Assembly: GCA_022771695.1 (NCBI GenBank)
Contig: JALEKJ010000046.1
Location: forward strand, 1-64,000
From: Roseburia sp.
GTDB taxonomy: Bacteria; Bacillota; Clostridia; Lachnospirales; Lachnospiraceae
DNA length: 64,000 nucleotides
Reading direction: 5' to 3'
Part shown: positions 1 through 64,000 of the stretch, piece after piece
Layout: each line of letters begins with the position of its first letter
Position numbering within the stretch: the first letter of the stretch is position 1
Notes under the pieces: model-generated
Database searches by the model: none
What the model was told of the DNA's origin: nothing
Seen by the model: only the letters and a program-made list of their open reading frames with translations
Program-made: the position numbers and the translations under genes

Positions 1-81
1 AAAGATATGCCAAAATATGCCAGAATAAGTGAAAAATGAAGAAAGGTAAAAAGGCTTGAAAAGCCCGAAAATACTGGAAAT

Positions 82-561
82 ATGAGAAAAATCAAGATTT
101 TATTTGTTTGCCACGGCAACATCTGCCGCAGCACCATGGCCGAGAGCGTCATGACCCACCTAGTCAAACAACAACATATCGCCCACCTCTTTGAAATCAA
201 TTCCGCCGCCACCAGCCGCGAGGAAATCGGTAACCCGCCCCACTACGGAACGGTGAGAAAGTTAGAACAGGTCGGTATCCCGGTCATCCCTCACCGCGCC
301 GTGCAGATGACGAGAAACGATTATTTGGAATACGATTACCTGATTGGCATGGACTCTGCCAACATCCGCAACATAACAAGGATTGCAGGCGGCGATGCAC
401 AGGGGAAAATCTATAAGTTGTTATCTTTCGCGGGAGAGGAGAGAGACGTGGCAGACCCGTGGTATACCGGTGATTTTGATGCGACATACCGTGATGTGCT
501 TACAGGCTGTGAAGGCTTTCTCGAATATCTGCGGGAAAACGGTAATCTAAATGTAGAGTAG
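82..561 (+). CDS. low-molecular-weight protein-tyrosine phosphatase
   Basis: Translation has the LMW-PTP P-loop FVCHGNICRSTMAE and a C-terminal DPWYTGDF motif. Confidence 0.93.
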   Translation: MRKIKILFVCHGNICRSTMAESVMTHLVKQQHIAHLFEINSAATSREEIGNPPHYGTVRKLEQVGIPVIPHRAVQMTRNDYLEYDYLIGMDSANIRNITRIAGGDAQGKIYKLLSFAGEERDVADPWYTGDFDATYRDVLTGCEGFLEYLRENGNLNVE

Positions 562-570
562 AAAAGCAAA

Positions 571-616
571 AACCCCGGTCGCCTCGCAATACAAAAACGA
601 GGAAAACGGGGTAGTT
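571..616. terminator. likely bidirectional terminator between convergent genes
   Basis: Inverted repeat aaccccg...cggggt with inner cctcg/cgagg, between convergent CDSs. Confidence 0.55.
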
Positions 617-631
617 TCACGTCGGCAAAGA

Positions 632-1564
632 TTAGTCCTTAATCTTCACATCCAGTCCGAGTTCGCTTGGCAGGAAACGCGGACATACATTTTCAGAAGT
701 ACAGATAACGGATGCCGCCAGACGCGCGCCAATCTCACAGGATTCGCCGAGAGTTTTTCCGTAGGTCAGTCCCATGGCAACTCCGGCACAGAAAGAGTCG
801 CCGGCGCCGGTCGTGTCCTTGACATTGACCTTTTTCGCTGGGCAATATCCCTTGTCACCTTTCATATCTGCATAGACAGCGCCCTGGTCGCCCATGGTGA
901 CAATCATGCTCGGTATCTGTGCACGCTGCACTTTCTCAGAAATGATTTCTTCCATCTCATCCGGTGTCTTATCGGAATAATCCTCAGAGAACAGAATGCC
1001 GGATTCCTGCTGGTTACAGACGAAGCAGTCGATGGACTGCAAAAAGTCGCGGCGCTCTACGGCGATGCTCATATTGGCAACAACGGCAAAGACAGGCTTG
1101 TTGTATTTTTTGGCATATTTAAAAACGCGTTTTACGACTTCTTTATCCATATCGATTTCAAGAATGATGCTGTCTGCATTTTTAAAAATCTCGTCTCCAT
1201 GCTCGTCTAAAATCTCGGAAAGCGGACTTAAGTCCGGTCTTTTCGAGATAGAAGCGCATACGTCACCATTCTTGTCAAAGACAGCCAACCAGGTGCCCAT
1301 GCCATCCGGGGTTACGCGGATATAGTCGGTATTGACCTTGTGATTCTTTAACTTTTTGATAACGTCTGCACCAATACCGGAGTCATCCACTAAGCTGACA
1401 TAGGTAGGACGCAGCTCTACGTTGGCAATGTCCTCCACAACGTTTCTGCTGACACCGCCGTGTACCTGCTCCACGCGCCCTGCGTTCCTTCCGGTTGGAA
1501 TAAATGTGTCCAAAGGATACCCCTTAATATCTACAAAAACTGCACCGATTACTACAATGCCCAT
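632..1564 (-). CDS. PfkB-family carbohydrate/nucleoside kinase
   Basis: C-terminal PfkB signature VKDTTGAGDSFCAGVAMGL; N-terminal GGVSRNVVEDIA. Confidence 0.92.
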   Translation of the reverse strand: MGIVVIGAVFVDIKGYPLDTFIPTGRNAGRVEQVHGGVSRNVVEDIANVELRPTYVSLVDDSGIGADVIKKLKNHKVNTDYIRVTPDGMGTWLAVFDKNGDVCASISKRPDLSPLSEILDEHGDEIFKNADSIILEIDMDKEVVKRVFKYAKKYNKPVFAVVANMSIAVERRDFLQSIDCFVCNQQESGILFSEDYSDKTPDEMEEIISEKVQRAQIPSMIVTMGDQGAVYADMKGDKGYCPAKKVNVKDTTGAGDSFCAGVAMGLTYGKTLGESCEIGARLAASVICTSENVCPRFLPSELGLDVKIKD

Positions 1565-1631
1565 TTCTCTTCCTCCAAAACTATCATATTTGCGGTGCCG
1601 CTCAGAAAAAATTCATGTTCCTCGTTGTACG

Positions 1632-1718
1632 GGCATTCGCCCTATCAATCCGTCAAAGAACGAAGTTGTCTTTGCAAAGCCATTCTGTTTTTTGTCCGAC
1701 TTGGCACTGCTCATTGCT
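1632..1718 (-). promoter_or_regulatory. candidate structured leader RNA element, copy A (5'UTR of the pfkB-family gene)
   Basis: Reverse strand reads tataatg-N7-AGCAATGAGCAGTGCCAA...TTGATAGGGCGAATGCC; same ends, spacing and promoter context as the element at 53521-53606. Confidence 0.6.
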
Positions 1719-1725
1719 TGTGCTC

Positions 1726-1888
1726 ATTATACCATGTCCGCTTCGCGTCCATGGCATTCGCCGTGGGCGACCGATGCCATTCGGCAGTATAATGTCTGTC
1801 GACATTATACCATGTCCGCTTCGCGTCCATGGCATTCGCCGTGGCGACCGATGCCATTCGGCGGTATAATGTCTGTCGACATTATACC
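1726..1888. repeat. tandem repeat, 78 bp and 77 bp copies plus an 8-bp partial copy, each with a hairpin and a TATAAT palindrome
   Basis: attataccatgtccgcttcgcgtccatggcattcgccgtg(g)gcgaccgatgccattcggc[a/g]gtataatgtctgtcgac at 1726-1803 and 1804-1880, then attatacc at 1881-1888. Confidence 0.95.
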
Positions 1889-2034
1889 ACAAAATGTTAC
1901 ATAGAATGAAAAGATTAGAAAGGAATATTTGGCAATGTTTCTGAAAATTATAGGAGCAATATAAAAAAATCTAATTTTTTCAAAAAACATCTTGAAATGA
2001 TAAAAAGCATGTGATATAACTGTTTAAAACATTA

Positions 2035-2420
2035 ACTTGTAAAAGCGATGAAAGAGACTCTTATCTTCAGACGTCGACAGGAATATAGCGTCACCGACTG
2101 AGAGCGCTGTTTGAAAGAGGAGATAAAGGGAACACTCCGGAGCAGACTGGTTGAACCGAGGAGAGCAGGTAACATGAGACCGCTGGAATTGCAAGTAGGT
2201 CAGTACGTGGGTGCGCGTTAAGCACAGAAAGTGGGAAAATGTCGTTGCGTGACAATTAGCAGCTCGCAGAGAGGAAGTTTGTCCTTTGGACACTGCTCGC
2301 GCGCAAAGCATTTGCAAGCGAAAGCTTAATTGCATGTGAACATTTTTCAATGCGGGTGGTACCGCGGGATTTTAGTTGATATCTCGCCCCGGGAAAGTTT
2401 TACTTTCCCGGGGCTTTTTG
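2035..2420 (+). promoter_or_regulatory. T-box leader, probable Asn (AAC) specifier
   Basis: Antiterminator core tgcgggtggtaccgcg (2351-2366), Rho-independent terminator ccccgggaaagttttactttcccggggcttttt (2386-2419), stem I 3' side aaaggg-AAC-actccggagc with AAC at 2131-2133. Confidence 0.92.
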
Positions 2421-2556
2421 TATTTCAATATCAACACATAAAAAAGGTTGATTGCAAATGCAGAGACAATAAAGCAATAGCGTAGATGGCTTCAAAAGCG
2501 TCGCGTAGCGAACATTTCCCGTCCCGCACCTTATCAAAAAGAAGGAGCGTACAATT

Positions 2557-3891
2557 ATGACAGAGTTTATGACAGGAGTAGCAGGAAAAGACACCGTAGA
2601 AATCAGTGAGATTTTAGCCAAGGATTACGAGGGCAAGACGGTGCGGGTGAATGGAGCCGTCCATACAATCCGTGATATGGGAGATGTGGCGTTCGTAATC
2701 CTAAGAAAGCGCGAGGGACTTCTTCAATGTGTGTTTGAGGATGGCAAGACGAAGTTTGATTTAAAGGATTTAAAAGAGGCGGCAACCATCGAGGCAGAGG
2801 GCGTGGTACAGTCGGAGGAGCGTGCACCGAACGGATTTGAAGTTCGCTTGACGGAAATCAAAGTGTTATCTGAGCCGGCAGCACCGATGCCGTTTGCGAT
2901 TTCAAAATGGAAATTGCCGACTTCCTTGGAAACAAATCTGGATAACCGGGCGATTGCACTTCGCAATGTGAGAGAGCGTGCGAAGTTCCGCATTCAGGAA
3001 GGTGTGGTCAGAGGCTTCCGCGATTTCCTCTATGAGGAAGGTTTTACGGAAATCCACACACCGAAGATTGGAGCAAAAAGTGCGGAGGGCGGTGCGAACC
3101 TGTTTCGTCTGGAATATTTCCACAGACCGGCAGTGTTGCAGCAGAGCCCACAGTTTTATAAACAGATGATGGTTGGCGTGTTTGACCGTGTGTTTGAGAC
3201 GGCACCGGTATTCCGTGCGGAGAAGCACAACACGAAGCGGCATTTGAATGAATACACCAGTCTTGATTTTGAGATGGGTTACATTGACAGCTTCACCGAC
3301 ATCATGGCGATGGAGACCGGATTTTTACAGTACACGATGAAGCTTTTGGAAAAAGATTATGCCAAAGAGTTGAAAATCTTAGGAATTACACTTCCGAATG
3401 TGGATAAGATTCCGACGGTTCGTTTCGACGAAGCGAAACAGAAGGTGGCAGAAAAGTACAACCGCCAAATCCGCAACCCGTACGATTTGGAACCGGAGGA
3501 AGAAGCGCTGATTGGTCAGTACTTTAAGGAAGAATATGATGCGGACTTTGTGTTCGTTACACATTATCCGTCCAAAAAACGTCCGTTTTATGCGATGGAA
3601 GATCCGGCGGATACAACCTACACATTGAGCTTCGACCTTCTTTTTCATGGACTTGAGATAACAACCGGTGGTCAGCGTATTCACGATTATGATATGTTAT
3701 TAGAAAAAATAGAAAAACGAGGCATGACAACAGAGGGAATGGAACAGTACCTTGCCGTATTCAAATACGGTATGCCGCCACACGGCGGACTCGGCATCGG
3801 ACTTGAGCGCCTTACGATGAAAATCATCGGAGAGGACAACGTCAGAGAGACGACCCTGTTCCCGAGAGACTTAAGTAGGTTAGAGCCTTAG
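2557..3891 (+). CDS. aspS: aspartate--tRNA(Asp/Asn) ligase, archaeal-type (probably non-discriminating)
   Basis: Class II aaRS motifs (FRAEKHNTKRHLNEYTSLDFEMGYI; GGLGIGLERLTMKIIG) in a short AspRS lacking the bacterial GAD insertion; Asn T-box and gatCAB downstream. Confidence 0.88.
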   Translation: MTEFMTGVAGKDTVEISEILAKDYEGKTVRVNGAVHTIRDMGDVAFVILRKREGLLQCVFEDGKTKFDLKDLKEAATIEAEGVVQSEERAPNGFEVRLTEIKVLSEPAAPMPFAISKWKLPTSLETNLDNRAIALRNVRERAKFRIQEGVVRGFRDFLYEEGFTEIHTPKIGAKSAEGGANLFRLEYFHRPAVLQQSPQFYKQMMVGVFDRVFETAPVFRAEKHNTKRHLNEYTSLDFEMGYIDSFTDIMAMETGFLQYTMKLLEKDYAKELKILGITLPNVDKIPTVRFDEAKQKVAEKYNRQIRNPYDLEPEEEALIGQYFKEEYDADFVFVTHYPSKKRPFYAMEDPADTTYTLSFDLLFHGLEITTGGQRIHDYDMLLEKIEKRGMTTEGMEQYLAVFKYGMPPHGGLGIGLERLTMKIIGEDNVRETTLFPRDLSRLEP

Positions 3892-4023
3892 CGATAAGCG
3901 GATTGAGAAACGAGAGGATTGCGAGTATGCAGTTTGCTGCATAAATCGCAAGAAGCGAGTTTTGAGAGTGCAACGGAAAGCGAGAAAATCGTAGATTTTC
4001 GAGCGTTCAATCTGCTTATCGCT
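3890..4023. repeat. 134-bp multibranched inverted-repeat element
   Basis: Outer arms agcgataagcggattga / tcaatctgcttatcgct; inner hairpins ttgcga..atgcag-ttt-gctgcat..tcgcaa and gaaaatc-gta-gattttc. Confidence 0.75.
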
Positions 4024-4054
4024 GAAAACAGCAGATAAAGAATCGAGGAAAAAC

Positions 4055-4618
4055 ATGGATTTCAAACAACAGCTAACCCAATACCAACCATATAACGAGC
4101 AGGAGGAGTGCGACAAAGCGGTGATGTTGTCACTGCTGGATGCAAAGCCGGATATTTACACGAGAGAGAATCAGGTCGCACACATGACGGCATCCGCGTG
4201 GCTTTTGAATAAGACGCACGATAAAGTGCTGATGATTTATCACAACATCTACCACTCCTGGTCATGGACGGGCGGACACGCCGACGGAGATAGGGATTTA
4301 CTCGCTGTGGCAAAGCGCGAAGCGGAGGAAGAAACCGGGGTGACAGATATAAAAGCCGTGACCGAGGATATTTTCTCTATAGAAATCCTTACGGTAGACG
4401 GACATGAAAAAAGAGGTGCATATGTGCCGTCACATCTGCATTTGAACGTCACCTATCTGTTGGAGGCGGACGAGGAGGAAGTGCTTCGGGTAAAGCCGGA
4501 TGAGAACAGTGGTGTGAAATGGTTTTCTTTGGAAGGGGCGCTTAAAGCGTGCACGGAACCTTGGATGATTGAGCGAATCTATAAGAAATTGAATGAGAAG
4601 ATGCAAAAAGGAGAATGA
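4055..4618 (+). CDS. NUDIX hydrolase
   Basis: Nudix box [24 protein letters not shown]. Confidence 0.92.
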
Positions 4619-5604
4619 CAGTGAAGCATTTAGGAACAAAAAGAATTGAGACGGAGCGTTTGATTTTAAGACGCTTTACCGTAGAAGATGCTGAAAGCAT
4701 GTACCGGAACTGGGCGAGCGACCCGGAGGTAACGCGGTTTTTGATGTGGCCGACACACCAGAGCGTGGAAGACAGCAGGAAGGTTTTGGGTGAATGGGTT
4801 GCTTCCTATGAAAATGAGGACAAATACGAATGGTGTATTGCAAAAAAAGAGAATGATGAGCCAATCGGCAGTATAGGGGCATTCAATTATAATGAAAAAG
4901 TAAGTTCTCTTGAGATTGGATACTGCATCAGTAAAGCATACTGGCATCAGGGGATTACCTCCGAGGCAATGGCAGCAGTGATGGCGTATTTGTTAGAAGA
5001 AGTTGGCGTCAGCCGTATCGAATCCAGACATGATCCGAGAAATCCACATTCCGGCGACGTTATGAAAAAATGTGGCTTAAAATATGAAGGAACAAGAATT
5101 CATGCAGACTGGAACAATTCCGGTATCTGCGATTGCGCACTTTACGGATATGTCAAAGGTGTAACCGACGCATCTGCACAGCAGACCACAGAACAAGAAA
5201 CCACAGGTCAAATATCAAACACGGCAGGAGCAGCAGAACAGGAAGCCGCAGCACCTAAATCAACAGTAGGTGCACCGGCTACCGGCACACAGAAGACAGC
5301 AACGCATACGTCAAAGAACGTCATTTCCGATGAGACCATCGAATATGTGGGAATCCTTGCAAAGCTGGAGTTAAGCGACGAGGAAAAAGAACAGGCGAAA
5401 AAAGATATGGGTGAGATGCTCGATTACATTGACAAGCTAAATGAGCTCGATACCACCGGCGTGGAGCCGATGTCCCACGTATTCCCGGTTCAGAACGTAT
5501 TCCGCGAGGATGTTGTGACGAACGGAGACGGCAGCAAAGAGACGCTTTCCAATGCACCGGAGCAGAAGGATGGCGGCTTTAAAGTACCAAAAACGATCGG
5601 CTAA
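4615..5604 (+). CDS. gatC: fusion: N-terminal GNAT (RimJ/RimL-like) acetyltransferase + low-complexity linker + C-terminal GatC
   Basis: N-terminal [29 protein letters not shown]...[27 protein letters not shown] is GNAT; C-terminal [65 protein letters not shown] is GatC; one uninterrupted ORF. Confidence 0.9.
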
Positions 5605-5617
5605 GAAGGAGGACCAC

Positions 5618-7081
5618 ATGAGCATCATGAGTTTAACTGCCGTGGAACTCGGCAAGAAAATAAAAGCAGGAGAGGTGACGGTAACGGAGGCAGTGACCGC
5701 CGCTCTCGATGCGATAGAGAAAAAGGAAAAAGCAATCAACAGCTTTGTGACCGTTGATAGAGAGGGTGCCCTAGAGCGCGCAAAAGAAGTGCAGAAGCTG
5801 ATGGATGATGGAACCTTGACGGGACCGCTTGCGGGTGTACCGGTGGCAATCAAGGATAACATGTGTACGAAAGACTTGCTGACAACCTGTTCTTCTAAGA
5901 TTCTGGGTAACTTTATTCCGACCTATACCGCAGAGGCGGTTCTGAATCTGGAAAAAGCAGGCGCTGTCATCATCGGAAAGACTAACATGGATGAGTTTGC
6001 GATGGGAAGCACGACGGAGACTTCGGCGTACGGAGTGACGAAGAATCCGTGGAATACAAAGCATGTGCCGGGCGGTTCTTCCGGTGGCTCCTGTGCAGCA
6101 GTGGCAGCAGAAGAATGTACTTATGCACTGGGTTCCGATACCGGTGGTTCCATTCGTCAGCCGAGCTCTTTTTGCGGTGTGACAGGAATCAAGCCGACCT
6201 ACGGAACAGTGTCCCGCTACGGTCTGATTGCCTATGGCTCTTCGCTAGATCAGATTGGACCGATTGCGAAGGACGTGACGGATTGTGCGACAATTCTTGA
6301 AACAATCGCTTCCTATGATAAAAAGGATTCCACTTCGATTCAGAGAGAAGACTATAAATTTACAGAGGCGCTTGTCGATGATGTAAAAGGTATGCGCATC
6401 GGAATCCCACGCGATTATCTGGGCGAGGGACTTGACCCGGAGGTAAAGGCAGCGATTCTTGCAGCGGCAGCAGAGCTTGAGAAAAAGGGCGCCATTGTGG
6501 AAGAATTTGATTTGAGCCTTGTGGAGTATGCGATTCCGGCATATTATGTCATCGCCTGTGCGGAGGCAAGTTCGAACCTGGCACGTTTTGACGGTGTCAA
6601 ATACGGCTATCGTACGAAGGAATACGACGGACTTCACAATATGTACAAGAAATCCCGCTCCGAGGGCTTTGGACCGGAGGTAAAACGCCGCATTATGCTG
6701 GGCTCTTTCGTCTTAAGCAGCGGTTACTATGACGCTTACTACTTAAAAGCACTGCGCACGAAAGCTTTGATTAAGCAGGCATTTGACAAGGCATTTGAAA
6801 AATATGATGTCATTTTGGGACCGGCGGCACCGACGACGGCACCGCGCTTAGGCGAGTCGCTCTCCGACCCGATTAAGATGTACTTGGGTGACATCTACAC
6901 CATATCCGTAAACTTGGCTGGGCTTCCGGGTATCACGCTTCCTTGCGGAAAAGACAAGGCAGGCTTACCGATTGGCTTACAGCTCATCGGAGACTGTTTT
7001 GAAGAAAAGAAAATTATTTGCGCGGCATATGCGTTTGAGCAGACCAGAAGCTACGAACATTGCCCGCTTACAGTAGACTAA
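5618..7081 (+). CDS. gatA: Asp-tRNA(Asn)/Glu-tRNA(Gln) amidotransferase subunit A
   Basis: Amidase signature GGSSGGSCAAVAAEECTYALGSDTGGSIRQPSSFCGVTGIKPTYG; RBS aaggagg before ATG 5618. Confidence 0.97.
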   Translation: MSIMSLTAVELGKKIKAGEVTVTEAVTAALDAIEKKEKAINSFVTVDREGALERAKEVQKLMDDGTLTGPLAGVPVAIKDNMCTKDLLTTCSSKILGNFIPTYTAEAVLNLEKAGAVIIGKTNMDEFAMGSTTETSAYGVTKNPWNTKHVPGGSSGGSCAAVAAEECTYALGSDTGGSIRQPSSFCGVTGIKPTYGTVSRYGLIAYGSSLDQIGPIAKDVTDCATILETIASYDKKDSTSIQREDYKFTEALVDDVKGMRIGIPRDYLGEGLDPEVKAAILAAAAELEKKGAIVEEFDLSLVEYAIPAYYVIACAEASSNLARFDGVKYGYRTKEYDGLHNMYKKSRSEGFGPEVKRRIMLGSFVLSSGYYDAYYLKALRTKALIKQAFDKAFEKYDVILGPAAPTTAPRLGESLSDPIKMYLGDIYTISVNLAGLPGITLPCGKDKAGLPIGLQLIGDCFEEKKIICAAYAFEQTRSYEHCPLTVD

Positions 7082-7097
7082 GGAAAGGAGCAAAAAG

Positions 7098-8528
7098 ATG
7101 AGTAAGACATATGAGACTGTCATTGGACTGGAAATCCATGTAGAGTTAGCGACCAAAACAAAAATTTTCTGCTCCTGTTCCACGGAGTTCGGAGGGGTGC
7201 CGAACAGCCATACCTGTCCGGTGTGTACCGGAATGCCGGGCTCACTTCCGGTGCTGAATAAACAGGTAGTGGAATACGCGATGGCGGTAGGGCTTGCGAC
7301 AAACTGCAAGATTACCCAGTATTGCAAATTTGACAGAAAAAATTATTTTTATCCGGATAACCCACAGAACTATCAGATTTCACAGCTGTATCTGCCAATC
7401 TGCAGGGACGGAGGCATTGAGATAGAGACGACTGCCGGGAAAAAGACCATCGGGATTCACGAAATCCATATGGAGGAGGATGCCGGCAAGCTGGTTCATG
7501 ACGAGTGGGAGGACGTGTCCATCGTCGACTACAATCGTTCCGGTGTACCGCTGATTGAGATTGTATCCGAGCCGGATATGCGCTCCGCGGAGGAGGTTAT
7601 CGCCTATCTGGAAAAGTTGCGATTGATTATCCAGTATCTCGGCGCTTCGGATTGTAAATTAAATGAGGGCTCCATGCGTGCGGATGTCAACCTGTCTGTG
7701 CGTGAGGCGGGAGCGGAAGAATTCGGTACCCGTACCGAGATGAAGAACCTGAACTCATTTAAAGCGATTGCCCGGGCGATTGAGGGAGAGCGCGCCCGCC
7801 AGATTGAACTTTTGGAAGAGGGAAAGGCGGTCGTACAGGAGACCAGACGCTGGGATGACAACAAGGAATATTCCTATGCGATGCGTTCCAAGGAGGATGC
7901 GCAGGATTACCGTTATTTCCCGGAGCCGGACCTTGTACCGGTGGCTATCAGTGATGAGTGGATTGCCGAGGTGAAGGCTCGCCAGCCGGAGATGCGCGAA
8001 GAAAAAATGGCGCGCTATCAGAAAGAATTCGGGTTGCCTGCATATGACGCAGAGCTTATCACGGGTGACAAATCTTTTGCTGATTTGTTTGAGGCGACGA
8101 CAGCAATCTGCGGGAAGCCGAAAAAAGTTTCCAACTGGATTATGGTGGAGACCATCCGCCTGTTAAAGGAAAATGAGATGGCGCCGGATGAGATTCGGTT
8201 CTCGCCAATCAATCTAGCAAAGCTTATCAATCTTGCGGATTCCGGTGCGATTACGAACACGGTGGCAAAGGAAGTCTTTGAACTGGTGTTTAAAGAAGAC
8301 ATTGATCCGGACAAATATGTAGAAGAAAAAGGCTTAAAGACCATCAATGATGAGGGAGAACTCCGTGCAGTGGTAGAGCGGGTAATTGCGGAGAATCCGC
8401 AGTCCGTCGAAGACTATCACAACGGAAAGGAAAAGGCAATCGGATTCCTGGTAGGACAGACGATGAAGGCGATGAAGGGAAAAGCGAATCCGGGACTCGT
8501 AAATCAGATATTGAAAGAATTACTGTAG
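7098..8528 (+). CDS. gatB: Asp-tRNA(Asn)/Glu-tRNA(Gln) amidotransferase subunit B
   Basis: N-terminal YETVIGLEIHVELATKTKIFCSCSTEFG; FDRKNYFYPDNPQNYQISQ; C-terminal Yqey domain. Confidence 0.97.
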   Translation: MSKTYETVIGLEIHVELATKTKIFCSCSTEFGGVPNSHTCPVCTGMPGSLPVLNKQVVEYAMAVGLATNCKITQYCKFDRKNYFYPDNPQNYQISQLYLPICRDGGIEIETTAGKKTIGIHEIHMEEDAGKLVHDEWEDVSIVDYNRSGVPLIEIVSEPDMRSAEEVIAYLEKLRLIIQYLGASDCKLNEGSMRADVNLSVREAGAEEFGTRTEMKNLNSFKAIARAIEGERARQIELLEEGKAVVQETRRWDDNKEYSYAMRSKEDAQDYRYFPEPDLVPVAISDEWIAEVKARQPEMREEKMARYQKEFGLPAYDAELITGDKSFADLFEATTAICGKPKKVSNWIMVETIRLLKENEMAPDEIRFSPINLAKLINLADSGAITNTVAKEVFELVFKEDIDPDKYVEEKGLKTINDEGELRAVVERVIAENPQSVEDYHNGKEKAIGFLVGQTMKAMKGKANPGLVNQILKELL

Positions 8529-8561
8529 CTGTTATAATCAAAGAGAAAACAGCAAGGGAAA

Positions 8562-9065
8562 GTGAGTGCCGGGAAGATGGAAGTTAAGCTGAGCAAAGAA
8601 GACGAAAATGAATTCAGGCAGATTCTTACGGAAGTCTGCAGGAATTCCAGATTACTTCAATCGAGCCATCATATACAGCACGGTACGACCAGTGTATTTC
8701 GCCACAGCGTAGCGGTTGCTTACGTCAGCTTCTGGATTGCCCGCCGCATGCAGTTTCAGGTGGAAGGGCAGACATTAATCCGCGGTGCATTGATGCATGA
8801 CTATTTTCTCTATGACTGGCACAAGAAGGATGCTTCCCATAAATGGCATGGGATTTACCATGCAGAGAAAGCATTAAAAAATGCCATGGAAGATTTTGAG
8901 TTAAATAAGATAGAGAAGGATATGATACGGCGTCATATGTTTCCGCTAAACATCAGACCACCCAGATATCGTGAGTCGTGGATACTTTGTCTGGCAGATA
9001 AGATTTGCTCCGGCGGAGAGACTGTGGAGGGAATTTTGCAAAGACTTGGCGGGGAATCCGTTTAA
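8562..9065 (+). CDS. HD-domain phosphohydrolase
   Basis: VFRHSVAVAYVSFW...RGALMHDYFLYDWHKKD HD-type motif; GTG start. Confidence 0.8.
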   Translation: MSAGKMEVKLSKEDENEFRQILTEVCRNSRLLQSSHHIQHGTTSVFRHSVAVAYVSFWIARRMQFQVEGQTLIRGALMHDYFLYDWHKKDASHKWHGIYHAEKALKNAMEDFELNKIEKDMIRRHMFPLNIRPPRYRESWILCLADKICSGGETVEGILQRLGGESV

Positions 9066-9070
9066 ACAAA

Positions 9071-9238
9071 GGTACTGTCGCACTAAGTGATATTTCAGAT
9101 GGGCATAATTTATATTATCAAAACATGGATTGAACCACATTTTCGTGAAATTATGTTTTTATCGAAAATGTGATGTAGTATGTCTTCTTATAATATAAAT
9201 TATGCACATCTGGAATAATTCTTAGCGCGACAGTATCC
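9071..9238. mobile_element. MITE-like element, 168 bp with ~48-bp imperfect terminal inverted repeats
   Basis: Left ggtactgtcgcactaagtgatatttcagatgggcataatttatattat; right end reverse-complement ggatactgtcgcgctaagaattattccagatgtgcataatttatattat; internal hairpin cacattttcg...cgaaaatgtg; no ORF. Confidence 0.65.
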
Positions 9239-9275
9239 TCACTTTTACGGTAACTTAGCCTTCCGCCAGAGTTCC

Positions 9276-9306
9276 ACGGGAACTTAGCCTTCGGCTAAGT
9301 TCCCGG
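9276..9306 (-). terminator. hairpin overlapping the 3' end of the ABC transporter gene
   Basis: gggaacttagcc-ttc-ggctaagttccc. Confidence 0.5.
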
Positions 9307-11215
9307 TATATAGCTGATAATACTTTCCGCGTTCTGCAATCAACTGGTCATGGTTGCCGCGTTCAATGACGCGTCCTTGCTCTAATACGATGATGCAGTC
9401 GCTGTTTTTGACAGTGGAAAGTCTGTGGGCGATGACGAAGGTGGTTCGCCCTGCCATCAGCTTATCCATACCGTCCTGTACGATTTTTTCGGTCCGGGTA
9501 TCAATGGAGCTGGTTGCTTCATCGAGAATGAGCACCGGAGGATCTGCGATGGCGGCTCGTGCGATTGCAAGTAGCTGGCGCTGTCCTTGACTTAAATTTG
9601 CACCGTCGCCGGTCAGCATCGTATTGTAACCGTCCGGAAGCTGCTGGATAAAGGTGTCCGCGTTGGCGAGCTTTGCGGCAGCCATGACTTCTTCGTCTGT
9701 GGCATCCAGTTTGCCGTAGCGGATATTCTCCATAACGGTAGCAGTGAACAGGTGCGTATCCTGCAATACGATGCCGAGGGAATGACGTAGATCATCTTTC
9801 TTAATCTTGTTGATGTTGATGCCGTCATAGCGAATCTTACCGTCCTGAATATCGTAAAAGCGATTGATGAGATTGGTGATGGTCGTCTTTCCGGCACCGG
9901 TACTTCCGACGAACGCGATTTTCTGTCCCGGAGTAGCGTAGAGGTCTACGTTGTGCAGGACTGTCTTTTTCGGTATATAACCGAAGTCTACGTCATCGAA
10001 TACTACGTCACCCTTTAACTCCACATAATCAACACTGCCGTCTGCCTGATGCGTGTGCTTCCATGCCCAAAGTCCGGTGCGTTCGGCGGTCTCCACAATC
10101 TGTCCGTTTTCTTTTTTTGCACGGACAAGTGTGACGTAGCCGTCATCCGTCTCAGGTTCCTCGTCAAGCAGAGCGAAGATACGCTCGGAACCGGCAAGTG
10201 CCATGACGATGTTATTAATCTGCATAGAAAGCTGGTTGATTGGCATAGAAAAGCTTTTGTTAAAGGTAAGGAAGCTGGCAAGGCCACCCAAGGTAAAACC
10301 GCCAATACCGTTTAGGGCGAGTGCACCGCCTATAATAGCACAAAAGACATAGCTTAAGTTTCCGAGCTGGGCATTAATCGGTCCCAATATATTACTGAAT
10401 TTATTGGCATTGTCGGCACTGTGGAAGAGTGCGTCATTTAGTTCGTTGAACGTTTCGATGCTTTCGTCCTCATGGGTGAATACCTTGACGACCTTCTGCC
10501 CATTGATCATTTCCTCGATATAACCGTTCACCGCAGCGAGGTCCTTCTGTTGTGCAACAAAATATTTTGCGCTCAACCCACCTGCTTTTTTCGCCGCAAA
10601 CACAGTCGCGCCGACCATGACAAGTGTCAGAAGCGTCAACGGTATGTTGAGCATCAGCATGCTAAAAAAGACGCTGACAATCGTGATAATACTGTTCAAA
10701 AATTGCGGAATGCTTTGACTGATCATCATACGCAGGGTATCCGTATCATTTGTATAGGTTGACATGATATCACCGTGGGAGTGCGAGTCGAAATACCGGA
10801 TAGGAAGCTCTTCCATGTGTGTGAACATGTCGTCCCTTAAGTTGCGTAAAGTTCCCTGTGTCACATTTACCATAATTCTCGTATTAGCGTAAGCTGCTAT
10901 TGCGCCAATCAGGTAAAACAGCGCCACACGCGCAATCGCATGGGCAAGATTGGAAAAATCAGGGTTTGCCTGCTGCATTAACGGAAGGATATATTCGTCA
11001 ATCAAGGTCTGCATGAACAGGGTACCCTGTACACTGGCAAGAACCGTAATGAAAATGCATATCACAACGATTACACAATGCACGGCATAATTTTTCAGAA
11101 TATAGCGAAGCAGGCGCATAAAAAGTTTTCCCGGATTTTTCAGTTTAGGACGGGGACCTCTCGGACCTCTTCCCGGACCCTGTATCGGTTTTGTATTTTG
11201 TTTTTCTCCCGGCAT
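9284..11215 (-). CDS. ABC exporter, fused TMD-NBD
   Basis: Walker A GSTGAGKTT, signature LSQGQRQLLAIARA, Walker B ILDEATSSID. Confidence 0.95.
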   Translation of the reverse strand: MPGEKQNTKPIQGPGRGPRGPRPKLKNPGKLFMRLLRYILKNYAVHCVIVVICIFITVLASVQGTLFMQTLIDEYILPLMQQANPDFSNLAHAIARVALFYLIGAIAAYANTRIMVNVTQGTLRNLRDDMFTHMEELPIRYFDSHSHGDIMSTYTNDTDTLRMMISQSIPQFLNSIITIVSVFFSMLMLNIPLTLLTLVMVGATVFAAKKAGGLSAKYFVAQQKDLAAVNGYIEEMINGQKVVKVFTHEDESIETFNELNDALFHSADNANKFSNILGPINAQLGNLSYVFCAIIGGALALNGIGGFTLGGLASFLTFNKSFSMPINQLSMQINNIVMALAGSERIFALLDEEPETDDGYVTLVRAKKENGQIVETAERTGLWAWKHTHQADGSVDYVELKGDVVFDDVDFGYIPKKTVLHNVDLYATPGQKIAFVGSTGAGKTTITNLINRFYDIQDGKIRYDGININKIKKDDLRHSLGIVLQDTHLFTATVMENIRYGKLDATDEEVMAAAKLANADTFIQQLPDGYNTMLTGDGANLSQGQRQLLAIARAAIADPPVLILDEATSSIDTRTEKIVQDGMDKLMAGRTTFVIAHRLSTVKNSDCIIVLEQGRVIERGNHDQLIAERGKYYQLYTGNLAEG

Positions 11216-12963
11216 TAAGCGGCACCTCCTTCGTCGAAATCACCGCTGCCGCTGGTCTGGGACTCATAGACATCCCGGTAGATTTCGTTAGATTTTAATA
11301 ATTCTTCGTGAGTTCCGAAAGCATCCAGTACGCCATTGTTTAATACGATGATGCGGTCGGCATTCTGAACGGAGGAAATTCGTTGGGCAATGATAAGCTT
11401 TGTCGTATTTGGGATTTCCTCTGCAAAAGCTTTGCGGATTTTGGCATCCGTGGCAGTATCTACAGCACTTGTGCTGTCATCTAAGATAAGAATCTTAGGC
11501 TTCTTTAAGAGAGCTCGGGCAATGCAAAGACGCTGCTTCTGCCCGCCGGATACGTTGGTTCCGCCCTGTTCGATATAGGTGTGATAGCCATCCGGGAAAC
11601 GCTCGATAAACTCATCTGCACAGGCAAGTCTGCAGGCACGCCTGCATTCCTCATCGGTGGCATTTTTGTCACCCCAACGCAGGTTCTCATATATTGTGCC
11701 TGAGAAAAGGACGTTGTTCTGTAACACCACAGATACCTCATTTCGCAGCGTGTCAAGGTCATAGGAGCGGACATCCTTTCCGCCTACGCAGACCGCACCT
11801 TCTGACACATCATAGAGACGGCTGATCAGATTGACGAGAGAAGACTTTGAACTTCCGATTCCACCAATGATACCGATGGTTTCCCCGGATTTAATGGAGA
11901 GCGTGATATTGTCGAGAACCGGTTTGGCAGAGGTTTCATTGTAGCGAAAGGTTACATGGTCAAAGGAAATGCTTCCATCTGCCACTTCATAAATCGGCTC
12001 ATTTGGATTTGTAATATCGCTGGTTTCATTTAACACCTCGCAGATACGCTCGGCACTGGTGACACTCATGGTTAACATGACAAACACCATGGAAAGCATC
12101 ATCAGACTCATCATGATATTCATGCAATAAGTAAGAAGGCTCATCAATTCACCGGTTGTTAAGTCTCCCACGACAATCATTTTGGCACCTGTCCAACTGA
12201 TGGCGATAATACAACTGTAAACAGTAAGCTGCATGACCGGATTATTGAAGGCAAGGATACTTTCTGCCTTTAAGAACATGCGGTAAATATTTTGACTCGC
12301 CGTGGTGAATTTCTTTTTCTCGTAATCCTCCCGCACATATGCTTTCACGACGCGGATGGCAGAGACATTTTCCTGCACGGAAGCATTTAGATCATCGTAC
12401 TTAGGAAATGCCTTGGTAAAGTACCCATGGGCTTTTATGGTAATAATGGCAAGGATTGCACCAAGGACAATTATGGCAACCAGATAGATGCTTGCCAGCT
12501 TCGGGCTGATAAAAAATGCCATACACATCGCACAGATTAAGCTGATTGGAGCGCGCACGCACATGCGCAGTATCATCTGATAAGCATTCTGCAGGTTTGT
12601 CACATCCGTGGTAAGCCTTGTGACGAGACCGGCGGTGCTGAATTTATCAATGTTGGAAAAAGAAAAGGTCTGGATGTTTTCATACATCGCTTTTCTTAAG
12701 TTGCGTGCAAAGCCTGTCGAGGCGCGTGCGCCGTATTTTCCACCCATTACACCGGCAAAGAGCGAGAAACAGGCGGCGACGACCATAAAGATTCCTATCT
12801 TATAAATATGGTTAAGGTTGCCGGCTTCCACACCGTTATCAATGATGGATGCCATCATAAGCGGAATGATAGTTTCCATGATTACTTCAAGAATCATGAA
12901 AACCGGAGTGAGCAGAGAATCCTTTTTGAATTCCTTTACTTGTGCTCCAAGAGTTTTTAACAT
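11215..12963 (-). CDS. ABC exporter, fused TMD-NBD (heterodimer partner)
   Basis: Walker A GGIGSSKSS, signature VSGGQKQRLCIARA, Walker B ILDDSTSAVD; adjacent to a second half-transporter. Confidence 0.95.
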   Translation of the reverse strand: MLKTLGAQVKEFKKDSLLTPVFMILEVIMETIIPLMMASIIDNGVEAGNLNHIYKIGIFMVVAACFSLFAGVMGGKYGARASTGFARNLRKAMYENIQTFSFSNIDKFSTAGLVTRLTTDVTNLQNAYQMILRMCVRAPISLICAMCMAFFISPKLASIYLVAIIVLGAILAIITIKAHGYFTKAFPKYDDLNASVQENVSAIRVVKAYVREDYEKKKFTTASQNIYRMFLKAESILAFNNPVMQLTVYSCIIAISWTGAKMIVVGDLTTGELMSLLTYCMNIMMSLMMLSMVFVMLTMSVTSAERICEVLNETSDITNPNEPIYEVADGSISFDHVTFRYNETSAKPVLDNITLSIKSGETIGIIGGIGSSKSSLVNLISRLYDVSEGAVCVGGKDVRSYDLDTLRNEVSVVLQNNVLFSGTIYENLRWGDKNATDEECRRACRLACADEFIERFPDGYHTYIEQGGTNVSGGQKQRLCIARALLKKPKILILDDSTSAVDTATDAKIRKAFAEEIPNTTKLIIAQRISSVQNADRIIVLNNGVLDAFGTHEELLKSNEIYRDVYESQTSGSGDFDEGGAA

Positions 12964-13002
12964 AGTATCACATCCTTTATGAAATATTTTGTTGAAAATT
13001 AA

Positions 13003-13020
13003 TTGTTAGTGTGCTAACAA
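13003..13020. promoter_or_regulatory. candidate MarR operator
   Basis: Perfect inverted repeat TTGTTAG-tgtg-CTAACAA between the divergent marR and ABC genes. Confidence 0.7.
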
Positions 13021-13110
13021 TATAGTTATACGATAATAAAAATTGTATGTCAATCATTTTATTTTTGGAACAAGAAAGTATATAATAGAAATATAACAGT
13101 TCTGCAAAGG

Positions 13111-13611
13111 ATGGATGAGATGAGACGCAAGGATACCGTTGGATATAAAATCAGACTGATTCACAATCAGATTCATAAACAAATGGAGGCTAAACGCAGC
13201 GAGAACGAGAGTGAACTCGCGCTTACCGGCATGCAGCGTTGGACGATAGGATTTTTAAAAGAGCACGAAGAACAGACAATCTATCAACGTGACCTTGAGA
13301 CAGAATTTAAAGTGTCGCGTGCGACGGCTTCTAACATGCTCTCGGTGATGGAGCGAAAAGGATTGATCGAACGACGTCCGGTGGAGCATGATGCCAGACT
13401 AAAGCAGTTGGTCTTAACAGAGCGAGGTCGGGCGATTATGGAACGTGCCAACAGGGATGTCAGGCAGATGGAAGCGTCTTTGCTGGCGGGATTGTCGGAG
13501 GAGGAGATTCAGAATCTGAAAGAAACTTTAGATAAACTTTTGATGAATCTTGGGGTGGCTGCGAATGAAGGCACTAGATGTAGTAGTCCTGACTTGGAAA
13601 ACCACAGGTAA
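13111..13611 (+). CDS. MarR-family transcriptional regulator
   Basis: wHTH SRATASNMLSVMERKGLIERRPVEHDARLKQLVLTERG. Confidence 0.93.
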   Translation: MDEMRRKDTVGYKIRLIHNQIHKQMEAKRSENESELALTGMQRWTIGFLKEHEEQTIYQRDLETEFKVSRATASNMLSVMERKGLIERRPVEHDARLKQLVLTERGRAIMERANRDVRQMEASLLAGLSEEEIQNLKETLDKLLMNLGVAANEGTRCSSPDLENHR

Positions 13612-13652
13612 AAAATGACAAAGAAATGGTAATAAATTTGGACATATTGGAT

Positions 13653-13696
13653 AGAGACAGCGTATTTACTGGGTTTTGCGCGCTGTCTCTTTTTTT
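13653..13696 (+). terminator. Rho-independent terminator
   Basis: agagacagcg...cgctgtctct followed by a T tract. Confidence 0.85.
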
Positions 13697-13713
13697 GATT
13701 GTTAAAAAATAAA

Positions 13714-13760
13714 CCACAGAATATAGGAAAACACATTGACAAAGCCACAAGATGTTGTAT
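13714..13760 (+). promoter_or_regulatory. candidate pair of NrdR boxes overlapping the nrdD promoter
   Basis: ccacagaatataggaa (13714) and ccacaagatgttgtat (13745) spaced exactly 31 bp; TTGACA 13736-13741, 16-bp spacer, TATAAT 13758-13763. Confidence 0.65.
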
Positions 13761-13861
13761 AATCATTCTTGTAGCGAACAAACGCAGAATGCAGATGCAG
13801 ACATAATGCGGGATGCAATGCATTTTGTGTGTACATAATTTCCAAAAAGGGGTTCTATTTT

Positions 13862-16048
13862 ATGAAAATTATCAAAAGAAGCGGAAGCGAAGATATCTTT
13901 GATTTAAAAAAAATCGAGGCTGCTATTCGTAAAGCGAACGAGAGCGTAATTGATTACGAAAAATTAAGTGAGGAGAAGATTCAGACGATTCTTTCCAATG
14001 TGGAAAAGGCATGTGAGAATATGAAGCGTTCTCCAAGCGTGGAGGAGATTCAGGATATGGTGGAGAACCAGATCATGAGTCAGCGTGCGTTTAATGTTGC
14101 GCGTAATTATATTACATATCGTTATAAAAGGGAGCTTGTTCGTAAGTCAAACTCTACTGATGAGCAGATTTTAAGCTTATTAGAGTGCAACAACGAAGAG
14201 GTAAAGCAGGAGAACTCCAATAAGAACCCGACTGTAAACAGCGTTCAGCGTGACTATATGGCAGGTGAGGTCAGCAAGGATATCACCAGAAGATTCCTTT
14301 TACCACCTGATATTGTAGAGGCGCATGAGAAGGGAATCATTCATTTCCATGATGCGGACTATTTTGCACAGCATATGCACAACTGCTGTCTGGTAAATTT
14401 GGAGGATATGCTCCAGAACGGAACGGTTATCAGTGAGACGATGATTGACCCGCCAAAGAGCTTTTCTACTGCATGTAACATTGCAACACAGGCAATCGCG
14501 CAGATCGCAAGTTCCCAGTATGGCGGACAGAGTATCTCGCTTTCTCATTTGGCACCGTTTGTACAGGTCAGCCGTGAGAAGTTCCGTAAACAGGTGCGTA
14601 ATGAGTTGGAGGCTGCCGGAGTCGAGCCTACGGAGGAGAAGGTCAATAAGATTGCAGAACTCCGTGTAAAAGAAGAAATCAACCGTGGTGTACAGATGAT
14701 TCAGTATCAGGTCATTACACTGATGACAACGAACGGACAGGCACCATTCATCACAGTATTTATGTATCTGAACGAAGTGCCGGAAGGACAGCTTCGTGAT
14801 GACCTTGCGGCTGTGATTGAGGAGATGCTGCATCAGCGTATTCTGGGTGTTAAGAACGAGCAGGGCGTTTACATTACACCTGCGTTCCCGAAGCTGATTT
14901 ATGTATTGGAAGAGGATAATATCCGTGAGGGCACCAAGTATTGGTATCTGACCAAGCTTGCCGCTGAGTGTACGGCAAAGAGAATGGTTCCGGATTATAT
15001 TTCCGAGAAGATTATGAAGAAACTCAAACAGGATAACTGCTATACCTGTATGGGATGCCGTTCCTTCCTTACGGTAGATAGAACAAAAGAAAATTACGCA
15101 AACGCGAATAACTACGTGCCGGGCAAGAAATACTATGGAAGATTCAACCAGGGTGTTGTAACCTTGAATCTGGTGGATGTTGCATGTTCTTCCGGTGCAA
15201 ATGAAGATAAGTTCTGGGAGCTTATGGATGAGCGCTTGGAACTCTGCTATCGGGCATTGATGGCAAGACATAATCGTTTGAAGGGTACACCGTCCGATGT
15301 GGCACCAATCCTTTGGCAGAACGGTGCGCTGGCGCGCCTGAAAAAGGGAGAAAAGATTGATAAGCTGCTTTATGACGGTTATTCCACGATTTCGCTTGGA
15401 TATGCAGGGCTTTGTGAGTGTACCAGATACATGAAGGGAGTTTCTCATACGGATCCGGAAGGAACAGAGTTTGCACTCAGAGTGATGCGTCGTTTGAACG
15501 ATGCCTGCGCAGAGTGGAAAGAAAAGCATAACATTGACTTTAGTTTATACGGAACTCCATTGGAGTCCACTACATATAAGTTCGCAAAGTGTCTCCAGAA
15601 ACGTTTTGGAATCATTCCGGGTGTAACAGATAAGAATTACATCACAAACAGCTATCATGTACATGTCACAGAGCAGATGAATGCATTTGATAAGCTGAAA
15701 TTCGAGTCACAGTTCCAGGAATTGTCGCCGGGTGGGGCAATCAGTTATGTTGAGGTCCCGAACATGCAGAACAATCTGGATGCGGTTCTCTCCGTGATGC
15801 AGTACATCTATGAAAATATTATGTATGCAGAACTGAACACAAAGAGCGACTACTGTATGGAATGTGGTTATTCCGGAGAGATTCAGATTGTGGACGAAGA
15901 CGGAAAGCTGGTTTGGGAGTGTCCGAACTGTGGCAATCGCGACCAGACAAAGATGAGCGTTGCAAGAAGAACCTGTGGTTATATCGGAACTCAGTATTGG
16001 AATCAGGGAAGAACCCAAGAAATCAAAGAGCGCGTGCTGCACTTATAA
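13862..16048 (+). CDS. nrdD: anaerobic ribonucleoside-triphosphate reductase (class III)
   Basis: N-terminal ATP-cone (KIIKRSGSEDIFDLKKIEAAIRKAN); Cys-rich C-terminus CMECGYSGEIQI...CPNCGN with RRTCGYIGTQYWNQGRTQEIKERV glycyl radical motif. Confidence 0.97.
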   Translation: MKIIKRSGSEDIFDLKKIEAAIRKANESVIDYEKLSEEKIQTILSNVEKACENMKRSPSVEEIQDMVENQIMSQRAFNVARNYITYRYKRELVRKSNSTDEQILSLLECNNEEVKQENSNKNPTVNSVQRDYMAGEVSKDITRRFLLPPDIVEAHEKGIIHFHDADYFAQHMHNCCLVNLEDMLQNGTVISETMIDPPKSFSTACNIATQAIAQIASSQYGGQSISLSHLAPFVQVSREKFRKQVRNELEAAGVEPTEEKVNKIAELRVKEEINRGVQMIQYQVITLMTTNGQAPFITVFMYLNEVPEGQLRDDLAAVIEEMLHQRILGVKNEQGVYITPAFPKLIYVLEEDNIREGTKYWYLTKLAAECTAKRMVPDYISEKIMKKLKQDNCYTCMGCRSFLTVDRTKENYANANNYVPGKKYYGRFNQGVVTLNLVDVACSSGANEDKFWELMDERLELCYRALMARHNRLKGTPSDVAPILWQNGALARLKKGEKIDKLLYDGYSTISLGYAGLCECTRYMKGVSHTDPEGTEFALRVMRRLNDACAEWKEKHNIDFSLYGTPLESTTYKFAKCLQKRFGIIPGVTDKNYITNSYHVHVTEQMNAFDKLKFESQFQELSPGGAISYVEVPNMQNNLDAVLSVMQYIYENIMYAELNTKSDYCMECGYSGEIQIVDEDGKLVWECPNCGNRDQTKMSVARRTCGYIGTQYWNQGRTQEIKERVLHL

Positions 16049-16068
16049 TTTTTTCAAGAAAAGAGAGA

Positions 16069-16105
16069 AGAGGGGAACTGGTGCTGGGCATCGGTTCCCC
16101 TCTTT
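16069..16105 (+). terminator. hairpin between nrdD and nrdG
   Basis: gaggggaac...gttcccctc inverted repeat. Confidence 0.5.
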
Positions 16106-16142
16106 GAGGTGGCAGAGGCGGTAAAAAAGAAAGGAATGCGGC

Positions 16143-16661
16143 ATGAATTATTCAGCGATTAAATATTGTGATATTGCAAATGGCATCGGTGTCCGCACCG
16201 TATTATTCGTATCGGGATGCAGAAATCATTGCAAGGATTGCTTCCAGCCGGAGACCTGGGCGTTTGAGAACGGTGACCCATTTACAAAAGAGGTGGAGGA
16301 TGAAATTATTGCATCACTAGAACCAGATTACATCAAAGGACTGACATTGCTTGGCGGCGACCCGTTTGAACCGGAAAATCAAGAGGCGCTTCTTCCTTTT
16401 GTAAAAAGGGTGAGAGAAAAGAGTCCGAAGAAGGATATCTGGGCATATACCGGCTATGTGCTGGATAAGGATTTGGTGCCCGGCGGGAAGTGCCATACAA
16501 AGGATACGCGAGAATTCTTGGAGTTGATTGACATTCTGGTAGACGGACCTTTTATCACAGAGCAAAAAGATATTTCCCTGCAGTTTAAAGGGTCAAGGAA
16601 TCAGCGTGTCATCGACTGTGCGCACTACTGCAAAACAGGTGAAATTATCGAGGTTATGTAA
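16143..16661 (+). CDS. nrdG: anaerobic ribonucleotide reductase activating protein (radical SAM)
   Basis: FVSGCRNHCKDCFQPETW radical SAM CxxxCxxC; LTLLGGDPFEPEN. Confidence 0.96.
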   Translation: MNYSAIKYCDIANGIGVRTVLFVSGCRNHCKDCFQPETWAFENGDPFTKEVEDEIIASLEPDYIKGLTLLGGDPFEPENQEALLPFVKRVREKSPKKDIWAYTGYVLDKDLVPGGKCHTKDTREFLELIDILVDGPFITEQKDISLQFKGSRNQRVIDCAHYCKTGEIIEVM

Positions 16662-16741
16662 ACGGCTTTTGCATTTTTGCTATTTTTGTGTTAAGATATA
16701 GAAAGTGTAAAGAGTATTTGTTTTACAAGGGAGAACTGAGT

Positions 16742-16993
16742 ATGAAGGTAACATGGAAAACAATAGCTTCGTTGCTATGTTATATACTGGGTGTTTTTGG
16801 CTGGTGCTATGTCGGCGGTTGGATGATTCTCACCAGACCGTTAAAGGGACTGGTGCTGGCGCATGCAGCGGGGTGTCTGTCGATTGGGAAGCTGTTGGTC
16901 GCGATACTGCAGGGATTTGTTTATCTATCAATGGCAGGAGCTGTATGGTGTGTCGGCTATATGCTGAGTAATTATTTTAGAGACATTGAATAA
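16742..16993 (+). CDS. small membrane protein, unknown function
   Basis: MKVTWKTIASLLCYILGVFGWCYVGGWMILTRPLKG... with three hydrophobic stretches; upstream RBS. Confidence 0.6.
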   Translation: MKVTWKTIASLLCYILGVFGWCYVGGWMILTRPLKGLVLAHAAGCLSIGKLLVAILQGFVYLSMAGAVWCVGYMLSNYFRDIE

Positions 16994-16998
16994 AATGG

Positions 16999-17027
16999 AG
17001 GGTGCAGCAGGGGTGCTGCACCCTTTT
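16999..17027 (+). terminator. Rho-independent terminator
   Basis: gggtgcagca-gggg-tgctgcaccc followed by ttttt. Confidence 0.8.
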
Positions 17028-17039
17028 TGGGAGAAAAAT

Positions 17040-18218
17040 ATGATTTTAAGAGTGCCGTCTTATTACAAAGAATTTCGATGTATCGCAGACCGATGCAAGG
17101 ATAGCTGCTGCATTGGCTGGGAAATAGACATCGACGAGGATACGTTTTCATATTATAAAAATGTTGGAGGTGCATTCGGAGAGCGGCTGCGTGACAATAT
17201 GGTAACCGAGGAATGCAACAGTTTTACACTTGCAGAGAACGGCTGGTGTCCGTTCTTAAACGAGAAAAAGCTTTGTGACATCTGCATTGAACTGGGCGAG
17301 GAAGCACTTTGTGAGGTTTGCACGGAGTTTCCGCGCTTTACCATGGAGTATGAAAACGTGCGGGAAAAGGTGCTTAGCCTTTCCTGCGAGGAGGTTGGCA
17401 GACTGGTATTTTCTTCTGACAAAAAGATTGCGTGGGAGGAATTTGAGGTAGCTGACGAATACGATGGTGAGTGGAAGGATGACGTTTCTGATGAACAACT
17501 CTCGGAAAATGATGATAGCTATGACGACGAGGAAGGAATGCCGGTTTCGTCATCAAGTCTCGAGAAAGTGAGAACTCACGCGATAGAAATCCTGCAGAAT
17601 CGAACCAAACCGATATTTGAACGCGCGGCAGAGTACCTTCTATACTGTGAGAGGATGCAGCAGGAATTGTATGGCTGCCATCCGAGTGCAACATCAGGTG
17701 AAATGCCGGAAGAAAAACGACAGGAAAAAGCGGACGATAGCAGCACAGTGACATCGGCACCGGGATATCACGATTTCCTTGCGCGTATGGAAGTCTATGA
17801 GCAACTTGAGGTTTTAGATGAGACATGGACGCATGTCAAAGGGGCGCTGCGGATGAAATTCTCGGAGAAAAATTATCGCGACGCACAGAAAGCGTTTCTA
17901 AAGGACCTTGGTACAAGAGAATATGAGTATGAGCATTTACTCGTGTATTTTACGAACCGCTATTTTATGCGGTCATATTATGATGCGAATATTTTAAACA
18001 AAGCCAAGTTTGCGGTGGTAAGTGTGCTCGTCATACGCGATATGGATGTGCTGCGTTATCTGCAGAACGGCGGTAACTTTACAGCGGATGACCGCATTGA
18101 CACGGTACGGATTTATTCCAAAGAGGTGGAGCATTCCGAGGAAAACATGGAGCTGTTGGCAGACGATTTGCAGTTCGAAGAAGTGTTTGAGACTGCACGT
18201 CTGATTGAACAACTGTAG
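17040..18218 (+). CDS. FliB-like lysine-N-methylase family protein (Cys-rich)
   Basis: YYKEFRCIADRCKDSCCIGWEIDIDEDTF...CPFLNEKKLCDICIELGEEALCEVCTEFPRF resembles FliB; C-terminal YFTNRYFMRSYYD. Confidence 0.8.
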   Translation: MILRVPSYYKEFRCIADRCKDSCCIGWEIDIDEDTFSYYKNVGGAFGERLRDNMVTEECNSFTLAENGWCPFLNEKKLCDICIELGEEALCEVCTEFPRFTMEYENVREKVLSLSCEEVGRLVFSSDKKIAWEEFEVADEYDGEWKDDVSDEQLSENDDSYDDEEGMPVSSSSLEKVRTHAIEILQNRTKPIFERAAEYLLYCERMQQELYGCHPSATSGEMPEEKRQEKADDSSTVTSAPGYHDFLARMEVYEQLEVLDETWTHVKGALRMKFSEKNYRDAQKAFLKDLGTREYEYEHLLVYFTNRYFMRSYYDANILNKAKFAVVSVLVIRDMDVLRYLQNGGNFTADDRIDTVRIYSKEVEHSEENMELLADDLQFEEVFETARLIEQL

Positions 18219-18281
18219 TCACAGAAGAAAGAACGAAATGTGGCAGACAGTGTGAGAACATAGAAAGTGGAGGATAAGAAA

Positions 18282-18902
18282 ATGAAAGTATTACTGTTAA
18301 ACGGAAGCCCAAAGACAAACGGCTGCACCTATACCGCTTTGTGCGAGGTAGCAGGAGCACTTGAGAAAAACGGTGTTGAGACAGAAATTGTACAGGTGGG
18401 GGCAGCACCGGTAGCAGGCTGCATCGGCTGTGGCGCATGCCTTGAGAACGGTAGGTGCTTTGTGGAAGACGGTGTCAATGAATTCGTAGAAAAGGCAAAA
18501 GAGGCAGACGGTTTCGTATTCGGTTCGCCGGTGCATTACGCTGCGGCGTCGGGTGCGATAACTTCATTTCTCGACCGTGCTTTCTATGGAAAGGGTGCGG
18601 TGTTTGCGGGAAAACCGGGGGCTGCGATTGTGAGTTGCAGACGCGGTGGAGCCTCTGCGGCATTTGACCAGTTGAATAAATATTTTACCATCAGCAATAT
18701 GCCGATTGTGTCTTCACAATATTGGAATCAAGTGCACGGTAATACGCCGGAAGAAGTGAAGCAGGATAAGGAGGGAATGCAGACGATGCGCACGCTGGGT
18801 AACAATATGGCGTGGCTTCTTTCCTGTATTGAAGCAGGAAAGGCGGCAGGTATCACATTTCCGGAGCGTGAACCTGCGGTAAAGACGAACTTTATTCGAT
18901 AG
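18282..18902 (+). CDS. flavodoxin-like NADPH-dependent FMN reductase family protein
   Basis: KVLLLNGSPKTNGCTYTALCEVA ... GCIGCGACLENGRC ... DGFVFGSPVHYAAASG. Confidence 0.92.
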   Translation: MKVLLLNGSPKTNGCTYTALCEVAGALEKNGVETEIVQVGAAPVAGCIGCGACLENGRCFVEDGVNEFVEKAKEADGFVFGSPVHYAAASGAITSFLDRAFYGKGAVFAGKPGAAIVSCRRGGASAAFDQLNKYFTISNMPIVSSQYWNQVHGNTPEEVKQDKEGMQTMRTLGNNMAWLLSCIEAGKAAGITFPEREPAVKTNFIR

Positions 18903-19587
18903 TTTCTTCCTGTTCTTCCGGCTGGATAAACAGGAGTGTAAAGACGAAAAGGAGAATGAGGCAGGAGAGCCAGATAGCTTTTTCTCCCCAGATTCCGGTT
19001 GTCAGGCTGCCGAGGATGGCGCCTGCCATGAATACGGTGATGATGGCAAAGTAGTTGCCTGCCCGCTTTAAACTGGCAGTATCCTTTTCGATTAAGTGCT
19101 GAAACAACTGAAAGGTTCCGCTGCGCAGATTGCCGGTACACATGGTAGTCGCATAGACGGAGCCTTTTACTTTGCGGAAAGCCTCGACCTGCATAGAGCA
19201 GGAAAACGCAATCAGTGTCGTGGCAATAAAATTGCCCTCTCCGGACGGAATCAAGCCCACGGCCGCGAGAAGTGCGGCTTCCAAAAGAATAATATACTGC
19301 CGCCAGTGTAATTTATGATGATTTGCATAGATGCGTGTGATTTCCGTCAGAACAACACCTATGATAAAGGAAACAACGGGAATAAAATAAGAAAGTACCC
19401 TCGCCCAATCACCTTTGACCAGGTACATGGCAAGTAACACGAGATTTCCGGTCTGGCAGTTGGCAAATACACCATCCCTGCTTAGAAACGAGTAGGATTC
19501 CAAAAAACCGCCGACGGAGGCGAGAAGCAGACCGACAACAAGAGATTCTGACATTTGAATATTTTTTGTTTTCATAGCATACCTCAT
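18892..19587 (-). CDS. YoaK family (DUF1275) membrane protein
   Basis: SVGGFLESYSFLSRDGVFANCQTGNLVLLAMYLVKGDW. Confidence 0.9.
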   Translation of the reverse strand: MRYAMKTKNIQMSESLVVGLLLASVGGFLESYSFLSRDGVFANCQTGNLVLLAMYLVKGDWARVLSYFIPVVSFIIGVVLTEITRIYANHHKLHWRQYIILLEAALLAAVGLIPSGEGNFIATTLIAFSCSMQVEAFRKVKGSVYATTMCTGNLRSGTFQLFQHLIEKDTASLKRAGNYFAIITVFMAGAILGSLTTGIWGEKAIWLSCLILLFVFTLLFIQPEEQEETIE

Positions 19588-19685
19588 ACGGTTATCTTAC
19601 AGATATCTTAACAGAAATTAATAAAGTCTTAAAACAAAATTCGCGATATCTGCGGTAATATAAATAAGAGCCCGTGCTTGGACTC

Positions 19686-19817
19686 TTACAATCTGCCTGT
19701 AATAAAACGCATGAAGGACACCGGCGTGGTGCCTTCTTCCTGTGCGGCAATCACATATTTTCTGTAATAAGAGACAACTTCATCAAAGTCCATGCTTGGA
19801 TCAATCGTAAATGACAT
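19686..19817 (-). CDS. small conserved-looking ORF, 43 aa, absent from the ORF track
   Basis: MSFTIDPSMDFDEVVSYYRKYVIAAQEEGTTPVSFMRFITGRL with a good RBS (taaggagggtttcaccATG). Confidence 0.6.
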   Translation of the reverse strand: MSFTIDPSMDFDEVVSYYRKYVIAAQEEGTTPVSFMRFITGRL

Positions 19818-19927
19818 GGTGAAACCCTCCTTAGTATGCAAAAGTGAGTATATCGCTCTTACATGGAAAAGTCAACAAAAATGTACTTGCGAAATTGTAA
19901 AAAATAGATAAAGAACGGAAGAAGAGA

Positions 19928-20680
19928 ATGAGATACGAAGATGAAATAAGAATTGAAGAGGAAGAACGCCGCCGATATGAGGAAAGGCGCCGTAGGAGAA
20001 GAGCACGCATACGAAGACAGCGACGCATACGTGTTGCAATTATGCTGAGTGTGCCGGTTGTGATGCTTTTGGTGATACTTTTGGTATCTCATTTCATAAA
20101 AGTAAAAAGTGAAGCAGAGACTGTTATGGCGTATGATGTGAAGTATGTGGCAGAAGCGCCGGACTATCAGGTGGAGCTTCTTGATATCAATGAATATTCA
20201 AGACCGGGTACAGCACTTTCTGCAATAAATGGCATTGTCATTCATTATACAGCAAATCCGGGAACAACTGCAGAGCAGAATCGCAGTTATTTCCAAAACT
20301 TAAAGGACACCGGGGAGACGTATGCCAGTAGCCACTTTGTGATTGGAATTGACGGCGAAATCGTACAGTGTGTGCCATGTAATGAAATTGCATATGCTTC
20401 CAACGAACGCAACGAGGATACGATTTCGATTGAATGCTGCATCCCGGATGAGACAGGAAAGTTTTCCGAGGCGACCTACCAGTCGCTTGTGGAATTGGTA
20501 ACCTGGCTGATGGGGCGCTATGACCTGGGAACGGATGAGGTCATCCGGCATTATGATGTAACCGGAAAGGAATGTCCGAAGTATTATGTGGAAAATGAGA
20601 CAGAGTGGTTCCAATTTAAGGAAGATTTGCTGTCGTACATCGAGGTCAATGGTATTGCCAAAAGCAAGGAAATACAGTAG
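19928..20680 (+). CDS. membrane-anchored N-acetylmuramoyl-L-alanine amidase (Amidase_2)
   Basis: IVIHYTANPGTTAEQNRSYFQN...SSHFVIGIDGEIVQCVP...SIECCIPDETGKFSEATYQSLVELV; single N-terminal TM. Confidence 0.9.
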   Translation: MRYEDEIRIEEEERRRYEERRRRRRARIRRQRRIRVAIMLSVPVVMLLVILLVSHFIKVKSEAETVMAYDVKYVAEAPDYQVELLDINEYSRPGTALSAINGIVIHYTANPGTTAEQNRSYFQNLKDTGETYASSHFVIGIDGEIVQCVPCNEIAYASNERNEDTISIECCIPDETGKFSEATYQSLVELVTWLMGRYDLGTDEVIRHYDVTGKECPKYYVENETEWFQFKEDLLSYIEVNGIAKSKEIQ

Positions 20681-20715
20681 AATACCTAATATCAAGGAAT
20701 AATTAGGGAAGCTGT

Positions 20716-22209
20716 ATGTTAGAAAAATCTTATGATGAATTAAAACGAAATATTAATATAAGAGAGAACTTGAGTCTGCTTCGCGGACAGATCAAAGACG
20801 CAGAGGTGCGCACCCAGCTTCTGAATATTGTGGGTGACGGGAACTTTTTAGTGGCACTTTTAGAGCATGAAGAGCCGAAAGTGCGGAAAAATGCGGCGCT
20901 TTTGCTTGGTGATTTGGGATTGGATGCGGCGGTAAGTTCTCTTTTCTGTGCGTATGAACGTGAGACAACTCTTTTTGTGAAGAGTTCTTATCTTACAGCG
21001 CTCGGAAAGCTGGATGCATCAGAGTATCTGGAAGCGTTCAAAGCACATAGAGATGAACTTGCGTCAAAGGATGTGCCGGAGAACGAGAGAAAACACATCA
21101 GTGAAGAATTGCGTGAGTTAGAGAAAATCATTACCGGAATTGAAGGAATCAGACATCATACATTTGTGGGCTTTTCGGAGGCGCACGATGTTTTGCTTGC
21201 GACCAATAAAGAACAGCGTAGCGTGACGATGGCAGAGGTGGGGGAACTGTCTGCCGAAGTACGAAGAAGTGTTAGCCTGCATCCGCTTGGAGTGCTGGTG
21301 CACACGAAGAATATAAAAGCATTTACAAAGCTGCGTACCTATCGTGAAATGTTATTTCCGATTCGTGCGAAGCTATGTGCAAATCCCAAGGAGGCTGCGG
21401 AATCTGTCTGGAATTCCGATATGCCAAAGATTTTGTCAGAGAGCCATAAGGAGGACGCTCCGTTCTATTTTCGTCTGGAAGTAAAAAGCCGGATGGAGCT
21501 CGATAAAAAGAGCACATTTGCAAAGCGTTTTGGGGCGGAACTTGAGCAGTTGTCCGGACGTAAGCTTGTCAATTCCACACAGAATTATGAGCTGGAGATT
21601 CGCCTGATAGAGACAAAAGAGGGCGGTTTTGCTGCGTTCTATAAGTTGTTTACGATACCGATGAAACGTTTTGCGTATCGTAAGAACGCGATAGCGGCAT
21701 CCATTCATCCGGCTACGGCTGCGATGCTTGTTGAATTGGCTAAGCCGTATCTGAAAGAAAATGCGCAGGTGTTGGACCCGTTCTGTGGTGTGGGTACGAT
21801 GCTCATTGAGCGCGATATTCGCGTTCCGGCGCGCGATAAGTACGGTATCGATATCTTTGGGGATGCAATCCGTATGGCGAGAGAGAATGCGGGCGCGGCG
21901 GGAGAGCAGATTCATTTTATCAATCGCGATTACTTTGATTTTACGCATGACTATCTGTTTGATGAGATTATTACCAATATGCCGATGCGTGGTCGAAAAA
22001 TGAAAGAAGAGATGGATTCTTTCTATGGGGAATTTTTTGAAAAGTCTGCGGAAATACTGAAAACAGATGGCATCGTTGTGATGTATTCCAATGAAGAAGG
22101 CTTTGTGAAAAAGCAGTTGCGCCTGCGCGAGGATTATCGTTTGCTACAGGAGTACTGCATAAGAGAAAAGGATCATTTTTATCTGTTCGTGATACAGTAT
22201 AAGGGATAA
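20716..22209 (+). CDS. HEAT-repeat domain fused to a THUMP/Trm11-like RNA methyltransferase
   Basis: N-terminal LEHEEPKVRKNAALLLGDLGLDAAVSSLF HEAT-like; C-terminal AKPYLKENAQVLDPFCGVGTMLIERD SAM-binding, ITNMPMRGRK motif IV. Confidence 0.8.
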   Translation: MLEKSYDELKRNINIRENLSLLRGQIKDAEVRTQLLNIVGDGNFLVALLEHEEPKVRKNAALLLGDLGLDAAVSSLFCAYERETTLFVKSSYLTALGKLDASEYLEAFKAHRDELASKDVPENERKHISEELRELEKIITGIEGIRHHTFVGFSEAHDVLLATNKEQRSVTMAEVGELSAEVRRSVSLHPLGVLVHTKNIKAFTKLRTYREMLFPIRAKLCANPKEAAESVWNSDMPKILSESHKEDAPFYFRLEVKSRMELDKKSTFAKRFGAELEQLSGRKLVNSTQNYELEIRLIETKEGGFAAFYKLFTIPMKRFAYRKNAIAASIHPATAAMLVELAKPYLKENAQVLDPFCGVGTMLIERDIRVPARDKYGIDIFGDAIRMARENAGAAGEQIHFINRDYFDFTHDYLFDEIITNMPMRGRKMKEEMDSFYGEFFEKSAEILKTDGIVVMYSNEEGFVKKQLRLREDYRLLQEYCIREKDHFYLFVIQYKG

Positions 22210-22221
22210 GGGGTAATAAAG

Positions 22222-24873
22222 ATGGCATTTTCAATCAGAAAGAGAGACGACAGACGGCGGAGTACGGACCAGGGACTGTTAGATGCATCGTTGATGCAGA
22301 GCTTGCAGGACCGATTTTGTGATGCAAACAACGTATATTTGGTGTGTTTAAGCAAAAAACGTGGTGTTGTCACAAAGGCGTATGGTTCCAAGGAGGAGCT
22401 TGGATACATTCACGGCATCGTCAATATGGATATGCATGTATCCCTAATGAATAAATTGCTGGATAATGGGATTGAGAGCGTGCTTGAAGAAGACTGCGGC
22501 ACAGACCTGGTGAAGATGTGCGGTGTTTCTATTAAGGTCGGCGGAGAGACTGCGGCGACGTGGATTGTGATTGGTGTCATGGAAAACAATGATGCGGATG
22601 TGCCGGAGTGTGTGATGCGCACAACGCCGGAGCGTTATTATAAGTCGTTAGAGTTCTTGGAAACTTTGTCAAAGCAGATGTTTGCTGTCAAGATGGAAGA
22701 GTTGCTTGCACAGGAGGCGTTCTTAAAGAGCAGAGAATCCGAGGCACAGATGGAGGCGGAGCTGCATCGCAATGAGGTAATGACTGCTATTGTAAAGATG
22801 CTAGAGTCTGAAAACGGATTTGATAAAATTGTGGATGACATTTTAAAGGATGTCTGTGAATATCTCGATGTTTCTACCGGATTCTTGTTGCGCGAGGACA
22901 AGTCAGGAGCACATGCGGAGATGATTTGTGAGTATGTGTCGGCGGATACTGGTTCTGTGATAGAGAGCTGGACTATGCGGGAAAAGACAGTCATACCGTT
23001 TTTTAATGGCAAGCCGTATATGATTTCCGCAAATTCGATGATGCCGGATGAGTTTCACCGTTACTTTGAGCAGGAGGGAATCCGTGCGGGTATCTTTTTG
23101 CCGATAGAGGTAAACGGACATGCCACGATGTATCTGTGTTTTTGTGAGAAAAGCAAGGACCGTATCTGGGATGTCAGCGATATTAAGTTTGTCAATGATG
23201 TGAAGCGTATTATTCAGAGTATCCTTGTGAAGCGTATCGCGAAGAATTCTCTGGCAAGCTCCTATGCTTCTTTGGAGGCGATTTTGGAGAATGTGGGTTG
23301 CGGTATTTGCGTAAAAGATCCGGTAAGCAATCAGACACTCTATACCAATCAGCGTTTTCGGGAGTCATTTGGAGGAAGCGTGGAGAATGGATTTTTGGAG
23401 CAATACCTTGCGAAGAATCAAGAGGAGGAAGGCAGCGATTATTTCCGGGAAGTATACTCGGAGGGAGAGAATCGCTGGTACGATATGCATCGTACGCGCA
23501 TCAACTGGGTGGACGGAAGGACTGTGCTTTTGTGTACAATCTATGATGTGACAGATAAGAAACTCTATCAGCAGAAGATTGAGAAACAGGCAAATAATGA
23601 TTTCCTTACCGGTCTTTACAATCGTATGCGATGTGAACATGATTTGGAATATTATATTCGTCAGACGAAGGAATTTGGCGGCGAGGGTGCGCTTTTATAT
23701 ATTGACTTGGATGATTTTAAGCACATCAATGACGGACTTGGTCACCAGTACGGGGATGTTTTGCTTAAGAATATTTCCGATAGCCTGAAAAATATTCCGG
23801 GTGTGGAGAATAACTGCTATCGTATGGGCGGCGATGAGTTTATCATTATCTTGGCGCATCACAATATCATGATGCTGCAGCAGATTTTGGAGGAAATCAA
23901 AACCTTATTTACGAGACCATGGATGCTCAAAGGAGCAGATTATTACTGTACGATGAGTATGGGCGTTGTGCGATTCCCGAAAGACGGTGATACGGTAGAG
24001 GAGCTGATTAAGAAAGCCGATATTGCAATGTATGAGGCGAAATGTTCCGGCAAAAATCGTGTCGAGTTCTACGATGATAACGTCGAATCCACGTCCTTTA
24101 AGCGCCTGGACTTGGAAAAGAATATGCGTAATGCAACCAAGAATGCCTGTGAGGAGTTCGAGGTCTGCTATCAGCCGATTATTGATATTACGAAACCGGG
24201 GAACCCATGCGTTGGTGCAGAGGCGTTGCTTCGCTGGAATTCTGATGAACTGGGCATGATTGCGCCGACAGAGTTTATTCCGTTGGCGGAGTATTTGGGT
24301 CTTATCAATCCGATTGGGGAGTTCGTGTTAAAGGAGGCTTGCCGGAGCTGTAAGTATTGGAATGACATGGGGCGGCCGGATTATAAAGTCAATGTCAACC
24401 TTTCCGTGGTACAGCTTTTGCAGAATGATGTTGTTGATACCATTCAAAGCGTTATTAGAGAGACCGGAATTCTTCCGGAAAATCTCACACTTGAAGTGAC
24501 GGAGAGCTTGGCAATTAATGATATGACACGCATGAAACAGATTCTTGCTGATATCAGAAATCTCGGCGTGAAAGTTGCGCTTGATGATTTCGGAACGGGG
24601 TACTCATCTTTGAATCATATCAGGGAGATGCCGCTTGATGTCATTAAAATTGATCGTTGCTTTGTGATTGACATTGGAAAAGACGAATTTCAGACAGCGT
24701 TTGTGAAGATGGTGGCAGAGCTTGCCAGTGCCATCAATGTGAAGGTCTGCGTAGAGGGTGTTGAGACGGAAGAGCAGTATGCGGCCGTAAAGGATACGAA
24801 GATTCAACTGATTCAGGGATTCTATTTTGGGAGGCCAATGCATCGAGACGATTTTGAAAAGGAGTATTTATAA
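22222..24873 (+). CDS. sensory GGDEF-EAL c-di-GMP turnover protein (GAF/PAS N-terminus)
   Basis: YRMGGDEFIIILAHH (intact GGDEF); GAEALLRW, EVTESLAIND, LDDFGTGYSSLNHI, VEGVETEEQ (intact EAL residues). Confidence 0.95.
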   Translation: MAFSIRKRDDRRRSTDQGLLDASLMQSLQDRFCDANNVYLVCLSKKRGVVTKAYGSKEELGYIHGIVNMDMHVSLMNKLLDNGIESVLEEDCGTDLVKMCGVSIKVGGETAATWIVIGVMENNDADVPECVMRTTPERYYKSLEFLETLSKQMFAVKMEELLAQEAFLKSRESEAQMEAELHRNEVMTAIVKMLESENGFDKIVDDILKDVCEYLDVSTGFLLREDKSGAHAEMICEYVSADTGSVIESWTMREKTVIPFFNGKPYMISANSMMPDEFHRYFEQEGIRAGIFLPIEVNGHATMYLCFCEKSKDRIWDVSDIKFVNDVKRIIQSILVKRIAKNSLASSYASLEAILENVGCGICVKDPVSNQTLYTNQRFRESFGGSVENGFLEQYLAKNQEEEGSDYFREVYSEGENRWYDMHRTRINWVDGRTVLLCTIYDVTDKKLYQQKIEKQANNDFLTGLYNRMRCEHDLEYYIRQTKEFGGEGALLYIDLDDFKHINDGLGHQYGDVLLKNISDSLKNIPGVENNCYRMGGDEFIIILAHHNIMMLQQILEEIKTLFTRPWMLKGADYYCTMSMGVVRFPKDGDTVEELIKKADIAMYEAKCSGKNRVEFYDDNVESTSFKRLDLEKNMRNATKNACEEFEVCYQPIIDITKPGNPCVGAEALLRWNSDELGMIAPTEFIPLAEYLGLINPIGEFVLKEACRSCKYWNDMGRPDYKVNVNLSVVQLLQNDVVDTIQSVIRETGILPENLTLEVTESLAINDMTRMKQILADIRNLGVKVALDDFGTGYSSLNHIREMPLDVIKIDRCFVIDIGKDEFQTAFVKMVAELASAINVKVCVEGVETEEQYAAVKDTKIQLIQGFYFGRPMHRDDFEKEYL

Positions 24874-24950
24874 TTTTTTTAAAAATCCCATTGACAATTT
24901 GAGGTGGTTTTGATATTATAATCAAGTCGTCACGAAAGTGTGACTGCTAT

Positions 24951-25034
24951 GCGGAAGTGTCGGAACTGGCAGACGAGCAAGACTAAGGATCTTGTGATAG
25001 CAATATCGTGTGGGTTCAAGTCCCATCTTCCGCA
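24951..25034 (+). tRNA. tRNA-Leu (anticodon AAG)
   Basis: gcggaag/cttccgc acceptor stem, caaga-ctAAGga-tcttg anticodon arm, long variable arm, ggttcaagtccc T arm. Confidence 0.93.
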
Positions 25035-25068
25035 TTCGGTTTTACCGTTCGCTGATGATATTTTTTTT

Positions 25069-25152
25069 GCAGGAGTGGCGGAATTGGCAGACGCGCAGGC
25101 TTCAGGTGCCTGTGGTAGCAATATCGTGTGGGTTCAAGTCCCATCTCCTGCA
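25069..25152 (+). tRNA. tRNA-Leu (anticodon CAG)
   Basis: gcaggag/ctcctgc acceptor stem, caggc-ttCAGgt-gcctg anticodon arm, long variable arm. Confidence 0.93.
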
Positions 25153-25154
25153 TG

Positions 25155-25191
25155 CAAAAAAGCTCCATACCATAAGGTATGGAGCTTTTTT
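25155..25191 (+). terminator. Rho-independent terminator after the tRNAs
   Basis: aaaaaagctccatacc-ataa-ggtatggagcttttt. Confidence 0.93.
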
Positions 25192-25300
25192 AGAAGCAGA
25201 GCGTTCCTTGAATCCACGGGTTCATCTCCGCTCCGCTTCAGTCCGCGCAAAGCGCTCGTCCACTGGACGGGCTGCGCCCCATCTCCTGCAATTTTTTGAT

Positions 25301-25338
25301 GAGGGAAGTCTTAGTTTTTCAAGGCTTCCTGTTTTTTT
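25301..25338 (+). terminator. probable second terminator
   Basis: ggaagtctta...caaggcttcc followed by tgttttttt. Confidence 0.6.
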
Positions 25339-25596
25339 GCAATAAAAATGTTTGTGTATGTTGAAAACAATGAGTAGTTTATTTATGAGTTTGCTTTTTT
25401 CGTCCGTATTGACTGCTCATTAATTGTGATTCTGTCAGTGGTTTTAGCACGATAGATGGGCTTATATATGCGGCTCACGGAGAAGGAAAAAGACTGTGTG
25501 AGAAAAATTTTGAAAAAATAAAGGAAATAAGAAGAACGCCCCGAATAATATATATGTAGTCACTGTGTGACTGTACATGAAAAGAGGAGAAAATAC

Positions 25597-26610
25597 ATGT
25601 CGATACGTGAAGAAATAGAGCAGATGGAGCGGGAAAATTTAAGCCCGTATGCGACGCTCAGCGCGAATTCCAAGGGGCGCGATATCCCTGAGGAGCCTTG
25701 TGATATCCGGCCTGTTTTTCAGAGAGACCGTGACCGCATCTTACATAGTAAGGCGTTCCGTAGATTAAAAAATAAGACACAGGTGTTTTTGACTCCGAAA
25801 GGAGATCATTATCGTACCAGATTGTCGCATACACTTGAGGTTTCTCAGAATGCAAGGACGATTGCGAAGGCACTTCGGCTGAATGAGGATCTTGTGGAGG
25901 CGATTGCGCTCGGACATGATTTGGGACATACACCGTTTGGACATGCGGGTGAGTTTGTGTTAAACGAGCTTTGCGAGGAGGGTTTCCGCCATAATGAGCA
26001 GAGCGTCCGTACGGTCGAAAAGCTGGAGAAGAACGGGCAGGGACTTAATCTGACGTGGGAAGTGCGGGATGGTATTTTGAATCATCAGTCCAGCTTGACA
26101 CCGAGTACCTTAGAGGGCAAGATTGTGCGTTTTTCCGATAAAATTGCGTACATTAATCACGATATTGATGATGCGATTCGAGCGCAAGTGCTGACAGAGG
26201 ATGACATTCCTCTTGAGCTTAAGAAGACGCTTGGATTTACGACAAAGCAAAGACTTAATACGTTGATTCACAATATTATCATGAACAGCAGGGAGCGGGA
26301 TGACATCGCGATGTCTCCGGAGATTGAGGAGGCGATGATTGAACTGCGCAAGTTCATGTTTGAGAATGTATATAAGAATCCGGTTGCGAAGGGTGAGGAG
26401 GTAAAGGCAAAGGCGATGATTGAGCAACTGTTTCATTATTATATGGAACATATTGAATTATTGCCGGGCAAGTATCTGCGCATGTTAGACGAAGGAGAGA
26501 AGCAGCAGCGTGTGGTCTGCGACTATATTGCCGGCATGACGGACCAGTATGCAATCACGAAATTCTCAGAGTATTTTTTACCACAAGCATGGCAGGTTGA
26601 TGGCTATTAA
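25597..26610 (+). CDS. dgt: deoxyguanosinetriphosphate triphosphohydrolase-like HD protein
   Basis: RDRDRILHSKAFRRLKNKTQVFLTPKGDHYRTRLSHTLEVSQNARTIA...ALGHDLGHTPFGHAGE. Confidence 0.95.
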   Translation: MSIREEIEQMERENLSPYATLSANSKGRDIPEEPCDIRPVFQRDRDRILHSKAFRRLKNKTQVFLTPKGDHYRTRLSHTLEVSQNARTIAKALRLNEDLVEAIALGHDLGHTPFGHAGEFVLNELCEEGFRHNEQSVRTVEKLEKNGQGLNLTWEVRDGILNHQSSLTPSTLEGKIVRFSDKIAYINHDIDDAIRAQVLTEDDIPLELKKTLGFTTKQRLNTLIHNIIMNSRERDDIAMSPEIEEAMIELRKFMFENVYKNPVAKGEEVKAKAMIEQLFHYYMEHIELLPGKYLRMLDEGEKQQRVVCDYIAGMTDQYAITKFSEYFLPQAWQVDGY

Positions 26611-26678
26611 GCCACAGGCGTGACACGCAGTGAAAACTGCGGCAGATGGTTACCGGAGCGTAAGGGAAGGAGTATGGG

Positions 26679-28502
26679 ATGCCATATTTTTCAGACGAGA
26701 TAATAGAAGAAGTACGCTCACGAAATGATATTGTCGATGTGATATCGCAGTATGTGCGTCTTACCAGAAAGGGCAGCACATATTTCGGATTATGTCCATT
26801 TCATAATGAGAAAACCGGTTCCTTTTCGGTATCTCCCAATAAACAAATGTATTACTGCTTCGGCTGTGGGGCCGGCGGCAATGTTTTTACTTTTCTGATG
26901 CAGTATGAGAATTATACATTCGGAGAAGCGATGGAGGTACTGGCGGAGCGCGCCGGTGTGGAACTGCCCAAACAGGAGTTCTCGGCGGCGCAGCGCAGGG
27001 AAGCGGATAAGCGTGCAAGATTATTAGAGATTAATAAGGAAGCAGCAAAGTATTTTTTTATGCTACTCCGCGGAGACAGAGGAAAGCATGCATTGGCATA
27101 TTTTAAGAAACGTGAGCTTTCTGATGAGACAATCAAAAAGTTTGGGCTAGGATATTCAGACCAGTATAGTGACGATTTGTACCGTTATCTGCGGTCAAAG
27201 GGGTATGAGGACGAAATTTTAAAGGAGTCCGGGCTTGTCACGATTGATGAGAAACGAGGCGGATACGATAAATTCTGGAATCGTGCGATGTTCCCAATCA
27301 TGGATGTCCATAATAAGGTCATTGGGTTTGGCGGACGAGTGATGGGAGACGGTGAACCGAAGTATTTAAACTCGCCGGAGACAAAGATTTTTGACAAGAG
27401 CAGGAATCTGTACGGACTTAATTTCGCTCGCGCAACAAAGAAGCCACAGTTACTTTTGTGCGAAGGCTATATGGATGTCATCGCCCTGCACCAGGCAGGG
27501 TTCGATAACGCAGTGGCATCGCTTGGAACGGCGCTTACCAGTGGACATGCAAATTTGCTTAAGCGATACACCAAGGATGTTTATCTGACCTATGACAGTG
27601 ATGGCGCAGGTATCAAGGCAGCGCTTCGAGCGATACCGATTTTAAAAGAGGTCGGTATTACAACGAAGGTCATCAATATGAGCCCGTACAAGGATCCGGA
27701 TGAATTTATCAAGGCATTGGGAGCGGAGGAATATCAGAAGCGCATTGATGCGGCGGAGAACAGCTTTTTGTTTGAAATTCGTATCTTAGAGAAGCAGTAT
27801 GATATGCATGACCCTGAGAGCAAGACGGCATTTTATAATGAAGTTGCAAAAAAACTCTGTGGTTTCTCCGAAAAGTTGGAGCGTGACAATTACATTGATG
27901 CCGTGGCGGCAAAATATATGATTGCAGTGGAAGATTTGCGAAAGCTTGTGAATCAGTATGGACTAAAAATGGGACTTGCAGGCGGAGATTCCGGTAAGCG
28001 CAGATATGAAAGCGATATGGCAGAGAACCAAGCAGGAGATTCTCCGAAGGCAAAGGGCAAGAAAAAGGAAGACGGCATGAAGCAGTCACAAAAGCTTTTG
28101 CTGACCTGGCTGATAGAGAATACGGCGTTATTTGCTAAGATTAGCAAATATATTACGCCGGAGGATTTTACGGAGGAGATTTACCACAAGGTCGCTAAGA
28201 TGCTTTTTGCGCAATATGAGGAGAGCGGTACGGTCAATCCGGCAAGGATTGTCAGCATGTTTGAGAATGAAGAAGAGCAACGCGAGATTGCAGGGCTTTT
28301 TAATGCCAGAATCCACAAGGTTGAGACAAAAGATGACATGGAAAAGGCACTAAAAGAGACCATTGTCCGAATCAAGCAAAACAGTATTGACCATCGTTCT
28401 AAGGCATTGGCACCTACTGACATGGAGGGGCTCATGAAAATCGTGCAGGATAAGAAAGCACTGGAGCAATTAGAAAAAACACATATTTCTATAGATTTGT
28501 AA
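26679..28502 (+). CDS. dnaG: DNA primase
   Basis: Zn finger GLCPFHNEKTGSFSVSPNKQMYYCFGCGAGGNVF; TOPRIM LLCEGYMDVIALHQAG. Confidence 0.98.
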   Translation: MPYFSDEIIEEVRSRNDIVDVISQYVRLTRKGSTYFGLCPFHNEKTGSFSVSPNKQMYYCFGCGAGGNVFTFLMQYENYTFGEAMEVLAERAGVELPKQEFSAAQRREADKRARLLEINKEAAKYFFMLLRGDRGKHALAYFKKRELSDETIKKFGLGYSDQYSDDLYRYLRSKGYEDEILKESGLVTIDEKRGGYDKFWNRAMFPIMDVHNKVIGFGGRVMGDGEPKYLNSPETKIFDKSRNLYGLNFARATKKPQLLLCEGYMDVIALHQAGFDNAVASLGTALTSGHANLLKRYTKDVYLTYDSDGAGIKAALRAIPILKEVGITTKVINMSPYKDPDEFIKALGAEEYQKRIDAAENSFLFEIRILEKQYDMHDPESKTAFYNEVAKKLCGFSEKLERDNYIDAVAAKYMIAVEDLRKLVNQYGLKMGLAGGDSGKRRYESDMAENQAGDSPKAKGKKKEDGMKQSQKLLLTWLIENTALFAKISKYITPEDFTEEIYHKVAKMLFAQYEESGTVNPARIVSMFENEEEQREIAGLFNARIHKVETKDDMEKALKETIVRIKQNSIDHRSKALAPTDMEGLMKIVQDKKALEQLEKTHISIDL

Positions 28503-28587
28503 AAAAAGAGAGAAAATGTGAAAAATCTGGGATGAAAACCGGAGAATAAGGACAAAATAGTAACGAACTATGAGAGGATGAAGCAAA

Positions 28588-29790
28588 ATGGCAAAAAAGA
28601 AAGAAAACATCGAGAACAATTTCGACGGAGATTTGGAAGCAGTAAACAAGGCAGATACACCGGCAACAGACGCTGAGACGAATGCGAATGAGCAGGAGAA
28701 GTTTCAGGAAAAGTTAAAGGAACTTCTTGCAATGGCAAAGAAAAAGAAAAATATGCTGGAGTATCAGGAAATCAGTGATTTTTTTGCGGATATGAATTTG
28801 GATGCAGAGAAGTTCGAGCGCATCTTAGAGTTCTTAGAGGCAAACAGCATTGACGTGCTGCGTATCACAGATGATGACGTCGATGATGAAATGCTTTTAG
28901 AGGTGGAAGAGGAAGAAGAGATTGAGGTTGAGAAGATTGACCTTTCTGTTCCGGATGGTGTTTCCATCGAGGACCCGGTTCGCATGTATTTGAAGGAAAT
29001 CGGAAAGGTGCCGCTGCTATCTGCAGAGGAAGAAATTGAGCTTGCAAAGCGTATGGAGCTTGGCGACCAGGAGGCAAAGAAGCGTCTTGCAGAAGCAAAC
29101 CTGCGTCTGGTGGTAAGTATTGCAAAGAGATATGTGGGACGTGGTATGCTTTTTCTGGATTTGATTCAGGAAGGTAACTTAGGTCTGATTAAAGCGGTAG
29201 AGAAGTTTGATTACCGCAAAGGCTATAAGTTCTCTACTTATGCAACATGGTGGATTCGTCAGGCGATTACAAGAGCGATTGCGGATCAGGCGAGAACGAT
29301 TCGTATTCCGGTGCATATGGTTGAGACAATCAATAAATTAATTCGCGTCAGCAGACAGTTGCTGCAGGAGTTGGGACGTGAGCCGAGTCCGGAAGAAATT
29401 GCTGCAGAGATGAATATGCCGGTAGAACGTGTGCGTGAAATCCTAAAGATTTCCCAGGAGCCGGTTTCTTTAGAGACCCCAATCGGTGAGGAGGAGGACA
29501 GTCATCTCGGTGATTTTATTCAGGATGACAATGTGCCGGTACCTGCAGATGCTGCAGCATTTACTCTGTTGAAAGAACAGTTGGAGGAAGTGCTTGGGAC
29601 ATTGACCGAGCGTGAACAGAAGGTACTGACTCTTCGTTTTGGTTTGGAGGATGGACGTGCAAGAACACTTGAGGAAGTGGGAAAAGAATTCAATGTAACA
29701 CGTGAGCGTATCCGACAGATTGAGGCAAAAGCATTGCGTAAGCTGCGTCATCCAAGCAGAAGCCGCAAGTTAAAGGATTATTTGGAGTAA
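28588..29790 (+). CDS. rpoD: RNA polymerase primary sigma factor
   Basis: [61 protein letters not shown]. Confidence 0.99.
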
Positions 29791-29793
29791 TAT

Positions 29794-30504
29794 ATGGTTA
29801 AGATATCAGAGCGCTTATGCCGGGCAGCGTCTCTCATCAGTGACGGAAATAGGTTGGCGGATGTGGGAACCGATCATGGGTATGTGCCGATTTACCTGTT
29901 ACAGCAACAGAGAATTCCGCGCGCGATTGCGATGGATATTAATCGTGGACCGCTTGAGCGGGCAAAGGAACACATCCGGCTGTACCGGTTGGAGGAATAC
30001 ATAGAAACACGGCTCTCGGACGGTGTAAAAGCCTTGAAAGCAGACGAGGCAGATTCGATTTTAATTGCGGGGATGGGCGGCGGACTTGTAATGCACATAT
30101 TGGAGGCAGGGCAGGACGTATGCAGACAGGCGAAAGAGCTTGTTTTACAGCCGCAGTCAGAGCTGGAGCGTGTTCGCAGATTTCTCTGGAGCGAGCACTA
30201 CTGCGTGGATGCCGAGGAGATGGTAAAGGAAGACGGAAAGTATTATCCGATGATGCGTGTGTACTATGATCCGGAAATGGAACAGGGAGAAGAGCCTTCA
30301 GAGTGTGACTTTTGTTATGGAAGACTTTTGTTGAAGCAAAGACACCCGGTGTTAAAGGAATATCTGCAGTGGGAATGCCGGATACAGGAGAATATTTTGG
30401 CAGGACTGCAAAGGGTGCCGTGTACGCAGGAAATTCAGGCAAGGATTTGTGAAGTCGAGCATGTGTTGGAAGTGAATGCAAGAGCGCTTGCATATTATGA
30501 ATAG
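29794..30504 (+). CDS. trmK: tRNA (adenine(22)-N1)-methyltransferase
   Basis: RLADVGTDHGYVPIYLLQQ...ADSILIAGMGGGLVMHILE...LVLQPQSELERVRRFLW. Confidence 0.93.
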   Translation: MVKISERLCRAASLISDGNRLADVGTDHGYVPIYLLQQQRIPRAIAMDINRGPLERAKEHIRLYRLEEYIETRLSDGVKALKADEADSILIAGMGGGLVMHILEAGQDVCRQAKELVLQPQSELERVRRFLWSEHYCVDAEEMVKEDGKYYPMMRVYYDPEMEQGEEPSECDFCYGRLLLKQRHPVLKEYLQWECRIQENILAGLQRVPCTQEIQARICEVEHVLEVNARALAYYE

Positions 30505-30514
30505 GGGGATTTTT

Positions 30515-32200
30515 ATGGGCGATAATAAGATGGTAACGTTGTCGATAGCGGGAGAGGAAAAACAGTATGCATACGGTACGAGTTTTCTTGCTATTGCACA
30601 GGAATATCAGGAAAGGTACAACGACGATATTGTGTTGGTTGTGTATAATAACCGCCTTCGTGAGCTTGGAAAAGTAGCAGAAAAGGACGGCACGCTGGAG
30701 TTTGTCACGACTGCCGATAAGACCGGAAAAAAGACTTATCGCCGAAGTGTCACATTGCTGATGCAGAAGGCCGTACACAATCTCTGGGGAGCTGAGCAGA
30801 TTGCTGTGCGCGTGAAATACTCTATCGGACAGGGATACTATTGTGAACTCTGGAGGAAGAGTGAGGAGGGAGAAGCGCGCATTTCGGTGAACGAGGCAAA
30901 AGTATCCGATTTGAAGCGTGAAATGTACCATCTGGTCATGGCGGATATCGAAATCGAAAAGCGTAGCATGAACACGGATGATGCGATTGCACTGTTTCAT
31001 GGGTTGGGCATGACAGATAAGGAAAAGCTGTTCCGCTATCGCCGCAGCTCCAGAGTGAATATTTATGTACTTGACCACTACAAGGATTATTTCTACGGCT
31101 TTATGGTTCCGTCTACAGGCTATTTGAGATATTACGATGTTACACCGTATGAGGACGGATTTGTGTTGTTGTTCCCGGATGAAAATACAAAAGAAGTGGC
31201 GCCTTTCCATCCGTCCGGAAAGCTGTTCCATACGTTAAAAACCTCCAGAGAATGGGGGAAGATGTTGGAAATTGATACGGTTGGTGCACTCAACGATGCA
31301 ATCGCAGCGGGACGTATGCAGGAGATTGTCCTGACACAGGAAGCGCTGTTTGAGGAACGTATCGGGAAACTTGCAGAAAGTATTGTCACCTCAGGAAATA
31401 AGAAGTTTATTATGATTGCAGGACCATCCTCCTCCGGTAAGACAACTTTCTCGCATCGTTTGTCAATTCAGCTTGCAGCGAGAGGTTTAAAACCGCATCC
31501 GTTCCCGTTGGATGACTATTATATTGATCGCACTTTATGTCCGCGCGATGAGAATGGTGAGCTGGATCTGGAATGTCTGGAGTCTTTGGATGTGGAATTG
31601 TTCAATCATGATATGAATGAGCTGCTCGCGGGAAAACGTGTAAATCTTCCGATTTTTAACTTTAAGACAGGAAAAAGAGAATACAAGGATAAGATTATGC
31701 AGTTAGGACCGGAGGATGTACTTGTCATCGAGGGTATTCACGGTTTGAATGATAAATTATCTTATTCCCTTCCGGTAGAGAGTAAATTCAAAATTTACAT
31801 CAGTGCATTGACGCAGTTGAATATTGACGAGCATAATTGTCTGCCGACTACAGACGGCAGAATGATTCGTCGTATCGTGCGAGATGCCCGTACAAGGGGA
31901 ACTTCTGCAAGAGAGACGATTGCGATGTGGGATTCCGTACGGCGTGGTGAGGAAAAATATATTTTCCCGTTCCAGGAAGGAGCCGATGTGATGTTTAATT
32001 CGGCGCTTATTTATGAACTTGCAGTGCTTAAAATGTATGCGGAGCCGCTGCTTTTTGCAATCGATAAGGATTGTCCGGAATATCTTGAGGCAAAGCGTCT
32101 GCTCAAGTTCTTAGACTACTTCCTGCCGATGCCAAGCGATGGAATCAGCCAGAATTCCATTATCCGTGAATTTATCGGCGGTTCCTGCTTCAATGTGTAA
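30515..32200 (+). CDS. TGS-domain nucleoside (uridine-like) kinase
   Basis: N-terminal TGS/ThrRS-like half and C-terminal kinase MIAGPSSSGKTTFSHRLSIQL; PLDDYYIDR. Confidence 0.92.
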   Translation: MGDNKMVTLSIAGEEKQYAYGTSFLAIAQEYQERYNDDIVLVVYNNRLRELGKVAEKDGTLEFVTTADKTGKKTYRRSVTLLMQKAVHNLWGAEQIAVRVKYSIGQGYYCELWRKSEEGEARISVNEAKVSDLKREMYHLVMADIEIEKRSMNTDDAIALFHGLGMTDKEKLFRYRRSSRVNIYVLDHYKDYFYGFMVPSTGYLRYYDVTPYEDGFVLLFPDENTKEVAPFHPSGKLFHTLKTSREWGKMLEIDTVGALNDAIAAGRMQEIVLTQEALFEERIGKLAESIVTSGNKKFIMIAGPSSSGKTTFSHRLSIQLAARGLKPHPFPLDDYYIDRTLCPRDENGELDLECLESLDVELFNHDMNELLAGKRVNLPIFNFKTGKREYKDKIMQLGPEDVLVIEGIHGLNDKLSYSLPVESKFKIYISALTQLNIDEHNCLPTTDGRMIRRIVRDARTRGTSARETIAMWDSVRRGEEKYIFPFQEGADVMFNSALIYELAVLKMYAEPLLFAIDKDCPEYLEAKRLLKFLDYFLPMPSDGISQNSIIREFIGGSCFNV

Positions 32201-32291
32201 ATCAGATTTGTAAAAGCTGTGCGCTTAGGTGTAACTGGATATAAAAAGTACTTGCTGACAGCATAGATTTCGTGTATATTATTAATTCGTG

Positions 32292-32738
32292 AATAAGTAG
32301 AGCAAATGATCGCGGCCCGATTCCTTCGGTGTACCGAAATGTTTTCGGTGTGCCGAAATGTTTTCGGGGTGAGGAAAGTCCGGGCTTCACAGGGCAGGAT
32401 GCCGGATAACGTCCGGTGGAGGCGACTCCAAGGATAGTGCAACAGAAATATACCGCCACCGCTGTTATAGCGTGTGAAGAATCCGTAAGGATTCTTCGGA
32501 TTTTGGCTGTGCCAAAATCTGGTAAGGGTGGAAGGGCAGTGTAAGAGACTACCGCCTCGTTGGCAACAACGGGGGCATATGTAAACCCCATCCGAAGCAA
32601 GACCGAATCAAAGCGTTTACGTGGCCCGCCAGCTTTAGGTAGGTTGCTTGAGGTGACTGGCAACAGTCATCCTAGATAGATGATCATTCCCCTGTCTTCG
32701 ACAGGGTGACATAACCCGGCTTATCGTTCTGCTTATTT
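32292..32738 (+). ncRNA. rnpB: RNase P RNA (class A-like)
   Basis: gaggaaagtccgggcttcacagggcaggatgccggataac; aggcgactccaaggatagtgcaacagaaata; ggtaagggtggaagggcagtgtaagagactaccg; P1 ends pair (aataagta / gcttatt). Confidence 0.96.
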
Positions 32739-32753
32739 ATGATATTAAGAAAG

Positions 32754-32803
32754 ATGGCAGTCACCGAAATGTCTGAGAAGACAGGGAGGTGGCTGCTTTT
32801 TTA
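32754..32803 (+). terminator. terminator downstream of rnpB
   Basis: ggcagtcacc...ggtggctgc followed by tttttt. Confidence 0.65.
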
Positions 32804-32930
32804 TGTAAGGTTAATTTTGCCGGAAAATGAACCGATATAATGAACAACACTTGAAAAACGGATTTAAAAAAACATTCATGGATGAAGAGTGGGAACAAGG
32901 AATATGCGGAATCCTTGCGGGAGAAATGAG

Positions 32931-33608
32931 ATGATAAATCCGGTTAGTATATTTCAAAACGATGCTATGCAGATGCTTCGGAAACGCAGATCAGAGATAG
33001 AGCAAAGGATGAAGTCGGGGGAAATCCAACCGGCTACAATGATAGGCGGTAATGCATATACGGATATTGAATGGAATAAACTATTGGAGCGTATGGATAC
33101 AACCCTAGAGACAGTAAAAGAGGAACAGAAAGAACGTTTTGCACGAATAGACGCGGAGCAGGCGCAAAAAGCAATCTTAAAAAAGATCGAGGAAGAAAAA
33201 AGCAATGTGCCATATTCATATTTGGCAAAAGACGGATTCATAGAATATAATGGAGTCGTGTTCACTTGCGACGAAGAACATCATGCAATTTGCCTCGGAG
33301 ATATGACGAATGAGGAGGAAGTAATTCGTATTCCATTGACCGAGGGCGGCTGTTTAAAGGTTAATCGAAATAATTTGTCGGAATTGTCGAAGGCAATCAG
33401 TATGTTTTCACCTTCTGATATTCGCAGAATTATGGAAGCAATCGCACGAGATGCAAAATGTGAGCAGATGAAGTTGCAACTAGAGGAAGACAGCGATAGT
33501 GTTGGAGAGAGTGCCGAGGCGAAAATGGATAGCCATGGGGCAGATGTTGTGACGGCAGAACAGGTTTCTTTGCTGCTGAAAGACAGAGAACAGGAAAAAG
33601 ATTTATAA
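32931..33608 (+). CDS. hypothetical protein
   Basis: ORF MINPVSIFQNDAMQMLRKRRSEIEQRMKSG...; no family recognised. Confidence 0.7.
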   Translation: MINPVSIFQNDAMQMLRKRRSEIEQRMKSGEIQPATMIGGNAYTDIEWNKLLERMDTTLETVKEEQKERFARIDAEQAQKAILKKIEEEKSNVPYSYLAKDGFIEYNGVVFTCDEEHHAICLGDMTNEEEVIRIPLTEGGCLKVNRNNLSELSKAISMFSPSDIRRIMEAIARDAKCEQMKLQLEEDSDSVGESAEAKMDSHGADVVTAEQVSLLLKDREQEKDL

Positions 33609-33644
33609 AATTACATGCAAAATAAGATGATAATAGTTCGGGAG

Positions 33645-33682
33645 GCTTTCTATGATAGAAGTAAATCATAGAAAGCTTTTTT
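33645..33682 (+). terminator. Rho-independent terminator
   Basis: gctttctatgat...atcatagaaagc followed by tttttt. Confidence 0.9.
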
Positions 33683-33777
33683 GAGCGCTTGTTACGCAGA
33701 CAAAAATGTTTTGAAAGATACGGTAAAGTGGTGTATGATATCCATATGCGACGTTTTAGAGATGAGAGGGTTAAATC

Positions 33778-35478
33778 ATGGCACCTAGAAATAGGAAAAA
33801 GCGTATTGGAGATATGCTCATTGATGAGCATATGATTACAGAGGAGCAGTTGGCACAGGCATTGCCGATTGCGCAGGAGAGCCAGAAAAAGATAGGAGAG
33901 GTTCTCGTAGAATTGGGGTTTGTTACGGAAGAGGGAATCGCAAATGCGCTGTCCAGACAGTTGGGTATCGATGTCGTGACCTTAAACGGTGCGAAGATTG
34001 ATGAGGATTTGTTAAAGCTTGTGAGTGGTACCTTGTTACGCAAGCACACGATGATTCCTTTTGAGTATGCCAGAGACAATTTGAACGTAGTACATGTGGC
34101 AATGGCGGATCCGATGGATATGACGGCGATTGATGACTTTGCAATCGTATCGAATATGCAGGTGGAGCCGGTTATTGCGACAACGCGCGAGATTATGATG
34201 GCACTTGACAAGTACTACGGAGATTCAGAGACGATGATGGCGGCCGAACGCTATGCCAAGGAACGTGAGATGGCAGAGCAGGCACAGCAGAATCAGGCAG
34301 CGAATGAGGATGTCAACAGTTCTCCGATTGTACAGCTTGTAAAGAGTATCATTGAGCAGGGGGCAAGACAGAGAGCCAGCGATATCCATATTGAAGCGCT
34401 CGAGAAAATCGTGCGTGTCCGCTATCGTATTGACGGTGCGCTGTTTGAACGATTTACCTATGATATTCATCTGTTGCCGGCAATCATTGCGCGTATCAAG
34501 ATTCTGGGCGGTATGGATATTGCAGAGAAGAGAAAACCGCAGGACGGACGTATCACAATGATGATTGACCGGCGTGAGTTTGACATCCGAGTATCGGTGT
34601 TGCCGACGGTTTTTGGCGAAAAGTGCGTGATGCGACTCGCACAGAAGAATAATCTGACGAAAGACAAGTCAGAGCTTGGACTGTCCGAGCAGGATATGGC
34701 AGAGTTTGATGATATCCTTAAGAATCCACATGGCATGATTCTGGTAACAGGACCGACCGGAAGCGGTAAGTCCACGACGCTTTACACTGCGTTGCATGAG
34801 TTAAATAACGAGGAAGTCAACATTATTACGGTAGAGGACCCGGTGGAGGCGAATATTGACGGCGTGAATCAGGTGCAGGTCAATCCGAAGGCAAATCTGA
34901 CTTTCGGAACAGCTCTTCGCTCCATCCTGCGTCAGGACCCGGATATTATCATGATAGGTGAGATTCGAGATGCGGAGACTGCTGAGATTGCGGTACAGGC
35001 ATCGATTACCGGTCATCTGGTGGTGAGCACTCTTCATACGAACAGTGCGGCCGGAACGTTGACTCGTCTGATGGATATGGGCGTGGAGAGTTATTTGCTT
35101 GCCGATTCCATGGTAGGAGTTATTGCACAGCGGCTGGTGCGGCGCTTATGCCCCGCGTGTAAGAAGCAGGTAGAGGCGACCGAAGAGGAAAAGGCGATTT
35201 TAGAGATTACAGGTGATGAACCGGTGCAACTGTACAGACCGTGCGGATGCCCGCAGTGTGGCAATACCGGTTATATTGACCGTATCGGTATCTATGAGAT
35301 TATGCGCATCACGCCGGAAGTAAGAGAGGCAATCTCCCACCGTAAATCTACACAGGAGATTGCACGTGTGGCTCTGGAACAAGGGATGAGTACCTTGCAG
35401 AGCAACGCGCGTAAGCTGGTGCGAGAGGGTATTACGTCAGTGGCAGAGATGATGCGTGCAACCTATGAGAATGAGTAG
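33778..35478 (+). CDS. pilB: type IV pilus extension ATPase PilB (GspE family) with N-terminal MshEN-like domain
   Basis: GPTGSGKSTTLYTALHELNNEEVNIITVEDPVE; LRQDPDIIMIGEIRDAETAEIAVQAS; CPAC...CPQCGNTGY Zn motif; tandem RIGDMLIDEHMITEEQLAQAL / KIGEVLVELGFVTEEGIANALSRQ. Confidence 0.96.
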   Translation: MAPRNRKKRIGDMLIDEHMITEEQLAQALPIAQESQKKIGEVLVELGFVTEEGIANALSRQLGIDVVTLNGAKIDEDLLKLVSGTLLRKHTMIPFEYARDNLNVVHVAMADPMDMTAIDDFAIVSNMQVEPVIATTREIMMALDKYYGDSETMMAAERYAKEREMAEQAQQNQAANEDVNSSPIVQLVKSIIEQGARQRASDIHIEALEKIVRVRYRIDGALFERFTYDIHLLPAIIARIKILGGMDIAEKRKPQDGRITMMIDRREFDIRVSVLPTVFGEKCVMRLAQKNNLTKDKSELGLSEQDMAEFDDILKNPHGMILVTGPTGSGKSTTLYTALHELNNEEVNIITVEDPVEANIDGVNQVQVNPKANLTFGTALRSILRQDPDIIMIGEIRDAETAEIAVQASITGHLVVSTLHTNSAAGTLTRLMDMGVESYLLADSMVGVIAQRLVRRLCPACKKQVEATEEEKAILEITGDEPVQLYRPCGCPQCGNTGYIDRIGIYEIMRITPEVREAISHRKSTQEIARVALEQGMSTLQSNARKLVREGITSVAEMMRATYENE

Positions 35479-35493
35479 ATAAGGAAAAAGCTT

Positions 35494-36564
35494 ATGGAAG
35501 AAGTAATGGAGATTATTGAAATACTGGAAGAGGCACAGTTAAAGGGGGCTTCTGACATTCATCTGGCACCCGGTACACAGGTAATGTTCCGCATTGACGG
35601 GAAACTGGTTCGGATGTCAGACGATATTGTTCCGCCGTACGCGATTGAAAAGATGTTAGAGCCGATGCTAAGCAAAGAGCAGCAGGCGGAGTTAGAGCGT
35701 GCAGGGGAATTGGATTTTGCATATTCGATACCCGGATTTCAGCGACTGCGTGTCAATGTGTTCCGTCAGAGAGGAACCTATGCGATGGCAATCCGAATTC
35801 TTTCCTTTGAGATACCGGACCCCAGAAAACTTGGAATTCCGCAGTCTGTTATCGAGTTGACCAAGAAAAAACGCGGACTTGTGCTTGTGACAGGCGCGAC
35901 CGGAAGTGGTAAGTCTACAACCTTGGCTTCTCTTATCAGTGTGATTGCACAACAATATGAGAAATCCATCATTACATTGGAAGATCCGATTGAGTATCTT
36001 CATCAGCATGGCAAGTCGATGGTGCTGCAAAGAGAGATTGGCTACGATAGCAAGTCCTACGCAAACGCGCTGCGCGCGGCACTTCGTCAGGACCCGGATG
36101 TCATCTTGGTTGGCGAGATGCGTGACCTTGAGACGATATCGACGGCAATTACGGCGGCAGAGACGGGCCATTTGGTGTTTTCGACACTTCATACGAACAG
36201 TGCAACAGCAGCGATTGACCGTATTATTGATGTATTTCCGCCGCACCAGCAACAGCAGATTCGTGTACAGCTAGCGGGTGTGTTAGAGGGAATTGTCGCA
36301 CAACAGCTTCTGCCGAAACAGGATGCAAAGGGGCGTATTGCAGCGTTTGAGGTAATGCTTGCCAACGCGGCAGTATGTAATCTGATTCGCGAAGGAAAAA
36401 ACTATCAGTTGCCGTCTACCATTCAGACTTCCCGCAAGGAGGGGATGCAGACGATGGATGACGCGATTTATGAGTTGTATATGAAGAGTTATATCAATTC
36501 CGATACGGCAGTTTCCTATGCACAGGATCCGACAGAGATGAGACAGAAGGTTCAGTTATTCTAA
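35494..36564 (+). CDS. pilT: type IV pilus retraction ATPase PilT
   Basis: GASDIHLAPGTQVMFRIDG; VTGATGSGKSTTLASLI; ALRQDPDVILVGEMRDLETISTAITAAETGHLVFSTLHT. Confidence 0.97.
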   Translation: MEEVMEIIEILEEAQLKGASDIHLAPGTQVMFRIDGKLVRMSDDIVPPYAIEKMLEPMLSKEQQAELERAGELDFAYSIPGFQRLRVNVFRQRGTYAMAIRILSFEIPDPRKLGIPQSVIELTKKKRGLVLVTGATGSGKSTTLASLISVIAQQYEKSIITLEDPIEYLHQHGKSMVLQREIGYDSKSYANALRAALRQDPDVILVGEMRDLETISTAITAAETGHLVFSTLHTNSATAAIDRIIDVFPPHQQQQIRVQLAGVLEGIVAQQLLPKQDAKGRIAAFEVMLANAAVCNLIREGKNYQLPSTIQTSRKEGMQTMDDAIYELYMKSYINSDTAVSYAQDPTEMRQKVQLF

Positions 36565-36577
36565 GGAGGAAGCCGGC

Positions 36578-37789
36578 GTGGAATTCGTCTATAAAGCAGT
36601 TACCAGAAGTGGAAAAGAGAAAAAAGGAAATATCGACGCGGAGGATGAAACGCGGGCGGTACTGAAATTAAAATCCATGGGGCTTGTGCCCATTGAGATA
36701 AAAAAGGCGACATTCTGGACGAGAGAGATGGATTTCTCTTTTGGTTCAGATATAAAGCCGAGAGATTTGAGCATTTTTTGCAGACAGTTTGTGAGTATGC
36801 TGCAGGCGGGAATTACGATTACCGATTGCCTGAATATGCTGGCACAGCAGACGGAGAATAAGAAGATGGCACGCGCTATCCGTCAGGTACAAAGTGATGT
36901 GGAAAAGGGAGAATCGCTTTCCGGCGCGATGAAAAAACACCCGAAAATTTTTCCGCGCATCATGATTAGTATGGCGACGGCAGGGGAGGCATCCGGTAAG
37001 CTGGAAACCTGCTTTCTTCGCATGTCCGACCATTTTGAAAAGGATGCCAGAATTCGTGGGATGATGAAGAAGGCGGCTGTATATCCGATTATGGTTGCCA
37101 TCGTAGCGGTTATTGTAATTATTATCCTGCTTATAAAGGTTGTTCCTGCGTATATGGAATTATTTGAGGATATGGATGTTACAATGCCGGCAATTACACG
37201 CATGGTCATTGATATCAGCAATTTTTTGCAGTCTTACTGGGCTATCGTGCTACTGGCGGTTGTAGCGATTATTGTTGCAATCAACACCTTCCGACAGACG
37301 GAGCGAGGAGAACACTTCTTCGGAACGATTGCCCGCAATATACCGATATTCGGGAAATTGAATATCAAGACACAGGCATCCATTTTTTCGCGTACGCTTA
37401 GTACGCTGTTGGCATCGGGTATCCCGATGATTGAAGCGTTGGATATTGTCTCAGGAACGATGACGAATGCACTTTACCGGGATGCGCTAAAAGAGGCAAA
37501 AGAGGAAGTGGCAAAGGGTGTGCCGCTTTCGGAACCATTAGAGAACAGCGATCTATTCCCGCCGATGGTGACACATATGGCGCGTATCGGTGAGGAGACC
37601 GGTGAACTTGAGGAGATGTTGAATCGGCTTGCAAACTACTATGACGAGGAAGTCGAGATGACGACGCAGACTGTTATGGCGGCTCTAGAGCCGATGATTA
37701 TTATTGCTATGGCAGTCATAGTGGTCTTTGTGGTTGCCGCTGTTATGGCACCGATGACTGCGATGTATTCCGGCCTGGACAACTTATAA
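36578..37789 (+). CDS. pilC: type IV pilus inner membrane platform PilC
   Basis: FCRQFVSMLQAGITITDCLNML...GVPLSEPLENSDLFPPMVTHMARIGEETGELEEML. Confidence 0.96.
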   Translation: MEFVYKAVTRSGKEKKGNIDAEDETRAVLKLKSMGLVPIEIKKATFWTREMDFSFGSDIKPRDLSIFCRQFVSMLQAGITITDCLNMLAQQTENKKMARAIRQVQSDVEKGESLSGAMKKHPKIFPRIMISMATAGEASGKLETCFLRMSDHFEKDARIRGMMKKAAVYPIMVAIVAVIVIIILLIKVVPAYMELFEDMDVTMPAITRMVIDISNFLQSYWAIVLLAVVAIIVAINTFRQTERGEHFFGTIARNIPIFGKLNIKTQASIFSRTLSTLLASGIPMIEALDIVSGTMTNALYRDALKEAKEEVAKGVPLSEPLENSDLFPPMVTHMARIGEETGELEEMLNRLANYYDEEVEMTTQTVMAALEPMIIIAMAVIVVFVVAAVMAPMTAMYSGLDNL

Positions 37790-37871
37790 TGAATTAAGAC
37801 TGCGCGACGGGAGCAGGTAATCCCATGGCAGTTTTAAGATAAAAATTATATTATTATGGAGGAGAAGAAAC

Positions 37872-38366
37872 ATGTTTAACAGACAAAACAAGAAGGACAG
37901 AAGAAAAGGGAACAATAAGGGATTTTCACTGGTGGAGTTGATTGTAGTAATCGCCATCATGGCAGTATTGGTAGCGGTTCTTGCACCACAGTTTACCAAG
38001 TATATCGACCAGTCCCGCAAGAGTAACGATGCGGCAACCGTATCCGGTATCGTGACAGCGGCACAGGTGGGAATTGCGGACTTAACATATGCGGTTCCGG
38101 AGGACACATACACGATTACTATTGCAGCAGATAAGACAACAGTTACAGGAGCTGATGTTACAAATGGGGCTGCAAATGCAACCAAGTTAGCGGATGCAAT
38201 TAAAGCAGCATGTGGTGATTTGGATGAGCTAAAGATTACTTCTAAGAATTGGAAAGATACTGGTGATAGTGATAAAAATCAAGTAAGAGTGGTGCTTGCA
38301 TATACAAATGGAGCAGTTACAGTATCCTATTCCCCAGACTTTGAATCATATGTTGCCGGAAATTAA
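37872..38366 (+). CDS. major prepilin
   Basis: Class III signal NNKG/FSLVELIVVIAIMAVLVAVLAPQFTKYIDQSRKS; strong RBS ggaggag. Confidence 0.94.
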   Translation: MFNRQNKKDRRKGNNKGFSLVELIVVIAIMAVLVAVLAPQFTKYIDQSRKSNDAATVSGIVTAAQVGIADLTYAVPEDTYTITIAADKTTVTGADVTNGAANATKLADAIKAACGDLDELKITSKNWKDTGDSDKNQVRVVLAYTNGAVTVSYSPDFESYVAGN

Positions 38367-38470
38367 GGCAAGTAGCGAATAATGTACGTTGCAATTTTAT
38401 GGGGACATTTTATGCGCGGGAACCTATTCTGGTGTATCCGCAAACTATAATTATTACATACCACCCTCGC

Positions 38471-38505
38471 AAGCGTTTCCCGTCCTTACCGGCAGGAAAC
38501 GTTTT
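38471..38505 (+). terminator. candidate partial terminator/attenuator or mRNA-stabilising hairpin between pilin and pilD
   Basis: gcgtttcc-cgtccttaccggca-ggaaacgttttg. Confidence 0.45.
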
Positions 38506-38535
38506 GCCGGGTTATCTCACAGAAAGGACTCTCTC

Positions 38536-39339
38536 ATGCCAAGCGAACTTGTACCAATTGTACTTCCAATTGTATTTTTATACGGGATAGTTATCGGAAG
38601 CTTCTTAAATGTTTGCATTTATCGCATTCCGTTAGGAGAGAGCGTGGCGAAAGAGCGTTCCCACTGTATGCACTGCAGACATCAGTTGAGCTGGTACGAG
38701 CTAATCCCGATAGTAAGCTGGCTGGCATTACGCGGGAAATGCCGCAAGTGTAAAGCAAAGATATCGGTGCAGTATCCATTGGTAGAGGCGTTGAACGGAA
38801 TCCTTTATGTGCTGATATATTATGTACACGGATTTGCAGCAATGAACCCGAAGGTAGCAGTAGATCCGGTAATGAGTTTGATAGAGAGTGGCATATATTG
38901 TTTGATGGCGTCTGCGCTCATCGTTCTCAGTGTCATTGATGAGCGGACAGGAGAGATTCCGGTTGGAATCAATATTTTTTTGTTGGTGCTTGGCATCGCA
39001 GAAGTGATGCTTATGCGTGACGCATGGCTTTCGCATGTGGTTGGCATGTTGGTGGTCAGTGGATTTTTGGAAATCGTATTTTTATTGTCAAAAGGAAAAG
39101 CTATCGGTGGAGGAGATATCAAGCTGATGGCGGCGGCGGGATTGATTCTCGGTTGGGAGAAGATTATCCTTGCCTTTGGAATTGGATGTATTCTGGGTTC
39201 CGTGATTCACCTAGCACGGATGAAGCTAACGAAGACAGACCATGTATTGGCGTTTGGTCCCTATTTGTCAGCAGGCATATTGATAGCTGCTGTGTGGGGA
39301 ACGCAGATGATACAGTTTTATATAACAATGTTTATTTAG
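38536..39339 (+). CDS. pilD: prepilin peptidase
   Basis: GSFLNVCIYRIP...CMHCRHQLSWYELIPIVSWLALRGKCRKCKAKI; AIGGGDIKLMAAAGLILG. Confidence 0.96.
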   Translation: MPSELVPIVLPIVFLYGIVIGSFLNVCIYRIPLGESVAKERSHCMHCRHQLSWYELIPIVSWLALRGKCRKCKAKISVQYPLVEALNGILYVLIYYVHGFAAMNPKVAVDPVMSLIESGIYCLMASALIVLSVIDERTGEIPVGINIFLLVLGIAEVMLMRDAWLSHVVGMLVVSGFLEIVFLLSKGKAIGGGDIKLMAAAGLILGWEKIILAFGIGCILGSVIHLARMKLTKTDHVLAFGPYLSAGILIAAVWGTQMIQFYITMFI

Positions 39340-39400
39340 ATGAGATAGAAAATAGCGTTTTAACGATAAGATAGAGCAGTTGTTACGAAAGGGCAAAGCA

Positions 39401-40957
39401 ATGGCAGGAAGGATATTAAGCATCGAGGTAGGAACTTACGAGACACGAGTTCTTGAGATGGATTATAAGACAAAAAAAGCGCCGAAGATTCATCATTTTT
39501 TCAAGGTTCCGACACCGGATTATATGGTGGCAGACGGAAGTGTCATCATTGACCATGAATTTATCGCTGCAATGAAAAGAGAGTTTGCGGCAAATAATAT
39601 TCGCACCAATAAGGCGATTTTTGTTTTGAATTCTGCAAGGATTGCAAGCAGAGAGGTGACCGTGCCGGCGGTAAAAGAGAATAAGATTCATGAACTGTTG
39701 GTAACGAACTCGGCAGAGTATTTCCCAGTGGACCTTGTGCAATATCAACTGGTACATCATATTGTGGAGCGAAGTGCGGAGGAGAATACGTACAAGCTTT
39801 CCGTACTTGCGGTACCGAATGAGATGATACAGTCTTATCTGGCATTGGCGGATGCATTGGGATTACAGGTGGAGGCACTTGACTATGTGGGAAACAGTGT
39901 CACGCAGGGAATGCTCAAGTTTTTGCCGGACGAGGTTAAGGTCTCGGTGAAGATTGACGAACAGAGTGCATTAATCACGATTATCCGTGGCGATAAGGTC
40001 GAACTGCAGAGAAATATTTCTTACGGAATCCGTGATGCGGTGGAGGTCGTTGCGGACCATCCGGCATTCGGAGGGAAGAAGACATTTGCGCAGGCGTTGG
40101 AAGTGATGAAGAACCGTAACTGTCTGGGCGAAGAGGAGGTAGAAGAAAATTTAAGCCCTCTGCTTGGAAACATCAGACGTATCTTAGATTATTACATATC
40201 CAGAAATCAGGATGTTACATTCAGTGAGGTGTGGCTGATTGGAGCAGGGGCAGAGTGTAAGGGACTTGACGAGCTTCTTGCATCAGAGTTGAATGTGAAG
40301 ATTTCTCCGCTGTGCAGTCTGCCACAGGAATATGAGCTTGTCAGGAACCTGTCAGCATCTGAGTTCGCGGTGCCGGAATACACGGCATGCATTGCTGCGA
40401 CAATTGCCCCGTTGAACTTTAACTTAAGCAACGAAGAGAAAAAAGGTGTTTTCGGAAAGCTGTTGGCAAAGAATGAACTGGGATATGCACCGGTGGTATG
40501 TGGCATTTGCCTTTTTACTGCGATATGTATGATTATTTATTCTTTGGTATCTACCGGTTTCTTAAAAATGAAGAATGCCGATATGGAGCACCGAATCGCA
40601 GAATTGAGCGCAGCGCAGCAGGCGTATGATACTTATACAAAGACACAGGCGCAGTATGGTGACTTGACGCAGATGTATGCATTGACGGAGACGCCAAATG
40701 ATGCGTTGCTTGCATTTCTTGCAGAGATGGAAGAAAAGATGCCGTCAGAAATTTCTGTTTACAGCATGACGGCAGGGACAGAGGGTGTCAGCATGAATAT
40801 TACCGTGTCGTCGAAGGCGGCGGCATCGAAGGTGTTGATGCAGCTTCGAGACTTTGAGACGCTTGATGAAGTGGATACGCCGGGTGTGACGGAGACAAAG
40901 GACGGTGGCAGGACGACGGTTTCATTTTCCGTATATTGCACCTATGCGGGGGAATAG
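39401..40957 (+). CDS. PilM-PilN fusion-type pilus assembly protein
   Basis: N-terminal actin-like PilM (ILSIEVGTYETRVLEMD...); C-terminal TM + PilN-like (VVCGICLFTAICMIIYSLVSTGFLKMKNADMEHRIAEL...MTAGTEGVSMNITVSS). Confidence 0.82.
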   Translation: MAGRILSIEVGTYETRVLEMDYKTKKAPKIHHFFKVPTPDYMVADGSVIIDHEFIAAMKREFAANNIRTNKAIFVLNSARIASREVTVPAVKENKIHELLVTNSAEYFPVDLVQYQLVHHIVERSAEENTYKLSVLAVPNEMIQSYLALADALGLQVEALDYVGNSVTQGMLKFLPDEVKVSVKIDEQSALITIIRGDKVELQRNISYGIRDAVEVVADHPAFGGKKTFAQALEVMKNRNCLGEEEVEENLSPLLGNIRRILDYYISRNQDVTFSEVWLIGAGAECKGLDELLASELNVKISPLCSLPQEYELVRNLSASEFAVPEYTACIAATIAPLNFNLSNEEKKGVFGKLLAKNELGYAPVVCGICLFTAICMIIYSLVSTGFLKMKNADMEHRIAELSAAQQAYDTYTKTQAQYGDLTQMYALTETPNDALLAFLAEMEEKMPSEISVYSMTAGTEGVSMNITVSSKAAASKVLMQLRDFETLDEVDTPGVTETKDGGRTTVSFSVYCTYAGE

Positions 40958-40966
40958 GAGAGAATC

Positions 40967-41707
40967 ATGATTACCAAGAAAGAGAAAAAGATGCTGTTAT
41001 ACGCGGCAGGGGGCTTATGCCTCGTGCTGGTATATTTTTTTATAGTGGCGCCCGGAAAGGAAGAGCGGGCAGAGCTAAAGAATACGAGCGAGTCGCTTGC
41101 AACGGAACTAGAACAAGCAAAAGCGCATGCAGATAAACAGGAGTATTATGAGCAGGAGACAGCGGTGATGCAGGAGGAGATAGATGCAGTGTTGGCACAA
41201 TTCCCGTCCTGGATTACGGAAGAGACGACAATCATGTATGCAGATATGCTAGAGGACGATACGGATATATACATCCCGAACATCAGCATCGGAAACAGTA
41301 ATTATCTTTATACGCTGGGAGAAGGAGCCGGTGAAATGGCGGGAACCGGGATTTCGTTATATGGAACACCGGTCGTGTATACGTATACGGTTTCCTATGA
41401 TGATATGAAGAAGGTAGTTCGAATCATTCAGGAGGATGACGAGCGGCGCAATGTGGAGACGATTACTTTATCCTACGAATCCGGAAGCGGTAAGCTGGTT
41501 GGAAATATGACCGTTAACATGTATGCGGTGACGGGAACCGGAAAGGAATATGTGGCACCAAACGTTCCTTCCATGATGCTTGGTACAGACAATATTTTCG
41601 GAACAGTATCTGCCTCCGGAGACAATCGTGATTCAGATGAGAAAGACACGGACGATGCAGAAGAAGATGCAGAGGGCGAAGATGTGTCTTTGGAAGATGG
41701 AGAATAA
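40967..41707 (+). CDS. PilO-like pilus assembly protein
   Basis: Single N-terminal TM, coiled coil, position directly after PilM/N; acidic C-terminus. Confidence 0.7.
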   Translation: MITKKEKKMLLYAAGGLCLVLVYFFIVAPGKEERAELKNTSESLATELEQAKAHADKQEYYEQETAVMQEEIDAVLAQFPSWITEETTIMYADMLEDDTDIYIPNISIGNSNYLYTLGEGAGEMAGTGISLYGTPVVYTYTVSYDDMKKVVRIIQEDDERRNVETITLSYESGSGKLVGNMTVNMYAVTGTGKEYVAPNVPSMMLGTDNIFGTVSASGDNRDSDEKDTDDAEEDAEGEDVSLEDGE

Positions 41708-41710
41708 CGG

Positions 41711-42889
41711 ATGAAAAATAACGAGCGAGGATATACGCTCATTGAGCTTATCATTGCGATTACAATCCTGGCAATTATCGCAATTCCGCTGATGCATGGA
41801 TTTGTCACGGCGGCAAAAACAAATGCGAAGGCGAGAGAAATTGAACAGGCAACGACAGTCGCACAAAATACCATGGAGAAAATCAAGGCGACACCGATAG
41901 AAGAACTGATAAAAGCGGTGGAGCCACATAAGGATTTGGGCATCCTGGAAAATGGAGATACGATGGAGACGCTCCGCTATGAACTGACATATGAGGAAGT
42001 GGTAACGGATGGTGTGCCTTATCGCGTGGATGTCAGAATAGAAAATGGTCCGAGTGGCGATGACGGTCTTACTATGCTTACTGACTACAATCAGAGCGAA
42101 CTGGCAAGGTTGTATGATATGAATGTGGCATATGATGCCTTTTTTATTCTGGAAGAGACGACGGATACGGCGCTGATAGAGGAGCTTTCCGTGGCGACAG
42201 GCGCAAGTCTTTTGCGTGTGCGCGACGACGTAAAGCGGAATATTTATGTGGATATCAAGGAAGAGACAGGTACCAGAATTGTTGAAGTGAATGTAGCGTA
42301 TACCTATCGAAACGCTACCCGATACATGGCAGCACAGAACCAGTGTATCTATTCGAGTTCTTCGCAGGATACATATTTGCGGAATGTCTACGTGTTTTTT
42401 GAGCCGCTTTCCAACATGGGGGAAGGTGATGCGCCGAAAGAGACGATTACAGTACGCAATACATGCTGCGCCGAGGAGAAAGAACCGGTGCAGGTCTATT
42501 TGGTAAAACAGGGGACGGTGCAGGATGAGAACTATGCTGTGGCGGTGAATCTTATGGAGCAGGCGAGAGACCTTGCTTCCTATAAGGACACAGACGGCAA
42601 TATAAAAGTAATGACGGCAATCTGTACGAACCTCTCTTTCCCGAAAGATGCATCGAGTACAGCGGATGATCAGATTGTGCTAAAGTACAGCACGCGGGAT
42701 GGCGGCTATGAAGAGAGTGTGTCGATTTTGGGAAACTCGTATACGGCGGATGAGCTTGCAGGTTTGACAACGCTTGCCGCGGAAGCAAAGCAGGATTGGA
42801 TTTATAATGTGAGCGTGGAAGTGCGTAAGAAGGATGCAGAAGAGTATGAAGATGCGTTGGTATACCTTACGGGAACAAAAGAAAAATAA
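41711..42889 (+). CDS. minor pilin-like protein (PilV/GspI-like)
   Basis: NNERG/YTLIELIIAITILAIIAIPLMHGFVTAAKTNAKAREIEQATTVAQNTMEKIK. Confidence 0.82.
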   Translation: MKNNERGYTLIELIIAITILAIIAIPLMHGFVTAAKTNAKAREIEQATTVAQNTMEKIKATPIEELIKAVEPHKDLGILENGDTMETLRYELTYEEVVTDGVPYRVDVRIENGPSGDDGLTMLTDYNQSELARLYDMNVAYDAFFILEETTDTALIEELSVATGASLLRVRDDVKRNIYVDIKEETGTRIVEVNVAYTYRNATRYMAAQNQCIYSSSSQDTYLRNVYVFFEPLSNMGEGDAPKETITVRNTCCAEEKEPVQVYLVKQGTVQDENYAVAVNLMEQARDLASYKDTDGNIKVMTAICTNLSFPKDASSTADDQIVLKYSTRDGGYEESVSILGNSYTADELAGLTTLAAEAKQDWIYNVSVEVRKKDAEEYEDALVYLTGTKEK

Positions 42890-45311
42890 TAAAGGTTCTT
42901 CGATTGTGATGGTGCTTGTGGTCATGGCGTTGCTTATGATTCTGGTTGCCATCGTTTTGTCTCTGGCTTTGATGAACTATCGTATGAAGACGACAAACCG
43001 ACAGTCTGTGTATAACTTCTATAGTGCAGAGACGGCGTTAGACGAGATACGAGCAGGCTTGACGAAGGAAGTGTCCGCGGCAGCGGCAGATGCCTATAAC
43101 ACAACGATGGCAGAGTTCGCAAGCCTTGACGAGTCTGCACGCAGACAGAAGTTCCAGACGGCGTATATCAATCATTTAAAGGCTGCGCTTGTTGATGAAA
43201 CGGGCGTGATAAACGGCAGCGCAACATATTCCATCGGGTATATTGCTGCAATGATACAGGAGACTGAATACAGCGAAGAGTGGAAAACCGGAGCGAAGTT
43301 GCTGACGGCAGAGGGAGAGAATATCATTAATGAGACCAAGAATGGTCTGGTTCTTAAGAACATTACGGTTGTCTATTATGGGGAGAACGATTTTATCAGT
43401 GAAATTAGGACAGACATTGTACTGGGATTCCCGGATATTAATTTCTCACAGGTAGCAACAATGCCAAACCTTCTGGCATATGCACTTGTGGCACAGGATT
43501 CCATACAAATCACGGATGCCGCTGTCTGCACAATAAATGGAAATGCTTACCTTGGAACAGAAGAGAGTGTTGTGGAAAATTCGATTCTTGCGGCGAGCAG
43601 TAAAGCGACTGCGGTAGATAACCAACTTTTGATTAGCGGAGGAACCGTCAAGGGGACGACCAATGCAAGAATACAGGTGTCGGATATGGAATTGTGGGCA
43701 CAGGATGTTGTAGTGGACAGCAGCACGGTAGGAGTGGATCGTTCCTTGGTCTATTTGCAGGACGATTTGATTTTGAGCAATAGCCTCTATCATGCACAGG
43801 GCGCACAGACCGAGAGTAAGGTATCTATCAGTGGAGCCTACTATGGATTCGGTAATGTGGAGACGGCTGTGAGGGCAAGTGCATATGCAGGGGATGCAGA
43901 TAAGGTGGAAGAGATTGAAAAACACCCGGCAAATTATAACAGTTCCATGATTATTAACGGTGTGAATTCGACGCTTGATATTTCAGGTTTGTCGGTGTTT
44001 AAACTGGCGGGTAATGCTTATGTCAACGGAACAGAACATGCGACTGCGGTAGATGAGATGATTGCAAATGCAAACCGCACAGAGAACGGTTCGGTAGATG
44101 CACGTGTGGCAGAAGGTGTGAATACAGAGGATGTGTTGATGGGCGAATCTCTGGCGATACGCTCGGATCAGATTGCATGGATGGTTCCGGCAGACTGCAT
44201 TGCACCGGAGACGAAGAATGGCGGCGTGAATCCGATGCCAATCATACAGTACTCAGAATTGCTGGAAGAATTAGAAATGCTTTATGGTACGGGGGCTTCT
44301 GATTTCCGGGCGGTGGATAACCTTGTGTCGCTGAATACGAAGTCGGATAAACTTGGAGGGGCAACGCTCGGGGAACTTGGCGTGACAGGCTGGCAGATTG
44401 AAGCACAGCAGGTTGTCGGTACAGCAAAAAGTATGGTCTATGTGTTCGTTAAATTTGATTCGGTGAATTCCGCGAATGCATTTTTTAGAAGATATTACAG
44501 TGATGCAGGGAACCTTACGAAGCTTGGTGAGTATCTGGATTTGTATGCAACAGGCGGCATTCGCCTCCCGCAGGAGGTTTTAGATGCATCGGGAGATACA
44601 AATTTTTATTTTAATGGAAATTTACTGGCATCTGAGGCGGCGAGGCTTTATGTGCCGGATACGCTGTCCGGGGTGTCGGCATCTACAGGTGCGCGACTGA
44701 GTGAGCGTATGCTGGAGGAGGGGGTTGCATATCAGGACAATTTTGCAGCGCTCAATACGAAACTGTTGAAGGATTATTCACAGTTGATGGATGATGAGCG
44801 CGGGAAGACAGTCTATGAGAATCTGGTGAATTCCATGGTTTCCGGTGAAAGTACAGAGTATAGCATTCCAGAGGGTGGCAACCGCGTATTTGTGAAGTCT
44901 ACCGGACAGGCGGCAATCATCGTAAATGGTGACTTTACCGTGAATGATACCAACCTCGCTGCAATCAAAACGACCAGGGATGTGGAGGGTGAGATGCACT
45001 CGGACGCGGAGTGCTATGTGATCATTGCAGCAGGAGATGTTACTTTGGAAAAGGATTTTACGGGGCTTATATTTGCAGGCGGCAAGATTGTTGTCGCGGG
45101 GAAAAATGTGACTGTCACAGCAGACGCGCGCAATGCGGCACAGGCGCTTATGGCAGAAAATGATGCGGGCATTCATGCGTATGATTATTTGAAGAATGGA
45201 GAGACCTACACAATATCCGGCAATCTGGAAGGAGAGCAGCCGGCGCTTTATTCAGAGGATAACCTGAATATGACGGATTATGTGCTTTATGCAAACTGGT
45301 CAAAGCAGTAG
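42834..45311 (+). CDS. giant PilX/GspK-like pilin-like protein (~820 aa) with repetitive beta-rich C-terminal region
   Basis: KKNNKG/SSIVMVLVVMALLMILVAIVLSLALMNYRMKTTNRQSVYNFYSAETALDEIRAGL; exact start uncertain, overlaps preceding CDS. Confidence 0.82.
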   Translation: MQKSMKMRWYTLREQKKNNKGSSIVMVLVVMALLMILVAIVLSLALMNYRMKTTNRQSVYNFYSAETALDEIRAGLTKEVSAAAADAYNTTMAEFASLDESARRQKFQTAYINHLKAALVDETGVINGSATYSIGYIAAMIQETEYSEEWKTGAKLLTAEGENIINETKNGLVLKNITVVYYGENDFISEIRTDIVLGFPDINFSQVATMPNLLAYALVAQDSIQITDAAVCTINGNAYLGTEESVVENSILAASSKATAVDNQLLISGGTVKGTTNARIQVSDMELWAQDVVVDSSTVGVDRSLVYLQDDLILSNSLYHAQGAQTESKVSISGAYYGFGNVETAVRASAYAGDADKVEEIEKHPANYNSSMIINGVNSTLDISGLSVFKLAGNAYVNGTEHATAVDEMIANANRTENGSVDARVAEGVNTEDVLMGESLAIRSDQIAWMVPADCIAPETKNGGVNPMPIIQYSELLEELEMLYGTGASDFRAVDNLVSLNTKSDKLGGATLGELGVTGWQIEAQQVVGTAKSMVYVFVKFDSVNSANAFFRRYYSDAGNLTKLGEYLDLYATGGIRLPQEVLDASGDTNFYFNGNLLASEAARLYVPDTLSGVSASTGARLSERMLEEGVAYQDNFAALNTKLLKDYSQLMDDERGKTVYENLVNSMVSGESTEYSIPEGGNRVFVKSTGQAAIIVNGDFTVNDTNLAAIKTTRDVEGEMHSDAECYVIIAAGDVTLEKDFTGLIFAGGKIVVAGKNVTVTADARNAAQALMAENDAGIHAYDYLKNGETYTISGNLEGEQPALYSEDNLNMTDYVLYANWSKQ

Positions 45312-45323
45312 TAGGAGGAAAGC

Positions 45324-45863
45324 ATGAAACGAAATGAAGGTTTTTCATTAGTGGAATTGATTGTGGTCATTGCAATTCTGGGAGTTCTTAGTACCGCGGC
45401 TGTTGTGGGAATCGGGATGATTAGCGGCTGGCGTATCAATAAGTGCGTCAGCCTTTTGGATAGCGGACTTAAGGAGACACGGACGGATGCGCTTAGCCGT
45501 GAGGCGGCGTACCTTATAATTTCCTGTGATGAAAATGGCAATTATTACATGGAAGGAACGAAGAATCCTCAGGAGAAAATCGCGGGTAGTCCTATTAAAA
45601 TTGTGTATATGACAGATGCCAAGACAGACGAGGAGATGATTACACCGGATCATCCGCTTGTTCTATCCTATGATAGGGCATCGGGAGCGTTTTTGCCTAT
45701 TCTGGAATGGGACGCAGAGCATAGCACTTATGTGCAGAAACAGACCGGAGAGGGCGCAGATATCTCTTATGTATACTGTACATCCATCCAAATTTGTGCA
45801 GGGGAAGAAAAGAGCACCACAATCAGATTGGTAAAAAGCACGGGAAAACACACCATTGAGTAG
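45324..45863 (+). CDS. minor pilin-like protein (FimT/GspH-like)
   Basis: RNEG/FSLVELIVVIAILGVLSTAAVVGIGMISGWRINKCVSLLDSGLKETRTDALSREA. Confidence 0.85.
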   Translation: MKRNEGFSLVELIVVIAILGVLSTAAVVGIGMISGWRINKCVSLLDSGLKETRTDALSREAAYLIISCDENGNYYMEGTKNPQEKIAGSPIKIVYMTDAKTDEEMITPDHPLVLSYDRASGAFLPILEWDAEHSTYVQKQTGEGADISYVYCTSIQICAGEEKSTTIRLVKSTGKHTIE

Positions 45864-45879
45864 AAAACAGGGAGATTGC

Positions 45880-46899
45880 ATGAAAAAGGAAAATCAGGGA
45901 TATACGCTGGTGGAACTGATTGTAACCGTCGCAATTCTTGCACTTGTGGGGATTGGAATCGGTACGATTGTCTCACAGGCACTGAAAAATTACCGGATAT
46001 CGAATGCCCAAGTCAATCTGCAACAGGAGTCACAGTTGGTTGGAAATCAGTTGATGAATCTGGTGTTTGATGCGAGCGATGGGGTCAGTGCAGAATCCGG
46101 AAAATTGAATATTTACAACTACAATGCTGTAGATGATGTGCGGAGCAAGACGGTAATCGCATACAACGATGCGGATGGCACGCTCACTTACACCAGATAT
46201 GAGGCAACGGGTGCAGCGGGAGGCTGGCTGCCGGTGGAAGGAGAGACGGAGGAGTGTCTGGCAGAGTATGTGACGGGCTTTTCTGTGGTATTATTGGATG
46301 AGATGGGAGCAAGGCTGATTACGACGGGAGACCATGGCGATGCAAAAGTCCGACAGGTTACGATGCATATCCTATACGAGCTTAACGGTGAAAGCTACGA
46401 TTTCGACCAGACGGTTACACTGAGAAATCGCGTGCTTGCAGGCAATATTACAGAAGAGGATACGGAAAGTGGGCAGCCGTCGGAACCGGAGGATACGGAA
46501 ACGGAACAACCGCCGAAAATCGAGGAGCCTGCGACAGGACAGATACGCATATATCTGACAGACTGGTGGAGAAACAGATACGATGCGGCTGCGACGCTCA
46601 GAGGCGGAAATGTCTATTGGTTCCATATCGAAGCGTACGATGAGACAACCAACAGTTATCAGGAGATTGATTGGGGTACAGAGGTAAGGGAAGGTCACCT
46701 ATATGCGTTTACCGATAACAGCGGAAATACCATTGCAAATAAGAAAAATTATCTGAGTGACGGATATATTAGTATTCGCAATGGCGGGTATGGCGTAGAC
46801 CATAAAACCTATGATTTGACAGTCCGTTACAACGGAAATGGTGAGAATCCGAAGGATAACATTGAGTATGAGGCGATATTTACAATTACGACAGAATAG
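45880..46899 (+). CDS. minor pilin-like protein (PilW/GspJ-like) with C-terminal extension
   Basis: KENQG/YTLVELIVTVAILALVGIGIGTIVSQALKNYR...; Thr/Glu/Pro-rich linker DTESGQPSEPEDTETEQPPKIEEP then a globular tail. Confidence 0.83.
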   Translation: MKKENQGYTLVELIVTVAILALVGIGIGTIVSQALKNYRISNAQVNLQQESQLVGNQLMNLVFDASDGVSAESGKLNIYNYNAVDDVRSKTVIAYNDADGTLTYTRYEATGAAGGWLPVEGETEECLAEYVTGFSVVLLDEMGARLITTGDHGDAKVRQVTMHILYELNGESYDFDQTVTLRNRVLAGNITEEDTESGQPSEPEDTETEQPPKIEEPATGQIRIYLTDWWRNRYDAAATLRGGNVYWFHIEAYDETTNSYQEIDWGTEVREGHLYAFTDNSGNTIANKKNYLSDGYISIRNGGYGVDHKTYDLTVRYNGNGENPKDNIEYEAIFTITTE

Positions 46900-46912
46900 T
46901 ATAGGAGGCAAT

Positions 46913-49900
46913 ATGAGACCAAGGGCAAAAAGGTTGCTGCTAGGCGGTGTCTGTGCAGGCTTTGTCGGATTGCTTGCAGCGGGGTCAGTGCGTACAAGCG
47001 CGGATGCGGTGACTGCCTATGCGTTTCCCGCGGTGACAGATGAGAGTGCGGCAGTGGGGAGTGCAGAGCGTCCGTTTCGAATCTTAGAGATTGTTCCGAA
47101 CGAGAGTATGGGAATGATTGGCTATATGATTGACGGCTGCGAACCGATTTCTATGGAATCATTATCCGGGCAGGAATATGGAGCGACACAGGTTTATAGA
47201 GATAATATGGTAACGACCGGTCTTGTTCAGGAAGAAAGGGTTGTTTCCTATGCTTTTGCGAGCGAGCTGCCTGCGGGATCTGAGATGGCGGGATGGTCAG
47301 GCGAATTTGGAAAGTGGTGGAAGTATACAAATTCTGTCACGGATGACACGACAGGATATTCGGAGTTTGGCTACTATGAAAACGTGGGCGCCGGAAATGG
47401 TGAATACAGCTATGATGCAGCGGGCGATTTTTTTTCTTATGTAGGAATCGGAGGCGGTGAGTATAGCTGGAACCTTGCGGAATATTATGTGGGCGTGGGG
47501 GTTGGTAACGGTTCCTATACCAGAATGATAAATGGAACAGATTTAAATACCTGCACATTTACTTATGTTGGGGATGGTGCAGGAAATTATGTCTGTACGG
47601 TACTGCTTGATACGACGGCGGAGGATAAGGGTATGAAAGACCCTGCGACGCGGTATTGGACTTACCGGACACAGAGCGAGTATTATTCGCGTTGGTGTTA
47701 TCAGTACACGAATAACGACTGTTTTCTTCAGGCAGTGTTTGGCAACACGACAAGGGACGGCTTTGAGGCAGAGGTCATAACCATTACTCCGGACCTGTTA
47801 AAAGGAGAGAATCTGCAGTTGATTGATCAGGCAGATTTGATTGTGATAACGGCGCAGGAATACATGACCGAGGTATGGGATGCCTATAATCTGGATGGAA
47901 TTACCCGGACAGCGGATGAGAAAGCGGCAAGACCGAAAACTTTTTTGGGGGCAGACGGGAATGACCTGACTTGGGAAGCGACCATACGTATCGTAGAGCG
48001 TATGGCTTCCGATACACCACCGGGAATGTATCTGGAACAGCCGGCACTTTATTTTGGAGGCAATTCAGGTGAGTATAATATCGGAAAGCTTTACATCATG
48101 CTCATGCAGTACGGGGCGAATATTTTTAGGAATACATTTATTGAGGGAAATGATAATTTTGCAGCAGATACCTACGTGACATCGGATGGTAAGACGACTT
48201 ATGGAGGAGTTTTTACAAAGCACAATGATGCGACCGGACAGGATGAGAGAATTACAAACTGGGATCAGCAGACATTTTTGACACCATATGGAGAGAGTGT
48301 CATGCATGAGGCCGCCTTCCCGCTAGGCAGAACAGGAGAGGTATTTGGAACAATTCTCCTCTACAATGGAGACACAAGCTTTTTGCGAGGATTTTTGACG
48401 ACGGTAGTGCCGGAGATTACCTCAACGAATCCATCTTATCCGATGGGGTCAAACAGTGAGATGTTTGATTATTATGAGCAGCAGACTGGTACGCGCCCGA
48501 CAGAGCTTTCGATGGGCAATGCAGCGAAATATATTATCGGAAATGCTTTAGGAACAGGAAACAACGGTGTGGCACGCAAGGAAACACTCCACATCTTAGA
48601 GCTTCAGCCCTGTAATGAATTTATTTATGGCGGCGATTATTGGCAGCTTTATTATATGAGCATTTTTCCATGGTTTTCCGGCAGCTTGGCGGAAGATGTC
48701 ACGGTTACGACGATGACAACCTATCAATTTATCGGTGATATTACAGATATAAATTCGGAATATGATTTGATTATTATCGGAAGCAGTCAGGATGCAACCT
48801 GTGGGCAAAACGGCTATAATGACGCGCGGATGGGGCATCTGCTCTATACAAGTATTGGCGACCTGGTGACGAACTATCGCGACAGAAACTGGAGATGGAG
48901 TAGCGGTGGAGTATCGGCAGATGCCGGAATGTCCGAACAGATGGGAAGTGATGCTTATCAGATGAAATCCCGCTATTCCGGTACGGATATCACGAAAAAG
49001 AAGTACGAAGAGCTGCGTGATTTCATGGCATCGGGTAGTCCGATTGTGGCAGATACAAAGCTGTATTCTGACGGAACACAGGTAAACACTTCTCTTGTAG
49101 ATGTAAATTCTTATATTTACCGGCTTGTGAGCGGAGTTTATCAGAATGGAAATGACAGTCTGCTGTTTAAAGCGGGGGCAGCAAGAACCTCTTTCGAACA
49201 GAAACGTCTGAAGGAAGCACTTTCGCAGGAGCGCTTAAGACTTATATTTGCGGAGGATGGCACAGGACTTCCATTGGAGTATTCTGCAGTTACGGAGAAT
49301 CGCGATGTGCCTGTAAAAGACGCCAATGGAAATATAAAGTCATGGACCAATGTGGATGGTATTATCGTTTCAGAAAACTATAATACAGACACGGATGACA
49401 ACGGAAATCCGGTGTTGCGCTATACATTTACGCTAAAAGGAGATGTCGAGCATACTTATGGCGTGAGGCTTTATCTTGATCATAACGGCGATGGTGTCTA
49501 TAACAATTCCATCAAGGAGCGGATGGAGCTTTTGGCAGCCGGTAAGGAGATGAGCAGCCTGAATACGACGCTTACCAGTGAGGAGGCGAATGGCTCCCGC
49601 ATCAGCATTTATGACCAGACAAGCCAAACGTTTGTCTCGGCAGATAATCTGCTGGCAGGTCATACTTATCAGTTTGTCTATCGTGTGCGAAGCACAGAGC
49701 GGGGAATCCTGCCTTGGAAGTTAGAGGTCTACGATCAGAGTAACCAGAGTATTCGCGGCTCTAAAACGGGATATACGGCATTTCGCGTGAGCGGCGACAA
49801 CGTGGAAAAAGAGCAGATTAATGTGTTACAGATGAATCTGATGCCGGATATGAGGAACGAAACGGCAACTTACGTGAACTTCGCGGATGAGACGACCGTA

Positions 49901-51400
49901 ACCGGCGCAAAGTTTGCAGCATATTTAGATGCGGTGGAAGATTTTGATGTCAATCTGGAATTTATGAGGAACCGCGTATGGTATGACGAGTTTGGAGAAT
50001 TTGGAAGCACGGCGAACAGTATGGGATACACGAAGGAAAGACAGATTGCAAGGTGGAAGGAATTCCTGGAAGGTTATGATATGCTTATTATCGGGTACTG
50101 TGATATGGCGGCATTCACCAATGATGAGATTTTTTATGAAGGCTTTATGGAATTTGTAAATCAGGGAAAGAGTGTTATTTTAAGCCATGACTTGGTAAGT
50201 GATGCCAGCTTTTTGTACATGCATAATAATCTTACGACGGTGTATGATCCGGCAATTCGTACTTTGGCGGGACAGCGCAGAAAATATTATGCCGGAGATA
50301 CAAACTATTACCGATACAGCAGCACGATGTTAAACGGCACGGAAATTTCTCTTTTGCCACCGGATGATTTTTTGATTTGGTTCAGCGGAACCGGTAACGG
50401 ATGGGGACGTCTCGGAAAAGAGGATTTCATGTCGGTAGCGGAGACGAATATACCTGAGGCACCGACGGATAATGCGAATGAGTTTATGGACAACAGTGTC
50501 CGACTGATGATGACTTATTCCAAGGACATGAAGAGAGACAGAATCTTAAACAACAGTATTACGAATTTTTCATGGCTTGGTCATACGGAAACGCAGTATG
50601 TGGAGGTGGCAAATAAAGGGCAGGTTACAACGTATCCATACACTCTTGGGGATACGATGGCGGTGTCTACGACTCATGTTCAGAACTATCAACTCGATTT
50701 AGAACAGGAGGACGGCGGCGATGTCACAGTATGGTATAATCTGACGGATTCATTTGATTCGGATGTGACGGCGCAGGGTACGAACGATGGTGTGTATTCT
50801 TCGCGCTCCGGTGATTCGCGGAACAACTACTATATTTACACGAAGGGGAATATTACTTATACGGGACTTGGACATAGGAATGCAGCATTGACGAATGATG
50901 AGGTAAAGTTGTTTGTCAATACGATGATCGGTTCATATCGTGATGTGCCTACAGTTCCGTACGCACGTGTGGAGAATGCAGATGCCTCTGAGCATAAAGG
51001 TGATTATACACTTTATGTACCTTTAACCGGTGCGGAAAGCACAGAGGATACGATAGAGGTCGCTTTTTCTATTGTAGATGAGAATGACCATAACATTACT
51101 TCGGTCCGCAGTTATCGTCTGCAATATACGGATGCGAACGGAAATGTGATTTCAGATACGATTGCGACATCAACGCCAAATGGCTCGTTGCTAAATTACC
51201 TTTCGGATGAAAAAATGTATCAGGTGCAGCAGAATGGTACATACACCTTCCAAGTGCCGTGTGAGACAGTATTGAATGAGGGTGAAGCGGTTTATTATTT
51301 GAATGTTACGTCGAGTTATTATGCGGGCACCAAAGAGTATACGACATCAAGAGTAACAAAGGTTGTGGTATATGCGATGCCGCTGTTTTCCCTGCATTAG
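46913..51400 (+). CDS. giant secreted protein (~1,495 aa, DUF5057-like), candidate pilus-tip protein
   Basis: Sec signal MRPRAKRLLLGGVCAGFVGLLAAGSVRTSADAVTAYA; no LPXTG or C-terminal TM; last gene of the T4P operon. Confidence 0.8.
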   Translation: MRPRAKRLLLGGVCAGFVGLLAAGSVRTSADAVTAYAFPAVTDESAAVGSAERPFRILEIVPNESMGMIGYMIDGCEPISMESLSGQEYGATQVYRDNMVTTGLVQEERVVSYAFASELPAGSEMAGWSGEFGKWWKYTNSVTDDTTGYSEFGYYENVGAGNGEYSYDAAGDFFSYVGIGGGEYSWNLAEYYVGVGVGNGSYTRMINGTDLNTCTFTYVGDGAGNYVCTVLLDTTAEDKGMKDPATRYWTYRTQSEYYSRWCYQYTNNDCFLQAVFGNTTRDGFEAEVITITPDLLKGENLQLIDQADLIVITAQEYMTEVWDAYNLDGITRTADEKAARPKTFLGADGNDLTWEATIRIVERMASDTPPGMYLEQPALYFGGNSGEYNIGKLYIMLMQYGANIFRNTFIEGNDNFAADTYVTSDGKTTYGGVFTKHNDATGQDERITNWDQQTFLTPYGESVMHEAAFPLGRTGEVFGTILLYNGDTSFLRGFLTTVVPEITSTNPSYPMGSNSEMFDYYEQQTGTRPTELSMGNAAKYIIGNALGTGNNGVARKETLHILELQPCNEFIYGGDYWQLYYMSIFPWFSGSLAEDVTVTTMTTYQFIGDITDINSEYDLIIIGSSQDATCGQNGYNDARMGHLLYTSIGDLVTNYRDRNWRWSSGGVSADAGMSEQMGSDAYQMKSRYSGTDITKKKYEELRDFMASGSPIVADTKLYSDGTQVNTSLVDVNSYIYRLVSGVYQNGNDSLLFKAGAARTSFEQKRLKEALSQERLRLIFAEDGTGLPLEYSAVTENRDVPVKDANGNIKSWTNVDGIIVSENYNTDTDDNGNPVLRYTFTLKGDVEHTYGVRLYLDHNGDGVYNNSIKERMELLAAGKEMSSLNTTLTSEEANGSRISIYDQTSQTFVSADNLLAGHTYQFVYRVRSTERGILPWKLEVYDQSNQSIRGSKTGYTAFRVSGDNVEKEQINVLQMNLMPDMRNETATYVNFADETTVTGAKFAAYLDAVEDFDVNLEFMRNRVWYDEFGEFGSTANSMGYTKERQIARWKEFLEGYDMLIIGYCDMAAFTNDEIFYEGFMEFVNQGKSVILSHDLVSDASFLYMHNNLTTVYDPAIRTLAGQRRKYYAGDTNYYRYSSTMLNGTEISLLPPDDFLIWFSGTGNGWGRLGKEDFMSVAETNIPEAPTDNANEFMDNSVRLMMTYSKDMKRDRILNNSITNFSWLGHTETQYVEVANKGQVTTYPYTLGDTMAVSTTHVQNYQLDLEQEDGGDVTVWYNLTDSFDSDVTAQGTNDGVYSSRSGDSRNNYYIYTKGNITYTGLGHRNAALTNDEVKLFVNTMIGSYRDVPTVPYARVENADASEHKGDYTLYVPLTGAESTEDTIEVAFSIVDENDHNITSVRSYRLQYTDANGNVISDTIATSTPNGSLLNYLSDEKMYQVQQNGTYTFQVPCETVLNEGEAVYYLNVTSSYYAGTKEYTTSRVTKVVVYAMPLFSLH

Positions 51401-51510
51401 GCATTTCTAATCAAAATATAAAATGTTTCTTAAAAGACAATAGATGTGTTGACAGTCGATTTTTGGAATATTACCATATTCAAAGGACACATCGAAAGGA
51501 AGAAATTGTC

Positions 51511-51921
51511 ATGAGAGAAAAGCTTCAGAGATTTATGGCGGGAAGATATGGTGCAGATGAATTGGGTAAGGCACTCAATGCGGTGGCATTGGTATGTCTG
51601 GTGATTTCCTTGTTTGTATCGAAACTTCCGGTTTTATATGTGCTACTTTATAATGCAGGTCTTTTGCTTTTGATATATAACTGTTATCGTATGTTTTCAA
51701 GAAATATTGCGAAGCGTTATGCGGAGAATCAGAAGTACCGTAATTTCAGATATCGTATGGTGACGAAATGGGATGCTGCAAAGAAGCGTTTCGCGCAGCG
51801 GAAGACGTACCGCTTCTTCAAATGTCCGGATTGTAAGCAGAAGGTGCGTGTGCCGAAGGGCAGAGGGAAAATCTGTATTACCTGTCCAAGATGTAAGCGT
51901 GAGTTTATTAAGAAGAGCTGA
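51511..51921 (+). CDS. membrane protein with C-terminal zinc ribbon, unknown function
   Basis: Two hydrophobic helices, then FKCPDCKQKVRVPKGRGKICITCPRCKREF. Confidence 0.75.
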   Translation: MREKLQRFMAGRYGADELGKALNAVALVCLVISLFVSKLPVLYVLLYNAGLLLLIYNCYRMFSRNIAKRYAENQKYRNFRYRMVTKWDAAKKRFAQRKTYRFFKCPDCKQKVRVPKGRGKICITCPRCKREFIKKS

Positions 51922-51945
51922 TAATATGCGCAGAGGAGATTCCAA

Positions 51946-52809
51946 ATGTTTGGGTATATTAATATCAACCAGAAAATCATGACAGAAGAGAATAAGAACG
52001 CATATCAGGCATATTACTGCGGACTTTGCCGTCGTTTGAAGACAAACTGTGGTGCGAAGGGGCAGATGCTCCTCAATTATGATATGACATTTTTGATTGT
52101 GCTTCTGACGGGATTGTATGAGCTTTCTGACGAAGCTTCCGAGATTACCTGTGCATTGCACCCGACCAAGCGCCGAACGGTATGGATTAATGAGGCGACA
52201 GATTATGCGGCGGACATGAACTTGATTTTGGCATACCATAATCTGATTGATGATTGGAAAGATGATAAGACATACTCCAAGAAAGCGTTTGCAAAAATTT
52301 TGGATAAGGATTATGCTCGTATTGCAGAGAAGTATCCGAGGCAGGTTACGGCAGTCGAAGAGTATATGCGCAAGACAGAGGAAGTGGAAAGCCGTGGCGA
52401 GACGAATCTGGATGCGGTGGCGGGACTTTCCGGTGAAATGTTAGGTGAGGTGTTCTGCTGGCGCGAAGACGAGTGGGCGGAGGAACTTCGTACACTTGGC
52501 TTTTACATGGGTAAGTTCATTTATATCATGGATGCGTATGAGGATTATGATGCTGACTTACAGAAGGGAGCCTATAATCCATTGGTTCCATTGCTTAAGG
52601 AAAGCAAAGAGGATATGGATACGCTGATCCGATTGCTTTTAACCAGTATGATGTCGGAGTGTGCGAAGTCGTTTGAACGTCTTCCGATTCTGCTTCATGC
52701 AGACATCCTGCGCAATGTATTATATTCCGGTGTTTGGTCGAAGTATGAGTTTATTCAGCTCAAGAAACGCAAGGCAGAAGAAAAGGCGAAAAAGAAAACG
52801 CGTAAATAG
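51946..52809 (+). CDS. DUF5685-like family protein
   Basis: MFGYININQKIMTEENKNAYQAYYCGLCRRLKTNCGAKGQMLLNYDMTFL. Confidence 0.75.
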   Translation: MFGYININQKIMTEENKNAYQAYYCGLCRRLKTNCGAKGQMLLNYDMTFLIVLLTGLYELSDEASEITCALHPTKRRTVWINEATDYAADMNLILAYHNLIDDWKDDKTYSKKAFAKILDKDYARIAEKYPRQVTAVEEYMRKTEEVESRGETNLDAVAGLSGEMLGEVFCWREDEWAEELRTLGFYMGKFIYIMDAYEDYDADLQKGAYNPLVPLLKESKEDMDTLIRLLLTSMMSECAKSFERLPILLHADILRNVLYSGVWSKYEFIQLKKRKAEEKAKKKTRK

Positions 52810-52823
52810 CGAGGGTATAGTTT

Positions 52824-53462
52824 ATGACAAATCCTTATCAGGTGCTGGGGGTATCTCCGAGTGCCTCGGATGAAGAAATAAAAAAAGCATATCGCAATCT
52901 GAGCAGAAAATATCATCCGGATGCGAATATTAACAATCCGAATCGGGCGCAGGCGGAAGAGAAGTTTAAGGAAGTGCAGCAGGCGTACGATCAGATTATG
53001 AAGGAAAAGCAGCAGGGCAGTGCTTATGGTGGCAACTATGGAACTTCTGGCGGCTATGGTTATTATGGTGGCAACCGGGGTTACTACGAGAATGCTGGAG
53101 AGTCTACGCAGATGCGTGCGGCAGCGAATTATATTGCAAACCGTCACTATGCGGAGGCATTGAATGTGCTAAACAATATTCCTTTTGGTGAGCGTAGCGC
53201 TCGTTGGTATTACTATAGTGCGATTGCAAATCAGGGGGCAGGAAACAACATTCGTGCAATGGAACATGCGAAGCGGGCGGTTGAGATGGAGCCGAGCAAT
53301 ATGGAGTATCGCCAGTTCCTGCAGCACTTGGAGTATGGCGGAACGTGGTATACGAATATGGGCAGCAATTATGATAGACCTTATTCGAGTGCCGGTAGCT
53401 GGTGCCTAAGTATGCTGTGTTTAAATATGCTCTGTAATTGTTGCTGCTGTCGTCCGTTTTAG
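52824..53462 (+). CDS. J-domain protein with Cys-rich C-terminus
   Basis: [33 protein letters not shown] (HPD motif); C-terminal [19 protein letters not shown]. Confidence 0.93.
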
Positions 53463-53520
53463 CACATCTTTTCCGTAAATTGTTGTTACAAATGTATGAA
53501 ATATGGTATAATGTCGTAAA

Positions 53521-53606
53521 AGCAATGAGCAGTGCCAAAACGTGCAGAGGCAATTTGACGGCTTGCCGGCAAAGGTGGCTGTGTCCGTTTTGATAGGGCG
53601 AATGCC
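53521..53606 (+). promoter_or_regulatory. candidate structured leader RNA element, copy B (5'UTR of the PilZ gene)
   Basis: TATAAT at 53507-53512, then AGCAATGAGCAGTGC[CAAAACG...CGTTTTG]ATAGGGCGAATGCC; matches the element at 1632-1718. Confidence 0.6.
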
Positions 53607-53682
53607 TACGAGCGAGATGGAGCAAAGCGTCATCGAGCGTACACTGCGTATTTCGAGACGAATCTATAACGGAGGAGAAGCG

Positions 53683-54021
53683 ATGGAGGAGAGAAGACGG
53701 AATCTTAGAACAGAGCTACACGCAGAACTGTTGATGAAGCGACTTGACCGAGGCGGTGGAGAAGAGAAGGTTGAAATCAAGGTTTGTGATGTATCTAAGA
53801 CAGGGATTGGGTTTGTCTGTGCAGAAGAGTTAGAGAAAGGCTCGTTGTATGAGTGTTTCCTGACAATCTGGACGAAGGAAGTAATCCGTTGTTTTATCGA
53901 AATTGTGCGCGGTGAGAAGCGTGACGATGGATATCGTTATGGAGCCACTTTTGTCGGCATGACAGAGATGGATGCATATCGAATTCAGGTTTACCAGACT
54001 GTAGAGGAATATAAAGGATAA
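53683..54021 (+). CDS. PilZ-domain (c-di-GMP-binding) protein
   Basis: N-terminal RRRNLR, VCDVSKTGIGF (D/NxSxxG motif), YRYGATFVGM. Confidence 0.85.
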   Translation: MEERRRNLRTELHAELLMKRLDRGGGEEKVEIKVCDVSKTGIGFVCAEELEKGSLYECFLTIWTKEVIRCFIEIVRGEKRDDGYRYGATFVGMTEMDAYRIQVYQTVEEYKG

Positions 54022-54073
54022 CATTAAACAAGAGAGGGATGCTGCATGTGCAGCATCCCTCTCTTGTTTAATG
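54022..54073. terminator. bidirectional terminator, perfect 25-bp stem with 2-nt spacer
   Basis: cattaaacaagagagggatgctgca-tg-tgcagcatccctctcttgtttaatg between convergent genes. Confidence 0.93.
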
Positions 54074-54078
54074 CACTG

Positions 54079-54549
54079 TTAACGTCTGTTTGGATTGCGG
54101 TATTTCTCTTCGCAATATTTGCAACGATAAATTTCGCGCTCTTCGTCGGTCAGAAGGAAAATCTGGTCTAATTCCTGCTCTATTGAAGTGATGCAGCGAG
54201 GATTTTTACAGGTGATGACGTTTTTGACCTGTTTTGGAAGATGCAGAATTTTTTTCTCAACAATTTTATCATCCTTAATGACGTTGACGGTGATATTGTG
54301 GTCGATGAATCCGAGAATATCAAGGTCTAACGCTTCCACCGGACACTCGACTTTCAGGATATCCTTTTTGCCCATCTTATTGCTTTTGGCATTCTTGATG
54401 ATAGCAACCGTGCAGTCGAGCTCGTCCAATTTCAAATCGTGATAAATCTGGAGGCTCATTCCAGCCTGAATGTGGTCTAATACAAAACCTTCATGAATTC
54501 CACTGATATTTAACATATATCGGTCCTTTCTACATGGCAGTGTTGCCAT
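54079..54549 (-). CDS. pyrI: aspartate carbamoyltransferase regulatory subunit
   Basis: CKNPRCITSIEQELDQIF...YRCKYCEEKY Zn-binding domain. Confidence 0.95.
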   Translation of the reverse strand: MATLPCRKDRYMLNISGIHEGFVLDHIQAGMSLQIYHDLKLDELDCTVAIIKNAKSNKMGKKDILKVECPVEALDLDILGFIDHNITVNVIKDDKIVEKKILHLPKQVKNVITCKNPRCITSIEQELDQIFLLTDEEREIYRCKYCEEKYRNPNRR

Positions 54550-54568
54550 GCCGGTAAAATGTCAGAAA

Positions 54569-55489
54569 TTATTTGACTTCAATTCCAAGAAGCGTGAGAA
54601 TCAATGCCATGCGTACATAAACGCCGTATTGCGCCTGCTTGAAGTAGGCAGCGCGTGGGTCGTCGTCTACCTCTACTGAGATTTCATTGACTCTCGGAAG
54701 CGGATGGAGTACGAGCATGTCCTTTTTCGCCAGTTCCATCTTGGATTTGGTCAGAATGTAGTAATTCTTTAAACGCACATAGTCCTCTTCATTGAAGAAA
54801 CGCTCTTTTTGTACACGTGTCATATACAGAATATCAAGCTCCGGCATCGCATCCTCTAATCGCTCTACCTCTGTGAAAGGAATATTGTTTGCTTCAAGTA
54901 CATCCTCGCGGATATAGCTTGGAATACGAAGCTCTTCCGGAGAGATGAGCACGAAGCGGATGCCCGGATAGCGAATCAATGCATTGATTAAGGAATGTAC
55001 GGTGCGGCCGAACTTCAAGTCTCCGCACAGACCGATGGTAAGGTTCCCTAATTCGCCTCGTAAGGAACGGATGGTAAGCAAGTCAGTTAAGGTCTGGGTA
55101 GGATGCTGATGGCCGCCGTCTCCGGCATTGATGACTGGAATCTGAGATTTTAGGGAGGCGACAAGAGGAGCGCCTTCCTTAGGATGACGCATTGCACAGA
55201 TATCTGCGTAACACGAGATGACACGAATTGTATCGGAAACACTTTCTCCTTTGGCGGCTGAACTGGAATCGGCGCTGGAGAAACCTAAAACAGAACCACC
55301 GAGATTTAACATGGCGGCTTCGAAACTAAGTCTTGTTCTTGTACTGGGCTCATAGAAACATGTGGCAAGCTTTTTGCCGTCACATGCATGAGCATATTTC
55401 TGTGGATACTTCTCGATATCGTTGGCAAGATTAAGCAGTTTGTCCAACTCATCGACGGAGAAGTCCAATGGGCTCATTAAATGACGCAT
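54569..55489 (-). CDS. pyrB: aspartate carbamoyltransferase catalytic subunit
   Basis: [40 protein letters not shown]. Confidence 0.98.
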
Positions 55490-55666
55490 ATTATTCCTCC
55501 TTCGGCATTTTTATCATCATATAATAATCATAGAGTGATTTCAAGACAAAAATTGTTTTCAGATATTTTGTTGCGTGACAAAAGAAAGTAGAGTAAACTA
55601 TCGATAGACAGTCAAGCTGTCGGAAACCAAAAGAAAATGATTTTTGGAAAAAAGGAGATTATAAAT

Positions 55667-56077
55667 ATGTCAGAAGAAATCAGAGAAAATACGGAAAAAA
55701 CGGGAGATGAGATTCAATATCAGGAGCGCAAGCGCCTGCTTTTCTTTGGATTGCCATGGACTTTTACCAAATATACCATTACGGAGGACATGCTGACGAT
55801 AGACGAAGGATTGTTTACGGTAGAGGAGAATGATTGCTACATGTACAAGGTTCAAGATGTGAAGCTCACTGCGTCAGTGATGGAGCGTATCTTCGGACTT
55901 GGGACAATCACGTGCTATACCGGAGATGTGACGAATAAGGAGCTAAAGTTGATACACATCAAACATGCGAAAGAGATTAAGGGATATCTGTTAAAGGCAT
56001 CCGAGGAGGCTCGCCTTAAGAGGCGCACGCTACATACACAGGACATCGGAGTGGATATGGACGAGGATGAACTGTAG
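55667..56077 (+). CDS. bacterial PH-domain (YdbS-like) protein
   Basis: FFGLPWTFTKYTITEDMLTIDEGLFTVEENDCYMYKVQDVKL. Confidence 0.8.
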   Translation: MSEEIRENTEKTGDEIQYQERKRLLFFGLPWTFTKYTITEDMLTIDEGLFTVEENDCYMYKVQDVKLTASVMERIFGLGTITCYTGDVTNKELKLIHIKHAKEIKGYLLKASEEARLKRRTLHTQDIGVDMDEDEL

Positions 56078-56110
56078 GAGGCATGCCTTATTATATTGAT
56101 GACCGGAAAT

Positions 56111-56512
56111 TCACTTCTTCCCATCCGCCCGAACTAAAATCCGCTCAAACAACAGCCCTGCCGCCATCCAGAAAGGAGCGTAGTCCAAGCGGATGACACC
56201 ATCAATATTTGCTTTTGCATCACTGTAGTCCCAGGGGCATATTTTATGTTTCTTCAGGAAGGTGCCGCTTAGGTATTCAAAAGAAAAAATTCCCAGCGTA
56301 TAAATAGCTCCACGGAAAAGGGCAGGTAGATGCTTTATGATCCGGTAGATGGGGCGGATGCAGGCTGCCATGCCGTAGATAGGGAACATCCAGACGGAGG
56401 TCTGTCCAATGAGACGTCCGTCTTTTTTTAATAGGGAACCGGCGGAGGTAAAAAGAATCTCCATGCACCATCCCGTCAGCCCGCAGATGAAAAAATTACG
56501 TCCCATAGTCAT
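56111..56512 (-). CDS. putative ABC transporter type IV-like membrane protein
   Basis: FFICGLTGWCMEILFTSAGSLLKKDGRLIGQTSVWMFPIYGMAA...EYLSGTFLKKHKICPWDYS. Confidence 0.8.
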   Translation of the reverse strand: MTMGRNFFICGLTGWCMEILFTSAGSLLKKDGRLIGQTSVWMFPIYGMAACIRPIYRIIKHLPALFRGAIYTLGIFSFEYLSGTFLKKHKICPWDYSDAKANIDGVIRLDYAPFWMAAGLLFERILVRADGKK

Positions 56513-56720
56513 GTTTACCCTCCTTTTGTAGATAATATCATATCCTTATTCTGTCTCATTCCATGTAAATTATGTGCATTTTGCACAGCGGTAAATTCTG
56601 TCTTTTTCTGAATAAAATCCCACGAAAAAGTGTAACCTTTTTCTAAAATAAAACCGGGATAACTTGTAAAACCGGAAAAACTGACATATAATAAAAAAAG
56701 CGTATTCCACAGGAGTCGGA

Positions 56721-58208
56721 ATGCAGTTAGAACAGCTATTATTACATATTTCATACGAAAGCGTGCAGGGAAGCCAGAGGCAGGAGGTATCGGATATTTG
56801 TTATCATTCCGGGAAAGTCAGGTGTGGCTCCCTGTTTGTTTGTCTGAAAGGATTTCGGACAGATGGACACAAGTATTTGAAAGACGCGGTGGCACGTCAT
56901 GCGGTTGCGGTGGTGGTAGAAAAGGATATGCTCTCTGCACCGGTGATCGGAGTGACGGTGGTTGTCGTGCCGGATACCAGGGTGGCGCTTGCGGAACTTT
57001 CCGCAGCTTTTTTTGATTTTCCGGCAAAGAAACTTCGCATGATTGGGATTACCGGTACGAAAGGCAAGACGACGACCGCATATCTTGCTGCGAATATTCT
57101 GCGTGAGGCGGGATATCATGTAGGGATGATAGGTACCATCGCCATTTATGATGGGGCAAAAGAGATACCGGCGGAGCATACGACACCGGAATCATATGAG
57201 GTACAGAAGTATCTTGCCGCTATGGTTTCGCATGGCTGCGACTGTTGCGTGATGGAAGTGTCTTCACAGGGAATCAAGATGCAGCGGGTAGCAGGAATTT
57301 ATTATGACATTGGTGTCTTTCTGAACATTGCGCCGGATCATATCGGAAAGGGTGAGCATGCGTCTTTTGAGGAATACCTGGCCTGTAAGAGCCGGCTGTT
57401 GCGCCAGTGTGAGATTGGGATTGTAAATTGGGATGATGAACATAAGGAGCAGATATTAGACGGGCATACCTGTGCGGTTGAATATTTTTCGTTGCAATAT
57501 CCGGTGGACTACATGGCAGAGAAGCCCACATTTTCCATGTGCGAAGGGAGACTATTGGGAAAATTTGTTTTGCGTTATGGCATCGAACATGTACCGCTTG
57601 TGATGCAGCTGCCGGGAATGTTCAATGTCAGTAATGCACTTGCCGCTGCAGCAATCGCGCTGCATTTTTCTGTGAGAGCAGAGGCATTGCGCCGAGGTCT
57701 GGCGGGAGCGAGTGTGACAGGACGCTGTGAGAATGTGAGCCCCTCAAGGCGCTATGTACTGCTGATTGATTATGCGCACAATGAAATGAGCTTGGGAAGC
57801 CTTTTAGAAATGTTAAGGGCGTTTGAACCGAGGCGATTAGTCGTCTTGTTTGGATGTGGTGGTAACCGCTCTAAACTGAGACGAAGCAGGATGGGACAGA
57901 CTGCAGGAAGGCTTGCTGATTTTACGATATTGACCTCGGATAATCCGAGATGGGAGGATGCTGAGGAAATCTTGGATGATATTGAGGAAGGAATCCGCAA
58001 GACGGGGGCTTCCTATATACGGATTACGGATCGAAGAGAAGCAATCACCTATGCGGTGCGTGAGGCACGGGAAGGAGACATCATCGTGCTGGCGGGAAAG
58101 GGACATGAAGGGTATCAGGAGATTTGCGGAGTGAAATATCCGATGCTTGATCATGATTTAGTAACCGATGCACTTGGGCAGAAAGAGCAGAAAAAGACTT
58201 ATTTATGA
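56721..58208 (+). CDS. murE: UDP-N-acetylmuramoyl-tripeptide synthetase family (MurE)
   Basis: GITGTKGKTTTAYLAANILREAGYHVGMIGTI; SDNPRWED; GKGHEGYQEI. Confidence 0.93.
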   Translation: MQLEQLLLHISYESVQGSQRQEVSDICYHSGKVRCGSLFVCLKGFRTDGHKYLKDAVARHAVAVVVEKDMLSAPVIGVTVVVVPDTRVALAELSAAFFDFPAKKLRMIGITGTKGKTTTAYLAANILREAGYHVGMIGTIAIYDGAKEIPAEHTTPESYEVQKYLAAMVSHGCDCCVMEVSSQGIKMQRVAGIYYDIGVFLNIAPDHIGKGEHASFEEYLACKSRLLRQCEIGIVNWDDEHKEQILDGHTCAVEYFSLQYPVDYMAEKPTFSMCEGRLLGKFVLRYGIEHVPLVMQLPGMFNVSNALAAAAIALHFSVRAEALRRGLAGASVTGRCENVSPSRRYVLLIDYAHNEMSLGSLLEMLRAFEPRRLVVLFGCGGNRSKLRRSRMGQTAGRLADFTILTSDNPRWEDAEEILDDIEEGIRKTGASYIRITDRREAITYAVREAREGDIIVLAGKGHEGYQEICGVKYPMLDHDLVTDALGQKEQKKTYL

Positions 58209-58241
58209 GAGTAGATAAACGGGAAGAAAAGAGGTGGTCAG

Positions 58242-60494
58242 ATGGCAAAATATGCACGAATCATTGTCGATATATCGCAGGAAAAATTGGATAAGACATT
58301 TGATTATCGGATACCGGAGCGTTTGAAGGAACGTTTGAAAGTCGGAATGCAGGTTGTAGTGCCATTTGGAAGCCGCAAGATAACAGGCTATGTCATTGAA
58401 CTGACAGATGAAGTGGATTATGATGAGGAAAAGTTAAAAGATGTTTTAAGTATTGCAAAAGATAGTATTCCGATTGAGTCACATCTGATTGCGCTGGCTG
58501 GATGGATGCGTCAAAATTATGGCGGTACGATGAACCACGCATTAAAGACCGTAATTCCGATTAAAGCAAAGAAAAAACAGGTAGAGCATAAAAGCGTGAA
58601 GCTTGCGGTTCATCCAATGGAAGCGAAAAATCAGCTGGCAGAATATCAGCGCAAGCACAGTACTGCGCGTGCAAGACTACTGGAAGCACTGTTGGAAGAG
58701 ACGGAACTTGATTGGGAGGTGATTACCGGTAAACTGGCAGTCACCGGAAGCGTGATACGGGCGTTGGAAGAGCAGGGCGTCGTAAAGGTCATCAGCGAGA
58801 CACAGTACCGTAATCCGGTCGGTCATCTTACGAGGCAGGGGTATGTACACGAACTGAACGAGGAACAGCAGCATGTGGTTGATACGATTCTATCGGACTA
58901 TGAGGCGGGTGTGAGGAATACTTACCTGCTAAAAGGTGTTACCGGCAGCGGTAAGACGGAAGTCTACATGGAACTGATTGCACATGTGACAAGTGGCGGA
59001 AAACAGGCGATTGTACTGATACCTGAGATTGCTTTAACGTATCAGACGGTTATGCGGTTTTACAATCGTTTTGGCGACAGGGTTTCTATCTTAAATTCAA
59101 GAATGACACCGGGAGAGCGATATGATCAGTTTACACGCGCGAAAAAAGGTGAAATTGATATTATGATTGGACCGAGATCAGCACTGTTCACCCCTTTTTT
59201 AAATCTTGGTTTAATTATTATTGACGAAGAGCATGAGCCATCCTATAAGAGCGAGACGGTTCCACGCTATCACGCGAGAGAAACGGCAATCGAGCGGGCA
59301 AAAATGTTGGGAGCGAGTGTTGTGCTTGGGTCTGCAACACCGTCGATCGACAGTTACTACAAAGCCCAGGCAGGGGAATATCACCTGCTTACGATGGAAA
59401 AGCGTGTGCATGAAAAACCGCTTCCGGTCTGTGAAGTGATAGACCTGCGGGAGGAATTAAAGCGGGGCAACCGCTCTATTTTAAGTGAGCGATTGACGGA
59501 GTTGATGGAAGAGCGTTTGCGTGACGGACAACAGACAATGCTATTTTTAAACCGTAGAGGCATGTCCGGCTTTGTGTCTTGCAGAGCATGCGGACATGTG
59601 ATAAAATGTCCGCATTGCGATGTTTCCTTAAGCTTGCATAGTGCGAGAAATTATGGGGAAGTCGGCAGGATGGTTTGTCACTATTGTGGTTATGAAGAAC
59701 CGGAACCGCAGAACTGTCCGGTCTGTGGATCTAAATATATCAGTGGTTTTAAGGCGGGAACGGAAAAGGTCGAGATGATTGTAAAACAGCGTTTCCCACA
59801 GGCGAGAGTCCTTCGTATGGATATGGATACGACCCGCAGCAAGGAAGGATATGAGCAGATATTATCCGGCTTTGCAAATCGGGAAGCGGATATCCTGATT
59901 GGTACACAGATGATTGTAAAGGGTCACGATTTCCCACATGTCACGCTCGTAGGAGTTCTGGCGGCGGATTTGTCACTTCACGTCAGTGACTATCACGCGT
60001 CCGAGCGCACATTCCAACTGCTTACGCAGGCGGCAGGAAGAGCAGGAAGAGGGGAGCAGCCGGGTGAGGTTGTGATTCAGACTTATGATCCGGAGCACTA
60101 TAGTATTACCACTGCGAAGGAGCAGGATTACGAAGCTTTTTATGAGCAGGAAATCGCATACCGCGAGATAATGTGTTATCCACCGGTGTGGAATCTGCTG
60201 GTTATCTTATGTGCGTCACGCACAGAAGAAACAGCGGCGGAGGGAGCGAGGCGTTTGGCAGAGCACGCAGGGGCGTGGATTACAGCGTCGGGCAAGAAGG
60301 TTTCTGTCATCGGACCGGCGGATGCTGCTGTGGCAAAAGTGAATGATATATATAAGAAGGTTATTTATCTAAAGACGCAGGAATATGCGACCTTAGTAAA
60401 AATAAAAGATATGGCAGAGAAGTTCACCAGAGATAATCGGGATTACAAGGATGTGATGATTCAATTTGACTTTAATCCGGTAAATGGCTTCTGA
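58242..60494 (+). CDS. priA: primosomal replication helicase PriA
   Basis: LLKGVTGSGKTEVYM; IIDEEHEPSYKS; Zn-binding CRACGHVIKCPHCDVSL; GTQMIVKGHDFPHVTLVGVLAAD. Confidence 0.98.
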   Translation: MAKYARIIVDISQEKLDKTFDYRIPERLKERLKVGMQVVVPFGSRKITGYVIELTDEVDYDEEKLKDVLSIAKDSIPIESHLIALAGWMRQNYGGTMNHALKTVIPIKAKKKQVEHKSVKLAVHPMEAKNQLAEYQRKHSTARARLLEALLEETELDWEVITGKLAVTGSVIRALEEQGVVKVISETQYRNPVGHLTRQGYVHELNEEQQHVVDTILSDYEAGVRNTYLLKGVTGSGKTEVYMELIAHVTSGGKQAIVLIPEIALTYQTVMRFYNRFGDRVSILNSRMTPGERYDQFTRAKKGEIDIMIGPRSALFTPFLNLGLIIIDEEHEPSYKSETVPRYHARETAIERAKMLGASVVLGSATPSIDSYYKAQAGEYHLLTMEKRVHEKPLPVCEVIDLREELKRGNRSILSERLTELMEERLRDGQQTMLFLNRRGMSGFVSCRACGHVIKCPHCDVSLSLHSARNYGEVGRMVCHYCGYEEPEPQNCPVCGSKYISGFKAGTEKVEMIVKQRFPQARVLRMDMDTTRSKEGYEQILSGFANREADILIGTQMIVKGHDFPHVTLVGVLAADLSLHVSDYHASERTFQLLTQAAGRAGRGEQPGEVVIQTYDPEHYSITTAKEQDYEAFYEQEIAYREIMCYPPVWNLLVILCASRTEETAAEGARRLAEHAGAWITASGKKVSVIGPADAAVAKVNDIYKKVIYLKTQEYATLVKIKDMAEKFTRDNRDYKDVMIQFDFNPVNGF

Positions 60495-60500
60495 TGCGGA

Positions 60501-60989
60501 ATGGAGGATAAGATGGCACTTAGAACAATACGTATACAGGGAGACCCTGTACTGGAAAAGAAATGCAGAGAGATTACGGAACTGACACCCAAAATCACAG
60601 AGCTGATTGAGGATATGATTGAGACGATGTATGAGGCGAACGGCGTAGGTCTTGCAGCACCGCAGGTAGGTATCTTAAAACGCTTGGTAGTCATTGATGT
60701 CGGGGAGGGACCGATTGTTATGATCAATCCGGTTATCTTAGAGACAAGCGGTGAGCAGACAGGGGATGAGGGATGCTTAAGTCTTCCGGGCAAAGCAGGC
60801 TGTGTGACACGTCCGAATTATGTCAAGGCGCGTGCATTTGATGAGAACATGGAAGAATATGAGATTGAGGGCACAGAGCTTTTGGCACGTGCAATCTGTC
60901 ATGAGTTAGACCATCTGGACGGACATATGTACACGGAGAAAGTCGAGGGACCTCTCCACGAAGTGACCTACGAGGATGAGGAAGCATAA
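60501..60989 (+). CDS. def: peptide deformylase
   Basis: GVGLAAPQVG, EGCLSLPG, ICHELDHLDG. Confidence 0.98.
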   Translation: MEDKMALRTIRIQGDPVLEKKCREITELTPKITELIEDMIETMYEANGVGLAAPQVGILKRLVVIDVGEGPIVMINPVILETSGEQTGDEGCLSLPGKAGCVTRPNYVKARAFDENMEEYEIEGTELLARAICHELDHLDGHMYTEKVEGPLHEVTYEDEEA

Positions 60990-61028
60990 GCGTTCAAAGA
61001 CTTGGGCATATAGAAATGAGGTGGAGTA

Positions 61029-61964
61029 ATGCGTGTTATTTTTATGGGAACACCGGATTTTGCGGTAGAGACTTTAGAAGAAATCATAAAGGCAGGGCAT
61101 GAAGTGGTGCTCGTCGTGTCACAGCCGGATAAGGCAGTCGGTCGAAGCAAAGCCTTGAGGTATACGCCGGTAAAAGCATGCGCGATTGAGCATGGAATTG
61201 AGGTGTATCAACCGGAAAAGGTCCGCGAGGCGGCATGTGTGGAATATTTGCGTGGATATGCACCGGATATTATAATTGTAGAGGCTTTTGGGCAGATTAT
61301 ACCAAAGGCGATTTTAGATATGCCGCGCTATGGCTGCGTAAATGTACATGCATCATTGCTTCCGAAATATCGAGGTGCTGCGCCGATTCAGTGGGCGGTT
61401 ATCAATGGCGATATGGTGACGGGTGTGACGACGATGCGTATGAACGAAGGTCTCGATACAGGCGATATGATTCTAAAACAGGAAGTCATTATTCGTGAGG
61501 ATGAAACCGGCGGAAGCCTTTTTGAACATCTTTCAAAAGTAGGCGCAAAGCTCTGTGTAAAGACGATGGAGGCGATAGAGGCGGGTACTGCCACATATAC
61601 GCCGCAGAACGACGAAGAGGCAACACATACGAAGAAGATTTACAAGGAACTCGGCAGTATCGACTGGACAAGAGATGCCAAAACGATTGAGTGCCTGATT
61701 CGTGGATTGGACCCGTGGCCGAGTGCTTATACGCGTCTGAATGATAAGACATTAAAAATCTGGAAAGCAAAAGTAATTCCGGGAGAGAGTGATACCGCAC
61801 CGGGATGTATTGTAAAAGTTGAGAAAGCGGGGATTACCGTACAGACCGGAGAAGGAATGCTTTTACTTACGGAGATTCAGTTAGAAGGAAAGAAGCGCAT
61901 GTCGGTGGAATCCTTCTTAAACGGCTATCCGGTGGAAGCGGGAACTTATTTTAAAAAGGGTTAA
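61029..61964 (+). CDS. fmt: methionyl-tRNA formyltransferase
   Basis: RVIFMGTPDFAVETLEEI; NVHASLLPKYRGAAPIQWAVINGD. Confidence 0.98.
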   Translation: MRVIFMGTPDFAVETLEEIIKAGHEVVLVVSQPDKAVGRSKALRYTPVKACAIEHGIEVYQPEKVREAACVEYLRGYAPDIIIVEAFGQIIPKAILDMPRYGCVNVHASLLPKYRGAAPIQWAVINGDMVTGVTTMRMNEGLDTGDMILKQEVIIREDETGGSLFEHLSKVGAKLCVKTMEAIEAGTATYTPQNDEEATHTKKIYKELGSIDWTRDAKTIECLIRGLDPWPSAYTRLNDKTLKIWKAKVIPGESDTAPGCIVKVEKAGITVQTGEGMLLLTEIQLEGKKRMSVESFLNGYPVEAGTYFKKG

Positions 61965-61980
61965 GATATGAAGAGAAAGG

Positions 61981-62700
61981 GTGGTAATTATGCCATATTA
62001 TTACTGGGGATTTGATCCTACGTATCTGTTGGTTGTAATCGGTGCAGTCATTTGTCTGATTGCATCCGCACGGGTAAATAGTACCTTCAATAAATATGCA
62101 CAGTATCGCAGTATGTCCGGTATGACAGGAGCGCAGGCAGCAGAGCGTATCCTGCATGCTGCAGGCATTTATGATGTCTCGATTCAGCATGTTTCCGGAA
62201 ATTTAACGGATCACTATCATCCGGGGAAGAAGACATTAAATTTATCTGACGCTGTATACAATTCGACTTCTGTGGCAGCCATTGGTGTGGCGGCACATGA
62301 GTGCGGGCATGCGATTCAGCATCAGCAGGGGTATGTACCACTTTCTTTGCGGACTGCAATCGTGCCGGTGGCAAATATCGGTTCTACTCTTTCCTGGCCG
62401 CTTATTTTGATTGGATTACTTTTTTCACGGAATACAGGAAGCTTTCTTATCAATCTTGGTATCCTGTGCTTTTCTTTTGCCGTACTGTTTCAGCTTGTGA
62501 CATTGCCGGTTGAGTTCAATGCCTCTTCGCGGGCGCTGGCGCTTCTTGGTCAGCAGGGAATCTTAAGTGAGAGTGAAATGCCTTACACGAGAAAAGTATT
62601 AAAAGCAGCAGCACTTACTTATGTGGCGAGTGCGGCAGCGGCGTTGCTGCAGTTGTTACGTCTGTTATTGCTGTTTGGAGGAAGAAGACGAGATGACTGA
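61981..62700 (+). CDS. YugP-family zinc metallopeptidase
   Basis: GVAAHECGHAIQHQQGYVPL HExxH-type motif; multiple TMs. Confidence 0.93.
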   Translation: MVIMPYYYWGFDPTYLLVVIGAVICLIASARVNSTFNKYAQYRSMSGMTGAQAAERILHAAGIYDVSIQHVSGNLTDHYHPGKKTLNLSDAVYNSTSVAAIGVAAHECGHAIQHQQGYVPLSLRTAIVPVANIGSTLSWPLILIGLLFSRNTGSFLINLGILCFSFAVLFQLVTLPVEFNASSRALALLGQQGILSESEMPYTRKVLKAAALTYVASAAAALLQLLRLLLLFGGRRRDD

Positions 62701-64000
62701 TTCCGTAAATACAAGAGAACTGGTGTTGGGTATCCTGATGGAGGTAACGAGCGAAAGTAACTACAGTCATCTGGTACTTCGTGCGGTTTTAGAGAAATAT
62801 CAGTATCTGGATAAGAAGGAACGTGCATTTATTACACGTTTGTCCGAAGGGACTATCCAGCGCATGATTGAGTTGGATTACATCCTGAATCAGTTTTCTA
62901 AGGTGAAGGTAAATAAAATGAAACCGGTTATCCGCAATATCCTGCGGATGGGTGTCTATCAGTTAAAGTATATGGATGCGGTTCCGGCTTCGGCAGCGTG
63001 CAACGAAGCGGTGAAGCTTGCAAAGAAAAAGGGCTTTGGCTCTCTTAGCGGATTTGTAAACGGTGTATTGCGCAATGTCAGCAGGAATATAGAGCAGATT
63101 ACATATCCGGATGCGGACAAGGAACCGGTAACGGCATTGTCCGTGCGATATTCGATTCCGGAATGGCTGACTGTACAGTGGCTCGAGGAATACGGCAGAG
63201 AGCAGACCGAGCAGATGATGCAGGCATTTCTGACGGATGCACCGATTACGATACGTACCAATTTAAAGCGAACGACACCGGAGGAGTTGCGCGAAAAGCT
63301 TGAGGCGGAGGGTGTAACAGTAGAGACCATGGATGCGACAAAATATCCGGAGCTTCCGTATGCATTTATGATTTCCGGCTTTGATTATCTGAATGGACTG
63401 AATTCTTTTCGGGAAGGCTTGTTCTATGTACAAGACTTAAGCTCTATGTTGGTAGCAGAATGGGCGGCACCGAAAGCAGGAGATATCTGTATCGATGTCT
63501 GTGGTGCGCCCGGAGGTAAGAGTATTCATTTGGCGGAAAAGCTAGACGGCACGGGAAGTGTAGAGGCAAGGGATATAAGCGAACATAAAGTGGAACTGAT
63601 TCGTGAGAACATTGCACGCCATCAACTTTCGAATATTACTGCCAAACGCTGGGACGCTACGGTATTAGACGAGGAGTCGGTAGAGAAAGCAGACATTGTG
63701 ATTGCGGATTTACCTTGTTCCGGGCTTGGTGTACTTCGCAAGAAGACGGATATCAAATACCGGATGAGCGAGAGTGCACAGGCGGAGCTGGTGGAATTGC
63801 AACGAAGCATTTTACAGGTAGTTGCTTCCTATGTGAAGCCGGGCGGTACGCTTATGTATTCGACCTGTACCATCCACCGTGCGGAGAACGAAAAGAATGT
63901 TGCGTGGTTTATCGAGCAACATCCGGAATTTTCGGTGGAAAAGATGCGTCAGATATTCCCGGAGGAGACGTTGGGAGACGGATTTTTTATTGCCCGGCTC
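62693..64000 (+). CDS. rsmB: 16S rRNA m5C967 methyltransferase (truncated by window end)
   Basis: Translation from ATG 62693: MTDSVNTRELVLGILMEV...; DVCGAPGGKS and ADLPCSGLGVLRKKTDIKYR motifs; open at position 64000. Confidence 0.93.
   Translation, partial: MTDSVNTRELVLGILMEVTSESNYSHLVLRAVLEKYQYLDKKERAFITRLSEGTIQRMIELDYILNQFSKVKVNKMKPVIRNILRMGVYQLKYMDAVPASAACNEAVKLAKKKGFGSLSGFVNGVLRNVSRNIEQITYPDADKEPVTALSVRYSIPEWLTVQWLEEYGREQTEQMMQAFLTDAPITIRTNLKRTTPEELREKLEAEGVTVETMDATKYPELPYAFMISGFDYLNGLNSFREGLFYVQDLSSMLVAEWAAPKAGDICIDVCGAPGGKSIHLAEKLDGTGSVEARDISEHKVELIRENIARHQLSNITAKRWDATVLDEESVEKADIVIADLPCSGLGVLRKKTDIKYRMSESAQAELVELQRSILQVVASYVKPGGTLMYSTCTIHRAENEKNVAWFIEQHPEFSVEKMRQIFPEETLGDGFFIARL

Follow-up and report, generated by a model that had tools for sequence, protein, structure and literature searches.

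A tip protein of the PilC/PilY1 type has been reviewed as a feature of diderm bacteria (PMC10191384), and the type IV pili (T4P) of monoderms have been described as lacking the late, outer-membrane-linked components (PMC6916266). In the PilY1 proteins of diderms, a shared pilus-linked protein bears modular heads (PMC13190605, PMC10191384), and an EF-hand-like loop is present in PilY1 (PMC13190605). In M. xanthus, the final eight residues of PilY1.3 (LQNVYELP) and of PilY1.1 were placed by modelling as an additional strand on PilX (PMC11046646). TcpF and CofJ bind the minor pilins TcpB and CofB via a flexible tail at the N-terminus, in which an aromatic residue (Tyr in TcpF) is essential (PMC9565799). 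As a rule, the minor-pilin complex of type 4 filaments is capped by a subunit without Glu5 (PMC10191384). The NLP-predicted secretion operon of Roseburia (PMC9523054), based on CpaF and DUF5411, is a different system from the one considered here.

The window, i.e., the whole analyzed stretch of 64,000 nucleotides from Roseburia sp. contig JALEKJ010000046.1, contains an uninterrupted, complete T4P operon on one strand, from 33778 to 51400. Its gene order, derived from open reading frames and Pfam matches, is pilB-T-C-A-D-M/N-O-I-K-H-J, followed by a gene for a giant secreted protein (hereafter, the giant):

33778..35478, plus strand: pilB, extension ATPase with MshEN (c-di-GMP-type), start of the operon (T2SSE 6.8e-139, MshEN 1.1e-16)
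35494..36564, plus strand: pilT, retraction ATPase (open reading frame; orthologue of the relatives at the same position)
36578..37789, plus strand: pilC, platform protein (T2SSF 8.1e-66)
37872..38366, plus strand: pilA, major pilin (N_methyl 2.7e-08, IV_pilin_GFxxxE)
38539..39339, plus strand: pilD, prepilin peptidase (open reading frame; orthologue conserved)
39404..40957, plus strand: pilM-pilN fusion (PilM_2 5.1e-13 at residues 15-309, weak PilN at 446-521)
40967..41707, plus strand: pilO-like gene (T2SSM 1.7e-05, weak PilO; position conserved)
41711..42889, plus strand: minor pilin I, PilV/GspI class (class III signal, class profiles)
42834..45311, plus strand: minor pilin K, 825 aa, prepilin signal without Glu5 (Glu5 also absent in relatives; structure model)
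45324..45863, plus strand: minor pilin H, GspH/FimT class (class III signal, class profiles)
45880..46899, plus strand: minor pilin J, ComGF/PilW/GspJ class (class III signal, class profiles)
46913..51397, plus strand: giant secreted protein, 1495 aa, DUF5057, candidate tip adhesin (PF16480; T4P linkage)

The giant starts with an ATG at 46913, 13 bp 3' of J, and is preceded by a strong Shine-Dalgarno sequence (taggaggcaatATG). Relatives assigned to the same genus include contigs of Roseburia faecis M72 and Agathobacter MAGs, and the operon of R. faecis (L078) is identical in make-up. No paper describing this gene in Lachnospiraceae pili was found in the literature searched. We propose that the giant is probably a tip-bound modular adhesin of a monoderm type IVa pilus, convergent with PilY1 and not itself a PilY1; the tip location, the docking partner and the adhesion are what we infer.

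The giant is terminal in the same operon order in 11 of 12 relatives. The twelfth (L036, from genome G001) is a relic, where a deletion has fused the first pilB codons with the final 465 codons of the giant gene. A total of 79 giant loci were drawn from 85,000 species genomes, and 63 of them were readable, having at least 1.5 kb of upstream sequence. Minor pilins lie immediately 5' of the giant in all 63, with a median J-giant gap of 30 bp: the last two genes are strictly minor pilins in 58 loci, three contain one small inserted gene, one has a K-like gene in the last position, and one has a split giant. Since this search began from pilus-linked sequences, genomes were also sampled evenly. Eight of 393 genomes of the class exceeded the DUF5057 cut-off, each of them in a pilus locus (8/8), and the same holds for all DUF5057 passes in a sample of 300 genomes of the phylum (5/5). 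With the window and overlaps removed from both samples, 10/10 other genomes have the giant in T4P loci. As a T4P marker, TIGR01175 matches almost every genome via FtsA- and MreB-like proteins, and it was therefore restricted to full-length matches.

Three Paenibacillus-like genomes have the giant as a divergently transcribed gene between pilB and the minor pilins; it remains among pilus genes, and thus the T4P link outlives the loss of operon order. An exception is a 397-aa DUF5057 fragment (L168) that is located in a glycan-synthesis locus and has no T4P linkage, while the contig of a further DUF5057 match (L167) is too short for the linkage to be judged. Five related operons (L147-L151) retain the same order from pilB to J and have no giant, which indicates that the giant accompanies some of these pili as an accessory and is not essential for piliation in general. 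Conservation of the operon order, which the sequence-only reading had offered as a check, holds in 11/12 relatives and is broken in the Paenibacillus-like genomes. The same reading had named giants widespread without T4P genes as evidence against itself; this distribution was looked for and not seen, because giants were found together with T4P genes across Clostridia and Paenibacillus-like Bacilli (63/63 loci and 10/10 genomes). The tie of the giant to T4P loci across these two groups is strongly supported.

One might suppose that the giant is an operon hitchhiker, i.e., a co-transcribed surface protein unrelated to pilus function, the association being so far genomic. Such an explanation is extremely improbable given that the linkage persists in another class after the break in gene order, and that G001 has lost most of the giant along with the operon.

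All four minor-pilin open reading frames (I, K, H, and J) encode a class III (prepilin) signal, as had been read from the sequence, and their proposed membership in the PilV/GspI, PilX/GspK, FimT/GspH, and PilW/GspJ classes stands to different degrees: the profiles support I and H well and J moderately, and they fit K poorly. Among the relatives, I is matched by the PilV (23/25), GspI (18/25), and ComGE (24/25) profiles, H by GspH (21/25) and ComGD (11/25), and J by ComGF (19/22) and weakly by GspJ (4/22). PilX_N matches K in only 2/25 relatives. Because this similarity is poor, K was named by its order, its size, and its missing Glu5. The cleavage Gly is present in K, and Glu5 is absent from all 56 scorable relatives, as in GspK/PilK. 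Glu5 is kept in H (57/57) and J (57/57) and in 52/57 relatives for I, most of the remainder having no scorable N-terminus.

The structural model of K (pLDDT 78, pTM 0.67) consists of a long helix followed by a beta-helix-rich body, and a Foldseek search with it produced no significant match. Two entries far below significance are 4wa0, a "possible adhesin" reached by PDB profile search (E 0.58), and 6n2b, which ranks second by fold (E 1.2). We take both of these Caldicellulosiruptor adhesins to be tapirins. Tapirins are secreted, cellulose-binding proteins whose genes lie beside T4P genes in Caldicellulosiruptor, a Clostridia-like monoderm. Coming from two independent non-significant searches, the likeness of K to tapirins is only a lead. 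Together with the size and the beta-helix-rich body of K, it might suggest that K itself is the adhesive tip, being a modular minor pilin like those of Streptococcus sanguinis, and that the giant is a scaffold or an extra decoration. This is very unlikely: both matches are insignificant, adhesive modules occur on the giant family, and K stays large in the giant-less operons, so that its size fails to explain the giant.

The features of the giant are as follows:

46913..47005, plus strand: Sec signal peptide, residues 1-31, ...TSADA (hydrophobic N-terminus, maximum KD window 2.08)
48569..49282, plus strand: first Rossmann-like repeat, residues 553-790 (hhalign to the second repeat; AF2 model)
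48986..50191, plus strand: Pfam DUF5057 match, residues 692-1093
49478..49528, plus strand: EF-hand-like loop DHNGDGVY...E, residues 856-872 (motif conserved in giants)
49805..50968, plus strand: second Rossmann-like repeat, residues 965-1352 (alignment: invariant H, D, R, H)
50966..51379, plus strand: C-terminal beta-sandwich (Ig-like), residues 1352-1489 (AF2 model)
51380..51397, plus strand: tail PLFSLH-COOH, putative docking peptide (motif conservation; AF2 model)

The description of the giant as a Sec-secreted protein of about 1,495 aa with neither an LPXTG nor a transmembrane anchor was confirmed. Its signal ends in ...RTSADA-V, and the scan of the protein past the signal peptide found neither a TM-like window nor LPxTG. 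Pfam and the motif scan detected no motif of the wall-binding, SLH, or sortase type, and instead of a prepilin motif, the protein has a Sec signal. The giant is a clear member of DUF5057 (PF16480; 127.6 bits, E 1e-36, cut-off 27.9), a Pfam family without an assigned function, on which no paper was found in the open literature searched.

An AlphaFold2 model of residues 541-1495, based on an alignment of 57 relatives (pLDDT 79, pTM 0.84), predicts in order a Rossmann-like domain, a beta region with the EF-hand-like loop, a second Rossmann-like domain, and a beta-sandwich. The two Rossmann-like repeats align by hhalign with a probability of 95.9 (E 5e-9), and a DxNxDGx[FY]-type loop occurs in 64 of 68 giants. 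A three-fold repeat is not claimed, because residues 50-330 align with the second repeat over 50 columns only and with low probability. The Foldseek comparison of this 955-residue C-terminal model with the PDB found no whole-protein relative and no beta-propeller; confident Ig-like matches were obtained to fimbrial chaperones and the fimbrial subunit AggA, the aligned domain not being identified in these matches. The top matches, GH2 enzymes, were set aside (TM about 0.1, rmsd about 32 Å), and PDB sequences searched with each half of the giant yielded only chance-level matches (BceA, E 0.01-0.02), which were dismissed as well. PilY1 was likewise rejected as a homologue, in line with the earlier statement that the two are unrelated in sequence: the giant has no PF05567 match and no propeller in the fold search. 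PF05567 was found in 0/393 genomes of the class, in a search run without a positive control.

In the alignment of the second Rossmann-like domain, H131, D132, R155, R162, and H294 are invariant, resembling a ligand or catalytic pocket, and the domain has a weak ThuA similarity in 5 of 32 members. Along with the location of the unlinked 397-aa DUF5057 protein in a glycan locus, these residues would suit a giant that resides at the cell wall, either opening or lining the path of the pilus through peptidoglycan or acting as a ThuA/GATase1-like glycan-active enzyme. We regard a wall-located giant as unlikely, as it has none of the wall-binding motifs listed above and is missing from many monoderm T4P, and as its C-terminal tail would be left unexplained.

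Adhesive modules are seen in some relatives; no adhesive Pfam domain was recognized in the giant of the window itself. Giants of L127 and L129 contain pAdhesive_15 (ice-binding-like) and Big_2 domains, and those of L171 and L167 have PA14/GLEYA with carboxypeptidase-like repeats, or SpaA-like (SpaA/SdrD_B) repeats. In L171, the tandem neighbour of the giant contains an NPCBM glycan-binding domain. In G037 (L155), which has no giant, J is followed by genes for an SLH protein and for a protein of 1080 aa that combines vWA and L-type lectin domains. Predicted from sequences and models, the adhesive modules of some relatives and the conserved free C-terminal tail are compatible with a tip-bound adhesin.

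Family members are 20-40% identical, and no C-terminal feature of the giants is better conserved than the final five residues. The pattern [LMIV][FY]x[LM]x-COOH was found in 67 of 75 non-redundant giants; in the rest of their sequences, its frequency is 0.0018 per position. Its spacing from the stop codon is fixed: Leu occupies position -2 in 76/81 giants, and position -4 is Phe in 69/81 and Tyr in 5/81. The resulting conserved tail, [LM]-F-x-L-[D/N/R/K]-COOH, identified by sequence comparison, is a new observation. A 1024-aa homologue without the DUF5057 core (L145) keeps it as ILFNLE; altered tails are seen in distant clades (...DRY in Paenibacillus-like genomes, ...PLLR in G608, and also PSLD). 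In the AlphaFold2 model, the last Ig strand stops at M1489, and PLFSLH forms a coil outside the Ig domain (pLDDT about 60). Since the tail is conserved and free, and since PilY1 and TcpF/CofJ provide precedents, we propose it as a docking peptide.

The choice of the minor pilin that would receive this tail was approached by correlating distance matrices of the giant and the minor pilins. K has the highest partial correlation, 0.36 (delete-half range 0.23-0.49), followed by 0.19; with column numbers equalized, the values are 0.28 for K vs. 0.23 and 0.22, and hence the preference is weak, the lead of K being small. Because it lacks Glu5, is the counterpart of PilX, and shows the highest partial correlation with the giant, K is perhaps the likeliest partner of the tail.

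The tail could also be an export signal that a minor pilin recognizes, the giant being a soluble colonization factor that is exported by the pilus and then released, as are TcpF and CofJ. The conserved aromatic residue does recall the essential Tyr/Phe of the TcpF/CofJ docking tail (PMC9565799), and the giant is secreted and has no anchor. However, its tail is C-terminal, not N-terminal, and the adhesive and stalk-type modules of the relatives suit a retained protein better. Moreover, a pilus would scarcely be needed for release from a monoderm, which has no secretin to cross. A released factor therefore seems quite unlikely.

For the tip-bound adhesin, we suggest the following sequence of events. 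The priming complex of the four minor pilins would form in the membrane, with K, the subunit without Glu5, uppermost. The giant would be exported by Sec outside the membrane and captured by the minor-pilin complex, docking by its C-terminal tail, which would probably contribute an extra beta-strand to a minor pilin, for which K is the best candidate. PilB would push the complex with the giant outward, and PilT would retract it once the giant has bound its ligand. The binding head and stalk would be provided by the Rossmann-like repeats and the EF-hand-like loop, and in relatives by PA14/GLEYA, ice-binding-like, or SpaA-like modules. More speculatively, and with somewhat less than even confidence, monoderm Bacillota may possess their own class of non-pilin tip proteins convergent with PilY1, where the DUF5057 tail plugs into K, the pilin without Glu5, and the tip serves as a socket for swappable adhesins, such as DUF5057 giants and vWA-lectin proteins.

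If the proposed role is correct, a second, unrelated family of tip proteins exists in abundant gut Lachnospiraceae and Paenibacillus-like bacteria, bacteria have repeatedly arrived at a separate tip adhesin, and DUF5057 gains a function. The same role would offer commensals, Roseburia faecis among them, a possible means of attachment to mucus, fibre, or other cells. The five-residue tail is a directly testable element of this proposal.

The initial suggestion that the giant is a functional analogue of PilY1 is partly supported, its genetic component strongly so through the linkage to T4P. Like PilY1/PilC of diderm type IVa pili, the giant is a large, Sec-secreted, modular non-pilin encoded directly 3' of the minor pilins. 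Both have an EF-hand-like loop, which in the giant is a putative calcium loop located in a different fold, and both have a free C-terminal tail that might join a minor pilin as an extra strand, as modelled for PilY1-PilX (PMC11046646). In contrast to PilY1, the giant has DUF5057 Rossmann-like repeats, a monoderm host, and the tail [LM]-F-x-L-x. With tapirins, K has a very weak likeness, and no relation of the giant to them was found. With TcpF/CofJ of type IVb pili, the giant shares the status of a secreted non-pilin of a pilus operon and a flexible terminal tail with a key aromatic residue, whereas its tail is C-terminal, it is far larger, and it has no sequence relation to these proteins, TcpF moreover being secreted. 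Finally, PilB (vWA) and PilC (lectin) of S. sanguinis likewise represent a monoderm type IVa pilus with adhesive tip modules, and vWA and lectin also occur in the corresponding slot of G037; in S. sanguinis, these modules sit on pilins with class III signals, whereas the giant is a separate, Sec-secreted non-pilin.

Of the matches to DUF5057, the domain of the giant secreted protein that closes the type IV pilus operon, only one is clearly unlinked to pilus genes:
L168:8805-9998 (G399:C39), 397-aa protein with a partial DUF5057, in a glycosyltransferase and sugar-nucleotide locus.

Tandem pairs of giants follow a single minor-pilin set at four loci (L047, L050, L052, and L058), and the conserved C-terminal tail, a proposed docking peptide, is retained wherever the C-terminal end is complete. 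A similar case is L171, where a second giant-sized secreted protein (NPCBM) precedes the DUF5057 giant. One homologue has lost the DUF5057 core but retains the tail, as ILFNLE, together with the N-terminal domain:
L145 (G419), 11554-14628 of the reversed locus, 1024-aa homologue.

Five operons (L147–L151) keep the gene order of related pilus operons, yet are devoid of any giant; their minor pilin K still comprises 820–920 aa. At one further locus without a giant, a different adhesin apparently takes its place after minor pilin J:
L155:12901-17301 (G037), pilus operon in which J is followed by an SLH-domain protein and a 1080-aa protein with vWA and L-type lectin domains.

An operon relic was observed in relative G001 (L036:8700-10347), where the first codons of pilB are fused by a deletion to the giant's final 465 codons, and the remaining pilus genes have all been lost. 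At L081, L098, and L117, an extra small gene lies between J and the giant; judged by eye, its product (approximately 160–177 aa) resembles CYTH-type proteins.

A single fusion protein combines PilM with PilN (window 39404-40957), as in nearly all related operons. Pilus extension may be under c-di-GMP control, as suggested by two sequence features:
33778-35478, pilB, product with an MshEN domain;
53578-54021, PilZ-like gene (assigned by eye), just 3' of the pilus operon.

Finally, the body of minor pilin K (window 42834-45311) is rich in beta-helix; its resemblance to tapirin adhesins and to ice-binding proteins is very weak.

Follow-up and report, generated by a model that had tools for sequence, protein, structure and literature searches.

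A dispersed four-way-junction RNA read into downstream genes of the Lachnospiraceae

An element that precedes a PilZ-domain gene and, in a weaker copy, a pfkB-family kinase gene is best explained as one copy of a structured RNA, dispersed among the Lachnospiraceae and acting in cis, that is read in the sense of the gene downstream. Both copies are found in the window, the whole 64,000-nucleotide stretch of Roseburia sp. DNA analysed here. A sequence-only reading of the window had drawn attention to two blocks shared by the two loci, each pair following a TATAAT box and enclosing an interior helix, and had proposed a conserved structured leader RNA starting at the predicted +1. Both copies, both boxes, both blocks and the interior helix were recovered where it had placed them, each block occurring exactly twice in the window, and the proposal of such an RNA is supported. 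No third match to either block was found in the window, even at three mismatches (the shuffle means with three mismatches allowed were 0.45 and 0.16 for the two blocks). Judged on sequence, chance cannot account for the likeness, because two exact 16-17-mers recur at matched spacing. The features of the two loci are as follows.

53483-53512, + strand: promoter of the PilZ copy (TTGTTA 53483-53488, TG 53504-53505, TATAAT 53507-53512)
53521-53647, + strand: complete four-way-junction element, PilZ copy (105.8 bits with covariance model R1, E 2.4e-24)
53521-53528, + strand: conserved single-stranded 5' end AGCAATGA at the predicted +1 of the PilZ copy
53529-53534, + strand: 5' arm of P1 (GCAGTG), PilZ copy
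53536-53592, + strand: P2, the long variable arm with a CTTG cap, PilZ copy
53596-53607, + strand: P3 hairpin GGGC-GAAT-GCCT, PilZ copy
53608-53640, + strand: P4 arm with GA/GA internal mismatches, PilZ copy
53642-53647, + strand: 3' arm of P1 (CACTGC), PilZ copy, left out of the sequence-only reading
53671-53677, + strand: free Shine-Dalgarno sequence GGAGGAG of the PilZ gene
53683-54021, + strand: PilZ-domain gene, 112 aa (Pfam PF07238, E 6.3e-8)
1726-1731, - strand: TATAAT of the pfkB copy
1592-1718, - strand: second, weaker copy of the element, at pfkB (R1, 66.3 bits, E 1.9e-14)
632-1564, - strand: pfkB-family carbohydrate kinase gene (Pfam PF00294, E 1.4e-37)

The element does not end at 53606, as had been thought, but extends to 53647, since GCAGTG (53529-53534) pairs with CACTGC (53642-53647). 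The full unit of about 127 nt folds as a four-way junction of the arms P1, P2, P3 and P4. On folding, the 5' block GCAGTGCC pairs with GGCACTGC about 110 nt downstream to form P1; the interior is P2, a long and fast-evolving arm, followed by the small hairpin P3 (GGGC-GAAU-GCCC) and then by the P4 arm. The 3' block, described earlier as a conserved terminal block, forms a hairpin of its own, P3 (GGGC-GAAU-GCCU in the PilZ copy, 53596-53607).

The shape of this RNA has clearly been kept by evolution. Among 59 copies found by pattern, the two arms of P2 pair within their own copy with a mean duplex energy of -30.5 kcal/mol, against -11.3 when arms are combined across copies. Since the first pattern searches required the blocks, the block conservation seen in them was circular, and the analysis was repeated with a covariance model. 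In the 93 homologs found by the model all four arms covary, with standard pairs in 87.9% of pair cells against 64.2% in shuffles, a percentage biased towards structure by the fitting of the alignment to the model, and with changes on both sides of the pair in 1041 cells against 315. The pairing signal collapses when partners are slid by 1-3 columns. Two-sided changes occur in every arm, P1 included (A-U to C-G in 18 copies), and the compensatory changes in P1 and P3 are independent of the first search, which had imposed sequence there. The helix closing the interior, first seen in two copies, thus shows strong covariation across homologs. Several unpaired stretches are conserved as well, namely AAUGA before P1, GAUA between P2 and P3, the GAA of the P3 loop and the A between P3 and P4, and a GGAGUA-like stretch is often present 3' of P1. 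An upstream open reading frame at the conserved AUGA was rejected, since several copies have UUG, CUG or ACG in place of the AUG.

The pfkB copy is a weak, degraded member of the family. It scores 66 bits with R1 against 106 for the PilZ copy, carries one mismatch in P1, has a P2 own-arm duplex of -11.5 kcal/mol against the family mean of -30.5, and its minimum-free-energy fold lacks the four-way junction. Directly upstream of it, at 1725-1889 of the window, lies a 77-bp tandem repeat (2.1 copies, 97% match), each unit of which contains TATAATG and the palindrome TATAATGTCGACAGACATTATA; palindromic promoter-like pieces resembling this repeat were found after element copies at loci L068 and L101. 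Divergent from pfkB, a T-box leader at 2039-2394 of the window falls short of the Rfam cut-off of 93 bits with a score of 60.9, and the gene downstream of it looks like an asparaginyl/aspartyl-tRNA synthetase.

The exact two-block pattern occurs four times in this genome, in 6 of 40 genomes of the same genus, and in 50 stretches of named genomes, including Roseburia inulinivorans, a metagenome-assembled genome named R. hominis, Hespellia and Coprococcus catus. The covariance model R1, built from 26 copies, reaches much further. It finds 15 copies of at least 64 bits in this genome, and 34 of 62 genomes of the genus have matches, as many as 30 in a single genome, as do 70 of 150 Lachnospiraceae genera; outside the family only two genomes of a class-wide sample of 196 had any. 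A leader shared by PilZ and pfkB, as originally envisaged, is not supported, given these 15 copies and the hundreds in the family, which stand before unrelated genes. A plasmid or viral origin was rejected, as no plasmid matched and viral contigs gave no exact match. Gut phage records gave two weak matches, one of which is a full copy at 100.6 bits (MT835504.1, locus L290, 1514-1640), accompanied by a partial tandem repeat.

Of the genus copies found by the covariance model and having a callable downstream gene, 79 of 84 point into that gene, a count in which a few exceptions may be wrong because genes were called as simple open reading frames, while the upstream genes face both ways. In the pattern-found set, with PilZ corrected by hand, the figure is 51 of 52. 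A randomly oriented repeat was therefore rejected for this subfamily within the genus. In class 1, to which both window copies belong, TATAAT (at least five of six positions) lies 12-16 nt before the motif in 58 copies, the commonest distances being 13 and 15 nt; 41 of the 58 have a TG extension, and the -35 is weak (TTG 17 nt upstream). At the PilZ copy an extended -10 (TGG-TATAAT) is accompanied by TTGTTA 18 nt upstream. From this spacing, the TG and the weak -35, class-1 transcription would be predicted to start at the motif's own 5' end. Class-2 copies have no TATAAT box and start within a few nucleotides of the stop codon of an upstream co-directional gene (hprK, several ABC transporter genes, a semialdehyde dehydrogenase gene and others). 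A third placement, directly after intrinsic terminators, is found mostly outside the genus and is common there. In these genomes outside the genus the share pointing into the downstream gene drops to 30 of 38, and in one distant copy the element comes after a 5S rRNA gene.

The element had not been recognised as a named class and was put forward as a candidate undescribed RNA. Rfam scans at lax thresholds, run on the entire window and on many copies, returned only sub-threshold matches to Clostridiales-1 (RF01699) and meaningless microRNA hairpin matches, so that no family stands above its cut-off, but the resemblance to Clostridiales-1 makes 'undescribed' only partly true. On the window copies RF01699 is far below its cut-off or unreported (17.8 bits for the PilZ copy, against a gathering cut-off of 48), and the best subfamily copies reach 34.9-38.5. 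Both RNAs have a four-way junction and a long variable arm capped by GCUUGC, and both occur in many copies within the same genus, frequently right behind a stop codon, in gut Clostridia. The element differs in that its P3 is a 4-bp GAAU hairpin and not a long arm, in its P1 and joining sequences, and in having its own -10 box. R1 also picks up some RF01699 members (E 1e-8 to 4e-6), those at L030, L033 and L034, which follow a gene whose C-terminal sequence reads as groEL; it does not pick up canonical members. The element thus appears to be a related variant of Clostridiales-1 and not a member. In a test of common ancestry by reciprocal profile detection, bridging members were detected both ways and canonical ones were not, and a long hairpin by itself can score with microRNA models too. 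Weinberg et al. (2010; PMC2864571) marked Clostridiales-1 'y' as an RNA, 'n' as cis-regulatory and 'n' as a switch, and its Rfam type is sRNA. The RF01699 model covers several things, including a MITE of about 50 copies with target-site duplications in one genome. This is the same-genus genome G026, where about 50 matches (L102-L121) have the ends GTAACAGTTCAGCC/GGCTGAACTGTTAC, with terminal inverted repeats and target duplications of about 8 bp, and lie in both orientations. An RF01699-type four-armed element also stands 1 nt 3' of the stop codon of the groEL-like gene (by the C-terminal reading) in several species (L030, L033, L034 and L132).

The downstream genes, which start at a median distance of 92 nt from the motif, comprise at least 35 different Pfam types with no common pathway. 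Among them are genes for PilZ, the pfkB-type kinase, an M18 aminopeptidase, galE, Hsp33, GreA and HPF; trigger factor, nrdD, aroA, murA, hisB, holA, mutS2, ileS and CheV; and response regulators and glycosidases. A link to c-di-GMP by way of PilZ was rejected, as the other downstream genes share no pathway. A terminator-like site between the motif and the start codon was found in only 1 of 58 copies, and predicted accessibility of the Shine-Dalgarno sequence was unaffected by the motif (0.56 against 0.57). The absence of a common pathway together with that of a terminator or Shine-Dalgarno switch argues against a classical riboswitch, and the earlier expectation of a probable ligand riboswitch also sits poorly with a second placement class at upstream stop codons. 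The junction architecture and the conserved joining segments just after +1 do recall a metabolite riboswitch, but the placements of classes 2 and 3 and the 15-30 copies per genome do not; a switch for a specific ligand is unlikely, and we give the metabolite riboswitch hardly any credence. The conserved unpaired AAUGA, GAUA and GAA loop, and broad housekeeping targets such as GreA, HPF, trigger factor, Hsp33 and ileS, could instead be those of a protein-binding leader serving a global regulon through an RNA-binding protein or a ribosome-associated factor; that reading comes without a candidate protein and with targets that differ between species, and is rather improbable. A processed small RNA, for which the downstream gene would be merely a convenient end, has in its favor the class-1 promoter and the Rfam typing of RF01699, but no terminator follows the element and the downstream gene is nearly always co-directional, which leaves it very unlikely.

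The element spreads between genes as a small unit beginning near the extended -10 box. In one genome, different genes have near-identical copies ahead of them, and the homology of these copies runs from near the -10 to just past P1. Five relatives share the synteny of the PilZ locus, all with an empty orthologous site, and the 3' half is partly tandem-duplicated in several copies. All of this would be expected of a non-autonomous, MITE-like mobile DNA element, mainly selfish, whose palindromic arms serve transposition. Left ends at -10 boxes, stop codons and terminators, the MITE called by the RF01699 model in one same-genus genome, and fast gain and loss are compatible with it too, and the sense orientation would then result from insertion into melted promoter or terminator DNA or from the purging of harmful orientations, and not from a function for the host gene. 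Bacterial MITE and REP-type repeats (PMC10969869) are likewise short, palindromic, dispersed and gained in particular lineages, but the element differs from them in its lock on the sense orientation and its compensatory evolution in place. Moreover, at the empty PilZ site and between near-identical copies of this subfamily neither target-site duplication nor long inverted repeat was seen, and no transposase was linked to the element. In several species class-2 copies are retained at orthologous sites, and comparison of the orthologs gives 2-17 double-compensated pairs to 0-3 single-sided changes. Such a preponderance argues for selection on the fold in place, which decaying insertions would not show. 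We hold the mainly selfish reading to be unlikely, though by no means negligible. A mobile repeat unconnected to 5' UTRs, named in advance as a possible refutation, is right about the spreading, yet the copies, in sense orientation, keep to the starts and boundaries of genes, and the element is taken to be both mobile and functional. The orthologous-site copies are not always mutual nearest relatives by P3-P4 and may have been replaced by other copies. The tandem-duplicated P3-P4-P1' half was seen at L007, L074, L078, L081, L097 and L286.

What the element does we infer from its structure and placement. Ranked ahead of the mainly selfish element, and favoured tentatively, is a cis-acting RNA at 5' ends or between cistrons that would protect the downstream mRNA or position its processing, possibly with a protein partner. 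It would act within the mRNA and need no specific ligand. A folded knot at the start of a primary transcript, or at the 5' end left by a cut close to the upstream stop codon, would shield the downstream cistron from 5'-end-dependent decay of the RNase J/Y type or position such processing, and a bound protein might read the conserved AAUGA, GAUA and GGAGUA segments. The stabilising role is suggested by analogy with 5' stem-loops, of which that of the B. subtilis aprE leader is named as important for mRNA stability in the title of ref. 109 in PMC3997798; in both, structure lies near the 5' end and the identity of the gene is irrelevant, while the element is a four-way junction of about 127 nt with conserved sequence and also occurs within operons. 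Against a plain stabiliser, the conserved unpaired nucleotides go beyond its needs, and the eight single-stranded nucleotides before P1 are not ideal for blocking 5'-end entry. The leader reading as such is opposed by the distant genomes, where some copies follow terminators and the share facing into the downstream gene is only 30 of 38. It is also possible, though doubtful, that family-wide small structured RNA cassettes copy themselves onto gene boundaries along the direction of transcription, by transcription-coupled insertion at -10 boxes, stop codons and terminators, and are then maintained as cis-acting leaders.

A structured RNA thus stands at the start of central genes in about half of the sampled Lachnospiraceae genera, with up to 30 copies per genome. 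If it controls the life or processing of mRNA, it would be a major layer of expression in dominant gut bacteria and a ready-made part for engineering them; a transcription-oriented mobile element would represent a new mode of insertion. Should the cassette reading be true, gene expression throughout the gut Lachnospiraceae would be rewired by mobile RNA parts. In either case, defined loci now allow tests of what Clostridiales-1 type RNAs do, a function left unassigned since 2010.
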